Origin: Candidatus Iainarchaeum sp.
GTDB lineage: Archaea; B1Sed10-29; WALL01
NCBI GenBank assembly: GCA_021162685.1
Contig: JAGGYF010000035.1
Location: 1 to 37,363 of the forward strand
Length of the DNA stretch: 37,363 nt
Direction of reading: 5' to 3'
The notes under the pieces were generated by a model. That model worked only from the letters and a program-made list of their open reading frames with translations. It ran no database searches and had not been told where the DNA came from. Numbering within the stretch: the stretch's first letter is position 1; the number at the start of each line of letters is the position of its first letter. The position numbers and the translations under genes are program-made. Of the stretch, positions 1-37,363 are shown in pieces.

Positions 1-1781
1 GCGACCTCGAACAAATAGCGAACTTCTTTGAAGAACATGGCGATGAGATAAAAGACATTGATGAAGACCTGTATTACAAATTAGCGAATTATTACAACAC
101 AGAACTCGCCATATACAGATTGAACGAAATAAACAGAGGAGAAAACGTAGATGAAAATGTTGAATTCTTGGCAAATAACTATGGAGCTCTCAAAGACTCT
201 CTGGAAACACTTGGTAAGCATGATATTCTAGACGAAATGAAACGCGTTCTCAAAGAACATGGGTATGAAATTGAGGCAGAAGAGCAACCAACAGAAGAAG
301 AGGTAGAAGAGCAACCAACAGAGGAAGCAGAAGAGCAGCCAACTGAAGAGGCAGAAGAACAGCCAACAGAAGAGGAACAACCAACTGAAGAGGTAGAAGA
401 ACAACCAACAGAGGAAGCAGAAGAGCAACCAACTGAAGAGGAACAACCAACTGAAGAAGAGGTAGAAGAACAGCCAACAGAAGAGGTAGAAGAGCAACCA
501 ACTGAAGAGGCAGAAGAACAACCAACAGAGGAAGAAGCAGCAGAACGGCCACCAGCAAAACCAAAAGTAAGAAGAGTGAGGAAGAGGAGGGTAAAAAGGC
601 TATGGAAAGGGTTGGCACCAGAAGAAAAATTGAAAAGAGCAGTTCTTGGTCTCAAGAGCAATGTACGAATATCCAGTGATATTATAGAAGAAGTTTCTTC
701 CATATGCTCCACAGAACTTGACGAAATTAGCGATACACCTTCAGAAGAGGAGAGAAGGATATTAGAGGACATGCTTGATTTTGCAGTATATTCAGGAAAG
801 ATGAATGCAGAGCAGATAAATAGGATTATCTCAAAACTTGGTTTGTTAGAAAGAGAACAGAGAGGAGAAAGTGAAGCAACACAGCGTTTGGCAGGAATTC
901 GTGATGTTTTGAGGAGAAGACACCCCTCTCTCTATCGTGAGATTTTTCCAGCAACGAGGCTGACCAGAGAGGCACAGGAAAACATCCTTTCGGGGTTAGG
1001 AATATCTGCTTATTACCACGATGAGATTCCCAAAACAATGCTTGACAGATACGCAGGTAAGAAAGTAGATGAGATAGTTAGTGCTATCAGGAAGGAGTCA
1101 TTGGACAAAATGAAAGACCTGCTTGGTGAAGGACTTTCTAATAGAATGCTAGATGCACAGCAGGTAATGTTTAACATTGCTTTAGAGAAGAAAGAGATAA
1201 AGCCAGAACAACTTGCAGAGATTAAGGAAGGATTTGAAAAGATAAAAGGAAAACTTGAAGAGAGCAACTATGAGGAGTTTAAGGAATTTGTTTCATCACT
1301 CGGACCAGAACTCAGATCACTTGTAGAAACACCAAGCGAAGCGGTCAAAAACCTTAATCTTAAAATGAGAGCAAAACTGAAATCATTAGAACTTAGGGAA
1401 AAAGGAGAGTTTTATAATCCAGATGTTGTCGCGGAGAATGTAGTGAAAGGAATTTTCCCGGAAGAGAAGGTCGATATGCTTTTAGAAGCACTAGGTAATC
1501 TTAGCAAGTTTACAAATAGAAGAGGGAGTTTGGAACACTTTGCTGAGAGACTTTCTTCATCGCCAAGAATACTTGATGAGTGTATTGATTCTTTTAGGAG
1601 AATAGGTAAAGTGTTTGCTTCATTGCCAGATTATGATAAGGAGGCAAAAGATGTATATAAATCAAACTTGGATACATACTTCTCGCTGGGTGAAGACTTA
1701 GCTATTGAAAAAATAAAAGAGTTTGCGGAAAGAATAGAGAGCGAGATGAAAGGCAAAACGACAAAGAAGGGGGAGAAATGA
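1..1781 (+). CDS. Coiled-coil protein with GYEIE module and QPTEE tandem repeats (5' partial)
   Basis: The reading frame is open to the left edge (first full codon at 3), so this is the C-terminal part of a longer protein; the TTG at 120 is only an internal Leu codon. Three parts are visible. First, a ~90-residue helical module (DLEQIANFF ... LKEHGYEIE, 3-275) closely matches two modules in the giant protein encoded at 2445-14867. Second, an acidic low-complexity stretch holds 11 copies of QPTEE (about 279-540) and ends in a basic patch (KPKVRRVRKRRVKR). Third, about 390 charged, mainly helical residues with no family I recognise. No membrane segment or secretion signal is seen. The stop overlaps the next start (ATGA at 1778-1781), so the two genes are probably translationally coupled. 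Function unknown; a structural or scaffold role is inference. Confidence 0.85.
   Translation, partial: DLEQIANFFEEHGDEIKDIDEDLYYKLANYYNTELAIYRLNEINRGENVDENVEFLANNYGALKDSLETLGKHDILDEMKRVLKEHGYEIEAEEQPTEEEVEEQPTEEAEEQPTEEAEEQPTEEEQPTEEVEEQPTEEAEEQPTEEEQPTEEEVEEQPTEEVEEQPTEEAEEQPTEEEAAERPPAKPKVRRVRKRRVKRLWKGLAPEEKLKRAVLGLKSNVRISSDIIEEVSSICSTELDEISDTPSEEERRILEDMLDFAVYSGKMNAEQINRIISKLGLLEREQRGESEATQRLAGIRDVLRRRHPSLYREIFPATRLTREAQENILSGLGISAYYHDEIPKTMLDRYAGKKVDEIVSAIRKESLDKMKDLLGEGLSNRMLDAQQVMFNIALEKKEIKPEQLAEIKEGFEKIKGKLEESNYEEFKEFVSSLGPELRSLVETPSEAVKNLNLKMRAKLKSLELREKGEFYNPDVVAENVVKGIFPEEKVDMLLEALGNLSKFTNRRGSLEHFAERLSSSPRILDECIDSFRRIGKVFASLPDYDKEAKDVYKSNLDTYFSLGEDLAIEKIKEFAERIESEMKGKTTKKGEK
3..275 (+). 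repeat. GYEIE module, copy A (partial)
   Basis: This module encodes about 90 residues that recur twice in the giant gene (12357-12683 and 12684-13013). Similarity extends to DNA: the stretch around 217-275 is almost identical to 12945-13006, ending in the same codons for LKEHGYEIE. That points to recent duplication or gene conversion between the two genes. Confidence 0.85.
279..540 (+). repeat. Tandem repeat encoding 11 x QPTEE
   Basis: Units of mainly 24 nt, with 15- and 27-nt variants, encode EEQPTEE followed by A/V-E or nothing. Synonymous differences (caacca/cagcca, acagaa/actgaa) show the units are not all freshly copied. The product is a strongly acidic, Pro-containing and probably extended linker between the GYEIE module and the C-terminal helical region. 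Confidence 0.9.
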
Positions 1782-2440
1782 TCCTAAAGAAAAAGGCAAA
1801 GAGTGTAGGGTATAAGGGATTTAAGGAATTTCAGAAGCAGGTAAAAAAGCAAGAAAAGCAAGCCAAGAAGATCAAAGAATGGCACCCAATTGAAAAGCGG
1901 TTTGAGAAGTATAAGCAAAAGGTTACGACAGAGGGAAGGAAAAAGGTGAAACTTTTTGGTACAGAGGTTATCGCGAATGAGGAAGAGGCGAGGATTGTTA
2001 AGAGATACCTTGAAGCAACAAGGGCAACAGAAGCATTTGGTGAGGTAAAAAAACCAGAGGAATTAGTAGGAGAGAAGATACCAGCAAGAGTTATGCGCAG
2101 AGCGATGAGGTATGACCAAGTTCTTAGGGAAATGGAGAATATAGAAGAAGGAGAACAAATACCAAGTATGGAAAGAGTTGAGGGCAAAGAGCCAGAGGAA
2201 GAAAGGCAATCAGTTATGCCCACTGAGCCACAACGGCCCAGGGGAGAGACAGAGGAGGTTATACAACCAATGACTGAAGACACTGAGGGAATGATGGTTC
2301 CTTTGGAGACTGAAACAGTGGAAAAGAGAGTATACAAAAGAGGAGTATATGTTAGTGGAGCAGGATTTGAGATTGGTGCCATACTTCCCATAATAATTAT
2401 ACTTGTAATACTTTTCATCATACTCAACTTCATAAGGTGA
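1778..2440 (+). CDS. Tail-anchored charged protein, 220 aa
   Basis: The ATG overlaps the previous stop in ATGA. Residues 1-190 are hydrophilic and rich in Lys/Glu, with a coiled-coil-like start (KEFQKQVKKQEKQAKKIKEW), an acidic Pro/Glu-rich middle and no recognised domain. Residues ~193-219 form one very hydrophobic segment (IGAILPIIIILVILFIILNF) followed only by Arg, which is the layout of a C-tail-anchored protein with its bulk in the cytoplasm. It lies between two coiled-coil genes, and the giant gene starts 4 nt after its stop. A plausible role is membrane anchor for the neighbouring coiled-coil proteins; that is inference from context. Confidence 0.85.
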   Translation: MILKKKAKSVGYKGFKEFQKQVKKQEKQAKKIKEWHPIEKRFEKYKQKVTTEGRKKVKLFGTEVIANEEEARIVKRYLEATRATEAFGEVKKPEELVGEKIPARVMRRAMRYDQVLREMENIEEGEQIPSMERVEGKEPEEERQSVMPTEPQRPRGETEEVIQPMTEDTEGMMVPLETETVEKRVYKRGVYVSGAGFEIGAILPIIIILVILFIILNFIR

Positions 2441-2444
2441 GGGA

Positions 2445-5400
2445 TTGCCACTGTTCAGAAAGAAGAGAAGGCCGTTTATATGGTTGAAACCTGGCGAAAG
2501 AAAAGCATACAAAAGAGTAGTGGATAGAAGACCGTTTCCAATAGGTATGAGGAAGCCCTATGAGCAGGTAAGGGGGCTGTTTGAAGAGGCAAGAGAGAGA
2601 GTACCAGAAAAAAGGCCGGAGGAGAAACCAAAGGGCATAGACATTGAGCGATTGAAAAGATTAACAGGGCAACCACCTAAAGAACAAGAGAGAGTACGAA
2701 TTGACATTGGTAAGTTGAAAGAGGCAGCAGAGCGACCAGAGGAGAAACCAAAGGGCATAGACATTGAGCGATTGAAAGCATTGGCAGAGCGACCCATAGA
2801 AATAGAGGTTCCAGAGGAAAGAGAGCTAACAGAAAGAGAGTTTATAGATACGCTCCGTTTTTACGTTGAGCACGGAAAACCAATCTCTGGATGGCTGAAA
2901 GCAAAGATAAGGGAAGGAGGGTATGACCTAGACAGATTAATGGAAGCAGCAGGCGTTCCACCAGAGGAAAAACCAGCGGCGCTTCCTCTACCAAAACCTG
3001 TACCTGTGAAACGTATTACACCATCTGAGGAGTTACCAGAAGAGAAGATTAGGGAGATTAGAGAAACAGAGCTAAGCAAAAATACCGTATACAATATATT
3101 TGAGCCATATGATATGAAGGTACTTTACCTCAACTTGATTTTGAATAAACCTAAGGAGATGCTACAAAATAGTCAATTTCTGCGTGATGAGATACGTGCA
3201 TTAGCTCAGAATGGGGAGTTACATGAAGAAAAGGCAAACAAGATTCTTAGCGAATTTGATACATTCAAAGAGCAGATTATTCCTATAGTGGAAGAGCACG
3301 GAAAGATACTTGTAGATGCAGAGAAAAAGCAAGAGAAGATACTTTCAAAGGTTGATGAAATAGAAACAAGTGTCAAAGAGCACGAAAGAACAATCAGTGA
3401 GTTAGAAAAAAGGCTTGGACAGACAAATCCAAATGAGATGAAAGAGCTCGGAGATGGATTAGTTGCTGCGATAGGAGATATGAGGAAGCAAAAGGAAGAA
3501 CTTGAAGCATTGACAAGGGAACTTAAAGAGAAGATTAAAGGCGACACCGTAGAGAGAGAAACAGAGGAAGCACGCAGAAAGCTTGAGGAGAAGATTACAC
3601 GTTTGGAAGGAAATTATGTATTACTAGAAGAGGCAGTTGACAAGCATCTAGATATGCTCTCAGAGAGTATGGAGAAACAGAGGATGCAGTTGGAACAGAG
3701 TGCCTCGCTCCTCAACGAAATGGTTAAGAAAGGAACATACTCATTAGAGGATGTACAAAAGGTTTCTGGTGTAGTAAAACAACTAAACGAAACAGAGAGA
3801 GAAAAAGAGGATAAGGAGAATTACGTTAAGCAGTATTCAGATGTTATAAAGTCAATGAGAAAAGGGGACAAGCTTAGCGAACTAGAGACACATCTAAATG
3901 GGCTTTCCGAGACTATTAAGAATACATCTATCCAACTAGAGGAAGCAGTAAACAGGATAATAGAATCAACCAAGCCACCGTTAACTCTTGCTAGGAGAAC
4001 AGCAGAACAGATTGGAAACGTATTAACTGGTTTGGAAGAGGATATAAAACCAGAAAGGAGAGTAATGTTGAAAACATTAGAACATTCTCTTGGGGAGTAT
4101 GACACGAGAATAGAGAATGCCGAGAGAGCAATTGAGCATTTAAATGAGTTAAATAAGTCATTTGATGTTGAGGATGAACTAAAAGATGCAAAAAAAATCA
4201 TTGAAAATTTGAGGGATTCTAGAAATAAAGCAGAAGAGACATTACGCAATATGAAGATGACATACGAAAGACTAGATGAGAAGAAGAAGCTGCTCTCTCC
4301 TGAAGACATACAAGAGATTGAGAGGGGACTTAATGCTCCAATAGACCATGTAAAGCCAGATGTGGCCATAGGGGCAATAGAGGATTATTTGAATAAGAAA
4401 CAAAGAGAGGGCATAAAAACAATTGAAAGGGTTGTAACAGATATCCGCACAAAAGGCGTCCCAGAGATTTCTGTTAGTATAGATGAACTAACAAAAGCTG
4501 TTGAGACATTAAAGAAAGCAGGTGTTCCTGGAGATGAGGTCAATGAACATCTTGAGAGGGTTAAGGGAGAACTTTTATCAAGAATGCAGAGGGACACAGA
4601 AGAACTTAAAAAACAGGTGGATTCAAGGACAATGAAGATTGAGGAAAAAATTTCGGAGATAGAAAGGGACCCAAGTGCGATTGATGAAGTAATCAAAATG
4701 AGGGAAGAAATAGAGGGATTTAAGGACAGGATAGATGAGATGGTTGCACTTCAGAAAGCAGCAGAAGAAAAAGGTGTTGAAGTTAAGGTTTCTCTTGATG
4801 AGATAAAACAAAGCGTTGAAGAGCTACCAAATGAAATTAATCAGAAGATAAAGGAGGCTGTGGAAAAACAGATAGTGCTGATGACTAAGCAGCATGAGGA
4901 AACAGTGAATAAAATAGATGAAGAGATGCAGAGACTTAGATTGGATCTTGGTGTAGCAAAAACATCTGAAGACATTGCTGAAATCAATTCAAGATTAAAT
5001 GAAATTCAAACCAAATACAGCGAGCAACTGAGAAAGATTAGCGAAACCATTGAAAAACTTAAAACTGAACCGACCGAAGAAGCCGTTGGAAGAACGTTAG
5101 AAGAATTAAACAAAAAGCAAGAGGACATTGAAAGCTCTATTAATGCGTTAAGGGCAGAGGTCTCCGAAACCCATTCAAAACTTTCTGAAATAAGTGATAT
5201 TGTTAGGAGGATTGAGAGCACTTTATCCGATTTACCAAAGTATGAATTACAGGAACTTCCTTCCAAGATGGATGAAATAAATGCTCAAATAAAGCTTCTA
5301 GCAGAGAAAGGCGTATCAGAAGAGAAGATCAATGAATTGAGAAGAAATCTAATTTCAGAGATGAGCAGGCGATTTGAGGAACAGACAAATAGGTTTGCTA

Positions 5401-8400
5401 GCACAGAGGAAAAGATTACTAGGAATATTGAGGAGATAAATGAAACAATTAAAAATCTAAGTGAAAGAATTTCAGAAGAAGGCGTTTCAGAGCAGATAAA
5501 CAAGCTTGTTGAGGCAAGGAGAGCCCTCTCAGAGGAATTGCAGAACTTGAGAAGAGCAGTAGACATACTAAAAGAGGTCTCGGGTAAAGAAATTGACCTT
5601 GGCGGTGTGGACGAACTAGTTAGGCAACATGAGGCAATAAAAGACGGCATTTCTGATTTGGTCAAGAAGCAAGAAGAATTGGGAAGAAAGATTGAGGAGA
5701 ATGAAACTAATACAGAACAAGCAATACAAGATGCAATGGATAAACTCTCTAGTGAACATAACACAATTATCTCTAGACTTACAGATATTGATGAAAGACT
5801 GGATGAAAATCTCACCAATATAAAATCGGCAGTTGAAAGGGAGGAGACGCTAGATACAGCAATGATTGAGAACATCAATAAGTCAGCAGAGCAGATTAAT
5901 AGGTTGAGGTATGAATTGGAAACAGTAAGAAAATCAATTGAAAATATCAGAGCAATTGGAGCCGACACAACAGAGCTTGAGAGAAAACAGAACGAAATTT
6001 TGAGAAGGATTGATGAGTATAAGGAGAGGCTTGAAGAAAAGGTCACTAAAGGATTCGAAGAGATACAAGATTTGGTTAATCAGAAAATTAATGATGTAAA
6101 TGCAAACATGGATGAAAAATATGAAAAATTTAAGAACCTTATCCTACAACTTCCATCAAACCCACAACTGATTGATGAAATAAGAGGAGCAAGGGACGAT
6201 ATAATAAAGACACGCAACGAATTAACTACGAAGTTAGATGTTATACAAAGAACAATTGACGATTTAAAACGAAATCCTCACTTCAAGCCGCCAGACACTT
6301 CTGGAATAGGGGAGAGATTACGTAACATTGAGGATTTGATTAGAAATGAAGCGGATAATGTTGTTAGCAGTGTTGTAGAAGAACATAAAAAGACAAGAGA
6401 GGACTTAGAAAGAAGAGCAGAAGAACTAGACAAGAAACTAGAGGATGCAATCAATAGACTAAAAAAACCTGGGATAACAGATGAAGAAAGGGAAGAGCTG
6501 GTCAGGGAAATAAAAAAGATTGCAGAAGATAAGGACAAAGTATATAAGCAATTATCTGAGTTATCAGAACAACTGAGCAATGTGAGTGCAGGACTTAGTG
6601 GCTTGGGCGCGAAGGTAGATGCGTTAAAAGATGAGCATAAAAAGTTGTCAGATGAGTTATCCCAGATCTCTAGAGCTACTACTGAAATCACCTCAATGCT
6701 TTCCAGATTAAGCACGAGAGTTGCAGAAAAAGAAGACATAGATGTGGTGGTCAGAAGGTTGGAGGAGCAAGGCGAAGAATTAACAGGACTTAGAGAGATG
6801 CTTGAAACATTTATCAAACAAGCAGAAGGAGGAATGCGGGAAGCATATATGGAAGACATCTTGAGGGAAGATGAGAGATGGAGAAAGGAGGTAGAGGAAC
6901 TGGAGAAGAAAGAGCGAGAATATGAAGAAACAGGTAAGGAACTGGATGAATTGAAAAAGGCCATTGAAGAATGGAAAAGAGAGGAAGTTGGTAGGCCTCC
7001 TGTGAGTGATGAGGAGATTAGAAAGGAAGTTGAGAAATTAGAGGAGCATAAGAAAGAGTTAGAAGAGATGAGCAAAGAGTTAGAAACGTTTACTTATGGA
7101 AGGGTCCGGTCATTAGTTGCTGAGGGGTATCCCGAGGAAGCAACTTCAGAACTAGAAACACTTGCAAGCCAGGGAAGATACAATGAATTTTTGGATAAGT
7201 ATGAAGAACTTGTTAGGACAGCTATAACTGCAAAGGGTATAATAGATAGGGTAATTGAATCCGTTCCAGAACATTTGAGGGGGAGAGCAATTGATACCAT
7301 AACCAAGCCAGAGGCAATGGCAACAATGGCGCCAGTTGAGATTGAAGACCTGGTAAAGAAGCAGGTTGAGTTGTTTTTAAGGGACGAATTAAACAAATTC
7401 TATGAAAAGAACAACGTATCAAGGGATTTGCAGACCTATCTTGATGCTCTGGTATCTGCTGGAACCATTACTCCGAAGGATGTATTAGAGCAGAGCGATA
7501 TTTACAAAAGGATTGTGAAGGATTTTGAGGAAGTGAAAAGGAAAAGGGAGTTGCCAGAGGAAGTTGTTAAAGCAGTTGGAAAGGAGAGGGTTGAGGTTCC
7601 AGAAGAACATATAATACCTGTTACGAACGTTCCGAAGATAAACGAAATAAAATCGGATGCAAGGCAGGTTCTTCCGAACGAAGTTGTTGACTCTGTGCCA
7701 GATTATGAAGTAAATCAAATGCTTGATAAAGAGAATGTTCCAAAGCGTATACAAGAGCAACTGAAGAGAATAGAAGAGAAAGTAGATAAAATAGAAGGGC
7801 TTTTGCGCGAAAAGAAGGAGGAGTTAGAGAAGGAATATCCAGATCCAGCAAGAATTGCCGAAATAAACAAAGCTATAGAAAAGGCAGAGGAAGACATAGA
7901 AAAGTCAAAATCAACTATTGTGATTGGAGCGTTTATGGCACCAGAGAAGAAAGAGGAGATAAAGAAAGCACTTGATGACGCTAAGGATATTGAGAGGAGA
8001 TATAAACGCCTTGAAAGGGTCAAATCACCGTATGACCTATTTGGGGCAGAGATTCTTGAGACTATGCCAAAAACCCTCTCAAAAGAGGACGTAGAGGAAA
8101 TAGTAAATCCTGAAGGCATTGAAGAAAGGATAGCATCACTTGAAACCCAGGTAAGAGACCTGAAAGACAGGATAATGGAGCGTTCCAAAGAACCAGAAAA
8201 GATTGATGAGTTGATTGAATCAATTGAGGAATTCAAGAAAGCATTGACAAAACTTGCATTAGAATCAAAAGTTATAGGAAGAAATGAAGAGCAAGTTAAG
8301 AAAATTATGGATACGATTAATGGACTTAAGTCGGAGATAGAAGATGTTAAGGCAATAACTCCTTCTATCACCTCGGATCAAATTAATAAGACAGCAGAGA

Positions 8401-11400
8401 ACTTGGCTTCTGGAGCGATTACACCAGAGGATGCAGAAAATAGACTAAATTACTTCATGGATATTATCAAAAAGCAGGGATTGGTTCCAGAATCTTCAGA
8501 GTACAGGCAATTAATTGATTCTGTGAACAGGTTGCGTGAAGCACTGGAAAAAACAAAACTGAATAATGCTCTAAAAATACTTGAAGAACCCAGCATTGCA
8601 GAGGAGTTATTATGGGTCCAATCACTAAGTCCAGACATGGAGGGAGCGGGAGAAGTATTCAAGAGGGTGCACGAAGCATTGTTTATAGGCGATGTTGAGA
8701 GGATAACACAAGCAGTTGAAGAAGCAAAACGCATACAACCAGATCTAGAGAGGTCAGTTAAAGATGCAACAGTTGTTGAAGATGAAATCTCAAAGGAAAT
8801 AGAATCATTCATACCCACAAAAGCAAGTGATGAGGATATTGTCCGTGTCAGAAGGGAAATGGAAAGAACAAATGAGAAAATAGAGGAATTGGGACTCCTT
8901 TCAGAAAAGCCAGTAGTAAAAGAAATGATTGACAGATTGCAGACCAAAATATCTATACTAAATGAATTGATTGAAGAAGCAGAAAGAAGAAAACTGGGGG
9001 AAGTTGCAAAATCAAAGCCAATAGAAGAAGTGCCAGAGGAAATACAAAAGAAATTGAACAAACTTGATAAAGAATGGGAATCAGTTGAAGAAAAAGTGGA
9101 TGCATTATATGATAGGCTTGCCGAGAAAGTTGCAGAACTGGAGACAAAATGGCAGTCCATTGACAATTACTATAACAACCTTATAACAATGCTTGAAGAA
9201 GCCATTAAGAAGATGCCAGATGCAGAAGATACACTAAGAAACAAAATAGATGAATTGAAGAAACAAAGAGAAGAATTCAGAGAAACAATTTCAAATCAAG
9301 CAGGAAGCATAATCTCTGAAACAGCTGCGCCCGTTGATGATGTTTATGAAATAGACGAGTTGATAACATACAACATAGAGAAAGGCAATGAGGAGGAAGT
9401 AAAGTCATTGGTAGATCGGCTTGGGAAAAAACAAGCTGAAGCATACAAGAAGATGGAAGAACTTACGGAGAAGGCTGAAGCAAAGCTCTCAGAACTTTCA
9501 GAGAAACTCAAGGAGCATGAAGCGTTTAGATATATGGAAGAGGTTTTACCAGTACTTACAAAGGATGAGAGGGATAGATTCTTTGAGAAGGCTGCATTGC
9601 AGAGGGGGAAGTATCTTGTGAAAGAACCGGAAAAGACACCATTTGATTCAACGCCCGAGAGCATAGATAGCTGGCTGAGTCATTGGAGAGTATATCTATC
9701 CCAGAAGAGGCTTACTGAAGAAGAGCTTAAAGAGATGGTAGAGAGACGTAAACAAAAAGTAAAGGAGGATGTGAAAAGAGGGGTAGTGCGATTTGAGATG
9801 AAAAAGAAAAAAGAACCTGTTAAAAGACTTGTGAAATCAGAACCTCTGTTTGAAGGACTCTACGCGAAGTTGAAAAGCTTTATGAATCCTGAGGATTTCA
9901 AGGCACTTGAAAATAGAGTGAATGAAAAAGCAAGGAGTGAGCCCGAAAAGACTACTGAAATTTTTGAGTCAGAAGTCAGAGAGGAGCTAAATATTCCAGA
10001 AGAGAAATTCATTATTGATGGCGTTGATGAGAAAGCAGAGGAAGTAAAAGAGAAAAGAAAGGAAGAGTTATCAAAGAAAGAACCAGCAAGAATACTACAA
10101 GAAACAATAAAAGATGCGGAAAAGGTTGTTGAGACAGAAGGTATTGATGTAACGCAGGAAGAGATGAAAACATATTTAGAGATGCTTCCGATATCAATAC
10201 TTAAAGGCATGGAAGAAAGCAGAGAAACTGCAGTAGACGGATTAAAGAGGAGTATTGAGAAACAAGGTTTGCCTTCAGAAAAAGCAGAAGAGATTGTCAA
10301 AATTGTAGAAACAAGGATTAGGGATGCAAAACCAGCTTTTGACAAACAACTTGGAAAGGATGTGACAGAGGAGAAGAAAAGGATTATAAATAAGATTCCA
10401 GAAGCATTGCATGAAACGATAAAGAAAAGGACAGGTGTTGAAAACCTTTTAGAACTTGATAAAGACTTCCTCCAGGAAAGATTAGATGCCATAGAATTCA
10501 TTCAAAACACGTTCTTGCCTAGGTTCCCCGAAGCAGTAAAGTCTTTGAAAGAAAAGGTAAAAGTTCCTTTGGCATTGGTTTCTTTGGATGTTTTAAAGAA
10601 GGAATATGAAAAGGCAGAAAAGAAACGTGAGAAAGAAAATGAAGAGTTTTTGGATAGGCTTTCAGGCTGGGCTCAAGGTCTTCCTCCTGAAGTCTATTTA
10701 ACACCTGAAAAGAAGCCAACGATAGATGAAGCAATGTCAATTGCAAAACGGGCATTGAAGAAGATAGGGGAAGAATGGAAACTAAGTGAGGATACCTACA
10801 AAGCAGTTGAAAAAGGCGTTTCTGAATTTGTTGGTGCGCATGCTGGCAAATATAACACTACTAAGGAGTTGTATGATGCAATTATGACACATGCAGAGAT
10901 TATAAAGAGCAACTACTTGTGGGATTGGTTTGAGGAGTTTAGGGCATGGGCGATGAAACCCATTGAGAAACCAGTTGAAGTAAAAAAACCAGAGGTGAAA
11001 AAAGGCATATTAAGTCCAGAAGATGAAGCGTTCCTCCAGGGAATTCTTGATTGGGGAAAAGTGGTAGAAAAGCCTTTAGAAGCAACAGAATTCATGGTGA
11101 ATACTGCACTAACGTATTACATGAGTTCGCCGTTTAAGGAAGCCACTGATAAACTTCTAAGACAAGTTGGGATGTACAGAAATGAGAGGATGAGAAGGTC
11201 GCTAAAAGAAAAGGTGTTTAAGCAACTGTTTGAGAGAGCAACACAGTTTGAAAAAGCAAAACGCCTTTTTGAGGGCATATCCAGAGACAAACTTATAGAT
11301 GCTACTAGGTATATAGAGACAGCAAATAGAATGGTTGAAACAGCAATAAAGGAGAACAGAATAGGGGACGCAATAGATGTACTTGTGGACGAACTTAAGA

Positions 11401-14400
11401 GGTTCCCAGAGCATAGAACTGAAGAGGAAAGAAAGGCCATTAATGACCTCTTATCCAAATTAAGTGAGAAGAAGACAACGAACATCAAGGAAAAGACTGA
11501 AGAATGGATTGAACGTGTTGACAATGCATTTATTGAGGCACAAGGAGGGGAGCCAGAGCTAGAGCCGCCACCAAAAGAAGTGATAGATTACATCAAATCA
11601 AAGATGGAGGAAGGAAGGGATATAGAGCAAGCAATAGATGAATTAGAAGCAGAGACAGGCATTTCAATACCTGTTAGGGAGATAATAAGAGCAACCATTG
11701 AAAGAGAAGCATTTGAGATGCCAGAAGAGGATATTGAATCCCTTTACGGTAAACTAAATACGCTCTCTTCTCTTGGTATGCATGAAGAATCAGCAGAAGT
11801 CGCTAAAAAGATCATTGATCAAAGTCCAGGCGATTTTCTAATCCGTAGGATAAGAGTGGAAGAACTGTATAATGCAGGTAAGGTAAATGAGGCAATGAAA
11901 GAACTTGAGCAATACATAAAAGAAGCAGAGGAGAGGAATCCACCCTCTGTTAGCATGCTAGAAAATCTAAAAAGAAAGATCATAAAGGATACTAAGGAAT
12001 ACAAACAGATGAAAAGGTGGATTGAGGACCTACGCAAGACTGCAAGTATTCATGATTTGGGATATAATGCACTTATGAAGTTGTGGGAGGAAGGAAAGCT
12101 AACAAGAAAGGACGTAGAGAAAACGACAAAGCTATATGATCTATGGCGTAATATTGGAATGAATGAATATGTTCCTCCAGATGATAGAACACCACTGCAA
12201 AATGAGATTGCAGATGTAATAGAAGCCATAGGCCGAGGTGAAGAAGTAGATGATAGAATCAGAAACATAAAAGAGGAAGTGGAGGAAGTACATAGAAAAC
12301 AGGAGGAAGAAGCAAAAGAAGCAGAGGAATTTCTTGAAGAGATTTTAGGGGAAGCAACAGCAGAGACACTGAAAGAAGAGGCGGAGGAGCTTCTACAAAC
12401 AAACGACCTTGAACAAATAGCGAACTTCTTTGAAAAACATGGCGATGAAATAGAAGAGAGTGCTCCAGAGGTCTATAACAAACTTGAAAACTACTATAAA
12501 ACAAAACTTGCCATAGATGCATTGAACGAAATAAACAGAGGAGAAAACGTAGATAAAAACATCCTACTTTTAACATACCGCTACGAAGATTTCAAAGACT
12601 CCCTTGAAACACTTGGCAGGCATGATATTCTAGACGAAATGGAACGTGTTCTCAAAGAGAGAGGATATGAAATTGAGAAACCAACAGCAGAGACACTAAA
12701 AGAACAGGTGGATAGAGTCCTACAAACAAAAGACACTGAAAAAATAGGGTTCTTCCTTAGAGTGCATGGCGATGAAATAAAAAAGATTGATAAGGACCTT
12801 TACGACAGACTTTCACGCCTTCAGCTCAACACAAAACTTGCCATGGGCATATTGGATGAAATAAACAGAGGAGAAAACGTAGATGAAAACGTTAAGTATC
12901 TGGCAGAGCATTACGAAGGCATCAAAGACTCCCTTGAAACACTTGGCAAACATGATATTCTAGACGAAATGAAACGCGTTCTCAAAGAACATGGGTATGA
13001 AATTGAGAAACCAACTGAGGCAGAGTTGATACGTGTTGCGAGTATACATGATATTGCGAAAGAGCCAGAAAAATATGAATTCAGGGAGGACAGAAAGTTT
13101 ATCGTAAGGAAGAAGGGCACAAAAGCAGTGCAGGGTTACAAGTTGCATATATCCGCAAATGAGGAGAACTATGAGGAAGTATTCAAGACTGTAGCCCCAA
13201 TTGTTGAAAAATATGATATAGGATATAAGTTCGTGAAACCAGAGGAATTTGTAAACGCAAGAGAAACAGAGAACATCTATGGGAAGTTTATAACAATATA
13301 CACAGAGAACCCAGAACAAGCAGCAGCGATTGCAAAGGAAGTTGATGAAGCACTAGCAGAAAAAGATATAGCCACAGGCAGGAAGATAAAAGGGGACAAA
13401 CCATTACCAAACGGAAAATCTGGCCTAGTGTTCTACAGATATGGTGTCTATGATATGTCAATGCCTGGCTATGTTCATCCAGATGGATTAAAACAATACC
13501 AAGAAAGCGTCAGAAAATCTAAGGAAATGGGCCTTATACCACTATCACTAAGAAGTTGGCTAGATTTTGAGAGGAGGCAAGGAAGAAATTGGATAATTCC
13601 TGAGGAAAAGGATAGGAACGGTGTGCCAACAAAGGCAATTCCAGGTTTCCTTGAAAAGGATGAGCTAGAGGAAATGCTTACGAGAAAACCAGTTACACTT
13701 GATAGAGAGCATATAGCGCTCGCTGAAAAACTTGGATTAGATGCGGATAAGCTTAACGAAGAGCAGAAGGAAGCACTGGTCTATGCACAAAAAGCACTGG
13801 AGCTTGCTGAGGAAAACGGAGGAACAGAATGGAAAGAGGACAGATTGAGATTATTGACAGATTATAAGGATAGGGTAGAGAAAAAAGCCTACGAACTTTT
13901 GCTAAATGAATTGCAGATGAAAGCAGATGATTGGTGGGTAGGGAAAAGGCAATTATCTGTTGAGAGTGATGCACAAAGTCTTATAAGGGCATATCTCAAA
14001 GATGGTAAAGTGCCTGATGTAGATGAGATAACAAAAATCATCTATAGAGGCAGACCAAAGAAATGGCTTGAGAAAAAAGGGATGACGCAAGAAAAAATTA
14101 GAGAAATCGTTGAAGAGAGAGTTAAAGCAGAGGAAAAAAACTTAGAGGACGCTGAGAAGAGAGAAGGCGTTGTAAAGGTATTTGTTTATGGAACACTAGA
14201 GAGGCCCGGTTTCCTTGAGGAGATGGGAATCAACATAGATAATGTATCTTTCGTACGTGCTGTAGTACCTGGATTAAAGGCAACGTATCATGGTGGCCTT
14301 ATGAATGATAAATGGGCAAATCCTGTGAAGGCAGATGGAGAGGTATTGAGAGGGACAATCCTCTACATGAGACCAGAGGACTTTGAGAAGATGAAGAAGA

Positions 14401-14867
14401 ACGAGAGATTCTACGAATTTGGAGGTCAGGATGAGGTTGCTGAGTTAGAGAATGTAACTGCACTTGGAAGAAAGATTCCAGGTGTTAAGATATTCTATAA
14501 GAAGGATTATTATGAAATGAGCCCAGAGGAACTTGCGAAAGAAGATATAAAGCAGATGAAAAGTTATCTAGAATGGGGAAGGCGCATTATTAGCGAAGTC
14601 GATAATGACACTATTAAGAAGCTCGCAGAAATGGATCTCGGATCCTTTATAGGCATGGATGCAAGAGATATGTATAAACGTTTGAGGTTAGAATGCGAAA
14701 AGCGCGGGATTGATTTTAGAAAGATAGATGCATTTGACCCCTACTCAACAAGAGAACGCTTCTTTGAGTTGTGTTTGGCTGCAAAGGAGAAGATGGGGGA
14801 AGACGTGAGTAGGTATTTAGAAGAAGAAAAGGCAGTAGAAAAGGAAATTAATAAAAAAGAAGCCTGA
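2445..14867 (+). CDS. Giant coiled-coil protein (4,140 aa) with phosphothreonine-lyase-like and GGCT-like domains
   Basis: The start is TTG at 2445, with GGTGAG overlapping the previous stop as ribosome-binding site. Order: residues 1-~165, basic, with three degenerate GIDIERLK repeats; ~190-1550, long Glu/Lys-rich coiled coil; ~1550-3090, further helical segments; ~3095-3175, TPR-like hairpins; ~3305-3523, two GYEIE modules; ~3540-3670, a domain resembling OspF/SpvC/HopA1/LanKC lyases; ~3908-4030, a gamma-glutamylcyclotransferase/AIG2-like domain (FVYGTL, then KNERFY). In the lyase-like domain, K3566 and H3568 (YKLHIS), K3595 (YKFVK), R3606, Y3619 (ITIYT) and R3665 (FYRYG) match, in order, the catalytic and phosphate-binding residues known in SpvC (K104, H106, K136, R148, Y158, R213). 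There is no signal peptide or membrane segment. A zinc-ribbon sequence continues in the +1 frame past the stop. Domain calls are from motif memory, without a search. Confidence 0.85.
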   Translation: MPLFRKKRRPFIWLKPGERKAYKRVVDRRPFPIGMRKPYEQVRGLFEEARERVPEKRPEEKPKGIDIERLKRLTGQPPKEQERVRIDIGKLKEAAERPEEKPKGIDIERLKALAERPIEIEVPEERELTEREFIDTLRFYVEHGKPISGWLKAKIREGGYDLDRLMEAAGVPPEEKPAALPLPKPVPVKRITPSEELPEEKIREIRETELSKNTVYNIFEPYDMKVLYLNLILNKPKEMLQNSQFLRDEIRALAQNGELHEEKANKILSEFDTFKEQIIPIVEEHGKILVDAEKKQEKILSKVDEIETSVKEHERTISELEKRLGQTNPNEMKELGDGLVAAIGDMRKQKEELEALTRELKEKIKGDTVERETEEARRKLEEKITRLEGNYVLLEEAVDKHLDMLSESMEKQRMQLEQSASLLNEMVKKGTYSLEDVQKVSGVVKQLNETEREKEDKENYVKQYSDVIKSMRKGDKLSELETHLNGLSETIKNTSIQLEEAVNRIIESTKPPLTLARRTAEQIGNVLTGLEEDIKPERRVMLKTLEHSLGEYDTRIENAERAIEHLNELNKSFDVEDELKDAKKIIENLRDSRNKAEETLRNMKMTYERLDEKKKLLSPEDIQEIERGLNAPIDHVKPDVAIGAIEDYLNKKQREGIKTIERVVTDIRTKGVPEISVSIDELTKAVETLKKAGVPGDEVNEHLERVKGELLSRMQRDTEELKKQVDSRTMKIEEKISEIERDPSAIDEVIKMREEIEGFKDRIDEMVALQKAAEEKGVEVKVSLDEIKQSVEELPNEINQKIKEAVEKQIVLMTKQHEETVNKIDEEMQRLRLDLGVAKTSEDIAEINSRLNEIQTKYSEQLRKISETIEKLKTEPTEEAVGRTLEELNKKQEDIESSINALRAEVSETHSKLSEISDIVRRIESTLSDLPKYELQELPSKMDEINAQIKLLAEKGVSEEKINELRRNLISEMSRRFEEQTNRFASTEEKITRNIEEINETIKNLSERISEEGVSEQINKLVEARRALSEELQNLRRAVDILKEVSGKEIDLGGVDELVRQHEAIKDGISDLVKKQEELGRKIEENETNTEQAIQDAMDKLSSEHNTIISRLTDIDERLDENLTNIKSAVEREETLDTAMIENINKSAEQINRLRYELETVRKSIENIRAIGADTTELERKQNEILRRIDEYKERLEEKVTKGFEEIQDLVNQKINDVNANMDEKYEKFKNLILQLPSNPQLIDEIRGARDDIIKTRNELTTKLDVIQRTIDDLKRNPHFKPPDTSGIGERLRNIEDLIRNEADNVVSSVVEEHKKTREDLERRAEELDKKLEDAINRLKKPGITDEEREELVREIKKIAEDKDKVYKQLSELSEQLSNVSAGLSGLGAKVDALKDEHKKLSDELSQISRATTEITSMLSRLSTRVAEKEDIDVVVRRLEEQGEELTGLREMLETFIKQAEGGMREAYMEDILREDERWRKEVEELEKKEREYEETGKELDELKKAIEEWKREEVGRPPVSDEEIRKEVEKLEEHKKELEEMSKELETFTYGRVRSLVAEGYPEEATSELETLASQGRYNEFLDKYEELVRTAITAKGIIDRVIESVPEHLRGRAIDTITKPEAMATMAPVEIEDLVKKQVELFLRDELNKFYEKNNVSRDLQTYLDALVSAGTITPKDVLEQSDIYKRIVKDFEEVKRKRELPEEVVKAVGKERVEVPEEHIIPVTNVPKINEIKSDARQVLPNEVVDSVPDYEVNQMLDKENVPKRIQEQLKRIEEKVDKIEGLLREKKEELEKEYPDPARIAEINKAIEKAEEDIEKSKSTIVIGAFMAPEKKEEIKKALDDAKDIERRYKRLERVKSPYDLFGAEILETMPKTLSKEDVEEIVNPEGIEERIASLETQVRDLKDRIMERSKEPEKIDELIESIEEFKKALTKLALESKVIGRNEEQVKKIMDTINGLKSEIEDVKAITPSITSDQINKTAENLASGAITPEDAENRLNYFMDIIKKQGLVPESSEYRQLIDSVNRLREALEKTKLNNALKILEEPSIAEELLWVQSLSPDMEGAGEVFKRVHEALFIGDVERITQAVEEAKRIQPDLERSVKDATVVEDEISKEIESFIPTKASDEDIVRVRREMERTNEKIEELGLLSEKPVVKEMIDRLQTKISILNELIEEAERRKLGEVAKSKPIEEVPEEIQKKLNKLDKEWESVEEKVDALYDRLAEKVAELETKWQSIDNYYNNLITMLEEAIKKMPDAEDTLRNKIDELKKQREEFRETISNQAGSIISETAAPVDDVYEIDELITYNIEKGNEEEVKSLVDRLGKKQAEAYKKMEELTEKAEAKLSELSEKLKEHEAFRYMEEVLPVLTKDERDRFFEKAALQRGKYLVKEPEKTPFDSTPESIDSWLSHWRVYLSQKRLTEEELKEMVERRKQKVKEDVKRGVVRFEMKKKKEPVKRLVKSEPLFEGLYAKLKSFMNPEDFKALENRVNEKARSEPEKTTEIFESEVREELNIPEEKFIIDGVDEKAEEVKEKRKEELSKKEPARILQETIKDAEKVVETEGIDVTQEEMKTYLEMLPISILKGMEESRETAVDGLKRSIEKQGLPSEKAEEIVKIVETRIRDAKPAFDKQLGKDVTEEKKRIINKIPEALHETIKKRTGVENLLELDKDFLQERLDAIEFIQNTFLPRFPEAVKSLKEKVKVPLALVSLDVLKKEYEKAEKKREKENEEFLDRLSGWAQGLPPEVYLTPEKKPTIDEAMSIAKRALKKIGEEWKLSEDTYKAVEKGVSEFVGAHAGKYNTTKELYDAIMTHAEIIKSNYLWDWFEEFRAWAMKPIEKPVEVKKPEVKKGILSPEDEAFLQGILDWGKVVEKPLEATEFMVNTALTYYMSSPFKEATDKLLRQVGMYRNERMRRSLKEKVFKQLFERATQFEKAKRLFEGISRDKLIDATRYIETANRMVETAIKENRIGDAIDVLVDELKRFPEHRTEEERKAINDLLSKLSEKKTTNIKEKTEEWIERVDNAFIEAQGGEPELEPPPKEVIDYIKSKMEEGRDIEQAIDELEAETGISIPVREIIRATIEREAFEMPEEDIESLYGKLNTLSSLGMHEESAEVAKKIIDQSPGDFLIRRIRVEELYNAGKVNEAMKELEQYIKEAEERNPPSVSMLENLKRKIIKDTKEYKQMKRWIEDLRKTASIHDLGYNALMKLWEEGKLTRKDVEKTTKLYDLWRNIGMNEYVPPDDRTPLQNEIADVIEAIGRGEEVDDRIRNIKEEVEEVHRKQEEEAKEAEEFLEEILGEATAETLKEEAEELLQTNDLEQIANFFEKHGDEIEESAPEVYNKLENYYKTKLAIDALNEINRGENVDKNILLLTYRYEDFKDSLETLGRHDILDEMERVLKERGYEIEKPTAETLKEQVDRVLQTKDTEKIGFFLRVHGDEIKKIDKDLYDRLSRLQLNTKLAMGILDEINRGENVDENVKYLAEHYEGIKDSLETLGKHDILDEMKRVLKEHGYEIEKPTEAELIRVASIHDIAKEPEKYEFREDRKFIVRKKGTKAVQGYKLHISANEENYEEVFKTVAPIVEKYDIGYKFVKPEEFVNARETENIYGKFITIYTENPEQAAAIAKEVDEALAEKDIATGRKIKGDKPLPNGKSGLVFYRYGVYDMSMPGYVHPDGLKQYQESVRKSKEMGLIPLSLRSWLDFERRQGRNWIIPEEKDRNGVPTKAIPGFLEKDELEEMLTRKPVTLDREHIALAEKLGLDADKLNEEQKEALVYAQKALELAEENGGTEWKEDRLRLLTDYKDRVEKKAYELLLNELQMKADDWWVGKRQLSVESDAQSLIRAYLKDGKVPDVDEITKIIYRGRPKKWLEKKGMTQEKIREIVEERVKAEEKNLEDAEKREGVVKVFVYGTLERPGFLEEMGINIDNVSFVRAVVPGLKATYHGGLMNDKWANPVKADGEVLRGTILYMRPEDFEKMKKNERFYEFGGQDEVAELENVTALGRKIPGVKIFYKKDYYEMSPEELAKEDIKQMKSYLEWGRRIISEVDNDTIKKLAEMDLGSFIGMDARDMYKRLRLECEKRGIDFRKIDAFDPYSTRERFFELCLAAKEKMGEDVSRYLEEEKAVEKEINKKEA
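2619..2777 (+). repeat. Direct repeat at the 5' end of the giant gene
   Basis: An identical ~39-nt stretch occurs at 2619-2657 and 2739-2777, exactly 120 nt (40 codons) apart, encoding EEKPKGIDIERLK. A third, diverged copy (RVRIDIGKLK) lies between them. It is a short internal duplication in the basic N-terminal region. Confidence 0.85.
12357..12683 (+). repeat. GYEIE module, copy B
   Basis: 109 codons, from TAETLKEEAEELL to GYEIEKP. It is directly followed by copy C and closely similar to copy A at the window start (for example DLEQIANFF and NEINRGENVD in both). Predicted all-helical, of unknown function. Confidence 0.85.
12684..13013 (+). repeat. GYEIE module, copy C
   Basis: 110 codons, from TAETLKEQVDRVL to GYEIEKP. 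Its 3' third is nearly identical in DNA to copy A, more so than to adjacent copy B (LKEHGYEIE against LKERGYEIE), suggesting exchange between the two genes. It leads directly into the lyase-like domain. Confidence 0.85.
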
Positions 14868-15093
14868 GAGAACAAAAGATACATGCCCATCATGTGGCGG
14901 AGAGATTGAACTAGAGGATGCAATATGCCCCCACTGTGGTGCGGAACTTTATGAGTGCCCAGTATGTGGAGGGATATTAACAGAAGATGCTACTGTGTGC
15001 CCTCACTGTGGCAAACTATTTGATGAATTTGATGAAGAAGAGGAGCAACCAAAAGAGAAAGAAAAGAAAAGTTTTAGAGATCACTCCAAATAA
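14857..15093 (+). CDS. Out-of-frame double zinc ribbon, probable C-terminal end of the giant protein
   Basis: In the +1 frame relative to the giant gene, codons from the A6 run (14853-14858) to the TAA at 15091 encode KKPERTKDTCPSC ... SFRDHSK. Four CxxC motifs (CPSC, CPHC, CPVC, CPHC) form two treble-clef or rubredoxin-like zinc ribbons of the DZR type, followed by an acidic/basic tail. The frame has no ATG, GTG or TTG and no ribosome-binding site between an upstream TAG and the first CxxC, so it is unlikely to be a separate gene. Reading joins naturally as EINKK-KPERTKDTCPSC if one A of the A6 run is skipped. Explanations are a sequencing indel, a real mutation, transcript slippage or +1 frameshifting. 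The last 13 nt overlap the convergent LeuRS gene. Confidence 0.65.
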   Translation, partial: KKPERTKDTCPSCGGEIELEDAICPHCGAELYECPVCGGILTEDATVCPHCGKLFDEFDEEEEQPKEKEKKSFRDHSK

Positions 15094-17900
15094 ATAGCCG
15101 GTTTTAATGGCATTGCCTTTGCTGACTTGTTGGATGGGTCGTATTTGTTCGGATCTGTTTCTTTGTAAACTGAGATGTCGTAACCGAGTTCATTCTTGAA
15201 AAAGTCAGTTGCAGAGGAAAGAATCTCATACTCATTGATGGGTTTTGCTGCTTTGTACTGGATAAACTTCCTTCCTAATTCTTTCACAAACCCCGGAAGT
15301 TGTTTTACGTACTGCTTAAGTTCTGGGTCTGAAGCCAACGTTTTCATTATTGTACTGAAATCAAAGGTTTCTTGAGAGATAATCTTCTGCAATGCTTTTG
15401 CTTTCCATTCTGCGCACGTGTATATGCATGCCTTTGTTGGTTTTTTCTTCACAAGTTTTTCTATGGCTCTTATATCAGATAGAACATCTGAAACAAGTTT
15501 TTCGGCAACGTCCAGCGATTTGTCAAATTCTTCCTCAAATGGTTCTGGCCAATTCTCTGTTGATACCAATGTTCCATTCTTTAATATTGTATGCCACATC
15601 TCTTCTGCGATATGTGGAGTAAAGGGACACATCATTTTAATCCAAGCAGATAGAACCTTTGCAATGGTTTCTTTATGTTTGCCCCCTCTTCTTTTGTACC
15701 ATTGGAGGTCTCTTGCGATCCCATAGAAGATTTCGTCACTTGCTGTTCTTATGTCATAGGATTCCATTGCATCTGTTGCTTTTTCTATGTGTTTATTCAT
15801 GTTGTACAGTAGCCATTGGTCTATATACTGTTTTTCACCACTTAGTTTTATGAGAGATTCAGCAAGCATATAATTCCTTCGTAGAGCATCTTTGTATTTC
15901 AAAACAATGTTCTCATCCCAGAATATATCTTGGTGGGGGCTAGCAACATGCGAGTAGTACAAACGCATTGCATCAACAGAATACTTTTCAATGGCTTTTG
16001 TTACTGGTTCAGCACCACCTTTTTTACTCATCTTTCCTGCTTTGCCCATTACCCACCAATTCACGAATATACCTCTTGGCCACTTTGTTCCTGGGAGAAT
16101 GGCAACATGATTCATAATGAAAACAGGAAAGTGTACAGTTTTGTGTTCCTTTCCACCGAGGTTTATGTCTAAAGGATACCAATAATCAAAGTCCTCCTTT
16201 ATTTGTTTCCATGTTTCATTCTTTGGCTCACCAATACCTAAAAACACATAGTCAAAGAATTCCTCAGTCATCTCCTCTGGTTTTATTTTTCCTTCGTTTT
16301 CATATTTGGATACAATGTAATATGCAGGGTATAGTGTTGAGTCCGCAATAGGTTCTATAATCCATTTTTCGTCAAAAGGGAACGGTGTGCCTAACCAAGA
16401 GCCTTGGCGCACACATGCTCTATCATCAAACCAGTCAAGGATGCTAGGCAATTGTTCCTTATACTCCTCCGGAATAATTGTCATCTCAGGGACCCACTGC
16501 TTTGCCTTTTCTGTTAGGTCAGGATCTGAATATTTTATAAACCATTGATTTGGGATTAGCTTAATCACTACATTTCGCCCACATCTACATATTACTGGTT
16601 CAGAGAAGGTATACATTGTATCTGCTTTTCCTTGCTCAATAAGGTCCTTCTTCACGGCATCTTTTGCTTCCTCAACCCGCATGCCTGCATATTTTCCACA
16701 ATTCTCACGCATGATTCCAGTATGAAATCCAACTTTGTATATCTCCTGCGTGGCTTGTTCAAGTTTCTCAACATCATGCTGACTTGTTATACCCATTCTC
16801 TCCACAATCTCTTTTGCTGGGAATTCATCATATCCTTTTGATTTTATTATGGGGATGAGCTTTATGGCTCTAACCCTTTCTGGGTCCAAGCCAAACCTCC
16901 TCATCAACTCCTCGTCCTTTTTTAGGTCTTCTAATGCAATGTAATCATAGGGTGCATCAGAAGGTACAGAAGTTACTAAACCACTGCCAACTGCTGGGTC
17001 TGGGAAGTAACTTGGTAGTATTGGAATCTCACGTTCAATACCTGGAGCCAAGCATGTTTTTCCTACTAAATCTTTACCTGGTATCTCTTCAAGTACTTTT
17101 ACGTCCCTTCCTTGGTATTTCAAGTTTTCAGCACATTCTTTTGATACAATCCATTTTTCATCTCCGATTGCTATCTTTACATATGTGACTTCGGGGTTCG
17201 CCCACATGTTTGTTTGGCCGTATACTGTTTCTGGTCTGAGCGTTGCTGCTATAAGATAACTATCTCCAAATTTGAACTTCAAAAGTGTGAATTCTAGTTT
17301 TTCCGCATTCCCTCCCTTCTTTATGTCTGTCTCGCTTGGGTCAACAGCAACTGGTCCACAATTTGGACAAAAAGCACCATAATATGGCTTCTGTACCAGA
17401 AGGTTTTTCTGCATAAGTTTTCTGAATTGCCACTGGATGAATTTTTGATATCCAGGATGCAATGTGCTTGTTAGTCTTCTCCAATCTATGAGAAAACCAA
17501 ATTTTTTCCAATACTCATTTGCGTAAACATCATAAAAGTAGTTGAGAACATTTCTGTAATCTTTAAAGCTCTCAATAGTTTTCTCATCAAGTCCATTATC
17601 TTTGAAGTATTGTATCATCTCCTTGTCCCCATTCTTTATTTTGTTGGCAATGGCAACTGCATGTATGCCCGTTGCATGAAAACCAGCAGGAAATAATACA
17701 TTAAAGTTTCGCATTCTCTTATAACGCGTTATGATATCTGAGTAGGAGTATCCTCTCATATGTCCAACATGCAGATATCCGGAGATGCCAGGATACGCAA
17801 ATATAAGATAGTATTTATCTTTATCATTCGGTTCTGCCTCATTTATTTTTGCCTTCTCCCATTCTTCTTGCCATTTTGCTTCTATGGATTTAAAATCCAT
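15081..17900 (-). CDS. leuS: Leucyl-tRNA synthetase, archaeal type
   Basis: Class I synthetase that charges tRNA-Leu in the cytoplasm. From the ATG at 17900 it is 939 aa, normal for the archaeal/eukaryotic type. It has the HIGH motif as HVGH (residues 44-47), an inserted CP1 editing region, the KMSKS motif as KMSKK (around residue 622), an anticodon-binding helical domain and an archaeal-type C-terminal extension. A longer reading from TTG at 17921 is possible, but GGTGAT sits five bases before the ATG at 17900, which decides the start. It is the last gene of a run AlaRS - 49-aa ORF - LeuRS, and its 3' end overlaps the convergent zinc-ribbon frame by 13 nt. Confidence 0.96.
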   Translation of the reverse strand: MDFKSIEAKWQEEWEKAKINEAEPNDKDKYYLIFAYPGISGYLHVGHMRGYSYSDIITRYKRMRNFNVLFPAGFHATGIHAVAIANKIKNGDKEMIQYFKDNGLDEKTIESFKDYRNVLNYFYDVYANEYWKKFGFLIDWRRLTSTLHPGYQKFIQWQFRKLMQKNLLVQKPYYGAFCPNCGPVAVDPSETDIKKGGNAEKLEFTLLKFKFGDSYLIAATLRPETVYGQTNMWANPEVTYVKIAIGDEKWIVSKECAENLKYQGRDVKVLEEIPGKDLVGKTCLAPGIEREIPILPSYFPDPAVGSGLVTSVPSDAPYDYIALEDLKKDEELMRRFGLDPERVRAIKLIPIIKSKGYDEFPAKEIVERMGITSQHDVEKLEQATQEIYKVGFHTGIMRENCGKYAGMRVEEAKDAVKKDLIEQGKADTMYTFSEPVICRCGRNVVIKLIPNQWFIKYSDPDLTEKAKQWVPEMTIIPEEYKEQLPSILDWFDDRACVRQGSWLGTPFPFDEKWIIEPIADSTLYPAYYIVSKYENEGKIKPEEMTEEFFDYVFLGIGEPKNETWKQIKEDFDYWYPLDINLGGKEHKTVHFPVFIMNHVAILPGTKWPRGIFVNWWVMGKAGKMSKKGGAEPVTKAIEKYSVDAMRLYYSHVASPHQDIFWDENIVLKYKDALRRNYMLAESLIKLSGEKQYIDQWLLYNMNKHIEKATDAMESYDIRTASDEIFYGIARDLQWYKRRGGKHKETIAKVLSAWIKMMCPFTPHIAEEMWHTILKNGTLVSTENWPEPFEEEFDKSLDVAEKLVSDVLSDIRAIEKLVKKKPTKACIYTCAEWKAKALQKIISQETFDFSTIMKTLASDPELKQYVKQLPGFVKELGRKFIQYKAAKPINEYEILSSATDFFKNELGYDISVYKETDPNKYDPSNKSAKAMPLKPAIYLE

Positions 17901-17904
17901 GCTA

Positions 17905-18054
17905 TCACCTAAGTGCTCCAATCTCTTCTTTTTTTTGTTTTATATCCTTGATAAGTTTTTTTAGTGAGAAAGGAACATGTTCTATTGGCACTTCTAATAG
18001 TTCAGCAGTTTCTATTAATATCTTCTCATAGTGTTTTAGTTCATCAAATTTCAT
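17905..18054 (-). CDS. 49-aa protein resembling the AlaRS linker
   Basis: A small ORF between AlaRS and LeuRS. Its ATG overlaps the AlaRS stop (ATGA at 18051-18054), and its TGA lies in the LeuRS ribosome-binding site, so the three genes look translationally coupled. The sequence (AELLEVPIEHVPFSLKKL then a Lys-rich helix) aligns by eye with the AlaRS segment AAKILNVPLEEVPQKTKEL plus its following helix. This is the coiled-coil linker after the editing domain. It may be a duplicated fragment that now stands alone, perhaps pairing with AlaRS. That role is inference; the reading frame and the similarity are visible. Confidence 0.75.
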   Translation of the reverse strand: MKFDELKHYEKILIETAELLEVPIEHVPFSLKKLIKDIKQKKEEIGALR

Positions 18055-20765
18055 GAGGCAATCAACCTCCTCTCTATCCTACGCTTTACGTCCTTGAATA
18101 GTTGCTCAATCTGTGGTTTTCTCTGTATAGGGATTGTTCCCTCTCCCTTATGTGGTGGTCCGCCTCCACCTCCACCTAACTTTTTGCATAATTCTGCTAC
18201 TATTTGTCCACCATTTATACCTTGTTTGACAAATTCAGAACCTACAGAACAAAATACATATATTCTGTCAGATATCCCCACAAGGAATAGGAAACGTTTA
18301 TCTGATGTTAGTTGCCTGGATATCTCTCGTAGGTAGTGCATGTTTGCATTATCAAATTTTTGGATAAGCACCTCATAATCTTTAATCCTCTCAATGTTTA
18401 ATCGTTCTGTTTTTGCCTTTTGTTTCCTTAACATTTCTAGCTCTTTTTTTATTTTTTTCCATTGTTCAATTAACTCTTTTGTTTTCTGTGGAACCTCCTC
18501 CAATGGCACATTTAGGATCTTTGCTGCTTCTTCTAGTAACTCCTTCCTATGCAACAATGCCTTCTCCGCTGAGCTTCCAGCAGCAAATGTTATCCTCACA
18601 ACACCATCTTGTATCTTTTCTGTATTGAGTATAGTAATCATTCCAATCTCTTTTGTATTTTTTACGTGTGTGCCACCACATGCCTCTACATCCCAGTCAG
18701 TTATATCCAAAACGAACAGTTCCTTTCCTGGGACAGCACCGCCCTGGTAAAGCCTCATGCCATATCTCCTTTCAGCCTCTGTTCTTGGCAATATCATGCG
18801 CTTGACTGGTCGTGCCTCTTGGATGACCTTGTTGGAAAGGCGTTCAATTTTCTCAACTTCTTCTTTTGAGGGGTTTTCATAGTGTGTTATATCCAAGTGC
18901 GCTTTTGATGTACTCTTATGTGCGCCTGCTTGGTATACATGCTTTCCAAGCACGCGTCTGCATGCCCCATTAATAACGTGTGTTGCAGTATGGTGCTGCG
19001 TAAGCAATGTCCTCCTATCCCAGTCTATTTTTCCATGGACTTTACCTTTGACAGGTTGTTCAACCCGATGTAAAATAACATCGCCGAACTTTTGTACGTT
19101 ATTTACTCGTATATTGTTTAGATATCCAGTATCATGCTCTTGCCCTCCAGATTCTGGATAGAATGCAGTTTGGTCAAGAGCAACCCATGTCTTGCCATTA
19201 ATCTCTCTTTCAGCAATTACAGTAGCATCAAATTCTTTGACATCCTCATAGTATAATTTTTTTGTTGGAGGAATACCCGAAACATCTACAACAAACTTTT
19301 CTTCTTCCTTTTTCTCTTTCATATGTCTTTCTGTAACCTTAACATAGAAGTTTGGTGGAATTTCAAACTGCTTACCTTCTTCCGCAGCAATCTCTGCAAT
19401 AAGTTCTGGTGTTATGCCCTGGGATTCGTATAATTGTACAAGTTTTTCCTCTGTAATCTTTTGGTTAGATGTCAATAACGTTCTTACAGTCCTTCTTGCT
19501 CTTTGCAGTGTGCTTCTGTATTTCTTTTCTTCAACCTCTAAAATCTTATGTATAGAATCTATATTTTCTATAAGAGAAGGATACAACGGTTTTAAATATC
19601 TGGCATGCTTTTCAGCAATATCTATGAGTTGGAAATCAAAAGAATGTTGGTTTATGAGATTTAGTGCTCTTCTCAATATTACTCTAAGGTTATACCCTCC
19701 TCCAACATTTGAAGGTAGGCCACCATCAGCAATTGCAAATGCTAATGCCCTTGCATGGTCACAGATTGTATATATTGCTTCTACTGGTGCAGTTCTTTTC
19801 TGCAATTCCTCAACAGATATACCCAACTGCTTTGCGATGGTTTGTTTTGAAGATAAAAGGTCATGTTCATCAGCATTTATTGCGCCTGCGAGTTTGGAAT
19901 ATTTCAGATAAAACGTTTGGTCATAATCAACATGCTTTTTCATATCCTCAATCACAGGACCGAATACAGCATCATATGCTGTGGGAGTTCCTTGTGAAAT
20001 CCATGCAAATCTTTCAAGCCCCGCGCCCATGTCAATGACTTTTTGTTCCATCTCTGTAAACTTTTCAGGAGTCCCCAAAAACTCTGTGAATACAGCATTT
20101 CCAAGTTCAAGTCCATGGGAATAGTACTCTAATGAACTACCAAAGGCATTTGGTCCAGCCCATATGTCCTCCACATATGTTATACTCTCTTCCGGAATGC
20201 CATACACCTTGGTGAGAAGTTCGTGATCTAGTTCAATACACCTATCCTTCCAATATCCTTTATTGCCTTCATATATACTATGCTGTCCTATCATGGTAAA
20301 ACAGGAGAAGTGCCTTCCAGATATACCAATATTTGGAATGTCATTGAACCTCAAGCAAACTTGAGGGACAATAAGAGGGTTTGCAGGCATTTCAAATACT
20401 GTTTTGTTGCCTACGCTTCTCTGGAAATCAACAATAGAAGCAACAGTGAAATATAACCCAGGAAACCACCTGCATATTACTGGATACCTTGCGATGCTTG
20501 TATGGCCATGCTCAACAAAAAATTTCTCTATGGCTCGCCATGCTTTAATGTAATCAACATTTATTTTTGTAGGGGGTTTTCCCAAAAAAGAGTACTCCAC
20601 ACATGGAGGGTCTCCACAGTACTCTGTATTGCTTTTTGTCCAGAAAAACTTTCCACATTTTGGGCATTGTTTCCTTTTCCAACCATCCTCAAATAGGGAC
20701 ACCTTCCAGTACCTATCTGGATTTTTCCTAAACATCCTCATAACGTTGGATTTATCTACGCCCAT
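18051..20765 (-). CDS. alaS: Alanyl-tRNA synthetase, archaeal type
   Basis: Class II synthetase of 904 aa, charging tRNA-Ala. It has the archaeal N-terminal zinc region (CPKCGKFF ... YCGDPPC), the class II catalytic core, the editing-domain zinc site HHTATH (around residues 587-592) with CGGTH (around 695-699), a coiled-coil linker, and the Gly-rich C-Ala domain (GGGGGGPPHKGEG). The start at 20765 lies about 30 bases from the centre of a TATA box at 20791-20800, so the mRNA would be nearly leaderless, which explains the lack of a strong ribosome-binding site. It heads the run with the 49-aa ORF and LeuRS. Confidence 0.96.
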   Translation of the reverse strand: MGVDKSNVMRMFRKNPDRYWKVSLFEDGWKRKQCPKCGKFFWTKSNTEYCGDPPCVEYSFLGKPPTKINVDYIKAWRAIEKFFVEHGHTSIARYPVICRWFPGLYFTVASIVDFQRSVGNKTVFEMPANPLIVPQVCLRFNDIPNIGISGRHFSCFTMIGQHSIYEGNKGYWKDRCIELDHELLTKVYGIPEESITYVEDIWAGPNAFGSSLEYYSHGLELGNAVFTEFLGTPEKFTEMEQKVIDMGAGLERFAWISQGTPTAYDAVFGPVIEDMKKHVDYDQTFYLKYSKLAGAINADEHDLLSSKQTIAKQLGISVEELQKRTAPVEAIYTICDHARALAFAIADGGLPSNVGGGYNLRVILRRALNLINQHSFDFQLIDIAEKHARYLKPLYPSLIENIDSIHKILEVEEKKYRSTLQRARRTVRTLLTSNQKITEEKLVQLYESQGITPELIAEIAAEEGKQFEIPPNFYVKVTERHMKEKKEEEKFVVDVSGIPPTKKLYYEDVKEFDATVIAEREINGKTWVALDQTAFYPESGGQEHDTGYLNNIRVNNVQKFGDVILHRVEQPVKGKVHGKIDWDRRTLLTQHHTATHVINGACRRVLGKHVYQAGAHKSTSKAHLDITHYENPSKEEVEKIERLSNKVIQEARPVKRMILPRTEAERRYGMRLYQGGAVPGKELFVLDITDWDVEACGGTHVKNTKEIGMITILNTEKIQDGVVRITFAAGSSAEKALLHRKELLEEAAKILNVPLEEVPQKTKELIEQWKKIKKELEMLRKQKAKTERLNIERIKDYEVLIQKFDNANMHYLREISRQLTSDKRFLFLVGISDRIYVFCSVGSEFVKQGINGGQIVAELCKKLGGGGGGPPHKGEGTIPIQRKPQIEQLFKDVKRRIERRLIAS

Positions 20766-20790
20766 AGTAACCCTAATGTTTAGTCATTTA

Positions 20791-20800
20791 TTATATAAAA
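20791..20800 (-). promoter_or_regulatory. TATA box of the AlaRS-LeuRS run
   Basis: Minus-strand TTTTATATAA is centred about 30 bases before the AlaRS ATG. At the usual archaeal spacing of ~25 bases, transcription would start within about 5 bases of the ATG. The box lies just past the stop of the preceding membrane gene. Confidence 0.65.
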
Positions 20801-20801
20801 A

Positions 20802-21086
20802 CTATAATAGTCCTGTACTCATCATTCTACGCAGCGTTATTATGAAAATACCAATACTGATTATGAAGTAGAGTAGAGGGATAACCTCTTTAAACAATGG
20901 AAGTTTTTCAGATGAAAAGACTATGGCATCAATAATTGCCCAGACAGAAGATAATACATAGATCTGATAGGTAAACGCACTCACCAACTTTCTCCTATAA
21001 TGTTTTAGCCTCATAGATACTACTCCTAGGAATATGAACATTGCAATCAGGAAGAGAATAGTCCTGCCAAGGGCAAGTATATTCAT
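20802..21086 (-). CDS. Small membrane protein, three TM segments, 94 aa
   Basis: Three hydrophobic segments are visible (residues ~5-25, ~37-58, ~68-86) with short basic connections and no soluble domain. It overlaps the stop of the upstream 3-TM gene in ATGA and is the last gene of the operon 7TM sensor - KaiC-like ATPase - 3-TM - 3-TM. Size and spacing suggest it could work as one half of a split 6-7 TM unit with its neighbour, resembling the 7TM input regions of archaeal histidine kinases. I recognise no named family. Confidence 0.75.
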   Translation of the reverse strand: MNILALGRTILFLIAMFIFLGVVSMRLKHYRRKLVSAFTYQIYVLSSVWAIIDAIVFSSEKLPLFKEVIPLLYFIISIGIFIITLRRMMSTGLL

Positions 21087-21349
21087 ATGTATCCCTCCAC
21101 CTTGCTATAGTAGATTCCCATGATGATAAGCAAAAAGGCAATCATTGTTTCTGATGTTTGGACAGCGGCATCCCATTCAAAAAATGTAAAGAAGTGGAAT
21201 AGCATCATCCAGAAAACAATCAATGTGAGAAGAGAAGATAGGTACATATACCTCTTTTTTGGCACTCTTCTCACTTTGGATGTAAGATATAGCATGAGTA
21301 CAAATGTTGCAAACATTAATGAGCCATTAACCACCCATATTGTCTCCAT
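21083..21349 (-). CDS. Small membrane protein, three TM segments, 88 aa
   Basis: The chosen ATG at 21349 has GGTGGT three bases upstream, just after the stop of the KaiC-like gene; a longer frame from 21421 would overlap that gene. Three hydrophobic segments (WVVNGSLMFATFVLMLYL; YLSSLLTLIVFWMMLFHFF; TSETMIAFLLIIMGIYY) fill nearly the whole protein. It is followed by a second 3-TM protein of similar size with a 4-base overlap, suggesting a paired membrane unit. No family recognised. Confidence 0.75.
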   Translation of the reverse strand: METIWVVNGSLMFATFVLMLYLTSKVRRVPKKRYMYLSSLLTLIVFWMMLFHFFTFFEWDAAVQTSETMIAFLLIIMGIYYSKVEGYI

Positions 21350-21357
21350 ACTACCAC

Positions 21358-22059
21358 CTATGCAAAGAACTCCTCTACTTTGACCTCCAATCCTTTCTCT
21401 GTAAGAGAAAAGTTGATCCACTTGAGTGGGTGTCTTGTATCAAGCATCCTCACTACCCTAAGCCTTCTTTGCCCATCTTTTAATACCATTTCAATTGTAC
21501 CGTCGCATACGTAATCAAGTGTAGAAACAACCCTTTCATTGTGTAAACCTTCTTCTAACACAACCATTGCGATAGAATTGTTTGTTTTGATTGTTCCACT
21601 AAATACTTGGAGGAATTTGAACACGCTCTTTTCATCCCCATACATAAGGAAATCTGATATAGAGTCTATGATTACCCGTGATGGAAGTTTTGTCTTTTTT
21701 AATCCCTCTTTTACAAGTTCGTTCAACTCATTTAGCTCAAGAAGGGAGTGTAACCTTGCAACTCCTTCTTCGTTTTTCAGTTCTCTTCTGGGAGTCCTCC
21801 AGGAATAGCAATCTATGAAAAACACATTTTTCAATATCTCTTTGTTTCCACCACAATAGTCTACTAACACCTTTTTTATATGCGAAACAGGCTCTCCCGT
21901 AACGATGTAGATGGCAAATTCCCTGTTTTCTAAGCCTTTACATATGAATTGCTTACAGAATGTTGTTTTTCCAGAACCTGGTGGGCCTCTTAAAAGCAGT
22001 ACTGCTTTTGATGGAAACCCTCCTCCTAATAATTTGTCAATTCCGGGCACTCCTGACAC
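21358..22059 (-). CDS. KaiC/RadA-superfamily ATPase (KaiC-like, single domain)
   Basis: A RecA-fold ATPase of 233 aa. The N-terminus has the family's GVPGIDKLLGGGFP lead-in, followed by Walker A GPPGSGKT (residues ~25-32) and Walker B SRVIIDSISDFL. The usual EE dyad after Walker A is reduced to GE (IVTGEPVSH), so ATP hydrolysis may be weak or altered. The GTG at 22059 is the only standard start near the family's N-terminus, but the strong AAAGGAGGGA motif lies about 20 bases further upstream, so an unusual start a few codons earlier is possible. It follows a 7TM sensor and precedes two 3-TM proteins, suggesting a membrane-linked signalling role. Confidence 0.85.
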   Translation of the reverse strand: MSGVPGIDKLLGGGFPSKAVLLLRGPPGSGKTTFCKQFICKGLENREFAIYIVTGEPVSHIKKVLVDYCGGNKEILKNVFFIDCYSWRTPRRELKNEEGVARLHSLLELNELNELVKEGLKKTKLPSRVIIDSISDFLMYGDEKSVFKFLQVFSGTIKTNNSIAMVVLEEGLHNERVVSTLDYVCDGTIEMVLKDGQRRLRVVRMLDTRHPLKWINFSLTEKGLEVKVEEFFA

Positions 22060-22076
22060 ACGTCGCTTGTTTATCT

Positions 22077-22742
22077 TTATCCCTCCTTTAAACTAAATGC
22101 ATACATAAAAAACATACCCATTAATGTGGATGCAATGCCAGTTAAAGGTGTTGAGGCAATTCCTAGCAATGGGAGGAAGGCAGTTATTGTAATGATGCTA
22201 ACAAACAATGCAACACCGGAAAAGATTAGTAGTATTCTCTGCTTGTTTATCTTTTTCACAAGGGATGACTCTAGCTTATATATGAGATAGAGAGAGTAAG
22301 CATTTACTAGTATAACATATTCCAAATAAATCCATATCAATGGACCAAATTCCATCACATATCCATACGCGATGTGCTTTATGGATACAACCATTGTTTT
22401 AGTGAACAGGACAAAAACAGAGAGCAACCCAGGTATTGCGTAAAAGCTTATGGGCAGTTCCCTATCAAAAAAACGTTCAACAAAGTGTAGTAGAAACATT
22501 GCGGAGAACGCGGCAAATACATATGCGCTCCTAACCAGGAGTAATGCATAAGGAGGATGGGAAATCCTAAGAATCATCTCAGATGCATTCCATGCAACAA
22601 CGCACGCAAGTGCAAAAATAAATGGCGGATGATATCGCGTTTTCTTTATTTTGGGTATGAGATAAAGAAGAAGGCCCAGGTTCACAAAAAATCCAATCAT
22701 TGAGAAGATTGCAAGGAATCGCATGATTGATTTTAGGGACAT
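22077..22742 (-). CDS. Stand-alone 7TM sensor protein (histidine-kinase N-terminal 7TM-like)
   Basis: About seven hydrophobic helices span almost the whole 221 aa, with no kinase, HAMP or GGDEF domain attached. The pattern resembles the 7TM input region found at the N-terminus of archaeal histidine kinases. I chose the ATG at 22742: the frame opens at 22787, but that ATG lies inside the TATA palindrome (22771-22782) and the one at 22763 is too close to it. At 22742 the expected transcript start (~22751) leaves a short leader with AAGGAG. It is the first gene of the operon with the KaiC-like ATPase and diverges from the PAS-kinase operon. Confidence 0.75.
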   Translation of the reverse strand: MSLKSIMRFLAIFSMIGFFVNLGLLLYLIPKIKKTRYHPPFIFALACVVAWNASEMILRISHPPYALLLVRSAYVFAAFSAMFLLHFVERFFDRELPISFYAIPGLLSVFVLFTKTMVVSIKHIAYGYVMEFGPLIWIYLEYVILVNAYSLYLIYKLESSLVKKINKQRILLIFSGVALFVSIITITAFLPLLGIASTPLTGIASTLMGMFFMYAFSLKEG

Positions 22743-22770
22743 CTCCTTATAAACCTTTTCCATGCAAAAG

Positions 22771-22782
22771 TATATTAATATA
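22771..22782. promoter_or_regulatory. Palindromic TATA box shared by divergent signalling operons
   Basis: TATATTAATATA is a perfect 12-bp palindrome. Its centre is ~25 bases from the ATG at 22802 on the plus strand (leaderless start) and ~34 bases from the chosen ATG at 22742 on the minus strand. One symmetrical element could therefore place TBP for both operons, coupling or competing their expression. Confidence 0.6.
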
Positions 22783-22801
22783 GTCATTACTAGAAAAGAG
22801 T

Positions 22802-24505
22802 ATGAACGCTTCTCTTACTGCAATGTTTAAAGCGCATAGGAAAACGATGGGGAAACAGTTGGAAGAAACACTTGTTTTGTTGCTAAGAAAATATAAGAAG
22901 AAGATAGCAAGGGAGTGGGCAACTAGACTCAAAGAAATTGCAGAAAGTAGAGGACAAAGACTCTCGTTCCCAAAGCACAAGCAGAGATTTGAAAAGGTCG
23001 TTGAGTATATAACAGAAGAAATAGAGACAGGGGAGACAGAACAACTCAAGCGCTTTTTTCTAACCATCGCGAAGAGAAGTCCAAGTTTTGGGTTTTCAAT
23101 TGAGGAGGTACATATCGGATTTTCTGTGTTAAAGGAGGTAATGTATGAGATTATTGAGGAGAATACCTCAAAGCCAGAGCAGGTAAAATTGCGTAGATTA
23201 TTCAGACGTGTTGTTGATGGAGATACTATACTACTGGCAAAGGCATTTCTGGGTGTAAGAGAAGAAGAGTTGAGGACATCAGAAGAGAAGTATAGGTTTT
23301 TAGTTGAAAATTCAACAGATACAATATTTACTATAGGTTTAGATGCAAAATTCTCTTTTATCAATAAGCATGGAATAAGAACCAGTGGGTTTAGTGAGGA
23401 TGAACTTGTTGGCAAACCATTTACAAAGATTATACCGAAAAAGGATAGAAAAAAAGCAATGGGGATATTCAGACAGGTTATGCAGGGAAAAACCATACGG
23501 AATGTTGAATTGCCTGTTTTGCACAAAAATGGCGAAGTTGTAATTATGGAATTTAGAGCAAAACCAATCTACAAGGAAGGAAAGAGTATTGGGGGCATAG
23601 GTGTTGGGAGGGATATAACAGAACGTAAGAAGATGGAAAAACAACTAAGAGAAACAACAGAGCGATTGAAGAAGATATTGATGGATTCTACAGTATCAAT
23701 AATTATTGTAGATAAAAAAGGTCACATAGAGATATTCAACAAAGGTGCGCAGAAACTTACAGGATATTCCCAAACTGATGTTGTTGGTAAGCCAGTAGAT
23801 ATCTTGTTCTCTGGCGAAGATAAAAAGGTAATAGTAGAATTGTTAAAAACCAAAGCTAGGGCAAAGGGGATTGAGGCAGTATTCAGAAAAAAGAACGGGA
23901 AAACAGTTCCTGTTGCACTTTCTATATCCAACCTATACGGAAATCAGAAAAATCCTTCTGGGGCAATAATCATTGCCATAGATGTTTCAAAGATAGAGCG
24001 AATAAAACAAGAATTAGTTAGAGAGAGGGACTTTGCTAAAAAGATTATAGAAACTTCTCCTTCTCTCATCGTTGTTCTGGATAAACGTGGGAGGATATTG
24101 CTTCTGAATAAATGGGCTGAGAAGATATTGAAATGTGACAGAGAGAAGTATATTGGAAAAAGTTGGTTTACGCATTTCCTCAGGAAAGAGGATATTATAC
24201 CCCTGAAAAAATACTTCAAGGAACTTTTGAAAGGCAATGTCAAACACAGACACAGAAGTAGGGTAGTAACAACAGATGGAAAGACCCGTACAATTGAATG
24301 GGACAATGCAATCATATATGACGAAAAAGGCGACATAGAAATGATTATCAGCATAGGCAGAGACATCACAGAACAGTTGCGCTTAGAGGAAGAATTAAAG
24401 AAAAGGTTAAAAGAGCTTGAAACATTTAAGAAATTTGCTGTTGGCAGGGAGTTGAGAATAATTGAACTAAAAAACAGGATAAAGCAGTTAGAGGCAATAA
24501 GATGA
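22802..24505 (+). CDS. Multi-PAS sensor protein with RsbR-type N-terminus, 567 aa
   Basis: Residues ~15-150 form a helical region resembling the N-terminal sensor of RsbR/RsbRD proteins (KKKIAREWATRLKEIA ... GFSIEEVHIGFSVLKEVMYEII). Three PAS domains follow, at ~160-275, ~288-400 and ~410-525, the first and last ending in the typical GRDITE motif. No kinase, HAMP or output domain is attached and no membrane segment is seen. A C-terminal coiled coil ends at the stop, which overlaps the ATG of the histidine kinase (ATGA). It therefore looks like the detached sensory half of a split PAS-kinase. What it senses cannot be read from the sequence. Confidence 0.9.
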   Translation: MNASLTAMFKAHRKTMGKQLEETLVLLLRKYKKKIAREWATRLKEIAESRGQRLSFPKHKQRFEKVVEYITEEIETGETEQLKRFFLTIAKRSPSFGFSIEEVHIGFSVLKEVMYEIIEENTSKPEQVKLRRLFRRVVDGDTILLAKAFLGVREEELRTSEEKYRFLVENSTDTIFTIGLDAKFSFINKHGIRTSGFSEDELVGKPFTKIIPKKDRKKAMGIFRQVMQGKTIRNVELPVLHKNGEVVIMEFRAKPIYKEGKSIGGIGVGRDITERKKMEKQLRETTERLKKILMDSTVSIIIVDKKGHIEIFNKGAQKLTGYSQTDVVGKPVDILFSGEDKKVIVELLKTKARAKGIEAVFRKKNGKTVPVALSISNLYGNQKNPSGAIIIAIDVSKIERIKQELVRERDFAKKIIETSPSLIVVLDKRGRILLLNKWAEKILKCDREKYIGKSWFTHFLRKEDIIPLKKYFKELLKGNVKHRHRSRVVTTDGKTRTIEWDNAIIYDEKGDIEMIISIGRDITEQLRLEEELKKRLKELETFKKFAVGRELRIIELKNRIKQLEAIR

Positions 24506-25422
24506 TGGACAAGATTGTTGTGATATCTGAACCAATAAGTGTCATCTTCCTATTCATCATCATGCTCGCTGCTTTGGCAATAGTTATCATAGAGCAATGG
24601 AAACAGAGTACTGACAGGAAGATAAAGGAGAGGACAATACAATTGCGTGGATTACTTAAAGAAAGGGAGAAAGAGAAAAAGGAATTAGAAAACATGCATG
24701 CTGCATTATTGAATATGATGGAAGACTTGAATGAATCATATGAGGAATTAAGGAGAACAGACGTTTTGAAATCAAGGTTTATAAGGGATATGTCACATGA
24801 ATTGAAGACCCCAGTTGCAGTAATCTCTGGTAATATCCAACTTCTTAGGGATAAGAGGATATACACAAATAGAAAACGCTTGGAAGAAGTATTGGATATG
24901 CTTGATAGAAACATAAAACGGCTTGAAGGAACAATTGATGAGCTTTTGAACATATCTCGTTTAGAATCACTTGATTTTGTTTTTAAGAAGGTGAACATAT
25001 CAAAGATAATAAAAGAAAAGGTAAAAGAGTATGAACCAATAGCCAAGGCGAAAAATCTAAAGTTAGTTTATAAGGTTGAACCACTACCAAAAATTATGGC
25101 CGATGCTGAAAGAATAGGGTATGCGATAGGTAACATTATAAGTAATGCTATAAAATTTACAGATAAAGGATATGTCAAAATAGAGGCGAGGAAAAAGGGG
25201 AACGAAATAATCTTTAAGGTGAAAGATACAGGGAGGGGGATACCAAAGAAAGATACTGATAAGGTTTTCCGCAAGTTCTATAAGGTTTATCCAGAGATCC
25301 CTGGGACAGGCATTGGGCTTTCAGTGACAAAGGAGATTGTAGAGGCGCATGGAGGGCGCATATGGTTCAAAAGCAAGGAAGGAAAGGGAAGCACTTTTAT
25401 ATTTGCTATACCCATAAAGTAA
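24502..25422 (+). CDS. Membrane-anchored histidine kinase, 306 aa
   Basis: One N-terminal membrane segment (residues ~8-31) is followed by a coiled coil, the dimerisation/phosphoacceptor domain with His99 in DMSHELKTP, and the ATPase domain: N box NIISNAIKF (N215), G1 DTGRGIP (242-248), F box FRKFYK, G2 GTGIGL (268-273). All motifs for autophosphorylation are intact. It has no sensory domain of its own. The upstream gene supplies PAS domains and overlaps it by 4 nt, so the pair probably acts as a split sensor kinase. The response regulator follows 10 nt downstream. Confidence 0.95.
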   Translation: MMDKIVVISEPISVIFLFIIMLAALAIVIIEQWKQSTDRKIKERTIQLRGLLKEREKEKKELENMHAALLNMMEDLNESYEELRRTDVLKSRFIRDMSHELKTPVAVISGNIQLLRDKRIYTNRKRLEEVLDMLDRNIKRLEGTIDELLNISRLESLDFVFKKVNISKIIKEKVKEYEPIAKAKNLKLVYKVEPLPKIMADAERIGYAIGNIISNAIKFTDKGYVKIEARKKGNEIIFKVKDTGRGIPKKDTDKVFRKFYKVYPEIPGTGIGLSVTKEIVEAHGGRIWFKSKEGKGSTFIFAIPIK

Positions 25423-25432
25423 TGGTGGTGAT

Positions 25433-25807
25433 ATGGGCAACATATTGATAGTGGAAGATGAGCCTGATATGGCAAGAACTATTCAAATTATGTTGGAGAG
25501 TGAAGGTTATTCAACAGAAATAGCAGAGAATGTAGACAAAGCAATGAACATACTCAAAACAAAAGGTGCGGACCTTGTTCTGTTAGATATTATTCTGCCA
25601 CAAGTGCATGGAGATGTTTTACTCAAAAAGATGCAGAAGTCAGAGAAACTAAAGAAAGTACCAGTGATTGTTGTTACAGTTGTTGACCCTGTAACAGGCA
25701 TTAAAGAGGATATGAAAGAGATAAAAAAAGATGTAGGTTTCATATCCAAACCATTCAAAAAAGAACATCTTTTGAGGGAAGTAAAACAAAGATTAAAGGA
25801 CAACTAA
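25433..25807 (+). CDS. Single-domain response regulator (CheY-like receiver), 124 aa
   Basis: A receiver domain without an output domain. The acidic pair is E8/D9, the phosphoacceptor D52 (LLDIILP), with T82 and K106 (SKPF) completing the active site. The ATG at 25433 follows GGTGGTGAT. It is the probable partner of the upstream kinase. Lacking a DNA-binding domain, it must act by protein contact, as single-domain receivers commonly do in Archaea. Confidence 0.95.
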   Translation: MGNILIVEDEPDMARTIQIMLESEGYSTEIAENVDKAMNILKTKGADLVLLDIILPQVHGDVLLKKMQKSEKLKKVPVIVVTVVDPVTGIKEDMKEIKKDVGFISKPFKKEHLLREVKQRLKDN

Positions 25808-25837
25808 GAGCAGAGGTAGTGTAATATATAGACTAAC

Positions 25838-26629
25838 TTACTTAGGAAATACCTTCATCAAGAATTCACAGTATGTGTCACCCAAGCCCCAGCATTTTGT
25901 TTCTTTTACAGCCACATTTTCAAGTTCTAGAAATTGGCAAAACGCGCCCCTAATCAATCCTCTTGTTATGTGACAAACTGGTTTATTCACTAAAGGTATG
26001 CCTGAGGCAACTGCACATTCATCAACTCTAAACGTGTACATCTTCATATTGCTCTCTTTTTCATCCTTCTTTGTTTTGTAGGTAACGATCCCTATCTTCT
26101 GTTCTTTGAAATATTTCACAATTGCATCTGCTAACTCATCTGTGTTCTTTGGTTTATATATTCTGACAAGTCTTCTTCCGATATTCTCACCTGCTTGGAC
26201 ACTATTACGTTCTGCTTGAAACTCTGGCATTATGTCATGGGCAGAATATATAAGTTCTTTTAGCAAATCAGCTGCAACCTCATTTTTTAGTTTCACTCGC
26301 GTTCCTTCAGGCGTTTCATATGTGAAGTCCATCTGATGCCCGTTTTTGAATACTTCCTCAACATCAAACTTGTACCCCTGTTTTTTTATTTCCTCTAAGA
26401 GTTCAACAATCTTGACACCACTCACAATTAGCACTTCTTTCAATTCATTTATTGTTTTTCCAGGGACAAACGCCCTTATCTCTCCGTTTAGGAAAACCTG
26501 TATCCTTAAGTTCCCTATGCTTTTCTCAAATAATTCAAGACCATCTACTTTCTTTAGCCCGCTGATTTTTGAGAGCTTCTTTGGGTCTAAATGCATCCCG
26601 ATGTGATATACATACGCCTGTGCTTGCAT
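25838..26629 (-). CDS. V4R (4-vinyl reductase) domain sensor protein, 263 aa
   Basis: The C-terminal third carries the V4R signature: DECAVASGIP, then CHITRGLIRGAFCQFLE, then CWGLGDTYCEFLM, with Cys residues typical of this small-molecule or metal-binding domain. The N-terminal half has no family I can name. The start at 26629 follows GTGGTT and lies 9 nt after the stop of the KaiC-like gene, so the two are cotranscribed. V4R domains occur in sensory proteins beside KaiC-like ATPases and kinases; a ligand-sensing role is likely, the ligand unknown. It converges on the response regulator gene. Confidence 0.88.
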   Translation of the reverse strand: MQAQAYVYHIGMHLDPKKLSKISGLKKVDGLELFEKSIGNLRIQVFLNGEIRAFVPGKTINELKEVLIVSGVKIVELLEEIKKQGYKFDVEEVFKNGHQMDFTYETPEGTRVKLKNEVAADLLKELIYSAHDIMPEFQAERNSVQAGENIGRRLVRIYKPKNTDELADAIVKYFKEQKIGIVTYKTKKDEKESNMKMYTFRVDECAVASGIPLVNKPVCHITRGLIRGAFCQFLELENVAVKETKCWGLGDTYCEFLMKVFPK

Positions 26630-26638
26630 ATAACCACT

Positions 26639-27331
26639 TTATATAATCTCCTCTTGGTAGACAACAATACCCTTCGGTGTTATTTTGAATGGATAGATAT
26701 TGTTGCTATGGGCAACTCCCCTCATCTTCACTATCTCTAATGCTCTTCTACGTTCGTTTCTTACAGGTATGTTATACAAAACAATGACACCATCAACAAC
26801 GAACTCCTCTAGCGTGTATGTGGATGCCTCCCTCGTGAGGCTTTGACTTTCAGATGTTAGGAGGACTGTACAATCAAGGTTCTCCAAAAATCCGAGAAGG
26901 CCGATTAGCTTTCTTCTGAACTCAAATGTGTCACGTGTATTAAGTCGCAGTATAGTTAATGGGTCAATAACAACCCTCCTGACTTTATGTCTTGTAACAT
27001 ATGATTGTAACATATCTGTTAGTGTATCCCAATCAAATTTGTCCACAGTAGTTATCACAATATTTCCTTCTCTCAAATGTTTTTCTAAGTCCCAATTGAA
27101 TCCTTGACTCAGGTTCTCAACAAGTTTTTCTGATTTTTCTTCTAATGAGATAAACAATCCTTTATCACCAAACTTTTCAGCACCATTATACAAAAACTGC
27201 ATAGCGAATGTTGTCTTTCCAGAACCCGGCCCACCAGTGACCAAGACGTGCCTCTTTTTTAGGAGTCCACCACCAAGCATCTCATCCAATCCCTTAATTC
27301 CTGTTGGCACCCTTGGTATCTTCTCTTTCAT
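26639..27331 (-). CDS. KaiC-like ATPase, complete motifs, 230 aa
   Basis: A RecA-fold ATPase of the archaeal KaiC-like group: RVPTGIKGLDEMLGGGL at the N-terminus, Walker A GGPGSGKT, the catalytic EE dyad (FISLEEKSE) and Walker B RRVVIDPLTIL. Unlike the KaiC-like protein encoded at 21358-22059, all catalytic features are present. The start at 27331 has GGTGGT five bases upstream. It is followed by the V4R gene. Circadian function should not be assumed; these proteins are generally ATP-dependent regulators in Archaea. Confidence 0.92.
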   Translation of the reverse strand: MKEKIPRVPTGIKGLDEMLGGGLLKKRHVLVTGGPGSGKTTFAMQFLYNGAEKFGDKGLFISLEEKSEKLVENLSQGFNWDLEKHLREGNIVITTVDKFDWDTLTDMLQSYVTRHKVRRVVIDPLTILRLNTRDTFEFRRKLIGLLGFLENLDCTVLLTSESQSLTREASTYTLEEFVVDGVIVLYNIPVRNERRRALEIVKMRGVAHSNNIYPFKITPKGIVVYQEEII

Positions 27332-27363
27332 TATACCACCATTTTTTACTTATGAATTGCCCC

Positions 27364-27375
27364 TATTTAAATATA
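27364..27375. promoter_or_regulatory. Bidirectional TATA element between ureohydrolase and KaiC-like genes
   Basis: TATTTAAATATA contains the palindrome TATTTAAATA. Its centre is ~26 bases before the plus-strand ATG (27396), predicting a leaderless ureohydrolase mRNA, and ~38 bases before the minus-strand ATG (27331), leaving a short leader with GGTGGT. A second AT-rich stretch at 27381-27391 could also contribute. Confidence 0.55.
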
Positions 27376-27395
27376 TCATATGTATAAATATAGTT

Positions 27396-28262
27396 ATGGA
27401 AAAACTGGAGTATTATCTGGGTCCGCCGTTTAAACTTTTCGGGACTAGCGTATCCTTTGATGATGCAGATATCGTGGCTTATGGCATCCCTTTAGATTCA
27501 ACAACAACATTCAAGAAGGGATGTTCAAGAGGACCAAATGCGATTAGAGAGGCATCACTAGAAATTGAGACATTTATTTCAGATAGGAGTATAGATGTTT
27601 TGGATGTGAACTCAATCTGTGATATTGGAGATATATGGATCCCAAAAGGAGATGTTACACAGGCGTTGGACACCATTACAAAAGTGACATCTATCATCTT
27701 GAATGCAGGCAAACTTCCTATAGCGTTAGGAGGCGAACATCTAATCTCACTTGGGTGCGTTCGGGCTTTTGATGATATTTCTTTAGTTGTGTTTGATGCA
27801 CATGCTGATCTAAGAGATGAGTATATGGGCGATAAGTACTCTCATGCAACATGGTTGTACCATGCAATGTCAGTTATAAAACCAGAGAATATTCTAGTTG
27901 TGGGTGTTAGATCATTGAGTAAAGAAGAACATAAATTGGCTGAAGAAAAGGATATCACCATGTTGTTCATGCACGATATACTAAACGATATGGATGATAC
28001 ATTAGCACTTCTACGTGAAAAAACATCGGGAAAGCGCGTTTATCTAAGTTTTGATGTGGATGCATACGATACATCATATGTTCCTGCAACAGGCACACCA
28101 GAACCTGGGGGCTTGACAATCCACCAAGCAGCCGAATTCCTAAGAAACATCAACGGAGAGATTGTTGGAGTAGATATAACAGAAACAGCAAGGGATCCAG
28201 AGATGATTACACCAACAACTGCAGCGAAGACTATTGTTGAGATATTAGGTTTGTTTGCATGA
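27396..28262 (+). CDS. speB: Ureohydrolase, probable agmatinase
   Basis: Arginase/agmatinase family enzyme of 288 aa with a full binuclear Mn site: H115 (GGEH), D134, H136 and D138 (DAHAD), D220 and D222 (SFDVDAYD). Agmatinase, which cleaves agmatine to putrescine and urea, is the usual activity of archaeal members of this length; related ureohydrolase or formimidoylglutamase activity cannot be excluded. The frame is open upstream, but the ATG at 27396 matches the family N-terminus and lies ~26 bases from a TATA box, so I take a leaderless start. The 3' end overlaps the convergent PAS gene by 18 nt. Confidence 0.9.
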   Translation: MEKLEYYLGPPFKLFGTSVSFDDADIVAYGIPLDSTTTFKKGCSRGPNAIREASLEIETFISDRSIDVLDVNSICDIGDIWIPKGDVTQALDTITKVTSIILNAGKLPIALGGEHLISLGCVRAFDDISLVVFDAHADLRDEYMGDKYSHATWLYHAMSVIKPENILVVGVRSLSKEEHKLAEEKDITMLFMHDILNDMDDTLALLREKTSGKRVYLSFDVDAYDTSYVPATGTPEPGGLTIHQAAEFLRNINGEIVGVDITETARDPEMITPTTAAKTIVEILGLFA

Positions 28263-28592
28263 GATAATTTTGAGTATCCCATACGGCGTGTTATTATAAT
28301 ATTTCACAAATGCATTCGCCTTTATCCTTACCTTTTTTCTTGATTTTGTGTATCTTGTCCCTTCTACAATCTTTGGTTTTTCTGATGTGACAATGTCATA
28401 AAACAGTTTTCTTTGCGTTTCTATTTCTTCCGGTGGTGAGCCATCAAAAAAACTTCTTCCTTTCACTTCATCTAAACTATACCCAAGAATGTTTAGTATC
28501 CTATCCGAAACATACAACTCTTCTGTTGTGTACATATCAATGATAACATCCACATCCGGATTATCCCTTAAAATCTTCTTAACTGCATCCAT
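28245..28592 (-). CDS. Stand-alone PAS domain protein, 115 aa
   Basis: One PAS domain fills the protein: the helical lead-in DAVKKILRDNPDVDVIID, then LYVSDRILNILGYSLDEVKGRSFFD, then a C-terminal beta sheet with SRKKVRIKANAFVKYY. The ATG at 28592 has a GTGA motif about six bases upstream; a GTG at 28601 would add three residues and overlap the previous stop. It follows the ribbon-helix-helix-like gene closely and is probably cotranscribed, which suggests a sensor-regulator pair. It has no output domain. Confidence 0.8.
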   Translation of the reverse strand: MDAVKKILRDNPDVDVIIDMYTTEELYVSDRILNILGYSLDEVKGRSFFDGSPPEEIETQRKLFYDIVTSEKPKIVEGTRYTKSRKKVRIKANAFVKYYNNTPYGILKIISCKQT

Positions 28593-28597
28593 ACTAG

Positions 28598-29086
28598 TCA
28601 CTTATTTTGCAATCTTTTCATTATTTCATCAATCTTCCCCTCTTCCTCAACCTTTTTCATAAGCATTAGAGCAAACATATGTGATTCATCAACGCCATAC
28701 TGTTTAGCATACTGGCTCAAGACAGACATTACGTTTTCTGGAAGTCTCACTTTAACATCCTCAATCTCTTGCTCTGCGCGAATCTTTTCAACATGTGCTT
28801 TTATCTCTTCCTCTGTGAGGTCTGGCTCAGAAGCCAGAGAAGCATGCAACTCAACTAGATTTAAAGACAATTCCCTTCCCTTACGCGCGGCTTCTCTGTC
28901 CAGGATATCCTGCGCCCTTTCTATTGTTTCTTTGTCTTTGGGTGATACTGTCCTTGGGGCAACATACCTTACAAAATCAAGAATTGCTCGCCTATAAAAC
29001 TCGCTTGTGCGCGAATATCTTTTCTGTATAACCTCATCAGCCATGCGCTTTGTTTCTTTTGGTACTTTAAATATCCTTTCAATCAT
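28598..29086 (-). CDS. Ribbon-helix-helix-like DNA-binding protein, 162 aa
   Basis: The N-terminus (MIERIFKVPKETKRMADEVIQKRYSRTSEFYRRAI, in two overlapping parts) has the short beta strand plus two helices of MetJ/Arc-type repressors. A second strand-like stretch (VKVRLPENVMSVLSQYAKQYG) with a following helix lies near the C-terminus. The frame opens at a GTG at 29095, but GTGAT lies just before the ATG at 29086, which I take as start. It begins within 15 nt of the RNase P RNA 3' end on the same strand, so RNase P RNA, this gene and the PAS gene may share a transcript. The DNA-binding role is inferred from the fold pattern. Confidence 0.75.
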   Translation of the reverse strand: MIERIFKVPKETKRMADEVIQKRYSRTSEFYRRAILDFVRYVAPRTVSPKDKETIERAQDILDREAARKGRELSLNLVELHASLASEPDLTEEEIKAHVEKIRAEQEIEDVKVRLPENVMSVLSQYAKQYGVDESHMFALMLMKKVEEEGKIDEIMKRLQNK

Positions 29087-29096
29087 AAAAATCACT

Positions 29097-29354
29097 GGTA
29101 GTGGGCCATAGTCTGCCTTCTGTTTTAAGCGGCATTCGACTTAGCGTCCCTACGGACTTGCACGCTTTGAGGCCATGCGAGCACGTTCCACCTCCACACC
29201 ACCGCTCAGTTCTTCACATCATTGCTGTAGGCAGTGTAGGAGTATCGTTTCTGCTCTCGCACAGGGATTTGCACCCCGTTAAGGCCACCTTTTCAGGCGC
29301 GTGGGCAGAACTTCCTCAGGAGATTATCTCTCCCGTAGCCGCTCACCCACTACC
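29097..29354 (-). ncRNA. rnpB: RNase P RNA, archaeal
   Basis: On the minus strand the ends pair perfectly as helix P1 (GGTAGTGGG at 29346-29354 with CCCACTACC at 29097-29105). Conserved blocks are present in order: CTGAGGAAGTTC (the GAGGAAAGTC region), AGCAGAAACGATAC, and ACAGAAGGCAGACTATGG near the 3' end (the ACAGAA...GGC element that pairs back in P4). At ~258 nt it is shorter than many archaeal type A RNAs. It is the catalytic RNA for tRNA 5' maturation. A TATA box lies ~50 bases upstream. Confidence 0.9.
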
Positions 29355-29397
29355 AAGCGACTTTACAATAGCCGCTATATGTATTTCTATTGAGTGA

Positions 29398-29409
29398 GAT
29401 TTATAAATG
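29398..29409 (-). promoter_or_regulatory. TATA box of RNase P RNA
   Basis: Minus-strand CATTTATAAATC. A start ~25 bases downstream would be near 29379, giving a ~25-nt leader before helix P1, so some 5' trimming or an extended 5' end is expected. Confidence 0.55.
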
Positions 29410-29484
29410 TTTTGCAATATCGTTAGTTTTTCTTGTTTAATAGTTCTCTTAAAGAAAGATTATCAACTTTCTTAAGAAGTCTTC

Positions 29485-29757
29485 TCACATCTTCGTGGTC
29501 CTCCCTTTTTTATCGATCTTTTTCCTTACTAGTTCAATAAAATCTCGTGTATGGAGTTTTCCTTCATGCACAATCATTCTATGCCTATCTAAAAGAGTCT
29601 TGGACCATAGCGGATTATTTTCTATCTTTCTCGCAATTTCAATAAGCTCAGGCCTATTCCCTATCCTGCGTTCGGGCCCAACTCCTCTCATGAGCTCTCC
29701 TGCTTTTTTTACCTTGCATAAAACGCATTCTTGTGCGTTCAGCAGCTCTTTTGGCAT
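29485..29757 (-). CDS. Unrecognised 90-aa protein, C-terminus probably frameshifted
   Basis: It has a clear ribosome-binding site (GGTGAT six bases before the ATG at 29757) and TATA box (29791-29798), so it is a real gene. The N-terminus contains one CxxC (ECVLCKVKKAGELM); the rest is basic and mainly helical, with no family I recognise. The frame ends soon after KKIDKKG. In the -1 frame, from the run AAAAAAGGG (about 29504-29512), coding-like sequence continues as REDHEDVRRLLKKVDNLSL to a TAA at 29423, which would give 111 aa. This may be a sequencing indel, a mutation or recoding. Confidence 0.7.
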   Translation of the reverse strand: MPKELLNAQECVLCKVKKAGELMRGVGPERRIGNRPELIEIARKIENNPLWSKTLLDRHRMIVHEGKLHTRDFIELVRKKIDKKGRTTKM

Positions 29758-29790
29758 ATAATATCACCAGTGGCTTTTAGTTTTTGCAAA

Positions 29791-29798
29791 TATATAAA
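29791..29798 (-). promoter_or_regulatory. TATA box of the 90-aa gene
   Basis: Minus-strand TTTATATA, ~37 bases before the ATG at 29757. The expected start leaves a ~12-base leader containing GGTGAT. It sits just after the rRNA operon's 3' flank. Confidence 0.55.
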
Positions 29799-29814
29799 CT
29801 CAACGCAAAAATCC

Positions 29815-29932
29815 GAAGAAATAGAAGATGTTCCCAGCCGAATTCGCTGCTGGGAACAATGTTCATAGGAAATTCCATCTATGAACAAAAAGAACGTTGC
29901 GCCCTCGGATTCCCGAAGAGTTGCATGTGAGG
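29815..29932 (-). other. 3' flank of the rRNA operon with two hairpins; no 5S rRNA
   Basis: After the 23S 3' end come a strand of the 23S processing stem (29894-29902), a hairpin GTTCATAG/CTATGAAC, a perfect 10-bp hairpin TGTTCCCAGC/GCTGGGAACA, and a short T run (GGATTTTTG) that may end transcription. No 5S-like sequence is seen here or elsewhere in the window, so 5S is probably unlinked or beyond the window. Confidence 0.6.
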
Positions 29933-30328
29933 TGTAGGTTTAGAGGTTCGCACTCGAGCTCTTAGTACTCGCGGGCTGAACACGTCGCCGAAGCTTCGTG
30001 CTTACACCCCGAGCCTATCAAGCCCGTCTTCTACGGGTGCTCTCGTCCTCGTACGTAACCTCAGTTGCCCAAGGCACGTACAAGGAATGGCTGACTCGTT
30101 TTGGGGGGGGCTTCGTGCTTAGATGCCTTCAGCTCTTATCCCCTGGAGCGTAGCTGCCCAGCCTGCCCTGTCGGACAACTGGTAGACCAGAGGCTCCGAT
30201 CCATCGTTCCTCTCGTACTAGATGGACCTTCCCTCAGTCAGCCAACACTCCTACTAGGTGCCGCCATACTGTCTCGCGACGTACTGAACCCAGCTCACGT
30301 AAGCCTGTCATCTCCAGAGGAAGTCCGC

Positions 30329-31230
30329 TTATGACAATAATTTACCCAACCTTCGCAGCTGCTTTCCTTTTGTTGGATGTCTTGAAGGAATCAGTTGAAC
30401 AAACTTTTTCAACGAATTCCTTGCACATATAGCCAGATAATAATTTATTCTTTCACCAGAGTCCTTGTTTACTTTCCCAGAGTTGATTCCCATGTTTTCA
30501 AGCATTTCTTTGATATGCTTGAGCCCTTTGGGTTGTTTTGAGAAAACCTGATCTGAGGGTCTTCCTCCCTCACCAAACAGGTCCCTTCTGCATCCCAAAA
30601 ACCTGCAATGAAATGCTTTTGTATCTCTTCAGAAGCCTTCAAAACGCATTTTGGTGTTTCCCAGCTTGCCTGCGATTTAACAGGCATTTCCAATACTTTG
30701 TGGATATATTCTCCAACTAACTCGCTGTACAGCGTGAGAGTGGTTTGCTTGATAACTGGTCTCACACCAAACTGGTTCAGATAGATTGGCACGAGCGTTT
30801 CACGGAGCCAAGGTTGTTCGCTTTGCTCCATGCCCAGTCCAATGACGTTTCCATCGACTTGGATAAGCCAGCCATCTCTCAACGCACCTGCGAGATAAGC
30901 CAAATCCTTGTTGATTTGCATTGGAAAATGCACTGTCTTGGCTTTGTTGGTAACCATTTTCAAAGAGATTCTTTCAAACTCATCTACCAAACTGAGGTAG
31001 ATTTTTACTGGCAGGTTTCTCCTTCCACTCAAGTATTGATATGAAGTCCACTTGTTTACTCCAAAGTGTTTTTGAAGGTAAGTGGCTCCGCCTCTGTCTT
31101 TGAGTGTTTTTTGAATTACTTTGAACTCTTTCGAATTCAAAACAACTCTTGTCTTGACTGCCTTTTCTCCAAGAATCTCCATCAAATCAACACCACATAT
31201 CTGTTTTGTTTGTTGTGGTGTGATTTTCAT
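30329..31230 (-). CDS. LAGLIDADG homing endonuclease, with -1 frameshift
   Basis: Encoded inside the 23S intron. From the ATG at 31230 (GGTGAT five bases upstream) it has two LAGLIDADG motifs, LAGALRDG (residues 113-120) and FIAGFWDAEG (207-216), both with the acidic catalytic residue, so the monomeric two-motif type. The frame stops at 30469 after a non-homologous tail. Family-like sequence (LKHIKEMLENMGI ... YYLAICARNSLKKFV ... SRHPTKGKQL) continues in the -1 frame to the TAA at 30329, abutting the intron's terminal stem. The switch coincides with C CCA AAG (30526-30532), a heptamer of the X XXY YYZ type. Joined length is ~300 aa, normal for the family. It would cut intronless 23S genes to spread the intron. 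Either decayed by a 1-nt deletion or read by frameshifting. Confidence 0.85.
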
Positions 31231-31263
31231 TTTAATCACCGCTCCTACTCTTGGGAAAAGCAA

Positions 31264-31314
31264 GTATATATTGATTTAGCGTTAGCGACCGCGAAGCGGG
31301 AAATCAATATATAC
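31264..31314 (-). repeat. Perfect 14-bp inverted repeat in the intron leader
   Basis: GTATATATTGATTT (31264-31277) is exactly complementary to AAATCAATATATAC (31301-31314), with a 23-nt loop containing a further CCGC/GCGG hairpin. It lies 34 nt upstream of the endonuclease ATG. Its AT-rich arm also looks like a TATA element at promoter distance, so it may serve RNA folding, endonuclease expression, or both. Confidence 0.8.
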
Positions 31315-31386
31315 CTGCTGGCTTTCTGGTGAAAGAATGCGGACCTCCTACTGGTTTGATGGGTGAACAACCCCACCCTTGGCTGC

Positions 31387-31430
31387 CTACAGCCGCACAA
31401 GCCAAGCTCTTGACGAGCGACTTGTGCGGT
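31387..31430 (-). other. 23S rRNA mini-intron, 44 nt
   Basis: It interrupts 23S at E. coli ~2534/2535. Predicted BHB: central helix GCAG/CTGT (one G-U), bulges CAA and AGG, internal 9-bp stem CCGCACAAG/CTTGTGCGG. Cutting after the second bulge base gives CTGTGCAGCA joined to GCAGCCAAGGG. This matches the archaeal consensus in length, with a compensatory CTG/CAG change in the flanking helix. It lies only 31 nt of exon from the large intron. Confidence 0.85.
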
Positions 31431-34061
31431 TGCTGCACAGCCAGGATGGCTTGAGCCGACAGCGATGTGGCAAACCGCGGGGTCGATGTGGGCTCTTGCC
31501 CGCGACAACCCTGTTACCCCCAGGGTAGCTTTTCTGTCAGAACAGGCCCCCATCAAAAGGGACACTGTTGTTCGCTAAGCCCGGCTTTCGCCCCTGCGTT
31601 CCATGCTGTGCGGAACACAGTCAGGCCAGCGTTTGCCTTTGTCTCTTGACACCGGATTTCTGACCCGGTTAAGCTGACCATTGGGCGCCTTTGATACCTT
31701 TTCAAAGGCGTACCGCCCCAGTCAAACAGCCCACCTGGAGCTGTCCTCGCCGAAGCGAGTAAACGACACAGTTGGAACAAGGCAGTGTCTCATTGGCGCC
31801 TTCACACACCCTGACGAGCGTGCTTCGACGGCTCCTGCCTACGCTTAATAGTCCCAACCATGGCATAACACCAGGCTGCTGTAAAGCTCCATGGGGTCTT
31901 CGCGCCCCAGTAGGAGTCCGTGGCATTTTCACCACGTAGTAGGTTCACCAGGTTCCTCCCTGGGACAGTGGGAGTCTCGTTACGCCCTTCATGCAAGCCG
32001 CCAATTAAGCGGCGAGGTATTACGCTACCTTAAGAGGGTCAGAGTTACCCCCGCCCTTCACCGGCGCTTGGCTCCGTTGTGCCGGAGTTTAACGTACCGG
32101 CAGTGGGCAGACGTCAGCCCCCGTAAAAATGGTTGCCCATTGTCGGGGACCTACGTTTTTGGTAAACAGTCGGACTCCCCTTGTCACTGAGACCTGCTAC
32201 TCCCGAAGGGTAGCAGGCACCCCTTCTACCAAGGATACAGGGCCAATTTGCCGATTTCCCTAGGGAGGATTCTCCTGCCACACCTTAGCCTTTTCAGCCA
32301 GGGCACCTGTGTCAGTTCTGGGTACGATTACAACAGATCCCATTTCCTACGTTCCTTTTCATGGGTCCCTGGAATCGACCGAACCCTTGCGGGCCCATCC
32401 AGGTTTGTGGCACTTCTCTCCTTTACGGATCTCCATGCCACTATCCCTGTTAGACAGAACGACGGTTCTGCTCGGCCTATCCGGAGACGTCAGAACGTAG
32501 GCTTTCGTTGCCGAAGGGTACTGTTGTAGTACCGGAATATTAACCGGTTTCCCTTTCCCAGGCTTCGGGTTGCGGGCCTGGTTAGGATCGACTAACTCTC
32601 GGCTGACGAGCGTTGCCGAGAAACCCTTGCCCTTTCGGTGGTCAGGATTCTCACCTGACTTCGCTGTTACTACTGGCAGGATCTTCATTCCAGCAAGGTT
32701 CATTGGACCTTACGGCCCAACTTTATCCCTCGCCGGACGCCTCCTTACCAGATCAGAAGCAAAATGCTTCTGCTCTCAGGTATCGGTGGCTGGCTTAGCC
32801 CCGTCCATCTTCGCGGCCAATAACCTAGACGGGTAAGCTGTTACGCACTTTTTAAAGGATTGCTGCTTCTGAGCATACCTCCCCGTTGTTTTAGGCTATT
32901 GACTCGCTTTGCCTTTAACACTTAGCCAGCGCTTAGGGACCTTAACCTGAGGCTGGGTTGTTCCCCTTTCGGACGCGGAGCTTACCCCCACGCCCCGACT
33001 CCTGTCTTCTCAGACGCCAATACGTTCGGAGTTTGACAAGAAGGCTGAGAATTTCTTCCCTTGACCTTCTAATCAGTGCTCTACCGCATTGGCTGTCTCA
33101 GACAAGGTCATCCTACGAGATGTCTCAGGAGGAATCGGCTATTGCCCGGCTCGATTGGAATTTCACCCCTACACGCAGGTCATGGGAACGAATTGAGCTC
33201 AGCACCCCTTCGGTCCTCCATCAGCCAGATGGCTGACTTCAACCTGCCCACGTGTAGATCGCCCGGGCTTCCGATCTTACGGCCTTGATTAAGAGCCCTT
33301 ATGGGACTCTGCCCCTCTCCGAAGATGCGGGCTTTCGGTTTCCCTACGGCTTCGCTCCTAAGAGCTTAGCCTCACCAAGACCGTAAACTCCCTGCCTCAT
33401 GCTTCAAGACGAACGACGCAACCCTGGTTGGCTACTCTCGTACTAATGGCTTGCGCCATGTTCCTTCGAGTAGCTTAGCCTTTCAGGCCGCGTCTCATGT
33501 AACCGTTTGGTTTCAAGCGCTTTTCATCCCCCTTCCGGGGTCCTTTTCAGCTTTCCCTCACGGTACTAGTGCGCTATCGGTTTCAGGATGTATTTAGGGT
33601 TGGGAGTTGATTCTCCCAGTTCCCGCGCGACTAACCAACGCACGGTACTCTGGATCCCAGATAACAACCAACGCATTGCTCTCCTACGGGACTATCACCC
33701 TTTATCGTGCTGCATTCCAGCAGACTTCGGATTGCATGCATTGGCCGAATCTGGTCCACGACACCACATCTCCTGTAGATTGCTCTACAGGATTCGGTTT
33801 GCCCTGTTCCGCTTTCGGTCGCCCCTACTCACGGAATCGCGGTTGCTTTCTCCTCCTTCGGGTACTAAGATGCTTCAATTCCCCGAGTACCCCATTGTTG
33901 CCAATGAATTCGGGAATCCCAGGTTCTACGGCTGTATGCGCCTCGCCTGGGCTTATCGCAGCTGACCACGCCCTTCATCGGCTCCTGAACCAAGCTATCC
34001 ACCAAACGGCGTAACGCGAAGTCTCTAAACCTACATAACCTCTGCAACCGTCCTTTCGGAC

Positions 34062-34070
34062 GCGCAACGT
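34062..34070 (-). other. Upstream arm of the 23S processing stem
   Basis: Minus-strand ACGTTGCGC pairs with GCGCAACGT at 29894-29902. Closer to the 23S ends, GTTGCA/TGCAAC and AGGT/ACCT also pair, leaving unpaired bases like a BHB. The helix brackets 23S and is the expected substrate of the splicing endonuclease during pre-rRNA processing. Confidence 0.65.
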
Positions 34071-34148
34071 CACTGCGGATGTCCTGGCTAGGGACCTCCA
34101 CTCTGTTGCAATCACATTGCGTTTTTACACGCAATGCTCATCTGCAAA

Positions 34149-34220
34149 TGGACTCGGAGGGATTTGAACCCCCGACCCCTCGCGTGCAAGGCGAGTGCTC
34201 TTCCACTGAGCTACGAGCCC
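34149..34220 (-). tRNA. tRNA-Ala (anticodon TGC)
   Basis: 72 nt in the 16S-23S spacer. The acceptor stem GGGCTCG/CGAGTCC includes the G3:U70 pair recognised by AlaRS. The anticodon stem is CTCGC/GCGAG with loop CTTGCAC (anticodon TGC), and the T loop is TTCAAAT. The discriminator A is followed by TTT, so CCA is not encoded. No intron. tRNA-Ala at this place is common in archaeal rRNA operons. Confidence 0.97.
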
Positions 34221-34278
34221 ATGGTGAGGATTTCAAGGTTACTCAGCCCAGAGTAGTGGGGGATTTCCCCCCGTATGT

Positions 34279-34291
34279 GTGGGTCAGAACG
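34279..34291 (-). other. Downstream arm of the 16S processing stem
   Basis: Minus-strand CGTTCTGACCCAC is perfectly complementary (13 bp) to GTGGGTCAGAACG at 35945-35957 upstream of 16S. Inside it, GGG/CCC with bulges ACA and GAAT, followed by TTCCCGT/ACGGGAA, gives a BHB-like site for excision of pre-16S. Confidence 0.75.
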
Positions 34292-34781
34292 ATTCGGGTT
34301 CCCGTTTGCACACGTCACTTCCTTTTTAGAAAAGGAGGTGATCTAACCGCAGGTTCCCCTACGGTTACCTTGTTACGACTTAACCCTCCTCACAAAGTTC
34401 AGATTCGACTAGACCCTTGGTGGATCTAGCCTCGTCTGAACCTCGCTCGGATGGTTTGACGGGCGGTGTGTGCAAGGAGAAGGGACGTATTCACCGCGGG
34501 ATAGTGACCCGCGATTACTAGGGATTCCATCTTCATGAGGGTGAGTCCCAACCCTCAATCCGAACTAAGCCAAGGTTTACGGGTTTGGCTTCCCCTTTCG
34601 GGGTCGCATCCTATTGTCCTTGGCATTGTAGGCCGCGTGTAGCCCAGGAAATTCGCGGCATACGGACCTACCGTCGCCCGCTCCTTCCTCCGACTTATCG
34701 CCGGCAGTCCCTCCAGAGTGCACCTCCTTCCGTGGAAAGAGGTTTGCAACTGGAAGCACGGGTCTCGCTCGTTGCCTGACT

Positions 34782-34827
34782 TTCTGCCGTGACTGCCTCG
34801 AGCATCTTGACAACTCGCCAGTCACGT
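34782..34827 (-). other. 16S rRNA mini-intron 2, 46 nt
   Basis: Located at E. coli ~1092/1093. Predicted BHB: central helix CTGT/GCAG (one U-G), bulges TAA and AAA, inner 8-bp stem CGTGACTG/CAGTCACG, then a CGAG/CTCG hairpin. Cutting after the second bulge base joins CCTGTTA to AGTCAGGCAACGAG, exactly the archaeal consensus. Too short for any endonuclease gene. Confidence 0.9.
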
Positions 34828-35395
34828 TAACAGGACACCTCACGGCACGAGCTGACGGTGGCCATGCACCAGCTCTCAGCGCGTCAAGTAAGCCCTTCAG
34901 GCTGACCATCATACTGCTGTCGATCCTAGTGAGATGTTCGGCGTTGTATCCAATTAAACCGAAGCCTCCACCCCTTTTGGTACGCCCCCGCCATTCCCTT
35001 TAAGTTTCATCCTTGCGGACGTACTCCCCAGGCGGCCGGCTTAACGGCTTCCCTACGGCGCAACACAACCTCGGAGGTTATGTTACACCAAGCCGGCATC
35101 ATTTACGGCTAGGACTAACCGGGTATCTAATCCGGGTCGCTCCCCTAGCTTTCGTCCCTCACCGTCGAGCCCGTTCCAGTTGGACGCCTTCGCCACCGAT
35201 GGTCCTCCCGGGATCACAGGATTTTACCCCTACCCCGGGACTACCTCCAACCCTTCCCGGCTCCAAGTCCTGCAGTATCCCTGGCAATTCCGATAGTTAA
35301 GCCACCGGATTTCACCAGGGACACACAGAACCGGCTACGGACGCTTTAGGCCCAATATACGTGAACACCACTCGGGCTGCCCGTATTACCGCGGC

Positions 35396-35439
35396 TTCCA
35401 GTTTGCGAGCACAGTTCTTAACATATTGTCCTCGCAAAT
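35396..35439 (-). other. 16S rRNA mini-intron 1, 44 nt, in the 530 loop
   Basis: Located at E. coli 523/524. Predicted BHB: central helix CCAG/CTGG, bulges CCA and AAG, inner 8-bp stem TTTGCGAG/CTCGCAAA. Cutting after the second bulge base joins GTGCCAGCC to GCCGCGGTAATAC, exactly the archaeal sequence. The universal 515F/519 primer site is therefore split in the gene. Confidence 0.92.
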
Positions 35440-35548
35440 GGCTGGCACGGGTCTTACCCAGCCCTTATTCCCCAAGCGGTCTAGACTTGGGAAAAGGCTA
35501 CATAAGTAGCCACTTGGAGTCCCCCTGTCACGCTTTCGCGCATTGCAG

Positions 35549-35579
<31 letters not shown>

Positions 35580-35897
35580 AGGGTCCTTGTCTCAGTACCC
35601 TTCTCCGGGCTACTGCTTTCACAGCCCGTACGGATCACAGGTTTGGTGAGCCGTTACCTCACCAACAGCCTAATCCGCCGCAGGCTCATCCTATGGCGCC
35701 CGAAGGCTTTGAGGAATGGAACGTTCCAGTATCCATTCCCTATAGCGTATTACCCTCAGTTTCCCGAGGTTATCCGCTACCATAGGGTAGATTACCCACG
35801 TGTTACTGAGCCGTTTGCCGAGTGCTCTAGGCACTCTGACTTGCATGGCTTAATCGGACTCCAATAGCGGTATTCTCCAGCAGGATCAACTGGAGTT

Positions 35898-36280
35898 TGG
35901 GCCAAATTAGGAGTACTTCCTTAATTGGCACGGGAATGTCCCTTCGTTCTGACCCACATCAGATGGAATAGCATAGCTTCCCATCCTCATGAAACTACAT
36001 GAGCATACATACTAGTGAGCATAATGCTACTACTCAGAAACCTCCTCTCGGAGATTTCCTCATGAAAGGCACCATTTTCGGTTCGAAAATGGCAAAAATC
36101 GTGCAAGCCTATATTATATTATTAGGGCTTTTTAAACCTTTCGGTTGGCCGGTCGGGCAGAATTCGCAGGGGAGTAGGTTCTACCACAAAAAGCTAAGTG
36201 ATGAAAGCCATCTTTCCCCTTCAAAAGAAGTAGAGATTCTTATACTGGGAGTAGTTGGGGATTAAAGTCGCAAAGCCGTG
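35898..36280 (-). other. 16S leader and upstream region (no gene)
   Basis: From ~36107 to 35898 is the transcribed leader. It has several hairpins, among them a perfect 9-bp CCATTTTCG/CGAAAATGG (36070-36090), CTCATG/CATGAG, AAATCTCC/GGAGGTTT, and the upstream arm of the 16S processing stem (35945-35957). From 36144 to 36280 I see no convincing gene. Confidence 0.7.
36128..36143 (-). promoter_or_regulatory. rRNA operon promoter (BRE + TATA)
   Basis: On the minus strand, CGAAAGG (BRE-like, 36137-36143) directly precedes TTTAAAAAG (TATA, 36128-36136). This is the classic strong archaeal promoter layout. A start ~25 bases downstream (~36107) gives a ~210-nt leader to 16S. Confidence 0.8.
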
Positions 36281-37180
36281 TCACCTTGCAACCTTGAACC
36301 CTATGATACACTTTCCATCACCAATTGGACAGTAAGCCCTTACCCTTCCTGCGATATTTTGGTTAACCGTCAGTGTCTCTCCATCGCACTCAAATGCGTC
36401 GTGGTCTGTAAACATATAGTTCTCGCACTTTGCCTCTGAATCATCACTTCCATAATCTGCACCATCACAGCAGAACACTACCATGCCTCCATTCATTCCT
36501 ACCTCTTCTGCAATAGCATCTGCCTCATATTCGACTCCTTCCTGGAACTGCACAACTGCTGTTGATGTACTCGCAACACCTCCCATCCTCACCTTGTTCA
36601 GCTCTTGACCCATAATTGTTAATGGATGTTCTCCATAAACTGTGATAACTCTCTTGCTCGGGATGCTCAGCTCATATATGAAAAGACCAGCCCAAGCAAA
36701 GAACAAAACCGCTGCTATGCCTATAACTGCGACCTTTTGGCCTGTTTGCAGCGAGCTGAACTTCTTCCTCAGCGGAGACTTTCTCTCACCTACTTCCTTA
36801 AAAGCCTCTTCAAGCGCCATAACCGCCATCAGCACCATGCCCCCATAAAAACCAAAGATTGCTAAGAGAACGAATACGATTGATATCATCTGGATGTCAA
36901 TCACGGCAAAAGCCATTGCAAGTATGCCTGCTACAATTCCACCAGCGAACAGGGAGATGCCTATGCTCAACGTCTTTGTTTCCTTTTTAATTATGTTCTT
37001 CTTTTCCAGCGTGCCAAGTACTGTTAAAATTATGCCACTAAACAATACCAGAAGCCCCAAAAGGAATACGAGAAACATGGTGCCTGAAATGTACACGCCC
37101 AGTATATCCAATGCAGATAAGACCGCTAACACTCCTATACCCACAAGAAGGGCCCACTTACCAATTTTAATTGCATTCAT
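36281..37180 (-). CDS. Membrane protein with Cys-rich C-terminal domain, 299 aa
   Basis: Four N-terminal membrane helices (~7-27, 32-57, 70-92, 97-120), a Lys/Arg-rich loop, and a fifth helix (~150-170). A ~130-residue C-terminal domain follows with six Cys (FCCDGADYG, KCENY, FECDG, YCPIGDGKC). The domain is probably outside the membrane and may be disulfide- or metal-stabilised; that is inference. I chose the ATG at 37180; a GTG at 37189 overlaps the upstream stop and would add three residues. It is cotranscribed with the upstream membrane gene. No family recognised. Confidence 0.8.
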   Translation of the reverse strand: MNAIKIGKWALLVGIGVLAVLSALDILGVYISGTMFLVFLLGLLVLFSGIILTVLGTLEKKNIIKKETKTLSIGISLFAGGIVAGILAMAFAVIDIQMISIVFVLLAIFGFYGGMVLMAVMALEEAFKEVGERKSPLRKKFSSLQTGQKVAVIGIAAVLFFAWAGLFIYELSIPSKRVITVYGEHPLTIMGQELNKVRMGGVASTSTAVVQFQEGVEYEADAIAEEVGMNGGMVVFCCDGADYGSDDSEAKCENYMFTDHDAFECDGETLTVNQNIAGRVRAYCPIGDGKCIIGFKVAR

Positions 37181-37185
37181 TTCAA

Positions 37186-37363
37186 TCACACCAAGTATAT
37201 TGCATTAAAGAACGGCCAAAGGAAAAGCCCTATTACAAGAGCATAAAAGCAGTATCTCCAAAGGCTCAATTTGCCATATAGCTTTTTGAGTATAAAGTAA
37301 GGCGCGCCCCACACCAGTGCAAACATCAGACCTGCAGTAATCCACTGCAGAGGAATATAATAC
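37186..37363 (-). CDS. Membrane protein, C-terminal part only
   Basis: The frame is open to the right edge of the window. The 58 residues present (YYIPLQWITAGLMFALVWG ... ALVIGLFLWPFFNAIYLV) contain two hydrophobic helices separated by a basic stretch (LKKLYGKLSLWRY). The stop at 37186-37188 lies six bases before the next gene's ATG, within its likely ribosome-binding region, so the two are translationally coupled. Function unknown. Confidence 0.75.
   Translation of the reverse strand, partial: YYIPLQWITAGLMFALVWGAPYFILKKLYGKLSLWRYCFYALVIGLFLWPFFNAIYLV

What the first reader, a model, noticed from the sequence alone, without database searches (positions are those of the whole stretch)
1..15093. 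Three-gene coiled-coil / tail-anchor / giant effector-like locus
A coiled-coil protein, a tail-anchored protein and a 4,140-aa coiled-coil protein with TPR-like, lyase-like, GGCT-like and zinc-ribbon parts lie head to tail with 4-nt overlap or spacing. GYEIE modules are shared between the first and third. Shared modules plus a dedicated membrane anchor suggest one assembled structure, for example a membrane-tethered filament or scaffold carrying enzymatic heads. I know of no described system with this layout.
Basis: inference. Interest (0 to 1): 0.8.

Follow-up and report, generated by a model that had tools for sequence, protein, structure and literature searches.

The report
Giant membrane-tethered scaffold operon in archaeon
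A tiny-genome archaeon carries a row of three genes for a huge, mostly helical protein with enzyme-like parts at one end, a partner sharing its building blocks, and a small membrane anchor; a relative keeps a similar row in the same place with almost unrecognisable sequences, which suggests an undescribed and fast-changing structure inside the cell.

Summary
The window is one contig of a Diapherotrites-clade (DPANN) archaeon. The three-gene row is real: a 5'-truncated gene (the contig starts inside it), a 220-aa tail-anchored protein and a 4,140-aa protein. GYEIE modules are predicted six-helix bundles, not coiled coil. The "lyase-like" part is firmly a LanL/LanKC-type phospho-Ser/Thr lyase domain (6 of 7 compared active-site residues kept), without kinase or cyclase. 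The GGCT-like fold is fairly well supported. The zinc ribbons lie in another reading frame.

Sequence searches find no orthologues of the three proteins. By position, however, a same-family relative has a 3,801-aa giant, a 155-aa tail-anchored protein and two more large proteins in the same order, also convergent with LeuRS-AlaRS; only the membrane tail is recognisably similar. Another genome keeps a tail-anchored gene convergent with LeuRS, and others have charged, Cys-free ORFs there. The enzyme-like ends seem to differ (a JAMM-like motif instead of lyase/GGCT).

Best reading: a lineage-specific, fast-evolving, membrane-tethered cytosolic scaffold with exchangeable enzymatic ends. Assembly, activity and role are inferred, not shown. 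It is not a lanthipeptide synthetase, SPEARE protein or phage tail gene.

The parts
1..1781 (+). Gene 1 (P0001, at least 592 aa), 5'-truncated by the contig start
   Evidence: open frame from base 3; the window is all of contig G000:C5
3..275 (+). GYEIE module 1 (91 aa left of about 108)
   Evidence: 70% identical to modules 2 and 3; HMM match E=9.9e-52
273..529 (+). Acidic/proline repeat (EEQPTEE...) spacer in gene 1
   Evidence: tandem repeat, period 24, 11 copies
1778..2440 (+). Gene 2 (P0002, 220 aa), tail-anchored protein, ATGA overlap with gene 1
2378..2434 (+). C-terminal transmembrane anchor of P0002
   Evidence: hydropathy 3.27; best two matches among 117 hydrophobic segments are the positional counterparts in G003 and G007
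2445..14867 (+). Gene 3 (P0003, 4,140 aa), giant helical protein, TTG start 4 nt after gene 2
3165..7124 (+). Coiled-coil-like rod, about aa 241-1560, strongest heptad signal aa 1081-1440
   Evidence: periodicity analysis
11727..11954 (+). Weak TPR-like stretch (aa 3095-3170)
   Evidence: TPR_19 E=0.02, under cut-off
12351..12677 (+). GYEIE module 2 (aa 3303-3411), six-helix bundle
12681..13007 (+). GYEIE module 3 (aa 3413-3521), six-helix bundle
13077..13544 (+). LanL/LanKC-type phospho-Ser/Thr lyase domain (aa 3545-3700)
   Evidence: Pfam RamC_N 7e-18; NCBIfam LanL 4.6e-20; ThurKC 8sao 1.9e-6; active-site mapping; fold Z 9.9
14166..14534 (+). GGCT-like domain (aa 3908-4030; YGTL at 3915, Glu 3987)
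   Evidence: GGACT E=0.096, under cut-off; human GGCT 3cry Z 8.2 and many other GGCT-fold chains
14839..15093 (+). Two zinc ribbons in the +1 frame relative to gene 3, no standard start codon
15081..17921 (-). Leucyl-tRNA synthetase, convergent neighbour that marks the position in relatives
18051..20765 (-). Alanyl-tRNA synthetase, second positional marker

Best explanation
The three genes form one translationally coupled operon for a cytosolic, membrane-tethered scaffold. The small tail-anchored protein sits in the cell membrane with its body in the cytosol. Gene 1 and the giant share six-helix GYEIE modules, which probably let them bind the same partner or each other. The giant contributes a rod of about 1,300 residues and, at its C-terminal end, a phospho-Ser/Thr lyase-like and a GGCT-like domain that would modify proteins brought to the scaffold. 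The locus is lineage-specific, keeps its position beside LeuRS-AlaRS, evolves very fast, and appears to change its enzymatic end between relatives. Shown by computation: operon spacing, anchor, shared modules, lyase homology with kept active-site residues, GGCT-like fold, a similar layout in one relative. Inferred: assembly, location, catalysis, purpose.
For: Overlap and spacing. Single C-terminal anchor in P0002 and no TM in P0001/P0003. Shared modules folding as helical bundles. Lyase. GGCT. In G003 (same family) a 3,801-aa ORF, a 155-aa tail-anchored protein, an 839-aa and a 623-aa protein lie in the same order and end convergent with LeuRS-AlaRS. There too the giant and the 839-aa protein share a helical repeat type, HEAT. 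G007 has a tail-anchored gene convergent with LeuRS. P0002's tail ranks G003's and G007's tails first and second of 117 hydrophobic segments, scores 67 and 48 against 37 for the next.
Against: No significant sequence similarity of P0001, P0003 or the P0002 body to the G003 proteins, so common descent rests on position, layout and a short hydrophobic tail. Only one relative shows the full row; contigs end inside or near the locus in others. The resemblance of the GYEIE module to a stretch of G003's 839-aa protein is not significant. No complex could be predicted. Lyase and GGCT parts of the model have low pLDDT.
Confidence: 0.45

Rival explanations
1. Attachment-organelle-like cytoskeleton: the proteins build a polar internal core that shapes the small cell or holds it to a host cell, functionally like the HMW/P65/P200 core of Mycoplasma pneumoniae. 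This is a more specific form of the best explanation.
For: Giant rod, acidic/proline-rich spacer, membrane link, very fast evolution, small genome of 1.11 Mb. Mycoplasma core proteins combine coiled coil, acidic-proline-rich and disordered regions (PMC11940719).
Against: No homology seen; no surface adhesin gene in the row; host dependence of Diapherotrites is not established (an early genome was read as possibly autonomous, PMC6642349).
Confidence: 0.2
2. Effector/polymorphic-toxin-like system: the giant is delivered into or acts on other cells, with an exchangeable enzymatic C-terminus (lyase/GGCT here, JAMM-like in G003).
For: Enzyme-like parts sit at the C-terminal end of the last gene(s) and differ between relatives; the lyase superfamily includes injected effectors (PMC10604976).
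Against: No signal peptide or TM in the giant; no recognised immunity or secretion gene in the row; the anchor points to retention; JAMM is a motif only.
Confidence: 0.15
3. RiPP maturation: the lyase dehydrates phosphorylated Ser/Thr of a peptide, as in class III/IV lanthipeptide synthetases.
For: Lyase domain is of LanL/LanKC type with 6 of 7 compared active-site residues.
Against: No kinase or LanC domain in P0003; no LanC in any of 19 genomes of the phylum; no kinase over the Pkinase cut-off in the genome.
Confidence: 0.05
4. Three unrelated orphan genes that happen to be neighbours; the G003 likeness is coincidence at a variable site beside LeuRS.
For: No sequence-level orthologues; other relatives have different genes beside LeuRS.
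Against: Start/stop overlap, shared modules found only in genes 1 and 3, same order and anchor in G003, tail ranking.
Confidence: 0.15

Closest known systems
Lyase domain of class III/IV lanthipeptide synthetases (LanKC/LanL; ThurKC, CuvL, SalKC)
   Same: Sequence family RamC_N, fold (Z 9.9 to ThurKC), K-x-H, Lys, Lys, Asp, Arg of the active site
   Different: No kinase or cyclase; sits at the end of a 4,140-aa scaffold in an archaeon; class III/IV clusters were reported only from bacteria (PMC7268733) and LanL-like lyases as bacterial only (PMC4159009)
Gamma-glutamylcyclotransferase superfamily (GGCT, GGACT/AIG2, ChaC)
   Same: YGTL motif, Glu at the expected place, GGCT-like predicted fold (3cry Z 8.2)
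   Different: Sequence score under the Pfam cut-off; fused behind a lyase domain; catalysis unknown
Giant surface proteins of nanohaloarchaea (SPEARE, PMC6642349, PMC10266531)
   Same: Multi-thousand-residue protein in a DPANN archaeon, enzyme-like part at one end
   Different: SPEAREs have a signal peptide, Ig-like/adhesion repeats, their own TM and a VirB4-like ATPase; none seen here, and the anchor is a separate protein
Mycoplasma pneumoniae attachment-organelle core proteins (HMW2, P65, P200)
   Same: Long coiled coil, acidic-proline-rich spacer, membrane-linked, small-genome organism
   Different: Analogy only, no homology seen; enzyme domains are not part of that core as described

Membership tests
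Phospho-Ser/Thr lyase (LanL/LanKC-SpvC superfamily) | Sequence family and fold of the lyase domain | tested here: met
   RamC_N 7e-18, score 65 bits against cut-off 27; ThurKC Z 9.9 over 119 residues, SpvC Z 6.3, on a stretch of modest pLDDT
Phospho-Ser/Thr lyase (LanL/LanKC-SpvC superfamily) | Active-site residues K65, H67, K94, K117, D152, R163 of ThurKC (PMC10604976) | tested here: met
   All six identical at aa 3566, 3568, 3595, 3614, 3651, 3665; K108 is Arg 3606; R191 lies outside the alignment
Phospho-Ser/Thr lyase (LanL/LanKC-SpvC superfamily) | Beta-elimination activity | not testable with these tools
   needs an assay
Class III/IV lanthipeptide synthetase | Central kinase domain in the same protein | tested here: not met
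   no kinase match in P0003
Class III/IV lanthipeptide synthetase | LanC cyclase domain | tested here: not met
   none in P0003 nor in 19 genomes; the control search found one in a known genome
Class III/IV lanthipeptide synthetase | Ser/Thr/Cys-rich precursor peptide gene | not tested
   -
GGCT superfamily | Fold | tested here: inconclusive
   many GGCT-fold chains among the best matches (3cry Z 8.2, 2qik 7.7, 1vkb 7.2), but low model confidence and a failed stand-alone model
GGCT superfamily | Sequence family score | tested here: inconclusive
   GGACT 13.7 bits against cut-off 22.8, aligned from the first strand with YGTL
SPEARE-type giant surface protein | Signal peptide and own transmembrane segment | tested here: not met
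   no hydrophobic segment in P0003
SPEARE-type giant surface protein | Ig-like/adhesion repeats and VirB4-like ATPase | tested here: not met
   no such Pfam match in P0003
Phage tail tape-measure protein | Phage structural genes around it | tested here: not met
   neighbours are LeuRS, AlaRS and other cellular genes; PHROG matches lie in the coiled-coil part only
Mycoplasma attachment-organelle core | Homology to HMW/P65/P200 proteins | not tested
   no direct comparison made; no Pfam match to such a family appeared

The most novel reading that the evidence does not exclude
A previously undescribed class of archaeal intracellular machine: a membrane-tethered giant scaffold, kept at a fixed chromosomal place in Diapherotrites while its sequence turns over almost completely and its enzymatic end is exchanged (phospholyase plus GGCT-like in one genus, isopeptidase-like in another).
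Probability: 0.3. Interest if true: 0.8.

Novelty: new variant of a known kind. Interest (0 to 1): 0.6.

Why it matters
Giant proteins of small-genome archaea described so far (in the papers read here) sit on the cell surface. A cytosolic, separately anchored giant with a lanthipeptide-type phospholyase domain would point to an internal scaffold in DPANN cells and to protein dehydration chemistry in archaea outside peptide antibiotics. The locus also suggests that a system can be conserved by place and layout where sequence search sees nothing.

Tried and rejected
Viral contigs searched with P0002, the lyase-GGCT part, the lyase alignment and the module alignment: no relatives. Archaea-wide sample of 394 genomes with the lyase-GGCT part: only a separate lyase-domain protein in G002 (L010 = RS_17_2). 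P0002, gene 1 C-terminal part and 3,000 aa of the giant in relatives: nothing else. A tail-anchor profile found only its own three members; the next hit (G000:C42) lies among pilin-like genes. PADLOC (LmuB, ZorA) and PHROG (tape measure) matches of P0003 lie in the coiled-coil part and are taken as composition effects. Weak Pfam matches of P0001 (VMAP-M1, poxvirus Bcl-2-like) are under their cut-offs and were not followed. A likeness seen by eye between the GYEIE module and G003's 839-aa protein (LxxHGYE) is not significant. The JAMM reading of G003's 623-aa protein rests on one HxHPx7SxxD motif; Pfam and PDB searches gave nothing and no relative was found in 297 genomes. The stand-alone GGCT fold failed (pLDDT 39).

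Full report
OBSERVATION. The window is the whole contig G000:C5 of an archaeal genome of 1.11 Mb in 45 contigs, 98% complete. Its rRNA genes are archaeal, and a same-family genome in the library is titled "Candidatus Diapherotrites archaeon isolate RS_17_2", so the organism belongs to the Diapherotrites (DPANN) clade. On the + strand three ORFs run head to tail: 3-1781 (open at the contig start), 1778-2440 and 2445-14867. Genes 1 and 2 overlap as ATGA behind a purine-rich stretch, and gene 3 starts with TTG four bases after gene 2, which suggests coupled translation. Because base 1 lies inside a repeated module, gene 1 is cut, and its true size is unknown.

PARTS. P0002 has one strong hydrophobic segment at its very end; P0001 and P0003 have none. 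The GYEIE module occurs once (cut) in gene 1 and twice in gene 3, about 70% identical and was found nowhere else in the genome. Nucleotide identity between copies over their last 52 codons is 81-87% with few synonymous changes, so the copies are fairly recent or homogenised. AlphaFold gives each module in gene 3 six helices at pLDDT mostly 70-91: it is not generic coiled coil. Gene 1 also has an acidic/proline tandem repeat. In gene 3 a heptad signal is strong at aa 1081-1440 and patchy over about 241-1560; the rest is charged and looks helical. A TPR-like stretch is weak.

LYASE DOMAIN. aa 3545-3700 match Pfam RamC_N (7e-18), NCBIfam LanL and LanKC models over their lyase part and ThurKC in the PDB. 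Of seven ThurKC residues studied by mutation (PMC10604976) that fall in the alignment, six are identical (K, H, K, K, D, R) and K108 is Arg. The predicted fold matches ThurKC at Z 9.9 and SpvC at 6.3. The protein has no kinase or cyclase, and LanC is absent from all 19 genomes of the phylum that were searched. The genome's two weak kinase-like matches are under the Pkinase cut-off. A 46%-identical lyase domain sits in a separate 451-aa ORF of G002. Published surveys place class III/IV clusters and LanL-like lyases in bacteria.

GGCT-LIKE DOMAIN AND ZINC RIBBONS. From aa 3910 the sequence VKVFVYGTL... resembles GGCT proteins; the Pfam score is below cut-off, but many GGCT-fold chains are among the best structure matches (human GGCT Z 8.2). 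A Glu at 3987 stands where the family's catalytic Glu is expected (from my knowledge of the family). Model confidence there is low, and the domain alone did not fold. The two zinc ribbons are in the +1 frame after an A6 run, with no standard start codon; whether they are joined to the giant by slippage, appear split because of an assembly error, or are a separate peptide cannot be told.

RELATIVES. Sequence searches with each protein gave no orthologue. I therefore used LeuRS as a positional marker and read its neighbours in relatives. G003 (same family, other genus) has, ending convergent with LeuRS-AlaRS: a 3,801-aa ORF, 19 nt on a 155-aa protein with a C-terminal anchor, one base on an 839-aa protein, then a 623-aa protein. 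HEAT repeats occur both in the giant and in the 839-aa protein, paralleling the shared modules here. G007 has a 156-aa tail-anchored gene convergent with LeuRS near its contig end. In G002 and G004 contigs start inside a charged ORF (at least 1,574 and 402 aa) directly beside LeuRS, there upstream of it on the same strand. G005, G008 and G012 have charged, Cys-free ORFs of 390-467 aa convergent with LeuRS. Other relatives have ordinary genes there.

IS THE LIKENESS MORE THAN CHANCE? Giant and body sequences show none that is significant. The membrane tail does: against 117 hydrophobic segments from these loci, P0002's tail scores best with G003's (67) and then G007's (48), the next being 37; these are exactly the two positional counterparts. 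Tail segments are short and hydrophobic, so this is supporting, not conclusive, evidence.

HOW IT PROBABLY WORKS (inference). The anchor holds the assembly at the inner membrane face. Shared modules bind a common partner or each other. The rod gives reach; about 1,300 residues would span roughly 0.2 micrometres if fully extended as coiled coil. The C-terminal end presents a phospholyase-like and a GGCT-like domain to client proteins. In G003 the last protein has a JAMM-like HKHPx7SxxD motif instead (motif only), hinting that the enzymatic end is exchangeable.

KNOWN SYSTEMS. It is not a lanthipeptide synthetase (no kinase, no cyclase). It is not a SPEARE protein (no signal peptide, adhesion repeats, own TM or VirB4 ATPase; compare with 13, 50). 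It is not a tape-measure protein (neighbours). The nearest analogy is the internal core of the Mycoplasma attachment organelle (coiled coil plus acidic-proline-rich proteins), without homology.

VERDICT. A real operon with an unusual, partly conserved layout and one firmly identified enzyme domain in an unexpected setting. Function remains inferred.

Noticed in passing
L040:5709-7580 (G003:C28:17708-19579): 623-aa protein with a perfect JAMM-type HKHPx7SxxD motif at residue 166 and a degenerate second HMHP; no Pfam or PDB match, no relative in 297 genomes.
   Followed up: partly
L010:9146-10501 (G002): Separate lyase-domain ORF, 46% identical to the giant's lyase, preceded by repeats of the kind KPKVEWDK.
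   Followed up: partly
L039:224-1321 (G017): 365-aa tail-anchored protein with 54% charged residues and no Cys, 7 kb from LeuRS; may belong to the same kind.
   Followed up: no
L029:8365-9099 and L030:7748-8539 (G005, G008): Two similar-looking 244/263-aa proteins upstream of charged ORFs convergent with LeuRS: a possible second version of the locus in family f2.
   Followed up: no
window 30469-31263 (-): ORF with a LAGLIDADG-like LAYLAGALRDG motif starting at the 3' end of the 23S rRNA gene (31220-34026): possible homing endonuclease or rRNA intron remnant.
   Followed up: no
window 22802-25807 (+): PAS sensor, histidine kinase and response-regulator genes in a row, with KaiC/RadA-like ATPases nearby (21358-22059, 26639-27331).
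   Followed up: no
window 29097-29354 (-): Archaeal RNase P RNA near the rRNA operon (16S, tRNA-Ala, 23S).
   Followed up: no
G000, G002, G004 contig ends: Contigs of three same-family genomes end inside the giant/charged ORFs beside LeuRS, as expected if such genes hold repeats that break assembly.
   Followed up: partly

Follow-up and report, generated by a model that had tools for sequence, protein, structure and literature searches.

A predicted kinase-uncoupled phosphothreonine lyase domain of the LanKC type in a giant coiled-coil protein of an archaeon

Injected bacterial effectors and lanthipeptide synthetases are the known users of phospho-elimination, in which phosphate is removed from modified serine or threonine and a reactive double bond is left. 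In synthetases of the LanKC and LanL type, the lyase domain is followed by a fused kinase, and a LanC-like cyclase domain is present. In class V lanthipeptide synthesis, the lyase may be encoded separately from the kinase (PMC9486802); the dehydratase of this class (LanY/HopA1 with LanK/APH) has a partner kinase of the APH type. SpvC- and LanL-like lyases have been stated to occur only in bacteria; the same study proposed BLES03-like proteins as archaeal phosphothreonine lyases, from fold comparison and gene neighbourhood (PMC4159009). Class II lanthipeptides have been described in archaea in a paper that leaves LanKC unmentioned (PMC10105419). Here we describe an archaeal domain that differs from those of LanKC in its setting: it is found towards the C-terminal end of a giant protein that is mostly coiled coil.

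The stretch of DNA that was analysed (37,363 bases, called the window throughout) is a whole contig of a 1.11-Mb archaeal genome that is 98% complete. The 23S, 16S and RNase P genes on this contig are all of archaeal type, in agreement with the archaeal origin that the initial annotation had assumed for the protein; family membership suggests a species within the Diapherotrites (Iainarchaeota). Three consecutive genes on the + strand, P0002, P0003 and P0001, form an operon that fills the first 15 kb (Table 1). The reading frame of P0001 starts with TTG, is directly preceded by a GGTGAGG-like ribosome-binding sequence and continues for 4,140 codons without interruption. For the C-terminal part of P0001 and for P0002, no relatives outside the species were found in the 20-40 neighbouring genomes searched. 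The same contig carries LeuRS-like and AlaRS genes and, between tRNA synthetase and rRNA genes (window 20802-28601), a set of signalling genes: a PAS sensor, a histidine kinase, a response regulator, a 7TM sensor, a V4R protein and two KaiC-like ATPases.

Table 1. Features of the P0002-P0003-P0001 gene row and of the predicted lyase domain (window positions; residue numbers are those of P0001)
Feature	Position	Strand	Description
P0002	3..1781	+	592 aa; upstream in operon with P0001; runs off contig start
11 QPTEE units in P0002	285..536	+	acid-flanked threonines; candidate substrate array only
P0003	1778..2440	+	220 aa; hydrophobic (transmembrane-like) C-terminal tail; 4-base overlap with P0002 stop
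P0001, giant ORF	2445..14867	+	4,140 aa, mostly charged coiled coil
Main coiled-coil stretch, aa 301-2400	3345..9644	+	3.5-residue hydrophobic periodicity
Two tandem ~110-aa helical repeats	12357..13013	+	directly N-terminal to lyase domain; 61% mutual identity
Modelled lyase domain, aa 3525-3745	13017..13679	+	AlphaFold pLDDT 82.5, pTM 0.76
RamC_N (PF25816) match, aa 3543-3672	13071..13460	+	profile match
K3566	13140..13142	+	counterpart of SpvC K104 / ThurKC K65; 62/62 rows
H3568	13146..13148	+	counterpart of SpvC H106 / ThurKC H67 (protonates leaving phosphate)
K3595	13227..13229	+	counterpart of SpvC K136 / ThurKC K94 (catalytic base); 62/62 rows
R3606	13260..13262	+	unconserved position, earlier taken as R148
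K3614	13284..13286	+	counterpart of ThurKC K117, position of SpvC R148; 62/62 rows
Y3619	13299..13301	+	counterpart of SpvC Y158 / VenL Y108; 62/62 rows; role from PMC2843593
D3651	13395..13397	+	counterpart of ThurKC D152 / SpvC D201
R3665	13437..13439	+	counterpart of SpvC R213 / ThurKC R163 (phosphate binding); 62/62 rows
Possible GGACT/AIG2-like region	14178..14414	+	PF06094, 14.6 bits, under cut-off 22.8

The coiled coil that had been read from the sequence is borne out by a periodicity test: each block of aa 301-2400 has a hydrophobicity period of 3.5 residues (z of 4 to 11 versus shuffles), and no such period is present in aa 3601-3900. The helical repeat of about 110 residues is common to P0001 and P0002 (copy at 3-275, 70% identity), with no further copies in the genome. 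Cysteine is very rare in P0001, with two among 4,140 residues. Close to the C-terminus, the possible GGACT/AIG2-like region contains a VFVYGTLERPGF motif along with its sub-threshold profile match; it has no sequence match in the PDB and its single-sequence model (pLDDT 38) was too poor for a fold search. A GGACT domain was not accepted, as the match is sub-threshold and lacks a PDB relative.

The Pfam family RamC_N, the lyase domain of LanKC and LanL, matches P0001 with 65.2 bits (E 7e-18) when the whole protein is searched and with 69.9 bits (E 2.6e-19) when the domain is isolated, at a cut-off of 27. The Pfam families of OspF/SpvC/VirA and of HopA1/LanY match neither P0001 nor the domain at E <= 1, and by sequence the nearest branch is LanKC (RamC_N). 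A phmmer search of all PDB chains gave 12 matches, all to class III/IV lanthionine synthetases or to deposits of these that are named as kinases, the best being SalKC (6e-5) and ThurKC (1.2e-4). The AlphaFold model of the domain was built on an alignment of 62 rows, 49 of them of LanKC type, and therefore draws partly on the same evidence as the profile match. In a Foldseek search of the PDB with this model, all 24 matches below E 1e-3 are ThurKC, CuvL, SalKC, OspF, VirA, SpvC or PneKC: E-values to the LanKC lyase domains, OspF, VirA and SpvC range from 2e-8 to 1e-4, and for OspF, VirA and SpvC alone from 5e-6 to 1e-4. Weaker matches are HopA1 effectors (E 0.01-0.04) and then eIF4E proteins (about 0.5); eIF4E is a fold relative of these lyases (PMC4159009). 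TM-scores on the query are moderate (0.42-0.52), partly because the query carries linker at both ends. An unrelated fold had been named beforehand as the outcome that would speak against the initial annotation, and what AlphaFold and Foldseek returned was this lyase superfamily. Thus, profile, PDB sequence matches and predicted fold agree with the claim of a SpvC/OspF/LanKC/HopA1-like domain in a giant archaeal coiled-coil protein, and support placing it in the LanKC/OspF/SpvC/HopA1 lyase superfamily.

The active site is well conserved. The strings YKLHIS, YKFVK, GKFITIYT and FYRYG, on which the initial annotation was based, are indeed found at aa 3565-3667 (G3564 corresponds to window 13134), far beyond chance. 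In the conservation alignment of 62 domains (49 LanKC-type and 13 archaeal or standalone rows), seven positions are invariant in every row and all seven are kept in P0001 (G3564, K3566, K3595, G3613, K3614, Y3619 and R3665), although this domain is on average only 24% identical to the LanKC-type rows. H3568 and D3651 are kept too: the H3568 column has H in 49/49 LanKC-type and in 9/13 archaeal or standalone rows, with R in the remaining four, and the D3651 column has D in 49/49 LanKC-type rows and an acidic residue (D or E) in each of the 13 others. K3566 and H3568 are located on strand 39-46 of the AlphaFold model (model numbering), K3595 on 70-73, K3614 and Y3619 on 90-96 and R3665 on 138-144; these four are its main strands. 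The earlier statement that all key residues are kept holds for K3566, H3568, K3595, Y3619 and R3665. It does not hold for R3606, which had been aligned with SpvC R148: this position is R in only one of 13 archaeal or standalone rows and in five of 49 LanKC-type rows. Column conservation rules R3606 out and the ThurKC structure points to the invariant K3614 in its place: the counterpart of SpvC R148 is ThurKC K117, the lysine of GKFIT (PMC10604976). Mutation of core active-site positions of ThurKC, including those corresponding to H3568 and D3651 (H67 and D152), impairs or abolishes dehydration (PMC10604976), and each core active-site residue of ThurKC that is supported by mutagenesis has a match in P0001, R191 excepted; R3714 (in GRNWIIP) is our guess for the counterpart of R191.

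The domain differs from the LanKC-type lyases in the spacing of two of these residues. K3595 and K3614 are 19 residues apart, and the distance between base lysine and GKFIT lysine is 18-21 residues in 13/13 archaeal or standalone rows versus 23 (once 24) in 49/49 LanKC-type rows, a set that consists of the remaining hits of the genome scan (mostly ORFs of 650-1,000 aa, a few shorter, with a kinase domain not proven in each). In ThurKC, the loop from K108 to K117 approaches the activation segment of the kinase, and it is absent in SpvC and OspF (PMC10604976). The stretch is four residues shorter in P0001 than in LanKC-type domains, as is expected if the kinase-contact loop is missing. This spacing serves as a sequence mark: without exception among the rows studied, it told kinase-uncoupled lyases apart from those of LanKC type. 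When a tree is constructed from 96 columns of the domain, with the stretch of the kinase-contact loop excluded, the P0001 domain pairs with that of Diapherotrites RS_17_2 (97% SH-aLRT), this pair is joined, with less support (81%), by Nanohaloarchaeal standalone domains and two from bacteria, and a poorly supported branch (66) has all LanKC-type rows on one side.

P0001 is not the sole archaeal case, but a member of a sporadic family whose other archaeal proteins are short. Of 394 genomes sampled as relatives, about 10 have RamC_N matches, 8 of them over the cut-off; carriers make up 2/19 genomes in the own phylum and 5/28 in the Nanohaloarchaeota, the pattern of a sporadically inherited module. 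The archaeal carriers are Diapherotrites RS_17_2, Nanohaloarchaea M3_22 (two copies) and genomes G355, G322, G398, G399, G262, G097, G351, G268 and G030. Most of their proteins have about 257-330 aa and no other Pfam domain (whole range 257-556 aa); none has a kinase or LanC match, and the aligned rows have the short lysine-lysine spacing together with the invariant columns. The kinase-less form thus recurs. In contrast to P0001, none of these proteins has thousands of coiled-coil residues. The only close relative known is the 451-aa protein of Diapherotrites RS_17_2, with 46% identity to the P0001 domain over 117 aa.

As had been claimed, P0001 has no kinase or cyclase domain: searches with Pfam profiles gave no Pkinase match and no LanC-like cyclase domain. 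In the whole genome, the Pkinase model finds only a 233-aa and a 276-aa protein, both under the cut-off and, judged by eye from their sequences, Bud32-like and RIO-like. The LANC model has no match in this 98%-complete genome, and neither has the APH model, which finds a match in 13 of 14 control genomes. No obvious phosphorylating partner is encoded next to P0001. The two cysteines argue against thioether rings within P0001. Acid-flanked threonines are found in P0002, where T[DE][DE] sites are enriched (11 observed, 1.5 expected from shuffles); the QPTEE array is encoded by a degenerate 24-bp tandem repeat, and the contig starts inside this gene. An acidophilic kinase could phosphorylate these threonines, but a role of the array as substrate is speculation.

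We consider it probable that aa ~3525-3745 of P0001 are a catalytically competent, kinase-uncoupled pThr/pSer lyase module of the RamC_N type that is tethered to a scaffold. With residue roles as proposed earlier (PMC2843593), the reaction would be a metal-independent beta-elimination from pThr or pSer of a partner protein that a separate kinase would have phosphorylated: K3614 and R3665 would bind the phosphate, and the carbonyl would be polarised by K3566 and Y3619. K3595 would act as the base that abstracts the alpha proton, and H3568, with the aid of D3651, would donate a proton to the phosphate as it leaves, so that dehydrobutyrine or dehydroalanine results. Coiled coil and helical repeats may serve as a tether or scaffold that places the module in the cell, perhaps with a link to the membrane through P0003. 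A far-reaching version, in our view rather improbable, is a physiological pThr lyase, neither effector nor part of lanthipeptide synthesis, that remodels the archaeon's own structural proteins, for example by converting pThr of the QPTEE units of P0002 to dehydrobutyrine and so creating permanent electrophilic sites for cross-linking. The partners proposed for such cross-links are lysine or other nucleophiles, because the giant protein has almost no cysteine.

The main rival to a catalytic module is a phospho-reader, a domain that binds pThr or pSer without elimination and docks the giant coiled coil on phosphorylated partners. The scaffold-like context, the R that replaces the catalytic H in four archaeal relatives and the genome, in which no dedicated Ser/Thr kinase and no enzyme using the product was seen, fit such a reader. 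A pure reader is, however, expected to keep the phosphate-binding residues and to lose the catalytic ones, and the P0001 domain has kept the base K3595, the acid H3568, Y3619 and D3651 as well; this argues against it and we regard it as unlikely. Somewhat less likely still is that the archaeon is host-associated and that, like SpvC, OspF and HopAI1, the lyase targets phosphoproteins in a host or in a competing cell. Injected effectors are among the fold neighbours, several archaea with RamC_N belong to the DPANN and Nanohaloarchaeota are host-dependent (PMC6642349); the sporadic distribution, with 2/19 carriers in the own phylum and 5/28 in the Nanohaloarchaeota, and the position of one relative beside a Fic gene and of another in a CBASS island are also consistent with an effector. 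Yet no signal sequence is apparent by eye at the N-terminus of P0001, no gene next to it was recognised as serving secretion, export of a 4,140-aa coiled coil is unlikely and there is no indication of a host for this Diapherotrites species.

The module could also be proposed to belong to lanthipeptide (RiPP) synthesis, or to be left over from it, with a pathway of class III/IV or a split one of the class V kind, since lanthipeptide lyase domains are the nearest characterised relatives by sequence and class V provides a precedent for a lyase apart from its kinase (PMC9486802). Neither LANC nor APH has a match in the genome, however, P0001 has no kinase domain and only 2 cysteines in 4,140 aa, and the kinase-contact loop is missing: we rejected this pathway for the absence of LanC, APH and fused kinase and for the scarcity of cysteine, and consider it very unlikely. 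The probability of a chance resemblance, or of a relation in fold only without functional meaning, is negligible. Charged coiled-coil proteins produce many weak false profile matches, and the highly charged sequence of P0001 does so too, but the domain is not part of the region that resembles a coiled coil (aa 3601-3900 lack the 3.5-residue period) and scores 65 bits against a cut-off of 27, with all invariant columns kept and a clean fold search. RamC_N score, PDB sequence search, fold search and residue conservation together refute a chance match.

The predicted lyase module is thus most like LanKC/LanL: the RamC_N profile is far over its cut-off, the catalytic positions of ThurKC are present except R191 and the best structural matches are to these enzymes. 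It differs by the absence of kinase and cyclase in P0001 and of LanC in the genome, and from the class V dehydratase by the absence of an APH-type partner among the genome's matches. With OspF/SpvC/VirA and HopA1/LanY it shares the predicted fold and, via ThurKC, the catalytic residues (PMC10604976); unlike in OspF/SpvC, the position of SpvC R148 is a lysine, as in LanKC, and P0001 has no effector context. BLES03-like proteins are similar in their proposed elimination activity in archaea, whereas the P0001 domain is LanL-like by plain sequence profile. The RamC_N family itself is an established one with a Pfam entry. Apparently new relative to the literature found are the archaeal LanL-type lyase, the kinase-uncoupled form with its sequence mark and the mounting on a giant coiled coil; no paper on this arrangement was found in the literature searched, with most subscription papers outside its scope. 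An archaeal LanL-like lyase that is freed from kinase and cyclase and carried on a giant scaffold implies that phosphate may be removed irreversibly as a process within ordinary archaeal cells or between archaea. The domain of the window and those of Diapherotrites RS_17_2 and Nanohaloarchaea M3_22 make up a small set of testable proteins.

Viral contigs scanned with two sequences of the Diapherotrites family contain no relative; when the standalone type was the query, the scan yielded a single LanKC, next to a phage-like region. There was no match among phage records. A viral origin was rejected, given no relatives on viral contigs or phage records beyond this one LanKC. The plasmid matches listed are LanKC-like, kinase-named or hypothetical genes. 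The surroundings of the standalone domains are diverse. In Nanohaloarchaea M3_22 (CP046106, region 312000-323000; positions 1199-6045), one copy lies inside a defence island with a TGT-like gene, a CBASS nucleotide cyclase (PADLOC 1e-106), a 2TM effector, a VRR-NUC nuclease and an unnamed 224-aa gene that is ADP-ribosyltransferase-like by eye. The RamC_N protein of G355 adjoins a Fic-domain gene (L099, 8291-9873). In the Nanohaloarchaeota genome G399 (L111, 748-2415, - strand), the RamC_N match (36.7 bits) of a 556-aa protein is preceded by a coiled coil, and a stretch at the C-terminus of this protein looks JAMM/MPN peptidase-like by eye, without a Pfam hit. Bacterial standalone domains with short spacing are found in a 181-aa protein of a Competibacteraceae MAG (L036, 7807-9224), directly preceded by an ORF that is YbiA/NADAR-like by eye, and in a 394-aa protein (88.6 bits) without kinase or LanC domain of a Paracaedibacteraceae MAG (L020, 7405-8586). 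Paracaedibacteraceae are a lineage of intracellular symbionts. RamC_N-like domains are also present in Mycoplasma leonicaptivi and Mycoplasmopsis felis (L059 and L062), in frames, read with TGA as W, of 251 aa and at least 402 aa, the latter running off its contig.

What the first reader, a model, noticed from the sequence alone, without database searches (positions are those of the whole stretch)
20802..27331. Signalling island with two KaiC-like ATPases, split sensors and a split kinase
A stand-alone 7TM sensor, two 3-TM proteins, a PAS sensor without kinase, a kinase without sensor, a receiver without output and a V4R protein cluster with two KaiC-like ATPases. One ATPase has the catalytic EE pair and the other only GE, hinting at an active/inactive pair. 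Every classical sensor-kinase module is here as a separate protein, and no DNA-binding output is present.
Basis: partly seen in the sequence, partly recalled or inferred. Interest (0 to 1): 0.6.

Follow-up and report, generated by a model that had tools for sequence, protein, structure and literature searches.

The report
KaiC–V4R signalling hub with TBP-like fold
A tiny archaeon keeps its only detected two-component signalling system beside a conserved pair of genes, a KaiC-type ATPase and a sensor whose front half is predicted to fold like the TATA-binding protein, hinting at an unusual route from sensing to gene control.

Summary
The island is real. The genome belongs with Ca. Diapherotrites (DPANN archaea). 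All nine proteins are there with the stated domains. The neighbourhood is conserved: a related genus carries KaiC1-V4R-7TM-KaiC2-PAS-kinase-receiver-KaiC3 in a row, and KaiC1-V4R is a fixed gene pair in 8 of 8 class genomes that have the V4R protein. In those genomes all 6 HisKA kinases and all 6 receivers lie within 6 kb of a V4R gene; elsewhere in the class two-component genes occur only on bacterial-looking contigs. So the island holds this genome's only detected two-component system.

KaiC2 has lost the first catalytic Glu and the arginine-finger position but keeps both Walker motifs; its clade tends to sit beside multi-TM proteins. The V4R protein's C-terminal half models as a MopR/Bet3-type sensor with an invariant Cys-Glu-Cys-Cys set, and its first ~100 residues model, with high confidence, as one TATA-binding-protein repeat. 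Sequence homology to TBP is not shown and most DNA-contact residues are missing.

Best reading: a variant of the proposed archaeal KaiC signalling hub, fed by a membrane module and a two-component system, with the TBP-fold V4R protein as candidate output.

The parts
26639..27331 (-). KaiC1: single-domain KaiC-family ATPase, 230 aa, catalytic pair E64-E65, Walker A K39-T40, Walker B D123, K202/R204 trans fingers present
   Evidence: Pfam PF06745 224.3 bits; alignment A2; residue table; 67-70% identity to orthologues of four family members
25838..26629 (-). V4R protein, 263 aa, 9 bases behind KaiC1; residues 1-104 predicted TBP-fold repeat, residues ~115-263 MopR/PoxR/Bet3-like V4R sensor with invariant C219, E243, C246, C254
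   Evidence: Pfam V4R 57.6 bits; AF2 models and fold searches; conservation 9 of 9 rows
26318..26629 (-). TBP-like N-terminal domain of the V4R protein (residues 1-104)
   Evidence: AF2 pLDDT 91.1, pTM 0.82; Foldseek's first 40 rows are TBP structures or initiation complexes; Z 10.4 to 1ais_A, first non-TBP row 7.0
25433..25807 (+). REC-only response regulator, 124 aa, phospho-acceptor D52 with T82 and K106 (counted from the sequence)
   Evidence: Pfam Response_reg 76.6 bits; 45% identity to the REC of G004:C9; only REC match in the genome
24502..25422 (+). Histidine kinase, 306 aa: one TM helix (12-30), HisKA with H99, HATPase_c
   Evidence: Pfam HisKA 59.9, HATPase_c 94.5 bits; 40% identity to the kinase of G004:C9; only HisKA match in the genome
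22802..24505 (+). Soluble sensor, 567 aa: weak RsbRD_N-like region (27-119, under cut-off), three PAS domains, C-terminal coiled coil; stop overlaps the kinase start (ATGA)
   Evidence: Pfam; 38% identity over 166 aa to the PAS protein of G004:C9, same C-terminal coil
22077..22787 (-). Stand-alone 7TM sensor (HisKA_7TM family without kinase); true start probably inside the listed ORF
   Evidence: Pfam PF16927 38.8 bits, cut-off 28.6; 7 TM; relative upstream of KaiC2 in G004:C9 (22% over 116 aa)
21358..22059 (-). KaiC2: degenerate KaiC-family ATPase; Walker A and B kept, first catalytic Glu replaced by Gly, second Glu kept, Lys finger replaced by Arg, Arg finger replaced by Leu
   Evidence: Pfam PF06745 99.5 bits; residue table; alignment to solved KaiC
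21083..21349 (-). 3-TM protein a (88 aa)
   Evidence: 3 TM; no significant Pfam match; only itself found in the ORFs of 29 regions
20802..21086 (-). 3-TM protein b (94 aa), overlaps 3-TM a by 4 bases
   Evidence: 3 TM; no significant Pfam match; only itself found in the ORFs of 29 regions

Best explanation
A KaiC-centred signalling hub of Diapherotrites built from three joined modules. (a) KaiC1-V4R core: an intact KaiC-family ATPase and a two-domain protein, made together. (b) Two-component input: the soluble PAS protein and the membrane-anchored kinase act as one split sensor kinase that phosphorylates the REC-only receiver; the receiver acts by binding the V4R protein (or KaiC1), as a split version of methanogen REC-MetOD1 regulators. 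(c) Membrane input: the 7TM and 3-TM proteins signal to KaiC2, a nucleotide-binding but probably poorly hydrolysing KaiC, which works as a switch like ArlH and may contact the KaiC1 ring. The V4R half senses a small ligand or a redox/metal state; the TBP-fold domain is the output, by contact with promoter DNA, with the transcription machinery, or with another protein. Shown: gene content, conservation, linkage, residue patterns, predicted folds. Inferred: who binds whom, phosphotransfer, ligand, and the output.
For: KaiC1-V4R adjacent, same strand and order in 8 of 8 class genomes with a strong V4R match. G004:C9 has KaiC1-V4R-7TM-KaiC2-PAS-HK-REC-KaiC3 and G002:C13 KaiC1-V4R-KaiC2-HK-REC-KaiC3, each in a row on one strand. 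Two-component genes: 6 of 6 HisKA and 6 of 6 REC genes of those eight genomes lie within 6 kb of a V4R gene; 6 of 8 V4R genomes have HK or REC, against 0 of 9 without (two genomes with bacterial-like contigs left out), Fisher p 0.002; p 0.024 with those two kept. PAS and kinase fused in G001. Two of nine V4R rows also match MetOD1, a published REC output domain. KaiC2 residue losses; KaiC2 clade beside a gene of 3 or more TM in 9 of 21 against 4 of 41 other KaiC ORFs, p 0.006. TBP fold and MopR/Bet3 fold.
Against: KaiC1-V4R occurs without any detected HK or REC in 2 of 8 genomes (G011, G013), and G003 has a REC but no detected HisKA, so the two-component part is not essential to the core. The 7TM protein was found in 2 of 41 genomes only and the 3-TM proteins nowhere else among the ORFs looked at. 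The window genes lie in three transcription units on two strands, so co-regulation is not shown here. Profile comparison gives no sequence support for TBP homology (probability 4.7%; no Pfam TBP hit), and TBP's DNA-contact Asn and one of the two Phe are missing (roles recalled). No experiment exists.
Confidence: 0.5

Rival explanations
1. The hub's output is protein-level control of a surface appendage: KaiC1/KaiC2 and the V4R protein regulate a type IV pilus or archaellum-type ATPase, as ArlH does with ArlI; the TBP-fold domain is only a protein-binding module.
For: In G002 the cluster is divergent from an operon with T2SSE and T2SSF genes about 9 kb away; G004 has pilin-like ORFs on the same contig (the signal-peptide motif is recognised from memory); in the Euryarchaeota MAG J060 (L096) a full-length V4R relative starts 9 bases behind a T2SSE ATPase; a KaiC gene of the window genome lies 3 kb from a T2SSE gene on C44. 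ArlH binds but does not hydrolyse ATP and regulates ArlI (PMC8978795 passages).
Against: No T2SSE match on the KaiC1-V4R contig in 6 of 8 genomes, the window's contig C5 included, and one 37 to 40 kb off in G004. The two near cases inside the class are one genus.
Confidence: 0.25
2. A loose collection: KaiC1-V4R is one functional pair, the PAS-HK-REC set another, and 7TM-KaiC2-3TM-3TM a third, sharing a neighbourhood without acting in one pathway.
For: Three transcription units on two strands in the window; G011 and G013 keep KaiC1-V4R without HK or REC; REC 6 kb away from V4R in G003.
Against: Single-strand rows with the same gene set in G004 and G002; exclusive linkage of HK and REC to V4R across genomes.
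Confidence: 0.2
3. KaiC1 works as a clock-like timer or phospho-oscillator in the sense of cyanobacterial KaiC.
For: KaiC1 matches solved KaiC strongly, with catalytic and finger residues kept.
Against: Single RecA-like domain, no second domain to carry the autokinase sites; no KaiA or KaiB among the island proteins (no dedicated search was run). The family is very broad in archaea.
Confidence: 0.05

Closest known systems
Archaeal KaiC-like ATPases as signal transduction hubs (Makarova, Galperin, Koonin 2017, cited in PMC5847659; the paper itself not seen)
   Same: KaiC-family ATPases, intact and inactivated (iKaiC), linked to REC, PAS and membrane sensors
   Different: Here the linkage is a conserved multi-gene neighbourhood in one DPANN class, with a fixed V4R partner of predicted TBP-V4R build, and it holds the genome's only detected two-component genes
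REC-MetOD1 response regulators of methanogens (PMC5847659, passages seen)
   Same: A REC output through a V4R-like domain with conserved Cys; two of nine V4R rows match MetOD1
   Different: REC and V4R are separate genes here; the V4R protein has an extra TBP-fold domain and a KaiC partner
MopR/PoxR/DmpR phenol sensors
   Same: Predicted fold of residues ~117-263, Z 13.7 over 140 residues; Cys-Glu-Cys-Cys set in like spacing (MopR residues recalled)
   Different: Those sensors control a fused AAA+ sigma-54 activator (recalled); here the ATPase is a separate KaiC and the fused domain is TBP-like
ArlH (FlaH), KaiC-like switch of the archaellum motor (PMC8978795, passages seen)
   Same: KaiC-like protein that binds ATP without hydrolysis; a model for KaiC2
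   Different: KaiC2 is not in an arl operon; profile match to the ArlH structures is weak (6e-9 and 3e-10)
TATA-binding protein and other TBP-fold domains (RNase HIII, DNA glycosylases)
   Same: Predicted fold of V4R residues 1-104
   Different: Single repeat fused to a V4R sensor; no detectable sequence homology; most DNA-contact positions not kept

Membership tests
KaiC-family ATPase (PF06745), KaiC1 | KaiC domain over the curated cut-off with Walker A/B, catalytic Glu pair and Lys/Arg fingers | tested here: met
   224.3 bits, cut-off 26.6; residues K39 T40 E64 E65 D123 K202 R204
KaiC-family ATPase (PF06745), KaiC2 | Full catalytic set | tested here: not met
   First Glu is Gly, Arg-finger position is Leu; Walker A K-T and Walker B D kept. 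Domain membership itself is met, 99.5 bits
KaiC-family ATPase | ATP hydrolysis or autokinase activity | not testable with these tools
   Needs enzyme assays
Two-component system | HisKA with phospho-His, HATPase_c, REC with phospho-Asp | tested here: met
   Pfam scores; H99, D52, T82, K106 read from the sequences aligned
Two-component system | Phosphotransfer from this kinase to this receiver | not testable with these tools
   Adjacent genes, only detected pair in the genome
HisKA_7TM sensors (PF16927) | 7TM domain over cut-off | tested here: met
   38.8 bits, cut-off 28.6
HisKA_7TM sensors (PF16927) | Fused kinase or output domain | tested here: not met
   236 aa, TM only
V4R / MopR-type sensor | V4R domain and MopR-like fold | tested here: met
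   57.6 bits; Z 13.7, rmsd 3.3, 140 residues to 5kbi, on a predicted model
V4R / MopR-type sensor | Cys-Glu-Cys-Cys metal-type set conserved | tested here: met
   C219, E243, C246, C254 in 9 of 9 rows; equivalence to MopR zinc ligands is recalled, not tested
V4R / MopR-type sensor | Ligand or metal binding | not testable with these tools
   Needs purified protein
TATA-binding protein | TBP fold | tested here: met
   Predicted model only: pLDDT 91.1; Foldseek's first 40 rows TBP structures or initiation complexes, best E 6e-4; Z 10.4 versus 7.0 for the first non-TBP row
TATA-binding protein | Detectable sequence homology | tested here: not met
   hhalign probability 4.7%, P 0.0085; no TBP in the Pfam scan of 9 rows; no TBP in the PDB sequence search
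TATA-binding protein | Two repeats forming a saddle | tested here: not met
   One repeat only; a dimer could supply two, untested
TATA-binding protein | DNA-contact residues (roles recalled) | tested here: not met
   Of the positions mapped, Phe at F46 kept in 8 of 9 rows; Asn and the other Phe absent
ArlH (FlaH) | Gene next to ArlI/ArlJ-type genes | tested here: not met
   No T2SSE match on contig C5

The most novel reading that the evidence does not exclude
The V4R protein is a signal-gated alternative half-TBP. Most genomes of this class appear to encode TBPs of one repeat instead of two, so a saddle must form by dimerisation. The V4R protein's TBP-fold domain would dimerise, or pair with a half-TBP, when its sensor half binds ligand or the phosphorylated receiver, with KaiC1 assembling or releasing it. 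The island would thus be an archaeal analogue of a regulated sigma factor, and KaiC proteins would be tied to TBP: a KaiC2-like gene lies 32 bases behind a half-TBP gene on contig C20 of the window genome, and in G011 KaiC1-V4R is divergent from a TBP gene.
Probability: 0.15. Interest if true: 0.92.

Novelty: new variant of a known kind. Interest (0 to 1): 0.6.

Why it matters
Archaeal KaiC hubs have been proposed from genome context, mostly with unknown inputs and outputs. Here a reduced DPANN genome offers a very small case: one kinase, one receiver, a fixed KaiC1-V4R pair and a membrane-linked degenerate KaiC, small enough to rebuild in vitro. If the TBP-fold domain acts on transcription, it would give a direct path from a KaiC/two-component system to promoters in organisms whose receivers lack DNA-binding domains.

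Tried and rejected
Clock reading: rejected as unlikely, since KaiC1 is a single domain. Frameshift reading of the split PAS/kinase: rejected, because G004 has the same split with the same C-terminal coil and TM start. 3-TM proteins as halves or relatives of the 7TM protein: BLASTP of 3-TM a against 7TM gave nothing convincing (E 41), 3-TM a against b nothing, both against the 3-TM protein beside the C20 KaiC nothing convincing. Sequence proof of TBP homology failed. A PDB sequence search with the V4R profile found nothing at E 0.01, so the MopR and Bet3 likeness rests on the model. Pilus linkage as a general rule was not upheld. The TM counter overcounts short proteins; one search gives better counts for the proteins named. 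One neighbour (L048, 128 aa) looks like a spurious ORF and is not among the 9. The KaiC2 clade was marked by eye on a FastTree tree, the 41 other ORFs include fragments and RadA-like proteins, and related genes are not independent, so p 0.006 is only indicative. Two genomes, G014 and G015, carry HK/REC genes off any V4R; I left them out of one Fisher test after seeing bacterial-looking gene content or GC-rich short contigs (GC 0.49-0.54 against 0.39 for an archaeal stretch of G014, and 0.72 for G015:C10); counted as they stand the test gives p 0.024. G003 is 85% complete, so a missing kinase there may be an assembly gap. Not searched genome-wide: the PAS and 3-TM proteins, KaiA/KaiB.
Full report
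What the window is. The window is contig C5 of a 1.11-Mb, 45-contig genome with archaeal rRNAs and RNase P. Contigs of its family members match by length named MAG contigs titled Candidatus Diapherotrites or DPANN group archaeon, so I place it there; the window's own record was not named.

The observation. All nine proteins are present. They form three units: 7TM-KaiC2-3TM-3TM on the minus strand (22787 to 20802), PAS-kinase-receiver on the plus strand (22802 to 25807), and KaiC1-V4R on the minus strand (27331 to 25838). The flanks are an alanyl-tRNA-synthetase-like gene (by eye) and an arginase-family gene.

Conserved neighbourhood. A V4R profile found strong matches in 8 of 19 class genomes (a ninth, G014, has a weak match, and G012 a second weak one). 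In all 8 the V4R gene directly follows a KaiC1 orthologue (49-70% identity to KaiC1 of the window) on the same strand. G004:C9 holds KaiC1-V4R-7TM-KaiC2-PAS-HK-REC-KaiC3 in a row; G002:C13 KaiC1-V4R-KaiC2-HK-REC-KaiC3; G012:C17 KaiC1-V4R-REC-HK with KaiC2 divergent; G001:C34 KaiC1-V4R followed by a fused 3-PAS-kinase of 610 aa; G003:C23 KaiC1-V4R-KaiC3 with a REC 6 kb off; G013:C23 KaiC1-V4R with KaiC2 about 2 kb away; G011:C3 KaiC1-V4R alone. A second V4R gene of G002 lies 11 bases from a REC gene.

The only detected two-component system. HisKA matches: one in the window genome, and 6 in total in 5 of the 8 V4R genomes; REC matches: one in the window genome, and 6 in 5 of the 8. A HATPase_c search adds no second kinase candidate in the window genome: its other match is on C11 in a 541-aa frame, which I take for topoisomerase VI B (identity not tested). 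All 12 HK/REC genes lie within 6 kb of a V4R gene, 10 of 12 within 2.3 kb. In the 11 genomes without a strong V4R match, HK/REC genes occur in G014 and G015 only, on bacterial-looking or very GC-rich contigs. Association of having HK or REC with having KaiC1-V4R: 6 of 8 against 0 of 9, p 0.002, G014 and G015 left out; p 0.024 with them kept.

KaiC2. On a tree of 54 KaiC proteins KaiC2 falls in a clade of degenerate members. It keeps Walker A and B and the second Glu, has lost the first Glu, and where KaiC1 has K202 and R204 it has Arg and Leu. Genes of this clade stand beside a same-strand gene of 3 or more TM helices in 9 of 21 cases against 4 of 41 for the other KaiC ORFs, several overlapping by 4 bases. 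So a membrane protein plus degenerate KaiC is a repeated module in this class. ArlH, which binds but does not hydrolyse ATP (PMC8978795, passages), is a precedent for such a switch.

The V4R protein. The AF2 model (pLDDT 79.9) matches MopR, PoxR, DmpR and Bet3 structures over residues ~115-263 (Z up to 13.7). C219, E243, C246 and C254 are invariant in 9 of 9 rows; PMC5847659 notes the shared Cys of MetOD1 and the PoxR/MopR sensors (passages), and two of nine rows match MetOD1. Residues 3-101 matched TBP in the same search (1ais_A Z 10.6, 88 residues, rmsd 2.6). Predicted alone, residues 1-104 gave pLDDT 91.1, pTM 0.82; Foldseek's first 40 rows are TBP structures or initiation complexes, two of them (3eik) titled only 'double stranded DNA binding protein'; VIA gave Z 10.4 to P. 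woesei TBP, with the first non-TBP row at 7.0. Against this: no sequence homology by profile, one repeat only, and most DNA-contact positions not kept. A fold does not show a function. A full-length relative exists in a Euryarchaeota MAG, directly behind a T2SSE ATPase (L096).

TBPs of the class. A PF00352 search found matches in 17 of 19 genomes (16 over the cut-off). In the window genome both strong matches lie in open frames of 95 and 100 aa, that is, single repeats; two-repeat frames were seen in G012, G011 and G002. The second half-TBP gene of the window genome is followed after 32 bases by a KaiC2-like gene and then a 3-TM gene.

Mechanism and standing. The most likely reading is one hub: membrane module to KaiC2, split kinase to REC to V4R/KaiC1, with the V4R protein's TBP-fold domain or an appendage ATPase as the way out. 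Gene linkage is shown and folds are predicted; every interaction is inferred. KaiC hubs, REC-only receivers and iKaiC domains are known (PMC5847659). I found no report of a V4R protein with a TBP-like domain, of KaiC with TBP, or of this island in DPANN in full-text searches for 'TBP-domain'+'V4R', 'KaiC'+'V4R'+'archaea', 'KaiC'+'TBP'+'archaea'+'TATA', 'Diapherotrites'+'KaiC' and 'KaiC'+'histidine kinase'+'DPANN'+'response regulator'; that library lacks most subscription papers and the key 2017 mBio paper.

Noticed in passing
G000:C14 (L136:1492-1761) and G000:C20 (L151:1486-1758); class-wide list: TBPs in this class are mostly single-repeat (about 90 aa) proteins; the window genome has two half-TBPs and no two-repeat TBP was detected. 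G011:C8 has four TBP repeats within one open frame.
   Followed up: partly
L032:5751-7217: Half-TBP gene, KaiC2-like gene and 3-TM gene in a row on the same strand in the window genome.
   Followed up: partly
window 28245-29095: A stand-alone PAS protein (118 aa) overlapping by 4 bases with a 165-aa protein that looks ribbon-helix-helix-like by eye (Pfam matches below cut-off), just beyond the island; a possible DNA-binding neighbour.
   Followed up: partly
window 2445-14867: A 4140-aa, highly charged, coiled-coil-like ORF, preceded by a protein with a C-terminal TM stretch and a PTEEE-repeat protein; near its C-terminus a YGTL stretch resembles gamma-glutamylcyclotransferase-like proteins (by eye).
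   Followed up: no
window 30329-31263: LAGLIDADG-like ORF (weak Pfam match) at the end of the 23S rRNA gene, with a second overlapping frame; possibly a decayed homing endonuclease.
   Followed up: no
window 22059-22083: KaiC2 homology appears to begin a few codons upstream of its GTG start, where only ATA codons stand in frame behind a GGAGG; an unusual start codon is possible.
   Followed up: no
L030 (G000:C44:1-20000): Several KaiC paralogues flank a T2SSE/T2SSF operon with pilin-like ORFs; gene order resembles parts of G004:C9, as if the window island had been split off an ancestral larger cluster.
   Followed up: partly
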